Source of the DNA: an uncultured Alistipes sp.
GTDB lineage: Bacteria > Bacteroidota > Bacteroidia > Bacteroidales > Rikenellaceae
Length of the DNA stretch: 37,116 nucleotides
NCBI GenBank assembly: GCA_944321765.1
Contig: CALUMQ010000040.1
Coordinates: 1 to 37,116 of the forward strand
Reading direction: 5' to 3'
This document shows positions 1 through 37,116 of the stretch, in pieces (the first letter of the stretch is position 1; the number at the start of each line of letters is the position of its first letter). The translations under genes were made by a program, and so were the position numbers. Under the pieces are notes generated by a model. That model saw only the letters and a program-made list of their open reading frames with translations. It had not been told where the DNA came from and made no database searches.

Positions 1-128
1 GCGTCCGTCAACACCATATATTGGCTGTCGACGTAGAACTGGTTGCCGCGGCCAACCGTGAAGAGAATTTGGATTTTGACCAGTTTGTTTTTCTGGGTCG
101 AGCGGATGCGGTAGCAGAATGAAGCCAT
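1..128 (-). CDS. Site-specific integrase (tyrosine recombinase), N-terminal fragment
   Basis: The frame starts at the ATG complementary to 126-128 and runs off the left edge, so only about 42 residues are visible (begins MASFCYRIRSTQKN). A basic strand followed by KIQILFTVGRGNQFYVDS matches the N-terminal arm-type DNA-binding segment of Bacteroidetes integrases of conjugative and mobilizable elements. The catalytic domain is outside the window. The gene points left, and its upstream region is AT-rich, unlike the GC-rich genes that follow. This suggests that a mobile element lies to the left and that the window begins near its integrase end. The assignment rests on a short N-terminus recognised from memory of the family. 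Confidence 0.6.
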   Translation of the reverse strand, partial: MASFCYRIRSTQKNKLVKIQILFTVGRGNQFYVDSQYMVLTD

Positions 129-151
129 AGGTCAGGAGGTTTTGTCTGCTG

Positions 152-159
152 CAAATGTA
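152..159 (-). promoter_or_regulatory. Candidate -7 element of the integrase promoter
   Basis: On the minus strand this reads TACATTTG, a match to the Bacteroidetes -7 consensus TAnnTTTG, 24 bp upstream of the integrase start. No TTTG is visible at the usual -33 spacing, so the promoter would be weak or activator-dependent. Confidence 0.35.
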
Positions 160-165
160 ATCATT

Positions 166-187
166 TTTGTCATACATTTGTCATACA
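166..187. repeat. 11-bp tandem direct repeat TTTGTCATACA x2
   Basis: Two exact contiguous copies lie just upstream of the integrase -7 element, about where a -33 element or activator site would be. A helical-turn period beside a promoter suggests a regulator or excisionase/integrase arm site; this is inference. Confidence 0.5.
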
Positions 188-210
188 TCGGCCGAATTTT
201 CGAAAACTTC

Positions 211-322
211 CAGACCTCGCAGTTGATGAAAAACAGCTGTAAAATATTGATATATAGATAAAATAAAATTAAAATCGGTAAAATTCGATTCAAATTTATG
301 GCGTCCTCTTCAGACCTCACAG
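211..322. repeat. Pair of 12-bp near-identical direct repeats, 100 bp apart
   Basis: CAGACCTCGCAG at 211-222 and CAGACCTCACAG at 311-322 differ by one base, and both follow CTT. They bracket the AT-rich stretch upstream of the integrase. They could be recombinase arm sites or an element boundary, but chance cannot be excluded. Confidence 0.35.
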
Positions 323-361
323 AAACCGCGTTGCAGATGTCTACAATGCGGTTTTTGTTTT
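323..361 (+). terminator. Hairpin with T-rich tail
   Basis: AAACCGC (323-329) pairs with GCGGTTT (348-354), with inner TTG/CAA pairing, followed by TTTTTGTTTTG. It has the form of an intrinsic terminator reading right, yet no plus-strand gene is visible immediately to its left. It may be a remnant at the edge of an insertion. Confidence 0.45.
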
Positions 362-502
362 GTCATGCTTTTGTCCTCCCCGAGTCCGGCGGACTTCCGG
401 TATCTTTCCGGTCGTGGAGGAAATTGTCGTGGATCGGTCGCCCCGGCCATGAGCAAGCCTTTTATATTATATAGTCATCCGCCGCCGTCGGCTTTGCACG
501 GC

Positions 503-680
503 GGAAATACAGCGTACGACGGAAACACAGCATACGATGAGAACACGGTGCACGGCGGGAACACAGCGTACGATGAGAACACGGTGCGGCGGGGAACACG
601 GTGCACGATGAGAATACGGTGCGGTGGGGACACGGTGTATGATGGGGACGCGGTGCACGACGAGAATGCGGTGCGGCGAG
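503..680. repeat. Degenerate 18-bp minisatellite in intergenic DNA
   Basis: About ten imperfect copies of an 18-bp unit close to GAGAACACGGTGCACGAT run head to tail, some copies 16-17 bp long. Early copies would translate as a hexapeptide close to GNTAYD, but indels break the frame, so coding is unlikely. The rest of the gap from 365 to 1070 is GC-rich sequence without a convincing gene. Confidence 0.7.
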
Positions 681-1070
681 TGGCAAGTGGCGATTCCATG
701 ATCTCGGTTGAACTGCTCCTTTCGCGGACCTGGCGGCGTCGTTTTGATTGCGCGATTCTGTTACGACAGTAAAATTTACCGCCGTAACAATCGCCCCTCT
801 CCGGGCCTCTCCCGACCCTTCTTCCGTTGAAACACTGTCGCCCCGTCTGTCCCTCGCGGTTCGGGTGGCTTCATCTCCTTTTGATCTGCTGTCCGGGCTC
901 CGATGCCTCCCGCCCTTCCTGATCGGCCGGGCCCGCGACCTCTGCCGCCTTTCCATCTGTTACTGCCCATCCGGGAGCGTATTATTTTGTTTTTTAGCGA
1001 TTTGCACTGTGTGCCCTGCTGCCGCGCCACAGTATTCTTTAATTTTTTGAAAAATTTATCCCCCTTTTGT

Positions 1071-1101
1071 TTTGAAATTATTTTAAGAATGCATATATTT
1101 G
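1071..1101 (+). promoter_or_regulatory. Promoter of the PII-amtB leader
   Basis: TTTG at 1071-1074 and TATATTTG at 1094-1101 are separated by 19 bp, a full match to the Bacteroidetes sigma-ABfr consensus in an AT-rich patch. Transcription should start near 1107. Confidence 0.8.
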
Positions 1102-1111
1102 CATTAGTTCA

Positions 1112-1207
1112 ATGACCCAGATTATGAGGCGATACCTCCATACGGAAGTCCACAATGAGCGACGAATGCTCGTCACGCTCAAGACCGTCGCCTCCCGACA
1201 GCGTTGA
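1112..1207 (+). CDS. Possible 31-codon Arg-rich leader peptide
   Basis: An open frame starts almost at the predicted transcription start (alternative ATG at 1124) and ends just before the terminator. It is basic (ends TLKTVASRQR). Five of its six Arg codons are AGG or CGA, which are scarce in the neighbouring genes. If translated, ribosome position would control the pairings of the leader RNA. It could also be a chance frame in a structured RNA. Confidence 0.25.
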   Translation: MTQIMRRYLHTEVHNERRMLVTLKTVASRQR

Positions 1208-1250
1208 CGTCTCCGAAACTCTCCTGTTTCGCGAGGCGTTTTTTCTTTTT
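1207..1250 (+). terminator. Intrinsic terminator upstream of PII-amtB
   Basis: ACGTCTCCGAAAC pairs with GTTTCGCGAGGCGT around a TCTCCT loop, with one bulge and one G-T pair, followed by TTTTTTCTTTTTT. It lies between a strong promoter and the PII gene, so it must be read through or bypassed for operon expression. Confidence 0.75.
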
Positions 1251-1356
1251 TAATCCCCGTTTCTGATGCTCCACCAGGCGGTCCCGGTCTCCCCGGGGCC
1301 GGGTGTTTCAGTACGTTGTCGTACCTGTTTATTATCCAAATATCACCTGTTTTTTT

Positions 1357-1761
1357 ATGAAGAAAATCGAAGCTGTCATCCGTCGAACCAAGTTCGAGGA
1401 GACAAAGGAGGCGCTTCTGGAGAGCGGCGTGGAATGGTTCTCCTATGTCGATGTGCGCGGATCGGGGCATGCCCGCAACCGCAGGGTCTACCGCGGCGTG
1501 ATGTACGAAACCGACATCATCGAACGCATGATGCTGATCCTGATCGTGCGTGACGAGCTGTGCGACACGGCGATCGACACCATCATCCGCACGGCCCGCA
1601 CCGGCGAGATCGGCGACGGCCGGGTATGGGTCTCCGACATCGACCACTATTACAGCATCCGCACGGGGCGCTGCGACGAGCTGATCAACAAGAAGCGTAC
1701 CCCCGAGGAGGTTGCGGCAGCCGCGGCCGCAGCCGCCGCATCGACGAACAAGAAAAGATAA
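1357..1761 (+). CDS. glnK: PII nitrogen regulatory protein
   Basis: PII is a trimeric sensor of ATP/ADP and 2-oxoglutarate that blocks AmtB when nitrogen is plentiful. The 134-residue product starts MKKIEAVIRRTKFEETKEAL and carries the T-loop VYRGVMY; Tyr50 aligns with the uridylylated Tyr51 of enterobacterial PII. The ATP-site segment RTGEIGDGRVWV is present. The T-loop region appears about one residue shorter than in E. coli. The C-terminus is odd: a run of nine alanines followed by STNKKR, from GC-rich codons, beyond the usual PII end. ATG 1357 is chosen because PII homology starts there; an in-frame ATG at 1303 adds unrelated residues. amtB follows after 43 bp, the classic glnK-amtB pairing. 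The glnK versus glnB name is based on that linkage. Confidence 0.92.
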   Translation: MKKIEAVIRRTKFEETKEALLESGVEWFSYVDVRGSGHARNRRVYRGVMYETDIIERMMLILIVRDELCDTAIDTIIRTARTGEIGDGRVWVSDIDHYYSIRTGRCDELINKKRTPEEVAAAAAAAAASTNKKR

Positions 1762-1804
1762 GACGGCGCATTTCAATCTCTGGTCAGGTTAAAATTTTCA
1801 GGTT

Positions 1805-3052
1805 ATGGAGAACAATTTGGACGCTGTGGCCCGTATCGACGGGCTCGTTTCGGCGGTCGACACCGTGTGGGTGCTGCTTGCCGCCATCCTTATTTTCATG
1901 ATGCAGATGGGATTCGCCTCGGTGGAGGCCGGGTTCACCCGCTCGAAGAATACGGCCAACATCCTGATGAAGAATCTGCTCGACTTCTGCTTCGGGGCGC
2001 TGCTGTTCTGGCTGCTCGGATTCCGCCTCATGTTCGGTGCCGACGCCTTTGCGGGGCTGCTGGCCAACCCCTTCGAGCCGGGGGCCGCAATCCCCGACAA
2101 CATTCCGCAGACGGCCTTCCTGGTCTTCCAGACGATGTTCTGCGCCACGACCGCCACGATCGTCTCCGGAGCCATGGCCGAGCGTACGCAGTTCCGGGCC
2201 TACCTGGTCTACTGCATCTTCATCTCGGCGTTGATCTACCCCGTGGCCGGGCACTGGACCTGGGGCGGCGGCTGGCTGGCGGCGCTGGGCTTCCACGATT
2301 TCGCCGGGTCGGCCATCGTGCACTCGGTCGGCGGCTGGCTGGCATTCGTCGGCGCGGCGCTGGTCGGACCCCGCATCGGGAAGTACAAGGACGGAAAGCC
2401 CCGTCCCATCCTCGGGCACAACCTCACCATCGCGACGCTCGGAGTCTTCATTCTCTGGATGGGGTGGTTCGGGTTTAACCCCGGCAGCACGGTGGGCATC
2501 TCGACGCCCGAGCTGCAGCAGAGCGCTTCGCTGGTCTTCATGAATACGAACATCTCCGCTGCGGCGGGGGCCCTGGCGGCGTTGGCCGTGGCGTGGATCC
2601 GCTACGGAAAGCCCTCGCTGTCGTTGTCGCTCAACGGCGTGCTGGCGGGTCTCGTGGGGGTCACGGCCGGATGTGATGCCGTCTCGCCGGTCGGCGCGGC
2701 CCTCATCGGCATCCTCTGCGGCACGGCGATGGTCTTCGCCGTCGACCTCTTCGACCGGATCGTCAAGGTCGACGATCCCGTCGGCGCCATCTCCGTGCAC
2801 GGGGTCTGCGGATCGCTCGGAACGGTGCTGACCGGCCTCTTCGCCGTCGACGGGGGACTCCTTTACGGCGGCGGATGGCGGATGGTCGGGGTGCAGCTCC
2901 TCGGAGCGGCGGTCTATGCCGTGTGGGCGCTGCTGTGCGGAAGCATCCTCTTCCGGATCATTCGCCGGACGATCGGGCTGCGTGTCGACCGTCGCGTCGA
3001 GGAGGACGGCCTGGATTACTACGAGCACGGCGAGAGTGCCTACAACATCTGA
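1805..3052 (+). CDS. amtB: Ammonium transporter
   Basis: This 415-residue Amt/MEP/Rh protein conducts ammonium across the inner membrane and is of normal length for the family, with about eleven hydrophobic segments. The twin pore histidines are His173 (IVHSVGG) and His332 (SVHGVCG). The family signature around DFAGSAIVHSVGGW and the FGFNPGS segment are clear. The N-terminus lacks an obvious cleaved signal and enters the first membrane helix near residue 20. It is co-transcribed with PII upstream, which is expected to plug the channel from the cytoplasm. No glutamine synthetase or glutamate synthase gene lies nearby. Confidence 0.95.
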   Translation: MENNLDAVARIDGLVSAVDTVWVLLAAILIFMMQMGFASVEAGFTRSKNTANILMKNLLDFCFGALLFWLLGFRLMFGADAFAGLLANPFEPGAAIPDNIPQTAFLVFQTMFCATTATIVSGAMAERTQFRAYLVYCIFISALIYPVAGHWTWGGGWLAALGFHDFAGSAIVHSVGGWLAFVGAALVGPRIGKYKDGKPRPILGHNLTIATLGVFILWMGWFGFNPGSTVGISTPELQQSASLVFMNTNISAAAGALAALAVAWIRYGKPSLSLSLNGVLAGLVGVTAGCDAVSPVGAALIGILCGTAMVFAVDLFDRIVKVDDPVGAISVHGVCGSLGTVLTGLFAVDGGLLYGGGWRMVGVQLLGAAVYAVWALLCGSILFRIIRRTIGLRVDRRVEEDGLDYYEHGESAYNI

Positions 3053-3062
3053 TCTCCGTGCC

Positions 3063-3130
3063 GAAAATCTCCTCGGGGCATGCCCCCCCCTGTCCGTCGG
3101 GGCGGGGCGTGCCTGCGGAGGGGAATTTTC
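3063..3130 (+). terminator. Imperfect long hairpin after amtB
   Basis: GAAAATC-TCCTC-GGGGCATGC on the left arm pairs with GCGTGCC-GGAGGGGAATTTTC on the right, with internal mismatches and a C8 tract. It starts 10 bp after the amtB stop. The tail is only moderately T-rich. It is a plausible operon terminator. Confidence 0.45.
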
Positions 3131-3335
3131 TTACAATCCTGAATAAATTTAATAATTTCGGTTGCGATATGTTGCGATTTTCGGCCCGAAGCGTGAAAAA
3201 TTAAAAATAATCGAAATGTGTCGCAGGTTGATGTGTCTGAATTTGTGTTATTCTCTCTGAAATGCCTTTTATTTTGCGCAAAGGTGTCGAAAATCGGAGA
3301 AAATAAATGGAATGATACGTTTTTTAGGCCGGAAT

Positions 3336-3367
3336 TTTGTTTTTTTCGGGCGAATTTATTATATTTG
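3336..3367 (+). promoter_or_regulatory. Promoter of the first SusC/D operon
   Basis: TTTG (3336-3339), 20 bp, then TATATTTG (3360-3367) matches the Bacteroidetes promoter consensus. Predicted start is near 3374, giving a leader of about 550 nt before SusC. The preceding 3131-3335 is AT-rich and has a 10-bp direct repeat (GTTGCGATAT/GTTGCGATTT, 3161-3180). Confidence 0.7.
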
Positions 3368-3400
3368 TGTAATAAATAAGAGTTGCGTCACAGTCGTTAT

Positions 3401-3541
3401 ATGGGAGGAGGCTACTTTATGTATAAGGTGAGGTCGGCGGTTGTCGCTTTGTGTCGCCGGATGTGTCTGATGAGGCCCTCATCCGTCGTCCCCGTGTATC
3501 GGGATGCCAAATTCCCCCCCCCCGACTCCTTCGGCTGTTGA
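3401..3541 (+). CDS. Possible small leader ORF (46 codons) with a C10 tract
   Basis: This frame begins about 27 nt after the predicted transcription start; a second in-frame ATG at 3419 is preceded by GGGAGGAGG, an unusually good Shine-Dalgarno for this genome. It ends at TGA 3539-3541 and contains ten consecutive C (3524-3533) read as PPP. No homology is recognised. The rest of the leader to 3926 is GC-rich with no convincing gene. Confidence 0.2.
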   Translation: MGGGYFMYKVRSAVVALCRRMCLMRPSSVVPVYRDAKFPPPDSFGC

Positions 3542-3926
3542 TCCGATTTCTGAACCGGGCACTCCGGCCCGGAGGCGTCCCCTCTCCTTGTCGGACGCCC
3601 TGTTGAATCTCCGTCTGCATGCGATGCTCCCGCCCCGGGCGGGCAAACGCCGTGGCGACCTCCTCCCCGAGGCCGCCTGTCGGTCGTTTGTCTCCGAAGA
3701 GCGGATCCATGTCAGTCCGGAGCTGCTCTCCCTGATCTTCTCCTCCTTCCTGCTGCCCGTCCCCCCGGCGTGTGTAGGTTTGCCGGTCGCAGTCACCGGA
3801 ACGTCTGATTGCCGGAATCCTCCGGCAATAGGCCCGTTGTTACTCCTGCTCCCGGACCGTCGGAAAGATCCTCGTCGCTCTCACATCATCAAACTCATTC
3901 ATAATTAATCTTTTAAATCTCTGCCT

Positions 3927-6900
3927 ATGGTAAAAAATCTCCTTTTATCGTTATTGGCGGTATTTAGCGTGCTGACGGCCTCGTCCCAAACGCGGACGGT
4001 CAAAGGCCTGGTCGTCGACGAGAACGGGACGCCGGTTATCGGTGCTACCGTGGTTCTCAAGGACCGCCCGACAATTGGTATCTCTACCAATGTCAACGGA
4101 GAGTTCGAGCTTTCGGGAGTGCCCCAGTCGGGAAAACTCCAGATCTCTTATGTGGGTTACAAGACTCAGGAAGTCGACGTGGCCTCGAAGGTGCGGGTTC
4201 AGCTCGAACCCGATACCCAGAATGTTGAGGCCGTGGTGGTAACGGGTATGACCCAGATGGACAAACGTCTCTTTACGGGTGCCGCCGATCAGCTGGTTGC
4301 CGATGATGTGAAGCTGGCCGGTATGGCGGACATCAGCCGCGGTCTGGAAGGCCGTTCGGCCGGTGTCTCGGTGCAGAACGTCTCCGGAACCTTCGGTACG
4401 GCGCCCAAGATCCGCGTGCGCGGAGCGACGTCGATCTACGGAAGCTCCAAGCCGCTGTGGGTGGTGGACGGAGTCATCATGGAGGATATCGTCGACATTG
4501 ACGCCGACGCCCTCTCGTCGGGCGACGCCACGACGCTGATCGCTTCGGCCATCGCGGGTCTCAACGCCGAGGACATCGAGAGCTTCAACATCCTCAAGGA
4601 CGGTTCGGCCACCTCGATCTACGGTGCGCGCGCCATGGCGGGTGTGATCGTCATCACGACCAAGCGCGGTCGCGCGGGCGTGAGCTCGATCAACTACACG
4701 GGTGAGTTCACCTACCGCATGATCCCCTCCTACAAGGACTTCAACATCATGAACTCCCAGGACCAGATGTCGGTCTACATGGACATGCAGAAGAAGGGCT
4801 GGCTGAATCTCGCCGAGACGATGACCGACTCGGAGAGCGGCGTCTTCGGAAAGATGTACCAGATGATCGCCGCCGGACAGCTGGGCAACGACGACGCCAG
4901 CCGTGCGGGCTACCTGCGGGCTGCCGAGTACCGGAACACGAACTGGTTCCGGGAGCTGTTCAACAACAACGTCATGCACACCCACTCGGTGAGCCTCACC
5001 TCGGGAACGGAGAAATCCTCCTACTATGCATCGCTGAGTGCCATGATGGATCCGGGATGGACGAAGACCAGCAAGGTGGAGCGCTACACGGCGAACATCA
5101 ACGCCACGTACAACATCTTCAAGAACCTGTCGCTGAACCTGATCTCGAACGGCTCGTACCGTAAGCAGAAGGCTCCGGGAACGCTCTCCTCGGCCACGAA
5201 CTACGTGACCGGCGAGGTGAAGCGCGAATTCGACATCAACCCCTACTCCTATGCGCTGAACACGTCGCGGACGCTCGACCCCGAGGAGTTCTACACGCGG
5301 AACTATGCGCCGTTCAACATTCTGCACGAGCTGGACAACAACTACATCGACCTGTCGGTGGTGGAGACGAAGTTCCAGGGCGAGTTGAAGTGGACGCCGG
5401 TCGAGGGGCTGAACCTCGCCCTGCTGGGCGCCGTGAAGTACCAGGCGTCGGTGCAGGAGCACAACATCACCGAGGAGTCGAACCAGGCCATCGCCTACCG
5501 CACGGTGGAGCCGACGACCGTTCGTGACAACAACCCCTACCTCTACACGGATCCGGACAACCCCTATGCCGTACCGGTAACCGTGCTGCCGCGCGGCGGT
5601 ATCTTCGAGCGCACGGACAACAAGATGCTCTCGTATGACTTCCGTCTGTCGGCGACCTACAACAAGACCTTCGCCGGGAAGCACATCATGAATCTCTACG
5701 GAGGTATGTCGACGAACAAGATCGACCGTCACAACACGTGGTTCCGCGGCTGGGGTCTGCAGTACAGCAACGGCATGGAGCCCTACTACGACTACCTGGC
5801 CTTCAAGCAGGGTACGGAGAACCTGAGCAACTACTATACGATCGGCGATTCGTTCTACCGCGAGGTAGCCTTCTTCTTCAACGGAACCTACTCCTACATG
5901 GGCCGCTATACGATCAACGGCACCTACCGCTACGAGGGAACCAACAAGATGGGCAAGAGCCGTCGGGCACGGTGGCTTCCGACGTGGAACATCTCCGGAG
6001 CATGGAACATGCACGAGGAGAAGTTCTTCGACAAGATCCGTTCGGCCATGTCGCACCTCTCGCTGAAGGCCTCCTACTCGCTGACGGCCGACCGCGGACC
6101 GTCGTACGTGACCAACTCGCTGGCCGTCATCGAATCGGTGACTCCGTGGCGTCCGACGAGCGGCGACGGTGAGCCGGGTCTCGAGGTGACGAGCCTGGAG
6201 AACGCCCAGCTGACCTACGAGAAGAAGCACGAGCTGAACATCGGTATCGACGCCGGCTTCCTCAACAACCGGATCAACCTGGCGATGGACTGGTACAAGC
6301 GTGACAACTTCGACCTGATCGGCACCGTGACCACGCAGGGTATCGGCGGCGAGGTTTCGAAGTACGGCAACGTGGCCGAGATGAAGTCGAACGGCGTGGA
6401 GATCAGCCTCTCGACGAAGAACATCCAGACCAAGGACTTCAGCTGGACGACGAACTTCATCTATTCGCACATCAACAACGAGGTGACCAAACTCGAGACC
6501 TCGACGCGCGCCATGACGCTGGTTTCCGGAACGGGCTTCACGATGGAGGGCTATCCGGCCCGGTCGCTCTTCTCGTTCCAGTACGCGGGGCTGAGCGAAA
6601 CGGGACTTCCCCAGGTGGTCAACACCGAAGGCGTGGTGAGCACCGACTCGTTCGACTTCCAGGACAGCGACGAGGATCACCTGCGCAACAATCTGGTATA
6701 CTCGGGACCGGTGGATCCGACGGACCTCGGAAGCTTCGGCAACACGTTCCAGTACAAGGGGTGGCGTCTGAACGTCTTCATGACCTACTCGTTCGGCAAC
6801 GTGGTGCGTCTGAACCCGGTTTTCAGCAGCTCCTACTCGGATCTCGACGCCATGCCGCGGGAGTTCAAGAACCGCTGGATGGTGGCCGGCGACGAGGCGA

Positions 6901-7232
6901 TCACGAATATTCCGGCCATCGCCTCGAAGCGTCAGCTGCAGCAGAACTCCTCGATCAAGTACGGGTACAACGCCTACAACTACTCGACGGCCCGCATCGC
7001 CAAGGGTGACTTCATCCGTCTGAAGGAGGTGTCGCTGTCGTACGACTTCCCCAAGCAGATGATCTCGAAGCTGCGCCTCTCGTCGCTCTCGCTCAAGCTG
7101 CAGGCCACGAACCTCTTCCTGCTCTACGCCGACAAGAAGCTCAACGGCCAGGATCCGGAGTTCTTCAATACCGGAGGTGTTGCCGCGCCTGTTCCCCGTC
7201 AGTTCACCCTGACGATCCGCATCGGTTTGTAA
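3927..7232 (+). CDS. SusC/RagA-family TonB-linked outer-membrane transporter
   Basis: This 1101-residue protein is the outer-membrane barrel of a SusCD nutrient importer, energised by TonB. A signal peptide (MVKNLLLSLLAVFSVLTASS) is followed by a CarboxypepD_reg-like domain (about 22-98, VKGLVVDENGTPVIGATVV). The SusC-type transition AVVVTGM comes next, then the plug (about 105-250) with LWVVDGV and FNILKDGSATSIYGARA, and a long beta-barrel ending in an aromatic/hydrophobic strand (QFTLTIRIGL). The substrate cannot be read from sequence. It leads a tight operon with SusD (21 bp gap), a metallohydrolase lipoprotein and a DUF4302 lipoprotein. No glycoside hydrolase belongs to the operon, so a protein or peptide substrate is more likely than a glycan. 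Confidence 0.95.
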   Translation: MVKNLLLSLLAVFSVLTASSQTRTVKGLVVDENGTPVIGATVVLKDRPTIGISTNVNGEFELSGVPQSGKLQISYVGYKTQEVDVASKVRVQLEPDTQNVEAVVVTGMTQMDKRLFTGAADQLVADDVKLAGMADISRGLEGRSAGVSVQNVSGTFGTAPKIRVRGATSIYGSSKPLWVVDGVIMEDIVDIDADALSSGDATTLIASAIAGLNAEDIESFNILKDGSATSIYGARAMAGVIVITTKRGRAGVSSINYTGEFTYRMIPSYKDFNIMNSQDQMSVYMDMQKKGWLNLAETMTDSESGVFGKMYQMIAAGQLGNDDASRAGYLRAAEYRNTNWFRELFNNNVMHTHSVSLTSGTEKSSYYASLSAMMDPGWTKTSKVERYTANINATYNIFKNLSLNLISNGSYRKQKAPGTLSSATNYVTGEVKREFDINPYSYALNTSRTLDPEEFYTRNYAPFNILHELDNNYIDLSVVETKFQGELKWTPVEGLNLALLGAVKYQASVQEHNITEESNQAIAYRTVEPTTVRDNNPYLYTDPDNPYAVPVTVLPRGGIFERTDNKMLSYDFRLSATYNKTFAGKHIMNLYGGMSTNKIDRHNTWFRGWGLQYSNGMEPYYDYLAFKQGTENLSNYYTIGDSFYREVAFFFNGTYSYMGRYTINGTYRYEGTNKMGKSRRARWLPTWNISGAWNMHEEKFFDKIRSAMSHLSLKASYSLTADRGPSYVTNSLAVIESVTPWRPTSGDGEPGLEVTSLENAQLTYEKKHELNIGIDAGFLNNRINLAMDWYKRDNFDLIGTVTTQGIGGEVSKYGNVAEMKSNGVEISLSTKNIQTKDFSWTTNFIYSHINNEVTKLETSTRAMTLVSGTGFTMEGYPARSLFSFQYAGLSETGLPQVVNTEGVVSTDSFDFQDSDEDHLRNNLVYSGPVDPTDLGSFGNTFQYKGWRLNVFMTYSFGNVVRLNPVFSSSYSDLDAMPREFKNRWMVAGDEAITNIPAIASKRQLQQNSSIKYGYNAYNYSTARIAKGDFIRLKEVSLSYDFPKQMISKLRLSSLSLKLQATNLFLLYADKKLNGQDPEFFNTGGVAAPVPRQFTLTIRIGL

Positions 7233-7253
7233 TTAACACTTGAAAGATTAGGT

Positions 7254-8903
7254 ATGAAAAGAAATATCATTTATTGTTTGAGCGGTCTGGCGGCGGTGAT
7301 GACCTTCGCCTCGTGCAGCGACTTTCTCGATCAGAATCCCGATCTTCGTACGACGCTGGACTCCGAGGACAAGATTGCCAATATCCTGGTCTCGGCCTAC
7401 GTGAGCGGTTCGGGCAGCTATCAGGTCGTTGCCGAGCTCTCGTCGGACAACGTCTGCGACCGGGGCATCACCAAGAACTACTCCCAGCTTCTGGAGGATA
7501 TCTACGAGTGGTCGGACAACGTGACCACGGGCAACGACTCGCCGCGCAACATCTGGAGCGCGAACTACAGCTGCATCGCCAATGCGAACCAGGCCCTGTC
7601 GGCCATCGAGGATATGGGCGGACCCGTCACCACGAGCCTCAAGGCCAGCAAGGGCGAGGCGCTGCTCTGCCGGGCCTATGCGCACTTCGTGCTGGCCAAC
7701 CTCTTCTGCATGCCCTACAACCCCGACACGGCGGATCAGTATCTGGGCATCCCCTACATGGACCACGCCGAAACGGACCTCAACCCGCAGTATGACCGCG
7801 GCACGCTGAAGGAGGTTTACGAGAAGATCGGCAAGGATATCGAGGAGGGTATTCCCTTGATCGACGATACCTCCTACTCGGTTCCCAAATACCACTTCAA
7901 CTACAAGGCGGCCTGCTGCTTCGCTTCGCGCTACTACCTCTTCATCCACGACTGGGACAACGCGATCAAGTATGCGGGCATGGCGCTGACCTCCAACCCG
8001 ACGTCGCTGATGCGCGATTACGACGCGATTGCGGCCATTCCCAACAGTTCGAGTCGTCACCAGGCCTACGTACAGTCGTCGAGCTCGGCCAACTTCCTCG
8101 TGCAGGCCGCCACGTCGACCAGCGGCACGCTCTTCGGATGGTACTCCACGGGCGGACGCTATGCGCACGGCAAGCTGCAGGGAACCTATGAGACCGTTGC
8201 CCCGAAGTACGGCGGTCCGTGGGGCACGGGCGTGCAGTTCAAGGTGGGGCACACGGTGCTCTCCTCGTCGGGCAAGTACATCCTGCCGCGCATCTGGTAT
8301 ACCTTCCAGTATACGGATCCGGTGGCCGGAACGGGTTATTCGAAGGGCGTATCGGTGCTCTTCACCACCGAGGAGGCGCTGCTGAACCGCGCCGAGGCCT
8401 ACGTGATGAAGATGCAGGAGGATCCGAGCGCCGTGGAGAGCGCCTTGGCCGACATGAACATGTATGCCTCGAACCTCTTCTCTTCGGGCTTCACGCCGAT
8501 GACCGAGGAGTCGATCATCAAGTGGGCGAAGGAGACCTACAAGGACTACTCGCAGCTCTACGTGGGCAAGACCTCGGACACGAGCCCGCAGACGCTCAAC
8601 CCCAAGAAGGAGCTCTTCGCCGCACCGTACAACGCCCTGGAGAAGGGCGGTCCTCAGGAGAGCATGCTCCAGGCCGTGCTGTTCCTGCGTCGCTACCAGT
8701 TCCTGCACGAAGGCATGCGCTGGTTCGACACGCGGCGCTTCGGCATCACGGTTTACCGCTATACGCTGGACGAGGATGACGAGACCGTGCTGCAGATTAC
8801 CGACAAGATCAGCGACGAGAACGGGACTCCCGATCCGCGCCGAGCTCTGCAGCTGCCGTCCGACGTCATTGCGGCCGGTCTGACCCCCAATCCGAGAAAC
8901 TAA
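7254..8903 (+). CDS. SusD/RagB-family nutrient-binding lipoprotein
   Basis: This surface lipoprotein forms the lid that captures substrate over the SusC barrel. The 549-residue product has a lipobox (TFASC, Cys21) followed by the typical SusD start SDFLDQNPD. The TPR-like helical features of the family are seen in YSCIANANQALSAIE and KGEALLCRAYAHFVLANLFC. The C-terminal part contains a LFLRRYQFLHEGMRWFDTRRFG segment equivalent to the conserved SusD region. It lies between SusC and the metallohydrolase with gaps of 21 and 15 bp, so it is surely co-transcribed. Ligand specificity is unknown. Confidence 0.93.
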   Translation: MKRNIIYCLSGLAAVMTFASCSDFLDQNPDLRTTLDSEDKIANILVSAYVSGSGSYQVVAELSSDNVCDRGITKNYSQLLEDIYEWSDNVTTGNDSPRNIWSANYSCIANANQALSAIEDMGGPVTTSLKASKGEALLCRAYAHFVLANLFCMPYNPDTADQYLGIPYMDHAETDLNPQYDRGTLKEVYEKIGKDIEEGIPLIDDTSYSVPKYHFNYKAACCFASRYYLFIHDWDNAIKYAGMALTSNPTSLMRDYDAIAAIPNSSSRHQAYVQSSSSANFLVQAATSTSGTLFGWYSTGGRYAHGKLQGTYETVAPKYGGPWGTGVQFKVGHTVLSSSGKYILPRIWYTFQYTDPVAGTGYSKGVSVLFTTEEALLNRAEAYVMKMQEDPSAVESALADMNMYASNLFSSGFTPMTEESIIKWAKETYKDYSQLYVGKTSDTSPQTLNPKKELFAAPYNALEKGGPQESMLQAVLFLRRYQFLHEGMRWFDTRRFGITVYRYTLDEDDETVLQITDKISDENGTPDPRRALQLPSDVIAAGLTPNPRN

Positions 8904-8918
8904 AAACGCAAGCATATT

Positions 8919-9800
8919 ATGAAACGATTTTTGATCATACTTTTCTCTTCGGTGGCGTTGCTCTCCCTGGCGGCCTGCTCGAACGACGATGATCTGAGCT
9001 CGACGAGTGTGATCCGGGAGTCCACGACGGAGGAGAACGATTTCGACCGCTGGCTGCAGCGCAACTACGTGGAGCCCTACAACATCCAGTTCAAGTACCG
9101 TTTCGAGGACATCGAGTCGGACATGAGCTACTACCTGACGCCGGCCAGCTACGAGCAGTCGATCGCCATGTCGAAGCTGGTGCTTCACATGTGCCTGCAG
9201 GCCTATGACGAGATCACGGGCAGCACGGACTTCATCAAGGCCTACTTCCCGAAGATTCTCTACCTGGTGGGTTCGTACGCCTACAAGACCAACGGATCGG
9301 TGGTGCTGGGAACGGCCGAGGCCGGCGCGAAGATCACGCTCTACAACGTCGACGGACTCAATACCGCGACGGTCAACGCGAAGACCTCGTACTTCAAGAC
9401 CCTTCACCACGAGTTCGGACACATCCTCAACCAGACGAAGCCCTATTCGACGGATTTTGCCGAGATTTCCGGCCCGGACTACGTTCAGGACCAGTGCTTC
9501 GACGTCTATAAGACGGACGAGTCGGCGCTCAAGGACGGTTTCATCTCGCCCTATGCGTCGAAGGCCGACAGCGAGGATTTCGTGGAACTCATCTCGCTCT
9601 ATGTCAACCGCACGGCCGACGAGTGGGAGGATATGCTGACCACGGCCGGGAGCAGCGGACGTGAGAAGATCGAGTCCAAATTCGAGATCGTCTACAACTA
9701 CATGAAGAACAGCTGGAACATCGATCTCGACAAACTGCGCGAGATCGTGCTGCGCCGTGCTGCCGAGGCTCCCAATCTTGATTTCGATTCGCTCGAATAA
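8919..9800 (+). CDS. Substrate-import-associated zinc metallohydrolase lipoprotein
   Basis: This 293-residue lipoprotein (lipobox SLAAC, Cys20) carries an HExxH zinc motif HEFGH at residues 164-168, preceded by FKTLH. A downstream acidic candidate third ligand lies in SEDFVELISLYV. It matches the Bacteroidetes family of HExxH lipoproteins encoded beside SusC/SusD (putative zinc-binding metallopeptidase). It is probably tethered on the cell surface or in the periplasm, trimming a proteinaceous substrate for the SusCD pair. Proteolytic activity follows from the motif and is not proven; the substrate is unknown. The 15 and 29 bp gaps to its neighbours indicate one operon. Confidence 0.85.
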   Translation: MKRFLIILFSSVALLSLAACSNDDDLSSTSVIRESTTEENDFDRWLQRNYVEPYNIQFKYRFEDIESDMSYYLTPASYEQSIAMSKLVLHMCLQAYDEITGSTDFIKAYFPKILYLVGSYAYKTNGSVVLGTAEAGAKITLYNVDGLNTATVNAKTSYFKTLHHEFGHILNQTKPYSTDFAEISGPDYVQDQCFDVYKTDESALKDGFISPYASKADSEDFVELISLYVNRTADEWEDMLTTAGSSGREKIESKFEIVYNYMKNSWNIDLDKLREIVLRRAAEAPNLDFDSLE

Positions 9801-9829
9801 CCGAAAGTTTTCAGACAAACGCTACGCAT

Positions 9830-11698
9830 ATGAAAAAAACAACCATCATATCATTTCTGACGCTTCCCTTCCTGCTCACTTCGTGCTGGTTCGAGGAGGA
9901 GGACTTGTTCGACAAGTCGGCCTCGGAGCGCATCGAGGCGGCGAAGGCCGAGGCGAAAACGGCCCTCGAGAGCGCTGCGAACGGATGGCATGTACGCTAC
10001 TTCCCCTCGTCGACGCAGGAGTTCGGAGGTTACAACGTTCTCTTCAAGTTTGCCGACGGACAGGTTACCGTCGCTTCCGAGACGGAGACCAATCCCGCGA
10101 CCGCCGTCACGAGCCTCTACTCCCTGGGCGAGGATCTGGGTGTGACGCTCGATTTCGATACGAAGAATTCGGTGATCAACTACTTCGTGCACCCGCGCAA
10201 CCCCGACGGACTGGGTTCCGACTACAAGGGCATGGAGGGTGACTACAAGTTCATGGTGATGGAGGCCTCGCCGGAGGAGATCCGCCTGCGTGGCATCATC
10301 TCGGGGAACACCTACCTGCTGACGCCCCTGCCGGCCGATGCCGACTGGGCCACCGAGGTGGAGACCTACCAGAACTGCGCCGAGGACATGGAGTTCTTCT
10401 CCTATACGTGCGAGGTGAAAGGCAAGTCGTACCCCGTGACGCGCACCGACCGCCGCTTTACGATCAAGGTCGACGACCAGACCACGGTCTATGCGCCGTT
10501 CATCTATACCAAGACGGGTATCAGCCTCTACGAGCCGATCACCATCGACGGCGTTACGGCCCAGGACTTCACCTTCAAGGACGAGTACTACTTCGAGGCG
10601 TCGGACGGCGCGGACTTCAAGTTCATGACTCCGGAGCCGATCCGTTCGGACATCACGTTCAATCTGACGGTTCCCGAGGAGGAGAAGACCTACCGGAGCG
10701 TGCAGGTTGACATCCAGCCGTCGAAGGATACGGAGTACTACTACGTCACCACGATGACGCGCACGGAGTTCGAGTCCTACCGCACGGACAAGAAGCTGAC
10801 GCAGGCGCTGCTGGCGATAGTCAACAGCAACATCGGCTCGGGCGACGATCCCGAGGTGGTTGCCCAGAGCCAGCTCTATCAGGGCGCCAGCTCCTACACG
10901 CTCGATTACCCGAGCTTCTACGAGGAGTACGTGGCCATCGCCTTCGGCTGCGCCATTGCCGACGGGGCGTTTGTCGCGACGACCGACGTCACCTCGGTGC
11001 CCTTCTCGGTAGACGCGTCGCTGCTGCCGGCCGAGACGAACGAAAATTACAAGCGCTGGCTGGGCAAGTGGGCCGTGACGAGTACGTCGTCCGAGACGAG
11101 CGGCACCTCCTACACGTTCTACATCACCATCAAGCCGAACGTCATCAACTCGAACTTCAAGATCACCGGATGGGGCTATACGACCTATGCCGATCTGGTG
11201 AACATCGCGGCGACCTACTCGGGCGGCAACCTCCGCGTGACGGGTAACCAGGCCAATCTCTATACGACCTCGACCGGAACGCTCTATCTGGCCAACCGAT
11301 ATGTCGACCGGAACGATCCCGGAAGTTTCGGTATTGTGAACTCGACCAACGCCTCCAACCTGGTGGCCACCTACAGTTCGGAGGAGAAGGGCAAGGCCAC
11401 GATGGTCGGCCGCAACGGATCGCTGACCAGCGGCGTTTCGTTCACGATCACCTGCCTGGAGCTCTATGAGCGCCGCACGGGTTCGACGTCGTACTATTAC
11501 CTGCCGGTAGCCTCCGGATATACCTCGCTGGACTACTTCGTAGGACCCTACACGATGGTACAGCTTGTCGACGCCGAGGGCAACGAGCTCTCGCCGGCGG
11601 CCTCCGCGGCAACGAAGCAGCAGCTGCCGGCTCATCCGGCCCTGTTGATGAACGCCGCCGCACCTGCCGGTTCGGAGCGGTGCGAGGCGATCGAATAG
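9830..11698 (+). CDS. DUF4302-family lipoprotein
   Basis: This 622-residue lipoprotein (lipobox LLTSC, Cys19) starts with the DUF4302 pattern: EEEDLFDKSASERIEAA, then NGWHVRYFPS and EFGGYNVLFKFADG. That domain accompanies SusC/D-metallohydrolase operons in Bacteroidetes and has no known biochemical role. The C-terminal portion (about 370-600) is beta-rich, with repeated Tyr/Thr strands (SYTFYITIKPNVINSNFKI), and may be a second, binding-type domain. The protein is probably surface-exposed and part of the same uptake complex. It is the last gene of the operon; a strong terminator follows 20 bp after the stop. Confidence 0.82.
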   Translation: MKKTTIISFLTLPFLLTSCWFEEEDLFDKSASERIEAAKAEAKTALESAANGWHVRYFPSSTQEFGGYNVLFKFADGQVTVASETETNPATAVTSLYSLGEDLGVTLDFDTKNSVINYFVHPRNPDGLGSDYKGMEGDYKFMVMEASPEEIRLRGIISGNTYLLTPLPADADWATEVETYQNCAEDMEFFSYTCEVKGKSYPVTRTDRRFTIKVDDQTTVYAPFIYTKTGISLYEPITIDGVTAQDFTFKDEYYFEASDGADFKFMTPEPIRSDITFNLTVPEEEKTYRSVQVDIQPSKDTEYYYVTTMTRTEFESYRTDKKLTQALLAIVNSNIGSGDDPEVVAQSQLYQGASSYTLDYPSFYEEYVAIAFGCAIADGAFVATTDVTSVPFSVDASLLPAETNENYKRWLGKWAVTSTSSETSGTSYTFYITIKPNVINSNFKITGWGYTTYADLVNIAATYSGGNLRVTGNQANLYTTSTGTLYLANRYVDRNDPGSFGIVNSTNASNLVATYSSEEKGKATMVGRNGSLTSGVSFTITCLELYERRTGSTSYYYLPVASGYTSLDYFVGPYTMVQLVDAEGNELSPAASAATKQQLPAHPALLMNAAAPAGSERCEAIE

Positions 11699-11717
11699 GC
11701 GCCCCGAATGCCGAGAT

Positions 11718-11762
11718 GGAAGGCGAATCCCCGTGCAGGGGGTTCGCCTTCCTCGTTTTTTG
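11718..11762 (+). terminator. Strong intrinsic terminator of the first SusC/D operon
   Basis: GGAAGGCGAATCCCC (11718-11732) pairs with GGGGGTTCGCCTTCC (11738-11752) around a short loop, followed by TCGTTTTTT. Confidence 0.9.
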
Positions 11763-11817
11763 AGGCGTTTTCGTATCGAAAGTCTGCCGAAACGGGATGT
11801 TTGACAGAATTTTTTCG

Positions 11818-11825
11818 TACTTTTG
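11818..11825 (+). promoter_or_regulatory. Candidate -7 element for the alpha-galactosidase gene
   Basis: TACTTTTG matches TAnnTTTG about 90 bp upstream of the gene. The nearest TTTG (11800-11803) is only 14 bp away, too close for a standard -33, so activation by a regulator is possible. Confidence 0.45.
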
Positions 11826-11916
11826 AGATCGGTTTGCCCGGGCCCCGGGCCTTCGGCGCAAACCCTTACGGACCAATTACCCAAAAAACCTATTACCCAA
11901 ACAACCTGAAAGAATC

Positions 11917-14085
11917 ATGAAACGACTGTTGATGCTCGTTTGTGGCCTTTTGTGCCTGCACGGTGTGAAGGCCGAAGATTATTTTGTGAGGACGAAGAAC
12001 TCCGTGATGGTGCTCAGCGGCGAAAAGGGGAGCCGTCTCAACTTCGTCTACTACGGCCCCGCGGCCACGCTCGACGAGATCCGTGCCACCGGCAACGGCC
12101 TCTGGTGGAATGCCTACCCGGCCTTCGGAACACACTGCACGGCCGAACATGCGCTGCTCGTCCAGCAGGCCGACGGCGACAATGCGCTGGAGCTGGTCCT
12201 CGACCAGGTGCGCGAATACCGGGAGGGCCCGGCGCAGGTGACGGAGTTCCAGCTGAAGGATCGCGTGCATCCGCTCCGTGTGGCGGTCCGCTACAAGGCC
12301 ATTCCCGATGTGGATGTCATCAAGGTCTCCACGACGATTACCAACGATGCGCGGAAGCCGGTGACGCTCCAGCGTTTCGCCTCGGCCTACCTGCCCGTCA
12401 AGTCCAACGAGCTGTGGCTCTCGTACCTGGTCGGCGGCTGGGGCGCCGAGTGCCAGCTGGTCGAGGAGCCGCTGCACCGCGGCCGCAAGGTGGTCGGGAA
12501 CCACGACGGAGCCCGTACGTCGTTCGTGACGCACCCCTCGTTCATGGTCTCGCGCGGCGAGCCTGACGAGCAGCGGGGATTCGTCATCGGCGGCACGCTG
12601 CTCTGGACGGGCAACTACGAACTCTCATTCCTCCGGGAGAGCAACGAGAGCGTGCTGGAGATCGTTGCGGGAATCAATCCCGAGGCTTCGGACTACCGGC
12701 TCGCCTCGAAGGAGAGCTTCGAGACTCCCGAACTGGTGCTGACCTGCAGCACCGAGGGCAAGGGGGGCGTGAGCCGCAACCTGCACCGCTGGGGCCGCCA
12801 GTACCAGATCATCGGCGGCACGCAGCCGCGCGACATCCTGCTCAACAGCTGGGAGGGCGTCTACTTCGACGTCAATCAGGAGGGCATGGAGCGTATGATG
12901 AAGGAGTTTTCGGAGATCGGCGGCGAGCTCTTCGTGATGGACGACGGATGGTTCGGCGAGAAGTATCCCCGCAACAACGGCTCCACGTCGCTCGGTGACT
13001 GGACGGTGTGCCGCGAGAAGCTGCCCCAGGGTATCGGCGGGCTGGTCGACGCGGCCAAGAAATACGGCATCAAGTTCGGCATCTGGATCGAGCCCGAGAT
13101 GACCAACGCGAAGAGCGAACTCTATGAGAAGCATCCCGACTGGGTGCTGCGCCAGCCCGACCGTGAACCGGTCATGGGCCGCGGCGGCACGCAGCTGATG
13201 CTCGACATGAGCAATCCCGCGGTGCAGGATCATGTCTTCAACGTCGTGGACCGGCTCATGCAGGAGAATCCCGATATCTACTACATGAAGTGGGATGCCA
13301 ACTTCTCGATCGAGAATGCCGCGTCGCTCTACCTCCCGAAGGAGAAGCAGTCGCACCTCTACATCGAGTACCACCGCGGGTTGCAGAAGACCCTGCAGCG
13401 CATCCGCGCGAAGTATCCCGACCTGGTGATCCAGCTCTGCGCCAGCGGCGGCGGACGCATGAGCTACGCCTACTTCCCCTATTTCAACGAGTGCTGGACG
13501 AGCGACAACACCGATGCCCTGCAGCGTCTCTACATCCAGTGGGGCGTGTCGCAGTACTATCCGTCGAACGTCATGGCCGCGCACGTCAGCGCTTCGCCCA
13601 ACCATCAGACGGGACGCGTGACGCCGTTGAAGTTCCGCTTCGACGTGGCGATGACCGGACGTCTGGGCATGGAGATGAAGCCTTCGGATCTGTCGGCCGA
13701 GGAGCGCGAATTCGCCAAGCGCGCCATTGCCACCTACAAGGATATCCGTCCGGTCGTTCAGCAGGGGGACCTCTACCGGCTCATCTCGCCCTATGACAAG
13801 AAGCACTACGTGTCGCTGATGTACGTGACGCCCGAGAAGGATCGTGCCGTCTACTTCCTCTATCGCACGCAGTTCATCCGGAGCATTCCCGCCGAGTCGC
13901 GCGTTCTCCAGGGGCTCGATCCCGACCGCAACTACCTCTTCCGCGAGCTGAATCCCGAGCGTCCCGACAAGAAGGGTCCGCTCGACGGCAAGGTGATCAG
14001 CGGACGGGTGCTCATGGAGCAGGGCTTCTACCTGGAGCTGAACAAGGAGCTGACGAGCGCCGTGTATGAGCTGATTGCGCAGTAG
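11917..14085 (+). CDS. Alpha-galactosidase, GH36 family, secreted
   Basis: The enzyme hydrolyses terminal alpha-galactosyl residues such as those in raffinose-type sugars or galactomannan side chains. The 722-residue product has a signal peptide (MKRLLMLVCGLLCLHGVKA), an N-terminal beta-sandwich to about residue 300 and a (beta/alpha)8 barrel starting LLNSWEGVYFDV. Family motifs are FVMDDGWFG, GIWIEPEMTN, and YMKWDAN with predicted nucleophile Asp460. CWTSDNTDA carries the predicted acid/base Asp530. Length fits the 700-750 residue GH36 group. It is flanked by terminators and forms a single-gene unit; an AraC-type regulator follows in the same direction. Localisation is probably periplasmic. 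Confidence 0.93.
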   Translation: MKRLLMLVCGLLCLHGVKAEDYFVRTKNSVMVLSGEKGSRLNFVYYGPAATLDEIRATGNGLWWNAYPAFGTHCTAEHALLVQQADGDNALELVLDQVREYREGPAQVTEFQLKDRVHPLRVAVRYKAIPDVDVIKVSTTITNDARKPVTLQRFASAYLPVKSNELWLSYLVGGWGAECQLVEEPLHRGRKVVGNHDGARTSFVTHPSFMVSRGEPDEQRGFVIGGTLLWTGNYELSFLRESNESVLEIVAGINPEASDYRLASKESFETPELVLTCSTEGKGGVSRNLHRWGRQYQIIGGTQPRDILLNSWEGVYFDVNQEGMERMMKEFSEIGGELFVMDDGWFGEKYPRNNGSTSLGDWTVCREKLPQGIGGLVDAAKKYGIKFGIWIEPEMTNAKSELYEKHPDWVLRQPDREPVMGRGGTQLMLDMSNPAVQDHVFNVVDRLMQENPDIYYMKWDANFSIENAASLYLPKEKQSHLYIEYHRGLQKTLQRIRAKYPDLVIQLCASGGGRMSYAYFPYFNECWTSDNTDALQRLYIQWGVSQYYPSNVMAAHVSASPNHQTGRVTPLKFRFDVAMTGRLGMEMKPSDLSAEEREFAKRAIATYKDIRPVVQQGDLYRLISPYDKKHYVSLMYVTPEKDRAVYFLYRTQFIRSIPAESRVLQGLDPDRNYLFRELNPERPDKKGPLDGKVISGRVLMEQGFYLELNKELTSAVYELIAQ

Positions 14086-14118
14086 CCGCCGGCGCTCCGG
14101 GCCGAAACCCGGTGGAAG

Positions 14119-14182
14119 GATCCCGACCTTTCGGGGAGGGCGATTCGAAGAGTCGTTCCCGCCCGAAGGCCGGGATCTTTTT
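14119..14182 (+). terminator. Intrinsic terminator after the alpha-galactosidase gene
   Basis: GATCCCGACCTTTCGGG pairs with CCCGAAGGCCGGGATC through a long, slightly interrupted stem, followed by TTTTT at 14178-14182. Confidence 0.85.
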
Positions 14183-14345
14183 CCGGTGCGGCCTCCCGTC
14201 TCGTTCCGCACTCTCCCGCGCTCCGGGACCGGCATTCTGTCCCTGCCGTCCGCCGCGGCGCCCCGATATGGATACACATCCCGGTTTTTTGTATCCGGAT
14301 TACGGTTTGTCGCCCGTGCGTGCCGCACAATTCCCCGGGAAACAC

Positions 14346-14353
14346 TATTTTTG
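14346..14353 (+). promoter_or_regulatory. Candidate -7 element for the AraC-type regulator
   Basis: TATTTTTG matches TAnnTTTG, 54 bp before the start codon. No good -33 TTTG at the expected spacing. Confidence 0.4.
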
Positions 14354-14407
14354 TCACATGCCCCGGATCCCGTTGATCCGGACCTCGAAACCCGAAAAAC
14401 CTTTGCC

Positions 14408-15310
14408 ATGAAGGACGAGATTCTTGCTGTCGACACGATCGACCAATACAACAAACTCTTCGGACAGGAGACCCTGCATCCACTGGTGAGCGTCGTGGAC
14501 TTCTCCCGCGCGCAGCCCCACACCTACGGGCGCATGAACCTGGGATTCTATGCCGTCTTCCTCAAGGAGGTGAAGTGCGGCGACCTGCGCTACGGCCGCC
14601 AGTATTACGACTATCAGGAGGGTACGGTGGTCTGCATCGCCCCCGGGCAGGTAGTGGGTGTCGAATCCTCCGGCGAGCCGATCCAGCCCCGGGGCTTCGG
14701 GCTGATCTTCCACCCCGATCTGATCCGCGGCACGCAGCTGGGGCGCGAGATCCGCAGCTATTCGTTCTTCTCGTACGAATCCCGCGAGGCGCTGCACCTC
14801 TCGGAGGCCGAGCGGAGCATCTTTCTCGACTGCCTGGAGAAGATCCGCGCAGAGCTGCACCACGACATCGACAAGCATTCGAAACGATTGATCGTCCGCA
14901 ACATCGAGCTGCTGCTCGACTACTGCACGCGCTTCTACGACCGGCAGTTCATCACGCGTGCCGACGTGTGTCACGACACGGTGAGCCGTTTCGAGGGGTT
15001 GATCGACGACTATTTCCGCTCGGGGGAGGCCGAACGCCAGGGGGTGCCGACGGTGCGCTATTTTGCCGACAAGGTGTGCCTGTCGCCCAACTATTTCGGC
15101 GACCTGATCAAGAAGGAGACCGGAAAGACGGCGATCGAATACATCCAGCTCAAGATGCTTGCGGTGGCCAAGGAGCGGTTGGCCGGGACGACGCAGACCG
15201 TCACGGAGATTGCCTACGGGCTTGGGTTCCAGTATCCGCAGCACTTCAGCCGGTTGTTCAAGAAGAACACCGGGCTGACGCCCAACGAATACCGCCGGGG
15301 TCTCAACTGA
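14408..15310 (+). CDS. AraC-family transcriptional regulator
   Basis: This 300-residue protein has a cupin-like sensor half (about 1-150, with FKALIFH-type segment RGFGLIFHPDLI) and a C-terminal AraC double helix-turn-helix (about 200-300). The latter shows VRYFADKVCLSPNYFGDLIKK and the signature VTEIAYGLGFQYPQHFSRLFKK. It resembles the common Bacteroidetes group that begins MKDEIL-VDTIDQYNKLFG. The start at 14408 is chosen over a longer open frame from 14075 because the upstream part covers the alpha-galactosidase terminator and looks non-coding. Its target is unknown. Its position suggests it may act on the alpha-galactosidase gene, but the two are separated by a terminator and probably transcribed separately. 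Confidence 0.9.
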   Translation: MKDEILAVDTIDQYNKLFGQETLHPLVSVVDFSRAQPHTYGRMNLGFYAVFLKEVKCGDLRYGRQYYDYQEGTVVCIAPGQVVGVESSGEPIQPRGFGLIFHPDLIRGTQLGREIRSYSFFSYESREALHLSEAERSIFLDCLEKIRAELHHDIDKHSKRLIVRNIELLLDYCTRFYDRQFITRADVCHDTVSRFEGLIDDYFRSGEAERQGVPTVRYFADKVCLSPNYFGDLIKKETGKTAIEYIQLKMLAVAKERLAGTTQTVTEIAYGLGFQYPQHFSRLFKKNTGLTPNEYRRGLN

Positions 15311-15354
15311 CAGCCGGGTGACGTATGGGTGTGTGGGTCTCAACTGACAGCCGG
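15298..15354. repeat. 20-bp direct repeat duplicating the 3' end of the AraC gene
   Basis: GGGTCTCAACTGACAGCCGG occurs at 15298-15317, including the last codons and TGA stop, and again exactly at 15335-15354. The copies are 37 bp apart, which points to a recent local duplication. Confidence 0.75.
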
Positions 15355-15528
15355 AGGGCGTGAGTAGGGACAGCACGGCACAGATTGCGGGCGCAGCGTG
15401 CGTGACGCCCGATAGGAGATAAGGCGGCTGAATCCTTTCGGGGGTACGGCCGCCGCTGTTTTGCTGCCTTCCCCACGCCCTTCTCACGCCCGCCACATCT
15501 GTCCCCACCCGCGCTGCCTGCCTGCTCC

Positions 15529-15735
15529 CGCCTCACGCCCGCCTCACGCCCGCCTCACGCCCTCGCCTCACGCCCGCCTCACGCCCTCGCCACCGTTCGC
15601 ACCGCGCCCTCGCCGCCGCCCGCATCACACCCGCCGCCCGCATCACACACCCGCCGCCCGCATCACACACACCCGCCCGCCACTACACCCGCCGCCCGCC
15701 ACTACACCCGCCGCCTGCCACCACACCCACCCGCG
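15529..15735. repeat. C-rich intergenic tandem repeats
   Basis: First an 11-bp unit, close to CGCCCGCCTCA, repeats imperfectly to about 15595. Then units of about 16-22 bp follow, of type CGCCGCCCGCATCACACACC, shifting to CGCCGCCCGCCACTACACC. The array is strongly strand-asymmetric, with C on the plus strand. No frame through it looks like a gene. Confidence 0.75.
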
Positions 15736-15780
15736 CTCGGCCCGCGCCCGCCTCGCCTTCCACATCTCACTCTACACCGC

Positions 15781-15811
15781 GCAGATGCTGCCGTCTCCGC
15801 GCGGCATCTGC
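15781..15811. other. Hairpin in the gap before the phosphoesterase operon
   Basis: GCAGATGC (15781-15788) pairs with GCATCTGC (15804-15811). There is no T-run, so a terminator role is uncertain. From 15811 to 16030 nothing else is recognised beyond an AT-rich patch. Confidence 0.3.
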
Positions 15812-16030
15812 TGTTCGTTTCGAAATGACGGAGTTTCGATTCGCTCGCCCCTCCCGTCCGGAACGCTCTCCGGACCCGCTTTTTCTGCGAATGCTTGCCT
15901 CGATGTCGGATCTTCGGCCCGCTTTTTCTCCCGGAGAGAGGCAACGGCCGAAAATTCTGCAACCAAATTTTTTGGCAGAAAAATTATAAAAATCGGACAC
16001 AATTTTGTTTTTCAAAGAAAAAGATTTAAA

Positions 16031-16078
16031 TTTGAAACAAGTTCGAAACAGATTCGAAACACCATCAACGTATTTTTG
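16031..16078 (+). promoter_or_regulatory. Candidate Pho-box promoter of the phosphoesterase-SusCD operon
   Basis: Three 11-bp-phased repeats TTTGAAACA (16031), TTCGAAACA (16042) and TTCGAAACA (16053) end 9 bp before TATTTTTG (16071-16078), a -7 element with no normal -33. A fourth half-match overlaps the -7 in phase (16075). 11-bp direct repeats replacing the -35/-33 region are typical of PhoB/OmpR-family activators. The phosphate transporter gene has the same arrangement. The leader to 16315 is about 230 nt; CTCCTGC (16146-16152)/GCAGGAG (16171-16177) may form a hairpin within it. Confidence 0.6.
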
Positions 16079-16315
16079 AAACGCTTTTATGAACAGAATT
16101 TGATCCGCCGCTGACTCGAAACCCTAAAAATCAACGTGTGAAGACCTCCTGCCGCCATGACCCGCCGGCTGCAGGAGCATGACTCTTTGGCGGCCGGGAC
16201 TCCGTGAATCCGCTTCCTCCCGGGAGACGGGATATTCGGAAAACCCCGGGAATCACACGATGTATTATTAAATAGGTATTCGGATTCCGGAGGGACCATT
16301 CAAAAAAATTAAAAA

Positions 16316-18274
16316 ATGAGAAAGTTTACGCCCTTTTTGCTGGCCGTTCTGGGTGTGGTGCTGTTGCTGGCCTGCAGTTCGAGTGATAAGGAGACGCCTG
16401 CGGGCGACAGCTTCGACGTGTCGTTTACGCTGCCCGCCTCGGTCGACGTCTCGCTGGGAGGAACCTGCGTTTTTACTGTGAAAGACGGCAAGGCTCCGTT
16501 GACCTCCGACTCTTTCGTTTTGGAATCCCAGGCCGGGGTCTCCTACCTTTGCCCCATCGTCGCAAGCTCGTCGGAGGAGTTCTCCGTGCAGCTCTCGAAG
16601 GAGTGCGTGGCGGGGTATTACAACGTCTTCATCAAGCGTGAGCAGCGGAAGAAATCCTTCGGACGCCTCTACCTGAACATCGTCGAGGAGCTGCCCGAGG
16701 ACTTCACGCCCGACGCCGGGACGACCGTCTACGGCCGGATTACCGCCGGCGAGGTCGGCGTGCCGGGTGTCGTGGTCTCCGACGGCGTCGAGGTTACGGC
16801 CACCGACGCGGAGGGCATCTACCAGCTGAAGTCCGCCAAGAAGTGGGGCTACGTCTTCATGTCGGTGCCCAGCGGCTACGAAGCCTCGTCGCAGGGCGTG
16901 CTGCCCGTGCTGCACAAACTGCTGAAGAGCGATGCCCGGACGCTCGAACGTGTCGACTTCTCGCTGACGAAGATCAGCGGTCAGGACAACTGCAAGATCT
17001 TCTTCCTGGGTGACATGCACCTGGCCAACCGCACGGGCGACACCCGTCAGTTCGGGGAGTTCACGGCCGATCTGACCGACTACATGTCGGCGCACAGCGG
17101 TGAACTGATGTACGGCGTGACGCTCGGCGACATGACCTGGGACCTCTACTGGTATTCGAACAACTTCTACTTCCCGGAGTACCTCGAACTGGTCAACTCC
17201 CAGCTCAAGGGGCTGCAGATCTTCCACACGATGGGCAACCACGACAACGACATGAACACCACGTCGGACTACGCCGCGGCGGTGAAGTACGTCAACGACA
17301 TCGCGCCGTCGTACTATTCGTTCAACATCGGCAGGCTGCACTTCATCGTGCTCGACGACATCGACTGCAGCGGCTACGACGGAACCAGCTCGCGGAACTA
17401 CAAGAAGAGCCTCTCGGCCGAGCAGCTGGCGTGGCTGAAGAAGGATCTGCAGTATGTGGACAAGTCGACGCCGCTGGTGGTGACCCTGCATGCGCAGCTC
17501 TTCTATCCCACGTCGACCGGCTTCAAGATCGACCACGACGCCACGAGCACCGAGCAGCTCTTCAGCCAGCTCGAAGGGTATGAGGTGCACTTCGTCACCG
17601 GACACACGCACATGATGTTCAACGTGACGCCGCAGGATGAGATCGTCGCCGGGCGCAACTTCCACGAGCACAACGCCGGATCGGTCTGCGGCTCGTGGTG
17701 GTGGTCGGGCTACCTGACGCCGGGCGTGCACCTGGGGCAGGACGGCTCGCCGGGCGGCTACTCCATCTGGGACATCGCGGGCACCGACATCGAGTATCGC
17801 TACAAGGCGACCGGCTGGTCCGAGGATTACCAGTTCCGCAGCTACGACCTGAACCGCGTGTCGTTCTCGGCGGCCGACATCGCGCAGTGCCCGTCGTCGG
17901 TGGCCGGGAAGTTCGACAAGTACATCAGTGCCTATTCGGGAGGCGGCAAGAACGAGGTGCTCATCAACATCTGGAACTGGAACCGCAACTGGACGCTGAC
18001 GGTTGTCGACGAAAACGGGAAACAGCTCGACTATACGCCCGTGTGGGCCTACGACCCGCTCCATATCGCCGGACTGACCGTTCCGCGGTTCAACAACTCG
18101 GGACTCACCTCGACGCCGAACTTCATCACCGAGAACTTCACGCACTTCTTCAAGGTCACGGCCGACGACGCGAATGTCGATCTGACGATCACCGTGCGCG
18201 ACGAGTTCGGCAACACGTGGACCGAGCAGATGGCCCGCCCGAAGGAGTTCTCCGTCGACGCCTACCGCAATTGA
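16316..18274 (+). CDS. Calcineurin-like metallophosphoesterase lipoprotein
   Basis: This 652-residue lipoprotein (lipobox LLLAC, Cys20) shows the three-part Bacteroidetes layout. An N-terminal beta domain (about 110-215, TVYGRITAGEVGVPGVVVSDG) is followed by the catalytic metallophosphoesterase core (about 225-440) and a C-terminal beta domain (about 465-645). Metal-site motifs are complete: GDMH (Asp233, His235), GD (Asp272), GNHD (Asn308, His309), LHAQ and GHTH (His430, His432). It should cleave phosphomonoesters or diesters at the cell surface or in the periplasm. It opens an operon with SusC, SusD and a BACON lipoprotein, suggesting that dephosphorylation is coupled to uptake. The exact substrate is unknown. 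Confidence 0.88.
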   Translation: MRKFTPFLLAVLGVVLLLACSSSDKETPAGDSFDVSFTLPASVDVSLGGTCVFTVKDGKAPLTSDSFVLESQAGVSYLCPIVASSSEEFSVQLSKECVAGYYNVFIKREQRKKSFGRLYLNIVEELPEDFTPDAGTTVYGRITAGEVGVPGVVVSDGVEVTATDAEGIYQLKSAKKWGYVFMSVPSGYEASSQGVLPVLHKLLKSDARTLERVDFSLTKISGQDNCKIFFLGDMHLANRTGDTRQFGEFTADLTDYMSAHSGELMYGVTLGDMTWDLYWYSNNFYFPEYLELVNSQLKGLQIFHTMGNHDNDMNTTSDYAAAVKYVNDIAPSYYSFNIGRLHFIVLDDIDCSGYDGTSSRNYKKSLSAEQLAWLKKDLQYVDKSTPLVVTLHAQLFYPTSTGFKIDHDATSTEQLFSQLEGYEVHFVTGHTHMMFNVTPQDEIVAGRNFHEHNAGSVCGSWWWSGYLTPGVHLGQDGSPGGYSIWDIAGTDIEYRYKATGWSEDYQFRSYDLNRVSFSAADIAQCPSSVAGKFDKYISAYSGGGKNEVLINIWNWNRNWTLTVVDENGKQLDYTPVWAYDPLHIAGLTVPRFNNSGLTSTPNFITENFTHFFKVTADDANVDLTITVRDEFGNTWTEQMARPKEFSVDAYRN

Positions 18275-18364
18275 CCATAGATATAGATAAAACAATGATC
18301 TGCTGTAACTACATGAACCGCTCGAAACCAAACAATTCATTACTAACCAATTAATACAGCATTT

Positions 18365-21300
18365 ATGAGAGTATTTAAACCCTTGGTTTTATCGTTGCTT
18401 CTGGCAGTCGGGGGGGGGATTTTGACCCTTTCGGCGCAGAACAGAACGATATCCGGAAAAGTCCTCGATGCACAGCAGCAACCCCTCGTGGGCGTGGCTG
18501 TTCTGGTCGACGGTACCTCCAAAGGCGTCACGACCTCCGAGACCGGAGAGTTTACGCTTGACGTCTCTTCCGACCCCGTGACGCTGCAGGTATCCTGCCT
18601 GGGTTATATCGACCAGAAGGTGAACGTTCCGGCCAGCCAGTCGATCGTCACCGTCTACATGCAGGAAGACGCCATCATGCTCGACGAGGCCGTAGTCATC
18701 GGTTACGGTACGCAGAAGCGTGTCAACCTGACGGGCGCCGTGGCGACCGTCGGGAGCAAGGATCTCGAAAACCGCGTCGCACACTCGCTGACCAACATGC
18801 TGCAGGGTTCGGTGGCCGGTCTGAACGTCACCACCTCGTCGGGAGGTCCGGGCTCCACGGCCTCGATCAACATCCGTGGTGTGACGTCGATCAACGAGGC
18901 CGACCCGCTGGTGCTGATCGACGGTGCGGTGGGTGACCTGAACCGCATCAACCCCAACGACGTGGAGTCGATCTCGGTGATCAAGGATGCCTCGGCAGCC
19001 GCCGTGTACGGAGCCCGCGCCGCCTTCGGTGTGATCCTCGTGACGACCAAGTCGGGTTCAGCGAACGACGGAAAGGCAACGGTCCGTTACAGCGGCCGCT
19101 TCGGATGGGAGGAGCCCACGACGTCGACCAACTACGAGAACCGCGGTTACTGGTCGGTCTACACGGTCAACAAGTTCTGGCAGGCCGACTCGGGCACGAA
19201 CTATGTCGACTACACGGACTACGACATGCAGCAGCTGCTGGCCCGCGTGAACGACAAGACGGAGCATCCCGACCGTCCGTGGGTGGTCGAGGATACGCGC
19301 AACGGCCGCAAGCAGTGGGTCTACTACGGCAACTACGACTGGTGGGACATGCTCTTCCGCCAGCGCCGTCCGGTGCAGCAGCACGACATCTCGATCAGCG
19401 GCGGCACGAAGGACATCACCTACATGGTCTCGGGCGCCTATGACCGTCAGGAGGGTATGCAGCGCGCGATTCCCGACGTCTACAACAAGTACAACCTGCG
19501 TTCGAAGCTCGACTTCAAGATCAACCGCTGGGCATCGCTGTCGAACAACACGTCGTTCTTCGCCTCGAAGTACTCCTCGATCGGCGACGGCAGCGTGCAG
19601 AACACCATCGCCTACAGTGCCCGCCACGCCCTGGCCTGCTTCCCGATGCAGAACCCCGACGGATCGTGGCTCTACGGCACGCCGTATCTGAACTACAAGG
19701 TGGCCAACGGCCGTCACATCATGCTCAACGAGGGTACGCACCGCAACGTGGACCGTCGCAGCGACTTCTCCAACACGACGCGTCTGGTGATCACGCCGTT
19801 CAAGACGCTGAGCATCACCGGCGACTTCACCTACCGTCTCTACCAGGACCGCAACACGAGCCGCAGCTCGGCGATGTACTACCGCGAGTATCCCGACGGA
19901 GAGCTGCTCTCCTACGCCACGGGCGCCGGACAGGACCAGCTCGACGAGGCGGTGAACACCTACAACTACTACTCGACGAACGTCTATGCCAACTACGACG
20001 AGACCTTCGGTGACCACCACGTGTCGGGAACCGTCGGCTTCAACTACGAGAAGTGGGCCAGCAAGAACGTCTCGGCCTGGGGCCAGAACCTTCTGTCGGT
20101 GGACCTCGACGACCTGAACCTCGTCGGACAGAACTCCGACGGCGAGACGCTGACGGGTGTCGGCGGAGGTCAGAACGACTACGCCCTGGCCGGCTTCTTC
20201 GGACGTGTCAACTACGACTACAAGGGCAAGTACCTCGTGGAGGTCAGCGCCCGCTACGACGGAACGTCGCGCTTCCTGGGCAGCTCCCGTTGGGGATGGT
20301 TCCCCTCGGCATCGGTCGGATGGCGTATCTCGGAGGAGTCGTTCTTCGAGCCCGCGCGCAAGGTGGTTGACAACCTGAAGCTGCGTGCCTCGTTCGGAAG
20401 CCTGGGCAACCAGATCGTCAAGAACGGCGGCTCGCAGGTCTACTACACCTACCTGCGGCTGGTTTCGGTCAACGAATTTGCCGGCTATACCTTCGGCGAG
20501 GGCAGCACCATGGGCCGCTATTCGTCGCTGGGCGCTCCGGTGGCCTCCGACCTGACGTGGGAGACCGCCCAGCAGTGGGACCTGGGTCTCGACCTGTCGA
20601 TGTTCAACAACCGACTCAGCGTGACCGGCGACCTCTACATCCGCGACACGAAGGACATGCTTACCGACGGCAAGGCCCTGCCGGGCGTCTACGGCGCCGA
20701 CTCGCCCAAGATGAACGCCGCCGACCTGCGCACGAAGGGTTACGAGCTGACCGTCAACTGGCGCGACCAGTTCCAGCTGGCCGGCAAGCCCTTCAGCTAC
20801 AACGTGGGCTTCAACCTGAGCGACTACAAGAGCGTCATCACCAAGTACGACAACCCGAAGAAGTCGCTCTCGATGGATTACTACGAAGGCATGGAGATCG
20901 GCGAGATCTGGGGCTTCAAGACCGACGGATTCTTCAAGACCACCGAGGAGGCCCAGGCCTATGCCAAGGAGGTCGACCTGAGCTACAGCTCGAACCGTCT
21001 GACGGGCGGCTGGCAGGCCGGAGACCTGAAGTTCCTCGATATCAACAATGACGGTATCTGGGGCATCGGCAGCAACACGGTCGACGAGCCGGGTGACCGT
21101 ACGATCCTCGGCAACTCGCTGCCGTCGTTCTCCTACGGTATCAACGCCGGCATCCAGTGGTACGGATTCGACGTGTCGGTCTTCTTCCAGGGCACGGGCA
21201 ACCACTACTGGTATCCCCACGGACAGGCGATGCCGTTCTGGGGCTGCTACTCCTATCCCTACCTGAGCTACCTGCCGATGAACTTCATCGACAAGGTCTG

Positions 21301-21646
21301 GGCCGAGGACAACACCGACGCCTACTTCCCGCGCGCCCGCGCCTACTCGGCCTCGGGCGGCTACCTGAGCAAGGTCAACGACCGCTATCTGCAGAACATC
21401 CGCTACCTGCGTCTGAAGAACCTTACGGTGGGCTATACCATCCCCGCGGCGCTGACGCGGAAGGCGGGTATCGACCAGATCCGCATCTACTTCTCGGGCG
21501 AGAACCTCTGCTACTGGTCCCCGCTGAAGAAGAATACGCTGTATGTCGATCCGGAGGCCGCCTTCAACCGCAGCTCCGACGTTGACAACAACGCCTTCTA
21601 CCCGTGGGCTCGGACGTTCATGTTCGGTATAGACATCACTTTTTAA
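18365..21646 (+). CDS. SusC/RagA-family TonB-linked outer-membrane transporter
   Basis: This 1093-residue outer-membrane importer has a signal peptide (MRVFKPLVLSLLLAVGGGI.., cleaved near LSAQ) and a CarboxypepD_reg domain (about 26-100, ISGKVLDAQQQPLVGVAVLVDG). The classic VVIGYGTQKR-NLTGAV junction precedes the plug (about 115-235, SINIRGVTSINEADPLVLIDG and SISVIKDASAAAVYGARAAFG). The barrel ends FMFGIDITF. Codons 16-18 lie in a run of nine G, which could slip and shift the frame. It follows the phosphoesterase after 90 bp and precedes SusD by 21 bp. Substrate is inferred to be phosphorylated, from the neighbouring enzyme and the Pho-like promoter. Confidence 0.95.
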   Translation: MRVFKPLVLSLLLAVGGGILTLSAQNRTISGKVLDAQQQPLVGVAVLVDGTSKGVTTSETGEFTLDVSSDPVTLQVSCLGYIDQKVNVPASQSIVTVYMQEDAIMLDEAVVIGYGTQKRVNLTGAVATVGSKDLENRVAHSLTNMLQGSVAGLNVTTSSGGPGSTASINIRGVTSINEADPLVLIDGAVGDLNRINPNDVESISVIKDASAAAVYGARAAFGVILVTTKSGSANDGKATVRYSGRFGWEEPTTSTNYENRGYWSVYTVNKFWQADSGTNYVDYTDYDMQQLLARVNDKTEHPDRPWVVEDTRNGRKQWVYYGNYDWWDMLFRQRRPVQQHDISISGGTKDITYMVSGAYDRQEGMQRAIPDVYNKYNLRSKLDFKINRWASLSNNTSFFASKYSSIGDGSVQNTIAYSARHALACFPMQNPDGSWLYGTPYLNYKVANGRHIMLNEGTHRNVDRRSDFSNTTRLVITPFKTLSITGDFTYRLYQDRNTSRSSAMYYREYPDGELLSYATGAGQDQLDEAVNTYNYYSTNVYANYDETFGDHHVSGTVGFNYEKWASKNVSAWGQNLLSVDLDDLNLVGQNSDGETLTGVGGGQNDYALAGFFGRVNYDYKGKYLVEVSARYDGTSRFLGSSRWGWFPSASVGWRISEESFFEPARKVVDNLKLRASFGSLGNQIVKNGGSQVYYTYLRLVSVNEFAGYTFGEGSTMGRYSSLGAPVASDLTWETAQQWDLGLDLSMFNNRLSVTGDLYIRDTKDMLTDGKALPGVYGADSPKMNAADLRTKGYELTVNWRDQFQLAGKPFSYNVGFNLSDYKSVITKYDNPKKSLSMDYYEGMEIGEIWGFKTDGFFKTTEEAQAYAKEVDLSYSSNRLTGGWQAGDLKFLDINNDGIWGIGSNTVDEPGDRTILGNSLPSFSYGINAGIQWYGFDVSVFFQGTGNHYWYPHGQAMPFWGCYSYPYLSYLPMNFIDKVWAEDNTDAYFPRARAYSASGGYLSKVNDRYLQNIRYLRLKNLTVGYTIPAALTRKAGIDQIRIYFSGENLCYWSPLKKNTLYVDPEAAFNRSSDVDNNAFYPWARTFMFGIDITF
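18410..18418. repeat. G9 homopolymer within the SusC signal-peptide codons
   Basis: Nine consecutive G encode Gly16-Gly18 in the reading frame as given. Loss or gain of one G would abolish the transporter. Such tracts are contingency loci in other bacteria; function here is untested. Confidence 0.7.
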
Positions 21647-21667
21647 CCATCAAAGTTGCGATCATTC

Positions 21668-23458
21668 ATGAAACGATTTATCATATTGGCCGTGGCCTTG
21701 ACTGCGGGGCTGTCGAGTTGCGATATTCTCGATACGAAGCCGCTGAGTCAAATAACGCAAACGGACTATTTCAAGACCGAGACTGAACTCCAGCTGTTCA
21801 CCAACCCGTTGTACAACAACATGCTGGACAAGAATCCCTATGACGATCAGAGCGATCTTCTGGTCTGCCAGACCCTCTCCGACGAGATTCTCGGCGGCGA
21901 GAAGCGTACCGTTCCCAACACGGGCGGCGGATGGACGTGGACCGACCTGCGGCGCATCAACACGCTGCTGGAGTACATCGACCAGTGCGAGGACAAGGAT
22001 GCCGTGACGCACTATACGGCACTGTCGCGCTTCTTCCGTGCCTACTTCTACTTCGAAAAGGTGAAACGCTTCGGCGACGTGCCCTGGTACGACGTGCAGC
22101 TGGGCTCGGCCGACGAGGCGCTCTACAACCCGCGGGATTCGCGCGAGCTGGTGATGACGAAGATGATCGAGGATATCGATTTCGCCATCCATGAACTTCC
22201 GAGCGAGGTGAGCACCTACCGTGTCAACCGCTGGGCGGCGCTGGCGCTCAAGGCCCAGTTCTGCCTCTATGAGGGCACCTACCGCAAGTACCACAACGTG
22301 CTTATCGAGGGCGCCAACGACTACACCTACTACCTGGATCTGGCCGCCAAGGCTGCCGGGGAGATCCTGACCGACGGTCCCTACAAACTCTACTCGACGG
22401 GCAACCCCGACACGGACTACATGACGCTCTTCGCACAGGAGGATGCCAGCCCCGACGAGTACATCCTGGCCATCAAGTTCGACTACGGTCTGGCCATTCA
22501 CCACAACGCCACGGCCTTCACGCTGGTCCCGACGCAGGGTCGCCCGGGCTACACGCGCAAGATGGTGAACATGTACCTGATGAAGGACGGCACGCGCTTC
22601 ACCGACCAGACGGGCTGGCAGGAGAAGTCCTTCATCGAGGAGACGCAGAACCGTGACCCGCGTCTGTCGCAGTCGATCCGTACGCCGGGCTACACGCGCA
22701 TCGGCAAGACCGAAGTGCTGGCTCCCGACCTCGGATGCTCGGTGACGGGCTATCAGCCGATCAAGTTCGTGCAGAACCCCGACGATTCGGGCGGCAACGT
22801 TGACCGCAACGACCGTTCGACGTGCGACATTCCGGTCTACCGTCTGGCGGAGGTGATGCTCAACTACGCCGAGGCGAAGGCCGAACTCGGCACGCTGACG
22901 CAGGACGACCTCAACATCTCGATCAACAAGATCCGCGACCGTGTGGACATGCCGCACCTGAACCTGGCTTCGGCCAACGCCAACCCCGACTGGTACCTTT
23001 CGTCGGCGGACTACGGATTTACGAACGTCTCGGGCGCCAACAAGGGCGTGATCCTCGAGATCCGCCGCGAGCGCGCCATCGAGCTGATCCAGGAGGGCAC
23101 GCGCTACGAGGATCTGGTACGCTGGAAGGCCGGACCGTGCCTCGACCAGGCGCTGACGGGCATGTACTTCCCGGGCGCCGGCGAGTACGACCTGACGGGC
23201 GACGGCAAGGCTGACCTGATCCTCTACAATGAGGGCACGGCCAAACCGGAGGCCGGTGACGGCGTCTATGTTTACCAGATCGGTACGGAGATCCTGCTCT
23301 CGGGCGGCACGCGCGGCTACGTCTCCTACCACAAGAACATCGAGCGCACCCCCTACAACGAGGAGCGCGACTACCTCTACCCGATTCCCATCAACGAGCG
23401 TACGCTCAACAAGAACCTTACGCAGAATCCGGGCTGGAACGACGGACTTTCATACTAA
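21668..23458 (+). CDS. SusD/RagB-family nutrient-binding lipoprotein
   Basis: This 596-residue partner of the preceding SusC has a lipobox GLSSC (Cys18) and the SusD start DILDTKPLSQITQTDYFKTE. Helical family segments (LLEYIDQCEDKDAVTHYTAL, RFFRAYFYFEKVKRFGDVPW) are followed by the conserved C-terminal block EIRRERAIELIQEGTRYEDLVRW. ATG 21668 is preferred over an in-frame TTG at 21656 because it yields a standard signal peptide (MKRFIILAVALTAGLSSC). Intergenic gaps of 21 bp upstream and 26 bp downstream support a single transcript. Confidence 0.94.
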   Translation: MKRFIILAVALTAGLSSCDILDTKPLSQITQTDYFKTETELQLFTNPLYNNMLDKNPYDDQSDLLVCQTLSDEILGGEKRTVPNTGGGWTWTDLRRINTLLEYIDQCEDKDAVTHYTALSRFFRAYFYFEKVKRFGDVPWYDVQLGSADEALYNPRDSRELVMTKMIEDIDFAIHELPSEVSTYRVNRWAALALKAQFCLYEGTYRKYHNVLIEGANDYTYYLDLAAKAAGEILTDGPYKLYSTGNPDTDYMTLFAQEDASPDEYILAIKFDYGLAIHHNATAFTLVPTQGRPGYTRKMVNMYLMKDGTRFTDQTGWQEKSFIEETQNRDPRLSQSIRTPGYTRIGKTEVLAPDLGCSVTGYQPIKFVQNPDDSGGNVDRNDRSTCDIPVYRLAEVMLNYAEAKAELGTLTQDDLNISINKIRDRVDMPHLNLASANANPDWYLSSADYGFTNVSGANKGVILEIRRERAIELIQEGTRYEDLVRWKAGPCLDQALTGMYFPGAGEYDLTGDGKADLILYNEGTAKPEAGDGVYVYQIGTEILLSGGTRGYVSYHKNIERTPYNEERDYLYPIPINERTLNKNLTQNPGWNDGLSY

Positions 23459-23484
23459 GACGGACACAGAAAAAGAACACGATT

Positions 23485-25005
23485 ATGAAATTGGTAAAAC
23501 AGATAACGGCTTCGGTTCTCGCAGCGGTGACCTTGTGCGGCCTGTGGAGCTGCAACGAGGATGAGGACCAGCTTTCGAAGGCGGTGCTGGCGAGTGCCAC
23601 GACGCTGAGCTTCGAGGCGCAGAACGCCTCGGAGAAGCTGATCACCGTGTATTCCGATGCGAACTGGATCTCGGAGGTTCCCGAGTGGGTGACGATTTCG
23701 CCCGCGCAGGGGAGCGCCGGAACGACGGAGGTGACGGTTTCGGTGACGGACAACATGCGCGACGGCGCCGAGGACAATCCCCGCAAGGCGACCCTCGTAT
23801 TCAAGGGCAGCACGCTGGCCAGCCGTGCCGAGGTGATCATCTCGCAGAGCGGCGACAAGTACCGTGACGTGAAGGACTACAAGCCTTCGGAGATCGCGGC
23901 GCTGGCCGACGAGAGCGTGGTGTCGATTCCCGACGTGATCGTCGTGGCGGTGACCACCGACGGATTCATTGTCAGCGACGCCGAGAACTCGGGCAATGCC
24001 TACATCATCAACTCCACGCCGGTGAGCGTCGGCGACCGTCTGTCGCTGCGCGGCACGAAGGGCACCGACACGCAGTCGCTGGCCATCGTGGAGTGCGACG
24101 AGCTGGAGATCCTCTCGACGGGCGGCACCGTTACCTACCCGACGGCCGAGGATATCACCTCGAAGGTTGACAGCTACAATCCCAAGGATCGCACCTATAT
24201 TTCGGTGGACGGTGTGCTGAGCGGCTCGAACATCATTGTCGAGGGTGCGCAGTATTCGGTTGCCGTGACCAACGCTCCCGAGAGCATGGGCATTGCGGCG
24301 CTCAACGGCCACAAGGTGACGGCCAAGGGTTACTTTGCCGGTGTGGCGGCTCCCGTGATCCGCATCACGCTGACGTCGCTCGAGGACAAGGGTCTCTACA
24401 AGGAGATCTACTATGCCGAGGACTTCGAGTGGCTTGATCCGTGGGCGCTGGCTGGTGACAACAAGGGAAAGCAGGCCGGACGTACGGTCGAGGACGACAA
24501 TCTTTCCGCCTACTGCCCGCAGCTGCCCACTCCGAAGGTCGACGGCGTTTCGGCACTCGATGCTCTGGAGGCCAGGGGATACGAGTTCCTGCGTGTGACG
24601 ACCAAGACCGAGGGTGAGTGCATCTACCTGCAGCAGAACTACCTCAAGTTCGGCAAGACCTCCTACCAGGCAGGTATCGTGCTTCCGGCGATGGACAACG
24701 TTCCGGCCGGCACGAAGCTGACGCTGTCGTTCGACTGGTGCCCGATGCGTCAAACTGATGGTAAGATCGACCCGGTTAACCTGATTGTAATCATTTCCGA
24801 GGGCGACAATGAGATTGTCTCCTACGATATTCCCGAATCGGGCTGGGAGAATGGTCACGTACTGGAGTGGATCCGCGCCGAAGTAACCATCGAGGGCATC
24901 GACATCACCCCCGAGACGCGCATCACGATCCGTCAGACCCAGTGGCCCGCAGCGACGGCCAACCGCTGGTTCCTCGACAACATCGAGCTTGCGAAATCGC
25001 TCTGA
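23485..25005 (+). CDS. BACON-domain surface lipoprotein
   Basis: This 506-residue lipoprotein (Cys23 after TLCGLWS) has a BACON-type Ig-like domain (about 37-122: LSFEAQNASEKLITVYSDAN, then WVTISPAQGSAGTTEVTVSV and ASRAEVIISQSG). A beta-rich middle (about 130-290) looks like an OB-fold region of the kind seen in SusCD accessory lipoproteins. The C-terminal part (about 300-506) has jelly-roll features (FEWLDPW..., LTLSFDWCP, ending RWFLDNIELAKSL), typical of binding modules. No catalytic motif is visible. As the last gene of the operon it is probably an extracellular substrate-binding accessory protein. The ligand is unknown. Confidence 0.8.
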   Translation: MKLVKQITASVLAAVTLCGLWSCNEDEDQLSKAVLASATTLSFEAQNASEKLITVYSDANWISEVPEWVTISPAQGSAGTTEVTVSVTDNMRDGAEDNPRKATLVFKGSTLASRAEVIISQSGDKYRDVKDYKPSEIAALADESVVSIPDVIVVAVTTDGFIVSDAENSGNAYIINSTPVSVGDRLSLRGTKGTDTQSLAIVECDELEILSTGGTVTYPTAEDITSKVDSYNPKDRTYISVDGVLSGSNIIVEGAQYSVAVTNAPESMGIAALNGHKVTAKGYFAGVAAPVIRITLTSLEDKGLYKEIYYAEDFEWLDPWALAGDNKGKQAGRTVEDDNLSAYCPQLPTPKVDGVSALDALEARGYEFLRVTTKTEGECIYLQQNYLKFGKTSYQAGIVLPAMDNVPAGTKLTLSFDWCPMRQTDGKIDPVNLIVIISEGDNEIVSYDIPESGWENGHVLEWIRAEVTIEGIDITPETRITIRQTQWPAATANRWFLDNIELAKSL

Positions 25006-25076
25006 CCGTTCCGGAGCGGTTCGTCCCGGGACGGCTCTGCGCCGCGGGGACGACATGCCGGACGTCCAAACTGAAA

Positions 25077-25111
25077 AACACGGAATCCTTCACGGGATTC
25101 CGTGTTTTTTT
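25077..25111 (+). terminator. Intrinsic terminator of the second SusC/D operon
   Basis: AACACGGAATCC (25077-25088) pairs with GGGATTCCGTGTT around TTCAC, followed by a run of seven T. Confidence 0.9.
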
Positions 25112-25155
25112 GCGCTCCGGAGCCCGCACCCGACCCAGGGAAGTCATTTTTTTCG

Positions 25156-25163
25156 TATCTTGA
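25156..25163 (+). promoter_or_regulatory. Weak candidate -7 element for the acyltransferase gene
   Basis: TATCTTGA, preceded by TTTTTTTCG, resembles other -7 regions in this window but deviates from TAnnTTTG at its end. It lies 52 bp before the gene. Confidence 0.3.
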
Positions 25164-25214
25164 TCCGAAAAATCGAAAACCGCCCCCAAAACCTAAATCC
25201 CAAACCTCGGAAGA

Positions 25215-26372
25215 ATGATGAAAAACCGACTCCCCGAATTGAAAGTTCCCCTGGATCGACGCGTCGGCTGGGTGGACCTGCTGCGTGTGCTTGCCTGTTT
25301 CATGGTGGTCTTTTCGCACTGCTGCGACCCGTTTGTCGCCGTCTTCGACAGCGATCACGTGACCTTCCTGCAGGGTGTGGCGGCCGGCAGCCTCGTGCGT
25401 GCCAGCGTGCCGCTCTTCGTCATGATGACCGCCGTGCTGCTGCTCCCCGTGCGCATGGAGCTCGGGGCCTTCTACCGCAAGCGCCTCGGACGCATCCTCG
25501 TGGCGCTGGTCTTCTGGTCGCTGCTGCTCCCCGTGCTCTACTACCTCTACATGCGGTGGGTCGGCACCTCAAGCCCGGCCATCGACCCGGCGCTCTTCAC
25601 CGGTGAGGCGACGCTGCGCAAGCTCTGGAGCTTCGTCTTCAACTTCACCTACGACACCACGCCGCTCTGGTACCTCTACATGCTCGTGGGGCTCTACTTC
25701 ATCATGCCGGTGATCTCCCCGTGGCTCGAACGCGCCTCGAAGCGCGACCTGCAGCTCGTGCTGGCGATCTGGGGCTTCACGCTGCTGCTTCCCTACCTGA
25801 AGATCGTGGCGCCGATGCTCGGATATGCGGGCAACTACGGCAACATGGGGCTCTACGGCGTATGCGACTGGAACGAGTTCGGCACCTTCTACTACGTCTC
25901 GGGATTCGCCGGATACCTCGTGCTGGCCTTCTACCTGCGGCGGTTCCCGCCCGCCTGGAGCTGGCGCCGGATGCTCGCCCTCTGCATCCCCGCGTTCGTG
26001 GTCGGATACCTGATTACGGCGCTGGGCTACGCCGAGATGCAGCGCCACTTCCCGGGCAACTACGCCTATCTGGAGATCATCTGGTACTTCTCCGGGATCA
26101 ACGTCTTCCTGATGACCGCTCCGGTATTCCTCCTCGTGCAGAAGGCCGCCGCACGCCCGCGGCCGTGGATGGCGCGTCTGGCCGGGGCGACCTTCGGCAT
26201 CTACCTCTGCCACTTCATCTTCGTGCAGGGGGCCTACGACCTCGTGCAGCGCATCCCCGGCATTCCGGCTCTGGTGCGTATTCCGCTGATGGCGCTCATC
26301 GCCTTCGCCGTGAGCTACGCCGTGGTGCACGTGATGCAGCGCTGGCGCGTGACGCGGCGCTTCGTGGAGTAG
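25215..26372 (+). CDS. Acyltransferase family 3 membrane protein
   Basis: This 385-residue integral membrane protein has about ten hydrophobic helices. Its N-terminal motif RVGWVDLLRVLACFMVVFSHCCDP is that of OafA/WecH-type acyltransferases, with the His in FSH as the probable catalytic residue. A conserved RLGRILVALVFWSLL follows. Such enzymes move acetyl or other acyl groups onto extracytoplasmic sugars. The start may be 25215 or the adjacent ATG at 25218. A secreted SGNH hydrolase gene follows 71 bp downstream in the same direction, so the pair may add and remove acyl groups on the same polymer; this is an inference from context. Confidence 0.9.
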   Translation: MMKNRLPELKVPLDRRVGWVDLLRVLACFMVVFSHCCDPFVAVFDSDHVTFLQGVAAGSLVRASVPLFVMMTAVLLLPVRMELGAFYRKRLGRILVALVFWSLLLPVLYYLYMRWVGTSSPAIDPALFTGEATLRKLWSFVFNFTYDTTPLWYLYMLVGLYFIMPVISPWLERASKRDLQLVLAIWGFTLLLPYLKIVAPMLGYAGNYGNMGLYGVCDWNEFGTFYYVSGFAGYLVLAFYLRRFPPAWSWRRMLALCIPAFVVGYLITALGYAEMQRHFPGNYAYLEIIWYFSGINVFLMTAPVFLLVQKAAARPRPWMARLAGATFGIYLCHFIFVQGAYDLVQRIPGIPALVRIPLMALIAFAVSYAVVHVMQRWRVTRRFVE

Positions 26373-26443
26373 CGCTCCCCGGCGCCCGCCTCCGAACGCC
26401 GGACGCCCACACAAACCTGTCAACCCAAATCCAACACAATACG

Positions 26444-27127
26444 ATGAAACGTCTTCTTTTGTTATTTCTGACCGTGGCGGGGCTCGGAACGCTCCGCGCA
26501 CAGAACAACGTCGACTGGGCCAACTTCGGCCGTTTCGAAGAGGCCAACGCGGCGCTGAAGGAGTCCCCGGCGGTTGTCTTCATGGGCAACTCGATCACCG
26601 AGCAGTGGATCGGCACGCACCCGGAGTTCTTCTCCTCGCACAACTACGCGAACCGCGGCATCAGCGGCCAGACCTCGTCGCAGATGCTCGTGCGCTTCCG
26701 GGCCGACGTGATCGACCTGCACCCGCAGGCGGTGGTGATCCTGGCCGGGACGAACGACATCGCCCGCAATACGGGCTACATCTCGCTGGAGCACATCTTC
26801 GACAACATCGTCTCGATGGCCGAGCTGGCGCGTGCCAACGGCATCCGTCCGGTGCTCTGCTCGGTGCTTCCGACGCGTGACTTTCCGTGGAGTCCGGGGC
26901 TCGAACCGGCCCGGAAGGTGATCGAGCTCAACGCCATGATCCGTGCCTACGCCGAGCGGGAGAAGATCCCCTATGTCGACTACCACGGCGTGATGTCGGA
27001 GCCCGACGGCGGGATGATCGCCGCCTACACGACCGACGGCGTGCACGCCACGGCCGCCGGATACGACGTGATGGAGCAGTGCGTGCAGGCGGTGCTGGAG
27101 AAGCTGCTGCGCAAGCATCGCCGCTGA
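26444..27127 (+). CDS. Secreted SGNH/GDSL-family esterase
   Basis: This 227-residue hydrolase has a signal peptide (MKRLLLLFLTVAGLGTLRAQ) and the four SGNH blocks. GNSIT contains the nucleophile Ser50, the RGISGQTS segment contributes Gly, GTND contains Asn104, and DGVH contains Asp198 and His201. Such enzymes remove acetyl or other ester groups from carbohydrates or lipids. ATG 26444 is chosen since the signal peptide starts there; the longer open frame upstream overlaps the acyltransferase gene in another frame. The 3' end including the stop codon lies in a 24-bp tandem duplication. The substrate is unknown. Confidence 0.88.
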   Translation: MKRLLLLFLTVAGLGTLRAQNNVDWANFGRFEEANAALKESPAVVFMGNSITEQWIGTHPEFFSSHNYANRGISGQTSSQMLVRFRADVIDLHPQAVVILAGTNDIARNTGYISLEHIFDNIVSMAELARANGIRPVLCSVLPTRDFPWSPGLEPARKVIELNAMIRAYAEREKIPYVDYHGVMSEPDGGMIAAYTTDGVHATAAGYDVMEQCVQAVLEKLLRKHRR

Positions 27128-27154
27128 CCGCTGCGCAAGCATCGCCGCTGACCG
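27107..27154. repeat. Perfect 24-bp tandem duplication across the SGNH gene stop
   Basis: Two exact copies of a 24-bp unit beginning CTGCGCAAGCATCGCCGC abut; the first contains the last codons and TGA, the second is non-coding. The rest of the gap to 27349 is GC-rich and holds a further CGCTGCCGG repeat. Confidence 0.85.
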
Positions 27155-27316
27155 TGCGGACGATCCCGAAGGGCCGACGGTGGGGCCTCCGCTGATTCGG
27201 CGGTCGGTCTGCCGGGTGGGGGGAGGCCGCTGCCGGACGGGGGAGTTCGCTGCCGGGAGGGTGCCTTTCGGGCAAGGATTTCACCGCCGTCGTCGCCGGG
27301 CTTCGGGGATTTTGAT

Positions 27317-27324
27317 TACCTTTG
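27317..27324 (+). promoter_or_regulatory. Candidate -7 element for the DUF2721 gene
   Basis: TACCTTTG matches TAnnTTTG 25 bp upstream of the ATG. No clear -33. Confidence 0.5.
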
Positions 27325-27349
27325 CGCGAATCAAAACCCCTGTTGTCCC

Positions 27350-27745
27350 ATGGAAGAATTGACACTGACCACTCCGGCCCTGCTCTTCTCGGCCGTCTCG
27401 CTTATCCTGCTGGCCTACACGAACCGCTTTCTCTCCTATGCGCAGCTCGTGCGCACGCTCAAGGAGCAGCACGAACAGCACCCTTCGCAGGTCACCCGCG
27501 CGCAGATCGACAACCTCCGCCGCCGCCTTCACCTCACCCGCACGATGCAGGCGCTCGGGGTGTCGAGTCTTTTTCTGTGTGTGGTGTCGATGTTTCTGAT
27601 CTACGTGGGGTGGGCGGTGCCCGCGGCCTATGTCTTCGGCGTGGCGCTCGTGCTGCTGATCGCCTCGCTCGGCGTCTCGATCCGCGAGATCCAGATCTCG
27701 GTCCGCGCCCTGGAGATCCACCTGCGCGACATGGAAGGAGAGTGA
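27350..27745 (+). CDS. DUF2721 membrane protein
   Basis: This 131-residue protein opens with TLTTPALLFSAVSLILLAYTNRFL and has two further helices near 67-105, followed by REIQISVRALEIHLRDME. That arrangement (PALLFS..LLLAYTNRF, then a basic cytoplasmic loop and paired helices) is characteristic of the DUF2721 family of small bacterial membrane proteins. Function is unknown. The short distance from the -7 element suggests an almost minimal leader and its own transcription. It is the last plus-strand gene before the minus-strand block and shows no link to its neighbours. Confidence 0.82.
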   Translation: MEELTLTTPALLFSAVSLILLAYTNRFLSYAQLVRTLKEQHEQHPSQVTRAQIDNLRRRLHLTRTMQALGVSSLFLCVVSMFLIYVGWAVPAAYVFGVALVLLIASLGVSIREIQISVRALEIHLRDMEGE

Positions 27746-27893
27746 TCCCTGACGGCCGCGGCCGGCGGACACTCCGCTCCGGCGGGTGTGCGAAGGGGGG
27801 GGCAAAGAGGCTGTAGGGCAAAGAGGGCGAAGGCGGTGCGAAAGAGGAGTGAAGGAGGGCCCGAAGAGCCCGGGAGTCATCACACCCCCCCCC

Positions 27894-27932
27894 AAAAAAA
27901 ACGAAGATGCCGCGACGTCGCGTCGCTGCATC
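27894..27932 (-). terminator. Intrinsic terminator on the minus strand
   Basis: Read on the minus strand, GATGCAGCGACG pairs with CGTCGCGGCATC, followed by TTCG and eight T. On the plus strand the tail is preceded by a C9 tract (27885-27893). Confidence 0.85.
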
Positions 27933-27990
27933 TCCCACTAACCTACTTGTAACCTAAAACCAACTCGTGAATACCTCGTTCCCGAGGATC
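27894..27990 (-). ncRNA. Candidate small RNA downstream of the phosphate transporter
   Basis: On the minus strand, TATCTTTG (28004-27997) resembles a -7 element. The following ~100 nt begin with a hairpin, CGTGA-CCTCG-GGAA-CGAGG-TCACG. An unpaired stretch with two TAGGTTA copies comes next, and a strong terminator with T8 ends it. That is the usual plan of a trans-acting small RNA. No -33 is visible, so it could also be the processed 3' UTR of the transporter transcript. Confidence 0.4.
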
Positions 27991-28003
27991 ACGCTGCAAA
28001 GAT

Positions 28004-28038
28004 ACGGGGCCGTCATCTCATCGGAATGACGGCCCCGT
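28004..28038. other. Perfect 13-bp hairpin after the phosphate transporter gene
   Basis: ACGGGGCCGTCAT (28004-28016) is exactly complementary to ATGACGGCCCCGT (28026-28038), 22 bp after the transporter stop. It has no T-run on either side, so it may protect the mRNA end or terminate inefficiently. Confidence 0.6.
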
Positions 28039-28060
28039 TGCATTTGTGTTACATTTGCCG

Positions 28061-30328
28061 CTATGCCTGACTTGGCGCCTGCGCCGGGGCGTGGCCGACG
28101 GCCGACGGACCCTCCTTCTCCTGCAGGAAGTAGAGCTGCGACTTGAGCAGGTTGCGCGACTGCAGCACCATGGTCTTCGTCTCGTTGAGGATCGTCAGGT
28201 AGAGTACGCTGGCCCGGGTGCTCGTCTGCGCGTCGCTGTGGATGCGCCGCAGCTGGTTCTTGATCGCCTCGACAATGGTGTCGAAGAGCCGGTCGCGCAT
28301 CTCCAGCACCACGTCGAGCTCCGTGAAGTTCTCCGAGGCGAGCATCGTGTTGATCTTGTCGAAGATCTCCTCCACCTGGTCGTTCACGCGCATCAGGTCG
28401 ACGATCTGCTCCTTCGACATCCCCTCGTGGTTGTTGTCGATGTGCTCGAAGGCCGGACGGGTGATGTGGATCAGCGCCTTGGTCACCTCCGAGAGGTAGT
28501 CGGTCACCTGGACGTAGAAGTGTCCCGTGTCGATGTCGCACTGCTGCAGGCGCTGCAGCATCGTGGTGATGCCGTACTTGCGGTCGCGGGCCTCCTCGAA
28601 GAGGCGGTTCGAGTCGCGCACCATCTCCTTGAGGACCTTGCGGTTCTCCTTGAAGACGGCCACCAGCGTGCGGTTGTAGATGCGCGTCACCTCCTGCATC
28701 GTCTCGCACACCTCGCCGATGCACGTGTGCAGCACCTCCTGCGGCGTCTCGGCCTTTTCGAGCGGCGAGGCCGGGGTCTCCTCCTTGAGCTCCGGCGTCT
28801 TGCGGTGGCTGCGGATGAGCAGCCAGGCGCAGAGGAGCGTGAGCGCGGCCACGGCGATCCATCCGCCCCAGAGCAGCAGCGAAGTGACGGCCAGGGCGAT
28901 GAGAAATCCGCCCAGTGCGGTGACGAACCACCCCGAGATGACGGCCATCACGCCCGTGATGCGGTAGACGGCGCTCTCGCGGCCCCACGAACGGTCGGCG
29001 AGCGACGAACCCATGGCTACCATGAAGACCACGTAGGTCGTCGACAGCGGAAGCTTGTACGACGTGGCGATGGCGATGAGGATCGAGGCGGCGGTGAGGT
29101 TCACCACGGCGCGGATCATGTCGTAGGGGGCCGACGAACGCTCCTCGACGGGCAGGGGTTCGAACCGCCGGTTGATGGCCTGCTGCATGCGGGCGGGGAT
29201 GATGCCCGTCCAGAAGTTGTTGAGCAGGAGCGTCGCGCGCACGAGGCTGCGCGAGAGGAGTGTCGAGCCGAAGCGCTCGTCACCCTCGTGCTGCGAGGCG
29301 AGCGAGAGCTCGGTTTCGGTGACGTGCTGCGACTTCTTCGAGAAGAAGAGCGTCAGCACCATGATGATGCCCGAGATGCCCAGCAGCAGGAAGTCGGCGC
29401 GGGCGGGGTTGGCCAGTTCACCCATCATCATCGTCTCGCTGCCCGTTTCGCGGGCGATCTGCCAGGCGTCGTAGCCGGCCAGGGGCACGCCGATGAAGTT
29501 CACCAGGTCGTTGCCGGCGAAGGCCAGTGCCAGGGCGAAGGTTCCCGAGAGGATGGTGATTCGCATGATGTTGAAGCGCATGCGCTGGAAGATCCACAGC
29601 AGGGCGGATGCCGCCACCCAGAAGAGCAGCAGCGTCACGAGGACGTGCTCGCCGACGTATTCCGATATCGACGTGGGGATGAGTCCCGAGCTCTTGAGCC
29701 CCTTGAAGAGGGCGAAGTAGAGGATGCCGGCGAGGGAGATGCCGCACCAGAGAGCTCCCCAGCGGCGGAAGATCGGGGCGTAGCGGAACGAGAAGATCAG
29801 CCGCGAGATGTACATGAAGAGCACGCCGGCGGCGAATGCCAGCGCCACGGAGAGGAGGATGGCGGCGATGATGACCATGGCCTTTCCGGTGTTGATGAAC
29901 TCCGAGAGGTGCTGGATGGTAAGGTCGGCATCGGCGCCGATGCGGAAGAGTGCGGCGGCGACGGCGGCGCCCAGCAGCCCGAAGACCATCGAGACGGTGG
30001 TCGAGGTGGGGAGTCCGAGGGTGTTGTAGAGGTCGAGCAGCAGGACGTTGCCGAGCATCATGCCCAGGAAGAGCATCATGATCTCCTGGAAGTTGAACTG
30101 CCCGGGGTAGAAGACGCCGCTGCGGGCGACCTCCATCATGCCGCTGGAGGTGAGCGTGCCGATGAGGATGCCGGCGGCGGCCACCCAGAGGATCACGCGC
30201 CGCGGGGCGACCTTCGATCCGAGGGCGGAGTTGAGGAAGTTGACGGCGTCGTTGGCCACGCCGACGACGATGCCGATCACGGCCAGGATGGCCAGGATGA
30301 CGACAATGACGGTGAAGAGAGGTGACAT
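28061..30328 (-). CDS. PiT-family inorganic phosphate transporter with PhoU-like C-terminal domain
   Basis: This 755-residue protein is a low-affinity phosphate permease of the inner membrane fused to a cytoplasmic PhoU/DUF47-like helical domain. The membrane part (about 1-510) shows the duplicated PiT signature: GVANDAVNFLNSALGSKV near the N-terminus and FAGNDLVNFIGVPLAGYDAW in the second half, plus LGLPTSTTVSMVFGLLGA. The tail (about 530-740) is coiled and helical (TCIGEVCETMQEVTRIYN..., MVRDSNRLFEEARDRKYG). The start at 30328 (MSPLFTVIVV) is chosen because the longer frame covers the promoter. It is preceded by a candidate Pho box and by the PhoBR-type genes. Confidence 0.92.
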   Translation of the reverse strand: MSPLFTVIVVILAILAVIGIVVGVANDAVNFLNSALGSKVAPRRVILWVAAAGILIGTLTSSGMMEVARSGVFYPGQFNFQEIMMLFLGMMLGNVLLLDLYNTLGLPTSTTVSMVFGLLGAAVAAALFRIGADADLTIQHLSEFINTGKAMVIIAAILLSVALAFAAGVLFMYISRLIFSFRYAPIFRRWGALWCGISLAGILYFALFKGLKSSGLIPTSISEYVGEHVLVTLLLFWVAASALLWIFQRMRFNIMRITILSGTFALALAFAGNDLVNFIGVPLAGYDAWQIARETGSETMMMGELANPARADFLLLGISGIIMVLTLFFSKKSQHVTETELSLASQHEGDERFGSTLLSRSLVRATLLLNNFWTGIIPARMQQAINRRFEPLPVEERSSAPYDMIRAVVNLTAASILIAIATSYKLPLSTTYVVFMVAMGSSLADRSWGRESAVYRITGVMAVISGWFVTALGGFLIALAVTSLLLWGGWIAVAALTLLCAWLLIRSHRKTPELKEETPASPLEKAETPQEVLHTCIGEVCETMQEVTRIYNRTLVAVFKENRKVLKEMVRDSNRLFEEARDRKYGITTMLQRLQQCDIDTGHFYVQVTDYLSEVTKALIHITRPAFEHIDNNHEGMSKEQIVDLMRVNDQVEEIFDKINTMLASENFTELDVVLEMRDRLFDTIVEAIKNQLRRIHSDAQTSTRASVLYLTILNETKTMVLQSRNLLKSQLYFLQEKEGPSAVGHAPAQAPSQA

Positions 30329-30355
30329 GATTTCGGTGGTGTCGGTTGTTTGACG

Positions 30356-30402
30356 CAAAGGTCCGAAACCGATGTTACAAAACGATGACAACGCTGTTTC
30401 AC
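30356..30402 (-). promoter_or_regulatory. Candidate Pho-box promoter of the phosphate transporter
   Basis: On the minus strand, GTGAAACA, TTGTCATC and TTGTAACA start at 11-bp intervals (30402, 30391, 30380). The last ends 9 bp before GACCTTTG (30363-30356), a variant of the -7 element. The usual -33 is missing. Spacing and repeat content match the region before the phosphoesterase gene. Confidence 0.65.
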
Positions 30403-30493
30403 GGAGGTGAAATGTGGCCGCGGAGGTGGTTGAAAGTGCTGTTTTCTCAGGATGTTGCACCTCCGGAGGGTGCTTCGGGAGTCCTGTGCCGTG

Positions 30494-31942
30494 TCAGCTC
30501 CGCTTGCGCAGCGTGAAGATGAACTCCAGACCTCCCTGCCGGCGGTTGTGCACCTCGATGGTCCCGCCGTGGATCATGACGGCATTCTTGACGATCGAAA
30601 GCCCGAGTCCCGTTCCTCCGAGTTTGCGCGAGCGACCCTTGTCGACGCGGTAGAAGCGCTCGAAGAGGTGCGGAAGGTGCTCCTCGTCGACCCCGATGCC
30701 GTTGTCGGCAAAGAGGATCGTGCACTGCTCGTCGTCCTCGTCGATCAGCCGGATGAAGATGTCGCGTCCGCCCGAGTAGGCCGCGGCGTTGTCCATCAGG
30801 TTGCGGAAGATCGAACTCAGCAGCGAGGGGCTGCCCACCATCTCGATCCGTCGGGGCAGGTCGATCGTCACGCGCAGCCGCTGCTCCGCGGGACGCAGCT
30901 CCATGTCGGCCGCCGCCTCGTCGATCAGATCGTTGAGTACGACGGGCTCCTTGCGGATGAGCTGGCTCGCCTCGTCCATGCGGGTGATCGTCGAGACGTC
31001 GGCCAGCAGCCTCCGCAGCCGCTCGGTCTGCTCCAGGCTCTTGCCCACGAAGGCGGCGCGTTTCGCCGCGTCGAGCTGCGGATTCGCCAGCAGCGTCTCC
31101 AGGTAGCCCTGAATCGCCGCAACGGGGGTCTTCAGCTCGTGGTTGATGTTGTTCGTGAGCTGCTTCTTGATGCGGATCTTCTCCTGCTCCTCGTGCAGCG
31201 CCAGGGCGTGCTCGCGATCCCGGTCGGCGGTGGTCTTCTGCAGCTGGGCGTAGAGGCGGATGATGTGGCTCGAGATCTCGCCCAGCTCGTCGTGCGGGAA
31301 GGGCGGAAGGTCGTCGATACGCTCGCCGCGCTCGGCGCGCTTGGCAAAGGCGTTCAGCCGGGTGATGTTCTCCCCGAGGCGCCGCGTGGCGAAGTATCCG
31401 GCGAAGCTCATCAGCAGGGTCACGCCCAGCATGAACCACAGGAATTCGCTGTCGGCGGCCAGCACGTCGCGCAGCGAGACGGTGTAGGGCACGGCCGTGC
31501 GGACGATGTATTGCTCGCCGGCCATGGCCGAATAGAAGAAGTTGCGGTCGGCGCTCGCCGAGTGGCGGCGGATGGTGTAGCCGGTTCCGTGGGCCAGGGC
31601 CTCGACGACTTCGTGACGGTCGAGGTGGTTGGTCGCGGGCAGCGGGTCGAGCCGGTTGTCGAAGAGAACCTTCCCGGAGCGGTCGATCAGCGTCACGCGC
31701 AGCTCCTCGTAGGGTTCGTCGTGCCGGGCGATGAAGTCCGCGGGGTCGACGCCCTCCTTCAGGGCGTCGAGCAGCCGCAGGTTGAAGAGCTGCAGCTGCC
31801 CGTTGAGCCACTCGGCCTTGAAGTGCTTCTCGCGCCCGTACTGGAAGAGGATGAAGCACCCCATGAGCGACCACGAGAAGACGATCAGCAGCAGAAAGAG
31901 CCGCTGGTGGTAGGAGAGCCTACTCTTCAAAGCCGTAGCCAT
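30494..31942 (-). CDS. PhoR-like sensor histidine kinase
   Basis: This 482-residue membrane kinase has a transmembrane helix at about 14-33, a periplasmic sensor region (about 34-165), a second helix (about 166-185) and a HAMP-like linker. The HisKA domain contains the phosphorylated His268 (NNINHELKTPVAAIQGYLE). A complete HATPase domain follows: N-box RNLMDNAAAYS, G-boxes ADNGIGV and GGTGLGLSIVK. Its ATG lies inside the end of the response regulator gene (23 bp overlap), so translation is coupled. Downstream lies the phosphate transporter. The PhoR role is inferred from domain layout and this neighbour; the sensed signal cannot be read from the sequence. Confidence 0.9.
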   Translation of the reverse strand: MATALKSRLSYHQRLFLLLIVFSWSLMGCFILFQYGREKHFKAEWLNGQLQLFNLRLLDALKEGVDPADFIARHDEPYEELRVTLIDRSGKVLFDNRLDPLPATNHLDRHEVVEALAHGTGYTIRRHSASADRNFFYSAMAGEQYIVRTAVPYTVSLRDVLAADSEFLWFMLGVTLLMSFAGYFATRRLGENITRLNAFAKRAERGERIDDLPPFPHDELGEISSHIIRLYAQLQKTTADRDREHALALHEEQEKIRIKKQLTNNINHELKTPVAAIQGYLETLLANPQLDAAKRAAFVGKSLEQTERLRRLLADVSTITRMDEASQLIRKEPVVLNDLIDEAAADMELRPAEQRLRVTIDLPRRIEMVGSPSLLSSIFRNLMDNAAAYSGGRDIFIRLIDEDDEQCTILFADNGIGVDEEHLPHLFERFYRVDKGRSRKLGGTGLGLSIVKNAVMIHGGTIEVHNRRQGGLEFIFTLRKRS

Positions 31943-32600
31943 ATCCCAGGCGGGTTACGATGTGTTCTCCGTAGGGTCCGATCTTGCGGCGCAGGCGCGT
32001 GATGTTGACGTCGACCGTGCGGTCGAGGACGATCACCTCGTCGCTCCAGATGCGGCGCAGGATCTCCTCGCGCGAGAAGATCACCCCGCGGTTCGAGAGC
32101 AGCAGCGCGAGGATCTCGAACTCCTTCTTCGTGAGGGCGATCTCCGCGCCGTCGAGCGTGCAGACCTTGCGCCGCAGATCCATGCGCAGCGCGTCGAACG
32201 AGAGGATCTCCGCCTCCGCCTCGTCGCTCTTCGTGCGGCGCAGCACGCTGCGCACGCGGGCCTGGACCTCGCGGATCGAGAAGGGCTTGGCGATGTAGTC
32301 GTCGGCGCCGAGGTTCAGCCCGGCGACCGTGTCGTCCTCGGTGTCGCGGGCCGTGCAGAAGATGATGGGAATGCGGGCCGTCTCGGGCTTCGCCTTGAGC
32401 AGCTGCGCCATGCGGAATCCGCTCATCTCGCCCATCATCACGTCGAGCAGAATCAGCGAATACTTCTCGGGATGCATCTCCAGGGCCTGTTCGGCACTGT
32501 AGGCCACGTCGACGTCGTATCCGTCGACTTCGAGGTTGAACTGCAGGATCTCGCACAGCGACTCTTCGTCGTCGACCACGAGTATTTTGTGCTTTGCCAT
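31920..32600 (-). CDS. PhoB/OmpR-family response regulator
   Basis: This 226-residue regulator has a receiver domain (2-120) with acidic pocket Asp10-Asp11, phosphoacceptor Asp53 (LILLDVMMG) and Lys105 (YIAKPFS). The winged-helix DNA-binding domain (about 130-226) ends EVIVLDRTVDVNITRLRRKIG..IVTRLGYGYGF, typical of OmpR/PhoB proteins, which bind direct repeats with 11-bp period. ATG 32600 is preferred over an in-frame TTG nine bases upstream. It is the first gene of a two-gene overlapping unit with the kinase. The nearby phosphate transporter supports a phosphate-response role, and 11-bp repeats at two promoters in the window are candidate targets. Confidence 0.92.
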   Translation of the reverse strand: MAKHKILVVDDEESLCEILQFNLEVDGYDVDVAYSAEQALEMHPEKYSLILLDVMMGEMSGFRMAQLLKAKPETARIPIIFCTARDTEDDTVAGLNLGADDYIAKPFSIREVQARVRSVLRRTKSDEAEAEILSFDALRMDLRRKVCTLDGAEIALTKKEFEILALLLSNRGVIFSREEILRRIWSDEVIVLDRTVDVNITRLRRKIGPYGEHIVTRLGYGYGFEE

Positions 32601-32625
32601 TGTTCGCAAGGGTTTGATTGTGCTG

Positions 32626-32633
32626 CAAAATTA
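32626..32633 (-). promoter_or_regulatory. -7 element of the two-component operon
   Basis: TAATTTTG on the minus strand matches TAnnTTTG, 25 bp before the regulator start. A partly repeated TGTTACATTTCGATGAAAT lies further upstream (about 32676-32693) but not in the geometry of the other two candidate Pho boxes. Confidence 0.5.
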
Positions 32634-32712
32634 TGAATTTTGGCGTCCCCGAGCCCTCGTTCGGGGATATTTCATCGAAATGTAACAGATCGGCATCCTC
32701 CGTATCACGCCG

Positions 32713-32759
32713 TTCGGGCCGAAGGGAGGCCTCTCGCGGGAGGCTCCTTCCGGCCCGAA
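32713..32759. terminator. Long hairpin between the aro gene and the regulator operon
   Basis: TTCGGGCCGAAGGGAGGCCTC pairs with GGAGGCTCCTTCCGGCCCGAA with few mismatches. It lies just past the stop of the minus-strand DAHP synthase gene. It lacks a T-run, so it is either a weak terminator or an mRNA 3'-end structure. Confidence 0.5.
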
Positions 32760-32791
32760 TGCATCTCCGACCGCCCGGCGCCGGGCGTGGA

Positions 32792-33853
32792 TTATCCCAG
32801 GATCTCCATCTGCTGGCGCACCGACTCCTCGTGGATGGCCTGCAGCACCGTGCGCATGAATTCGCGGTCCATGCCCAGCTCGACGGCCTGCTTCGCACGA
32901 CGCTCCAGCAGCTCCTCGTAGCGCTGCGCCTGGAGAATGGGCATGCTGTGCTCCTTCTTGTACTGTCCGATGTCGCGCGAGATGCGCATGCGCCGCGTAA
33001 GGAGTTCGAGCAGTTGGTCGTCGAGCTTGTCGATCTGCGCGCGCAGCTCGGTGAGGCTCTCGGTGGTGACCGTCTGGTCGCGGATCACCAGGTTGCGCAG
33101 GATGTATCCCAGGGCGTCGGGCGTCACCTGCTGCGCCTTGTCGCTCCAGGCGCTGTCGGGCGAGCAGTGCGCCTCGATGATCAGTCCGTCGAACCCGAGA
33201 TCCATGGCGTGCTGCGACAGCGGGGCGATGAGTTCGCGCTTGCCGCCGATGTGGCTCGGGTCGCAGAAGATCGGAAGCTCCGGAAGGCGTCGGTGCAGCT
33301 CGATGGGAATGGCCCACATCGGGTGGTTGCGGTAGATGCTCTTGTCGATGGAGGTGAAGCCGCGGTGAATGGCTGCCAGACGGCGGATTCCGGCGTTGTG
33401 GATGCGCTCGATGGCGCCGATCCACAGCTCAAGGTCGGGGCTCACGGGATTCTTCACCAGCACCGGGACGTCGTGCCCGCGCAGGGCGTTGGCGATCTCC
33501 TGCATGGCAAAGGGGTTGGCGGCCGTGCGGGCGCCGATCCACAGCACGTCGACGCCTCCCTTCAGGGCTGTCTCGACGTGGTCGCGCGTGGCTACCTCGG
33601 TGGCGGTGTACATGCCCGTCTCGCGCTTCACGCGCTGCAGCCACGGAATACCCTCCGCACCGACACCCTCGAAGCCTCCCGGTTTGGTGCGCGGCTTCCA
33701 CAGCCCCGCACGGTAGATGCGGATGCCTTCGGCGGCGAGTGCCCGGGCCGTGTCGAGCACCTGTTCTTCGGTCTCGGCGCTGCAAGGGCCGGCAATGACC
33801 AGCGGACGTCGGGGATCAAGCCCCGGAAGTGTGATGGGTTGAAGATCGTTCAT
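32792..33853 (-). CDS. Bifunctional DAHP synthase / chorismate mutase
   Basis: This 353-residue fusion catalyses the first step of the shikimate pathway (erythrose-4-phosphate plus PEP to DAHP) and the conversion of chorismate to prephenate. The N-terminal synthase (about 1-250) is of the small, KDO8P-synthase-like type, with VIAGPCSAET, RAGLWKPRTKPGGFEG, LVKNPVSPD, FCDPSHIGGKR and IIEAHCSPD. The C-terminal AroQ-type mutase (about 262-350) shows LRAQIDKLDDQLLELLTRRM and IGQYKKEHSMPILQAQRYEELLERR. It follows prephenate dehydratase by about 100 bp on the same strand, so one transcript from the attenuated promoter could make both committed enzymes for phenylalanine. Confidence 0.93.
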   Translation of the reverse strand: MNDLQPITLPGLDPRRPLVIAGPCSAETEEQVLDTARALAAEGIRIYRAGLWKPRTKPGGFEGVGAEGIPWLQRVKRETGMYTATEVATRDHVETALKGGVDVLWIGARTAANPFAMQEIANALRGHDVPVLVKNPVSPDLELWIGAIERIHNAGIRRLAAIHRGFTSIDKSIYRNHPMWAIPIELHRRLPELPIFCDPSHIGGKRELIAPLSQHAMDLGFDGLIIEAHCSPDSAWSDKAQQVTPDALGYILRNLVIRDQTVTTESLTELRAQIDKLDDQLLELLTRRMRISRDIGQYKKEHSMPILQAQRYEELLERRAKQAVELGMDREFMRTVLQAIHEESVRQQMEILG

Positions 33854-33924
33854 GTCAGTGTGTGTTTTTTATGATTTTTGTACGATTGTTCTTTTTGGGG
33901 GTCGGGTGTTTCTGTGAGGCCTTG

Positions 33925-33948
33925 GGAAATTTTGCGGGAAATTTTGCG
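33925..33948. repeat. 12-bp tandem repeat GGAAATTTTGCG x2
   Basis: Two exact contiguous copies lie in the 103-bp spacer between prephenate dehydratase and DAHP synthase-chorismate mutase. No function is recognised. Confidence 0.6.
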
Positions 33949-33956
33949 GATGTTTC

Positions 33957-34811
33957 TCACAGCGCGGGATTCGGACACTCGGCATATTCGCCCAGGATGC
34001 GGAACCCGCTCGTCAGCGGCCGCGCGGCGTCGATGGCCTGGCGGTATCGGTGCCGGTCGTCGAAGGTCACGTCGACGTAGAAGCGGTACTCCCATTCGCG
34101 GCCGATGATCGGCAGTGACTGGATCTTCGTGAGGTTGATCTCGTAGAACGAGAGGACGGTCAGCACCTTCGAGAGGCTTCCCTGCGCGTGCGGAAGGGTG
34201 AAGACCAGCGAGGCCTTGTTGACGTGCGGCGTGTCGGCGAACTCCTCGGCGCGCGATTCGTCGGTGAGCAGCAGGAAGCGCGTGAAGTTGTGCTTGTTGG
34301 TCTCGATGCCGCGCTGGAGGATTTCGAGCCCGTAGAGCTCGGCGGCCTCGGCGCCGCAGATCGCCGCCGTGCCCCGCAGCTCTCCTTCGGCAACCTCCCG
34401 GGCGCTGCCGGCCGTGTCGTCGCGCTCGACGACCTTCATCTGCGGCTGGGTCTTGAGGAACTCCCCGCACTGCATCAGGGCGATGGGGTGCGAACGCACC
34501 TCGTGGATGTCGCCGAGCCGCTGCCCGGGCAGAGCGGCAATGACGTGCGAAATGCGGAGCTTCTCCTCGCCGACGATGCGGGCGTGGCTCTGCTGCAGCA
34601 GTTCGTAGTTGGGCAGGAGGCTTCCGGCAATGGTATTCTCGATGGCGGCGATGCCGAGCAGCTGCGGATCCGCGGCCATGCGCCCGAAGAGTTCGTCGAA
34701 ACTCAGACACGGGAGAGTCTCGATCGTGCGGTCGGCGAAGTAGCGGTGTGCGGCGGTTTCGTGGTAGCATCCTGCGATGCCCTGGATGGCGATACGTTCC
34801 ATAGGTTCCAT
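33957..34811 (-). CDS. pheA: Prephenate dehydratase
   Basis: This enzyme converts prephenate to phenylpyruvate, the last specific step toward phenylalanine. The 284-residue product has the PDT catalytic domain (about 3-185) with IQGIAGCYHETAAHRYF, ENTIAGSL and the conserved TRF motif in NKHNFTRFLLL. A C-terminal ACT domain (about 195-275) with SLVFTLPHAQGSLSKVLTVLS and NLTKIQSLPI binds phenylalanine for feedback inhibition. ATG 34811 is used; ATG 34802 is equally possible. The longer open frame upstream would run through the terminator and is rejected. The gene is controlled by an upstream leader-peptide attenuator and is followed by the DAHP synthase-chorismate mutase gene. Confidence 0.93.
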   Translation of the reverse strand: MEPMERIAIQGIAGCYHETAAHRYFADRTIETLPCLSFDELFGRMAADPQLLGIAAIENTIAGSLLPNYELLQQSHARIVGEEKLRISHVIAALPGQRLGDIHEVRSHPIALMQCGEFLKTQPQMKVVERDDTAGSAREVAEGELRGTAAICGAEAAELYGLEILQRGIETNKHNFTRFLLLTDESRAEEFADTPHVNKASLVFTLPHAQGSLSKVLTVLSFYEINLTKIQSLPIIGREWEYRFYVDVTFDDRHRYRQAIDAARPLTSGFRILGEYAECPNPAL

Positions 34812-34827
34812 ACTTTGCGGAGGTTCG

Positions 34828-34860
34828 AAAAAAATCCCGCTCCTCCAGGAGCGGGATTTT
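34828..34860 (-). terminator. Attenuator terminator upstream of pheA
   Basis: On the minus strand AAAATCCCGCTCCT pairs with AGGAGCGGGATTTT with almost no loop, followed by a run of T, 17 bp before the pheA start codon. Confidence 0.92.
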
Positions 34861-34920
34861 CGTGTCATATACTATATTTTTTTAATTTCATACAGCTAAC
34901 TCCATGCGATCCCGCTCCTT
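34828..34920 (-). promoter_or_regulatory. Phe/Tyr attenuator: antiterminator-terminator switch
   Basis: Segment AAGGAGCGGGAT (34920-34909), within the leader-peptide codons, is the same sequence as the terminator's 3' arm. It can therefore pair with the terminator's 5' arm ATCCCGCTCCT (34857-34847). The two pairings exclude each other. A ribosome stalled at the upstream Phe/Tyr codons leaves the leader segment free to pair, allowing read-through. A ribosome reaching the stop codon covers it, so the terminator forms. Confidence 0.85.
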
Positions 34921-34985
34921 CTTTTGGCATAAAAGAAAAAGTAATAAAAGAAGTATGCAAAACCGTGAAGTCTCATGGATCTCAT
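34896..34985 (-). CDS. Phenylalanine/tyrosine leader peptide
   Basis: This 29-codon frame (possible second start at 34976 giving 26 codons) begins about 10 nt after the predicted transcription start. It contains FAYFFYYFFFY at residues 9-19: six Phe and four Tyr in eleven codons. It ends IAWS and TAG. It is the functional analogue of enterobacterial PheL, though not similar in sequence. Mixed Phe and Tyr suggests sensing of both charged tRNAs. Its lower part encodes the antiterminator strand. The product is probably not a functional protein. Confidence 0.85.
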   Translation of the reverse strand: MRSMRLHGFAYFFYYFFFYAKRRSGIAWS

Positions 34986-35000
34986 CCGTAATGTTGGGAA

Positions 35001-35031
35001 CAAAAGTAGCGAAATAATCGAAAAAAACAAA
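35001..35031 (-). promoter_or_regulatory. Promoter of the pheA leader
   Basis: On the minus strand TTTG (35031-35028), 19 bp, then TACTTTTG (35008-35001) matches the Bacteroidetes consensus fully. Predicted start near 34994. Confidence 0.85.
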
Positions 35032-35090
35032 TCTCCCGGGCGATTTTTTGGTCCCGGAGCCGTGATTTTTCCTTTCGCTCTTCGATCGTG

Positions 35091-35822
35091 TCACTCGGGA
35101 TAGATCATCCGGATGGTGGCGCCGCCGTCGATGACGAGGGTCTGCCCGTTGATGAAGTTGTTCGCTGCCTCGCAGAGAAACAGGCACATACGCGCAATGT
35201 CTCCGGGGTCACCGACGCGTCCCGAAGGGTGGAAGGCGTGATCCTCGGGGCGCAGCACCTCCTCCTCGCGGACGTGGATCCATCCCGGAGCCAGGGCATT
35301 GACCGTGATGTGGAGCGGCGCCAGCGAGACGGCCAGGGCGTGCGTGAGGGCGTAGATGCCGCCCTTCGAGGCGGCGTAGGCCTCGCATCCGGCCTCGCTC
35401 TGCAGGTAGCGGGTCGAGCAGAGGTTGACGATGCGCCCGTAGCGGGTGTTTCCGTTGCGGCGGCGGTGGCGGGCCAGCAGGCGTGCGGTGATGAACGCGG
35501 AGCGGAGGTTGGTGTCGATCACGCGGTCAAACTCCTCGATGCTGAGCTCCGTCAGGGGCTTGAAGAGGCTGATGCCGACGTTGTTCACGAGGATGTCGAC
35601 ATCGCCCAGCCTCGCGAAGATCTCCTGCATGCATCCCTCGAGGCTCGGGGCATCCGTCACGTCGACTTCGTGAAAGCGTGCGCCGGTTTCGGCGGCGGTG
35701 GCGGCTCCGCGCCGGACGTCCGTGTCGCAGAACTCCACCCGGTCGCCCTCCCGGGCAAACGCCTCGACGAGGCCCTTTCCGATGCCGTGGGCACCGCCGG
35801 TGACAAATACGCGTCTGTTCAT
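35091..35822 (-). CDS. Short-chain dehydrogenase/reductase (SDR)
   Basis: This 243-residue NAD(P)-dependent oxidoreductase has a classical SDR Rossmann fold. The cofactor motif TGGAHGIG is at residues 8-15, with Asp33 after the second strand favouring NAD. VNNVG follows at 79-83, then catalytic Ser136, Tyr149 and Lys153 (YAASK), and the PGWIHV segment. The C-terminus includes FINGQTLVIDGGATIRMIYPE. The substrate is not predictable. ATG 35822 is chosen because SDR homology starts there; the open frame continues upstream through a minisatellite and a terminator and is non-coding there. It is transcribed toward the pheA region but has 105 bp between its stop and the pheA leader. Confidence 0.9.
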   Translation of the reverse strand: MNRRVFVTGGAHGIGKGLVEAFAREGDRVEFCDTDVRRGAATAAETGARFHEVDVTDAPSLEGCMQEIFARLGDVDILVNNVGISLFKPLTELSIEEFDRVIDTNLRSAFITARLLARHRRRNGNTRYGRIVNLCSTRYLQSEAGCEAYAASKGGIYALTHALAVSLAPLHITVNALAPGWIHVREEEVLRPEDHAFHPSGRVGDPGDIARMCLFLCEAANNFINGQTLVIDGGATIRMIYPE

Positions 35823-35911
35823 TGTTTTTCGGAACTTTTGGAATTTTCGATTCTCGGATTCTGGAATATTGGATTTCGTTTGGGGGCTTCGGCGTTTCGG
35901 AGCTGCTCTCT

Positions 35912-36020
35912 CCCCTCCCCGGCAGGCTTCCCCTCCCCGGCAGGCTTCCCTTTCCCGGCAGGCTTTCCTTCCCCGGCAGGCTTTCCCTTCCCCGGCAGGC
36001 TTTCCCTTCCCGGCAGGCTT
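35912..36020. repeat. 18-bp minisatellite upstream of the SDR gene
   Basis: Six copies of a unit close to CCCCTCCCCGGCAGGCTT follow one another, 18-19 bp each; the GGCAGGCTT half is invariant while the C/T half drifts. A C9 tract follows at the end. The period equals that of the array at 503-680, though the sequence differs. Confidence 0.85.
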
Positions 36021-36049
36021 ACCCCCCCCCTCCTCTGCGGATTTCAACG

Positions 36050-36081
36050 AAAAACCCCGCGGGTGGAAACTCGCGGGGTTT
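36050..36081 (-). terminator. Intrinsic terminator of the candidate small RNA
   Basis: On the minus strand AAACCCCGCG pairs with CGCGGGGTTT around a 10-nt loop, followed by five T. Confidence 0.8.
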
Positions 36082-36228
36082 CGGCACTCGGGCCTTCGGT
36101 GGAGAATACGATAACTGAACCGATATCGTAATAGCCAATATGTCAACGTGTTAAGATTGTAAAAATTTTTAGATACACCGAATAGGCCACAACCTATTTT
36201 CGCTGTTTCCCCTTGTATCCACTTGGTT
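36050..36228 (-). ncRNA. Candidate small structured RNA, about 180 nt
   Basis: A consensus-like promoter and an intrinsic terminator on the minus strand bound a region with no plausible gene but several hairpins: AATAGG-TTGTGG-CCTATT nested in GATACA/TGTATC, and TACGATA/TATCGTA with a 10-nt loop. A GTGGA/TCCAC pairing could close the whole. It is AT-rich relative to its neighbours. It may be a free small RNA or a terminated leader of the SDR gene, whose start is 228 bp beyond the terminator. I do not recognise it as tmRNA, SRP RNA or RNase P; 6S RNA cannot be excluded. Confidence 0.5.
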
Positions 36229-36232
36229 GTTA

Positions 36233-36264
36233 CAAAGTTACGAAAAATTCCCGGATTTTGCAAC
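36233..36264 (-). promoter_or_regulatory. Promoter of the candidate small RNA
   Basis: On the minus strand GTTG (36264-36261), 20 bp, then TAACTTTG (36240-36233); one mismatch in the -33. From 36265 to 36582 only AT-rich sequence with no recognised gene is seen. Confidence 0.65.
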
Positions 36265-36582
36265 CGAATTGGAAACGAACCTGCGGATTTTTTTATCGTT
36301 TTTGAGAATGTCATGACGTGTATAAATGTTTATAAATCAATATATTATATGCAACGGTTGGACCCGGTGTCCAATCTGATATTTTCAGCCCTTGTAACAT
36401 TCCCGGAAGGTGACACGGCGGTTCAGTAGGGGATTCGGAAGTAGTCGAGCGTGACTTAACGGTTGTTTTGTGTTGGCGAGCATTAAAAGATCGTATTGCT
36501 CATCAAGTTTTGGGTAATGATGTTTGTGTCGTTATCTGTAATAATAATCTTTATAATGCAAGTAATAAATATTGATATATAA

Positions 36583-36613
36583 ATTGTAAGCTAGATTATT
36601 ATCATTATATTTG
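36583..36613 (+). promoter_or_regulatory. Promoter of the right-end regulator gene
   Basis: ATTG (36583-36586), 19 bp, then TATATTTG (36606-36613); one mismatch in the -33. It is overlapped at its downstream side by a long inverted repeat. Confidence 0.7.
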
Positions 36614-36644
36614 CATCGTTATCACTAGTGTTGATAATGATGCA
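36612..36644. promoter_or_regulatory. Near-perfect inverted repeat, likely autoregulatory operator
   Basis: TGCATCGTTATCA and TGATAATGATGCA (13-bp arms, one mismatch) flank CTAGTGT. The site covers the end of the -7 element and the transcription start, so a bound dimer would block transcription. Confidence 0.75.
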
Positions 36645-36665
36645 TATTATAGAAAATGAAGAGAA

Positions 36666-37116
36666 ATGCTGAAAACAATATCTATTGCTGGTGTTCCTGT
36701 CAATCTTGATAAAATTGGTCGGGATAAACTGAAAGGGCTAACTCTTGATCTAATATTGAGTTTCCGGTTTTATTGTGCGGAATTCAATAAGCATCTGTTG
36801 TGCCTTGTTGAAAATGCTGATTTGACCCGTACATACACGCCGATGCGGTATGCTCGCATTGCTAATCAGATTGAGCGGATTCTGGAAATTCCGGTTGTAT
36901 TCATCTTGCAGTCTGCGCCATTTTATATCAGACAGCGACTGATTGAGCAAGGGGTTTATTTTGTCGTATCGGACCGTTATGTGTTTCTTCCCGGTATGCT
37001 AATTAATGAACGGATTCGGAAAAAAGAAGATCCGGAGCATCAACTATCCCCCGTAGCTCAATATGTCTTGTTAAATTATTTGCTTCATCCTGATCTGAGC
37101 GAATTTACCTTGCAAG
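36666..37116 (+). CDS. HTH-type regulator, possibly an AbiEi-like antitoxin, 3' truncated by window end
   Basis: The 150 visible residues start MLKTISIAGVPVNLDKIGRD and contain IPVVFILQSAPFYIRQRLIEQGVYFVVSDRYVFLPGMLIN, then LSPVAQYVLLNYLLHPD. This pattern is familiar from Bacteroidetes proteins with a nuclease-fold-like N-terminal half and a winged-helix (MarR-like) C-terminal half, often encoded before an AbiEii-type nucleotidyltransferase toxin. The winged helix itself would begin at the cut edge. Codon use is AT-rich, unlike the genes to the left, which suggests horizontal acquisition. The family assignment is from memory and tentative; the gene after it is not visible. Confidence 0.5.
   Translation, partial: MLKTISIAGVPVNLDKIGRDKLKGLTLDLILSFRFYCAEFNKHLLCLVENADLTRTYTPMRYARIANQIERILEIPVVFILQSAPFYIRQRLIEQGVYFVVSDRYVFLPGMLINERIRKKEDPEHQLSPVAQYVLLNYLLHPDLSEFTLQ

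Follow-up and report, generated by a model that had tools for sequence, protein, structure and literature searches.

A putative Pho box in front of a phosphoesterase-SusCD operon of an uncultured Alistipes

In an uncultured Alistipes sp., an array of three direct repeats stands at a fixed distance from the promoter of an operon encoding a metallophosphoesterase, a SusC/SusD pair and a BACON-domain protein. Judged from its conservation and from its likeness to the sites that precede phosphate transporters or adjoin phoBR in the genus, this array is likely to be a Pho box, and the operon a PhoB-activated SusCD system for the uptake of organophosphates during phosphate starvation.

The repeat array and its operon

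The window analysed is the whole of a 37-kb contig (C40) from a 2.31-Mb assembly of 40 contigs that is 88.6% complete. On its plus strand, unit 1 of the array, TTTGAAACA (16031–16039), is followed by two copies of TTCGAAACA as unit 2 (16042–16050) and unit 3 (16053–16061). The units, which read T(T/C)GAAACA, thus begin at exact 11-bp steps, and they were delimited from the sequence itself, a search of the genus and a comparison of four species. Nine bp past the array lies TATTTTTG (16071–16078, plus strand), the -7 element of a promoter designated P2, which has no -33 element, as inspection of the sequence revealed no TTG 19–21 bp upstream of the -7 element. The initial annotation had described three 11-bp-phased repeats ending 9 bp before a -7 element devoid of a -33, and its positions agree with the sequence. 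A further in-phase repeat, TTTGAAACG (16075–16083, plus strand), which was absent from that annotation, starts 44 bp past unit 1 and overlaps the P2 -7 element.

The first gene of the operon (16316–18274, plus strand) encodes a metallophosphoesterase lipoprotein with MetallophosN, Metallophos and MetallophosC domains according to Pfam, in which the lipobox cysteine (Cys20) and a complete dinuclear metal site are invariant in all 22 aligned orthologues. It is followed on the same strand by a SusC-like TonB-dependent transporter (18365–21646) and a SusD-like lipoprotein (21656–23458), both identified by Pfam and structure look-up, and by a BACON-domain protein (23485–25005) whose match of 23.4 bits is slightly under the Pfam cut-off of 25. 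Pfam matched no CAZyme domain in any of the four genes. Among named organisms, the nearest relative of the operon belongs to 'Candidatus Alistipes faecavium', which would place the organism in Alistipes or close to it. With regard to function, comparison of a metallophosphoesterase model (pLDDT 83.5) with PDB folds gave Ig-like and partial matches only and was uninformative, and a sequence search yielded a weak purple-acid-phosphatase match and nothing else; the look-ups for SusC and SusD returned general SusCD homologues with no hint of a substrate. Positions 3927–11698 hold a separate second SusCD operon, which also encodes a Peptidase_Mx1 metallopeptidase and a DUF4302 protein.

The exact two-unit form of the array occurs once in the 2.31-Mb assembly, and its reversed control does not occur at all. 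When up to three mismatches were allowed, the three-unit form was found in four of 180 genomes of the genus (the organism's own, G054, G065 and G146), each time in front of the operon, and the reversed pattern gave one match in the same 180 genomes. The three other site-bearing genomes represent other species, with phosphoesterase identities of 67–79%. Across the four species, 21 of the 24 unit columns of the 47-bp site are invariant, as are five of the six columns of the P2 -7 element, but none of the 15 spacer columns; the lengths of the spacers are constant though their letters vary, and the 9-bp gap is the same in all four. Chance repeats are ruled out by this conservation together with the genome searches. 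Given the conserved columns and the constant spacer lengths, a protein-bound site that is read at the promoter would be the natural explanation of the pattern.

PhoB and the Pho boxes of phosphate transporters

A minus-strand block of the window carries, in this order, phoB (31920–32600), the sensor kinase gene phoR (30494–31942; NF053855, 517 bits, cut-off 500) and pitA (28061–30328), a PHO4-family phosphate transporter by Pfam, and so links PhoB both to PhoR and to a Pi transporter. The regulator, labelled PhoB-like by the initial annotation, matches NCBI's curated Bacteroides PhoB model (NF053854) with 354.9 bits (cut-off 270). Its recognition helix is DRTVDVNITRLRRKIG, and the PhoB helix reads RT(I/V)DVNITR(L/M)R in all 41 rows found (some loci overlap), whichever type of box adjoins. 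The pitA promoter contains the box GTGAAACA-N3-TTGTCATC-N3-TTGTAACA-N9-GACCTTTG (30356–30402, minus strand), recognised from the sequence and ranked by the motif model described below. The 11-bp steps and the 9-bp gap previously proposed for this promoter hold; its -7 element starts with GA and not with TA.

Elsewhere in the window, Pho-box-like units ATGCAACG, CCGTCATT and ATGAGATG follow pitA (27997–28043, minus strand), where they overlap a perfect 11-bp hairpin stem and stop 9 bp before TATCTTTG; a 216-aa gene of no known function comes next. A similar post-pitA site is present in G054 (locus L175, about position 2025, minus strand; score 21.4). Near the contig start, TTGTCATACATTTGTCATACAT (167–188, plus strand) is a near-perfect Pho-box repeat of the E. 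coli style, and the nearest ORF downstream of it (365–772) has no Pfam match.

In the genus, the usual pitA layout is TTGTAACA-N3-TTGTAACA-N9-TAnnTTTG with a weaker third unit in front. It is seen at many pitA promoters and is absent from others, e.g. those of L103, L108, L112, L113, L117 and L121. Scanning the genome and its relatives for the motif had been suggested by the initial annotation as a check. With up to three mismatches, the TTGTAACA-type pattern gave 63 matches in 55 of the 180 genomes, and the reversed pattern gave 11. Of the 43 distinct matches examined, 33 stand in front of a Pi transporter gene: for 28 this is a pitA homologue identified by blastp, for one a pit-like gene recognised from its translation (L133) and for four an nptA gene, named from its N-terminal sequence and in L156 additionally by Pfam. 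The other ten had no Pi transporter downstream or no gene nearby. pitA is divergent from phoBR in 10 of 30 pitA loci. Among 30 nptA loci from a family search, a box was seen by eye in three (a weak one in L176, L177, which is the L156 gene, and L180), and three further nptA boxes (L134, L141 and L151) came out of the box search itself. Because of its position, its architecture and its linkage to the regulator, we infer that the layout of 11-bp units, a 9-bp gap and TAnnTTTG represents the Pho box of the genus.

To rank the operon site, we built a motif model with pooled units and a -7 element from 38 pitA sites, leaving out that of the window, and six nptA sites, all aligned or chosen by eye. 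The scan covered 442,617 bases of the organism's own genome on both strands (883,210 positions), and the remaining 81% was covered by pattern search only. The operon site ranked first (42.4) and the window's pitA box second (36.8). Equally high scores at unrelated promoters, which the initial annotation had named as a possible refutation, did not appear in the sampled bases, the third-ranked score being 18.4. When 45 Pi-transporter sites were left out and scored, they ranged from 8.3 to 56.3 with a median of 42.2, which places the operon site at the 56th percentile and those of the other three species (41.1, 31.9 and 41.1) at the 49th, 11th and 49th. Control models with repeat periods of 9, 10, 12 and 13 reached at most 15.2, and the mirrored model 9.7; with shifted gaps, one match of 30.1 was obtained for a gap of 8 bp, and the others did not exceed 20.1. 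In four of five motif models the operon site came first among the sampled own-genome positions. In the strictest, which was trained on pitA only and scored unit by unit, it came third (15.8), and a C29 site that is not evidently a promoter scored 17.0. The region of a second pitA paralogue (C26, L172), which served as background, was not represented among the top hits. Of 55 named phosphoesterase loci scored, some with little upstream DNA, only L003 and L004 exceeded a score of 20 immediately in front of the operon; a match of 25.6 in L052 is located downstream of the operon.

The operon sites and the pitA boxes differ in the core of their units. GAAA is found in all 12 units of the operon sites of the four species, unlike units 2 and 3 of the pitA boxes, in which GTAA prevails (35 of 39 and 38 of 39, respectively). 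Such a preference would be expected if the array were used not by PhoB but by another OmpR-family regulator favouring GAAACA, and two more OmpR-type regulators are indeed encoded in the organism's own, 88.6% complete genome (on C33 and C37), with similar ones in the three sister genomes; the recognition helix of the C33 type reads RTIDVHIRKLR. We nevertheless consider this reading unlikely. GAAACA-unit boxes lie between the divergent phoBR and nptA genes in L151 and L180, the former combining TTGTAACA with TTGAAACA, and in L138 (G034; 1501–1536, minus strand) a TTGAAACA/TTGAAACT box that keeps the 9-bp gap is flanked by phoBR on one side and a porin-like gene on the other. Moreover, a separate regulator should have a regulon of its own, yet pattern searches found no second GAAACA-type array in the organism's own genome. 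GAAA units also occur in four of six nptA boxes and as unit 1 in four of 39 pitA sites, including that of the window, and the pitA box of sister genome G065, which is outside the 39, has ACGAAACG as unit 1. The nptA boxes, the phoBR-adjacent GAAACA boxes and the GAAA pitA units thus bridge the difference between GAAA and GTAA. The box beside phoBR in L141 is TTGCAACA/TTGTAACA and not of the GAAACA type.

The porin-like gene of L138, a predicted beta-barrel with a BBP2-like match of 23.2 bits (Pfam cut-off 26.2), is a possible further PhoB target. In L010 (Heminiphilus) and L057 (a Muribaculaceae relative), an inverted repeat, GAAAC-N7-GTTTC, replaces the direct repeats at the same operon; it is situated just past the -7 element of the operon, no more than about 320 bp ahead of the metallophosphoesterase gene, and hints at another regulator whose half-site is similar.

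Taken together, the architecture shared with the transporter boxes, the motif ranking, the match of the regulator to the curated PhoB model and the GAAACA boxes adjoining phoBR support the Pho-box reading first put forward in the initial annotation, and PhoB would be the protein that binds the array.

Two promoters and the direction of regulation

Promoters of the Bacteroidetes follow a -33/-7 consensus. A canonical example, which had not been annotated before and is here called P1, consists of TTTG (16004–16007), N19 and TAAATTTG (16027–16034) on the plus strand (16004–16034), and its -7 element overlaps Pho-box unit 1. P1 is present in all four species with a spacing of N19 or N21, and dinucleotide shuffles of the upstream DNA gave p values of 0.0013–0.0068 for each; since two of the species are near-identical upstream, three independent lineages stand behind this conservation. 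The distance from the P1 -7 element to that of P2 is exactly 44 bp in all four. The operon is therefore probably served by two promoters, P1 being the basal one and P2 the one of PhoB type. As unit 1 covers the P1 -7 element, PhoB on the array may close P1 besides activating P2.

In Bacteroides fragilis, PhoRB controls Pi genes, the pstC promoter is bound by PhoB (BF1576), and a Na/Pi transporter shows a PhoB-dependent, 101-fold fall under Pi limitation (PMC3547664). Together with the overlap at P1, this decrease means that the direction of regulation is not to be assumed. It is conceivable that P1 is the working promoter and P2 weak or dead, and that at low phosphate phosphorylated PhoB sits on the P1 -7 element and the first transcribed bases and represses the operon. 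In all four species P1 has both the -33 and the -7 element, and the related operons of L005 and L006 have one similar promoter and no Pho box; the B. fragilis transporter would provide a parallel. However, the P2 -7 element (five of six columns) and the exact 9-bp gap have been kept while the spacer has not, and their geometry is that of the pitA and nptA boxes. Closing a phosphoesterase and an importer in phosphate hunger would, in addition, make little physiological sense, and we regard repression as improbable.

Activation by PhoB, the most probable reading, would proceed as follows. When phosphate is scarce, PhoR would phosphorylate PhoB, the two being encoded about 14 kb from the site. 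PhoB would then line up in tandem on the three 11-bp units, stand in for the -33 contact that P2 lacks and recruit RNA polymerase to P2, and PhoB on unit 1 would simultaneously shut P1. The induced metallophosphoesterase, SusC, SusD and BACON proteins would capture, cleave and import an organophosphate, for which a glycerophosphoryl compound is the likeliest candidate. More tentatively, the arrangement might be a promoter switch, in which one PhoB array occludes a housekeeping P1 and fires P2 four 11-bp steps downstream. Such a switch could have been grafted onto an existing organophosphate operon, turning glycerophosphate carbon foraging (from P1, as in the relatives without a Pho box) into phosphorus scavenging (from P2) in this Alistipes lineage.

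Control by the AraC-type regulator encoded at 14075–15310, with the repeats as its operator in the manner of sugar PULs, was rejected as highly improbable: although this is the regulator gene nearest to the operon, it directly follows a GH36 gene, and no homologue was found within 10–15 kb upstream in L003 and G054, both of which have the repeats (about 1.5 kb upstream was covered in the fourth species).

Substrate and relation to known systems

Of the 55 homologous loci in Bacteroidales, 12 have a GlpT homologue in their flanking DNA. The GlpT model TIGR00712 gave 707.9 bits in L007, over its cut-off, and 501.9 in L009, under it. In Proteiniphilum (L007; 1316–8857 and 19000–21359) the operon lies within a glycerol-3-phosphate set, together with an alkaline phosphatase and Porin_O_P; the set comprises a DeoR regulator, a DAO/DAO_C protein of the glycerophosphate oxidase/dehydrogenase type, GlpT, a MIP channel and an FGGY kinase of the glycerol-kinase type. 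In L009, where glpT is located ahead of the operon, a weak Pho-box-like match (20.5; 8386–8432) stands in front of glpT. In the four Pho-box species, the neighbourhood of the operon yielded no GlpT homologue (the upstream DNA of L004 being short), and none of the Pho-box scores near the glpT homologues of these four genomes exceeded 14 (12 loci of 13 matches). A neighbour in L035 is xylulokinase-like, so a glycerol-phosphate setting is not shared by all loci; GlpK-like matches of about 25% are also present in L038, L042 and L045. Because of the proximity of GlpT in the Bacteroidales loci, a glycerophosphoryl compound is a likely substrate, and a reasonable guess from the gene neighbourhood.

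In E. coli, the Pho box consists of 11-bp direct repeats with the consensus CTGTCATA, which replace the upstream hexamer of the promoter. The Alistipes site likewise has 11-bp repeats at a fixed distance, here 9 bp, from a -7 element that lacks an upstream partner, and it shows the unit preference of the genus. It differs in that its units read T(T/C)GAAACA and do not conform to CTGTCATA, those at pitA being mostly TTGTAACA, and in having a Bacteroidetes -7 element; the pitA box of the window contains one TTGTCATC unit.

The closest precedent for the operon is PusCD of Flavobacterium. In F. johnsoniae, phosphate depletion induces the SusCD pairs of PUSI and PUSII, next to which phosphodiesterases are encoded (PMC8115612). 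There a SusCD-like pair is combined with a phosphodiesterase or phosphatase and assigned to phosphorus acquisition, and PUSI has a PF00149 enzyme, as here; the Alistipes operon likewise has a SusC/SusD pair, a co-located phosphoesterase and no CAZymes. The evidence in Flavobacterium comes from expression and proteomics, and here from the promoter sequence, and the main text of that report does not use the term Pho box (PMC8115612). The Alistipes operon further differs in its MetallophosN/C lipoprotein, its BACON protein and its gut niche, which is presumed from relatives, and the two systems are likened by gene content and not by orthology. In Riemerella anatipestifer, PhoP is an OmpR-family regulator of the low-phosphate response with an ArcA-like DAP-seq motif in which TTTAACA is most conserved (PMC9603813). 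It belongs to the same phylum, and one of its tested targets is a TonB-dependent receptor; the organism is, however, a duck pathogen of another class, and aerotolerance genes are stressed in the account (PMC9603813). For B. fragilis, the text available gives neither a box sequence nor a SusCD phosphate operon (PMC3547664). In the open-access literature searched, by title, beginning of the abstract or passages, we found no Bacteroidales PhoB box and no PhoB-controlled gut SusCD system.

Phosphorus uptake by SusCD systems at low phosphate is thus known, and what is unusual here is the GAAACA variant of the box and the overlapping second promoter. For gut Bacteroidales, the comparison provides a Pho-box definition suited to genome-wide scans, which is roughly T[TC]G[TA]AA[CT]A per 11 bp, three times, 9 bp before TAnnTTTG, and it suggests that a SusCD operon of the gut takes up phosphorus and not sugar. 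For many SusCD pairs a substrate has yet to be assigned, and a Pho box before such a pair would be a direct and testable clue to what it takes up.
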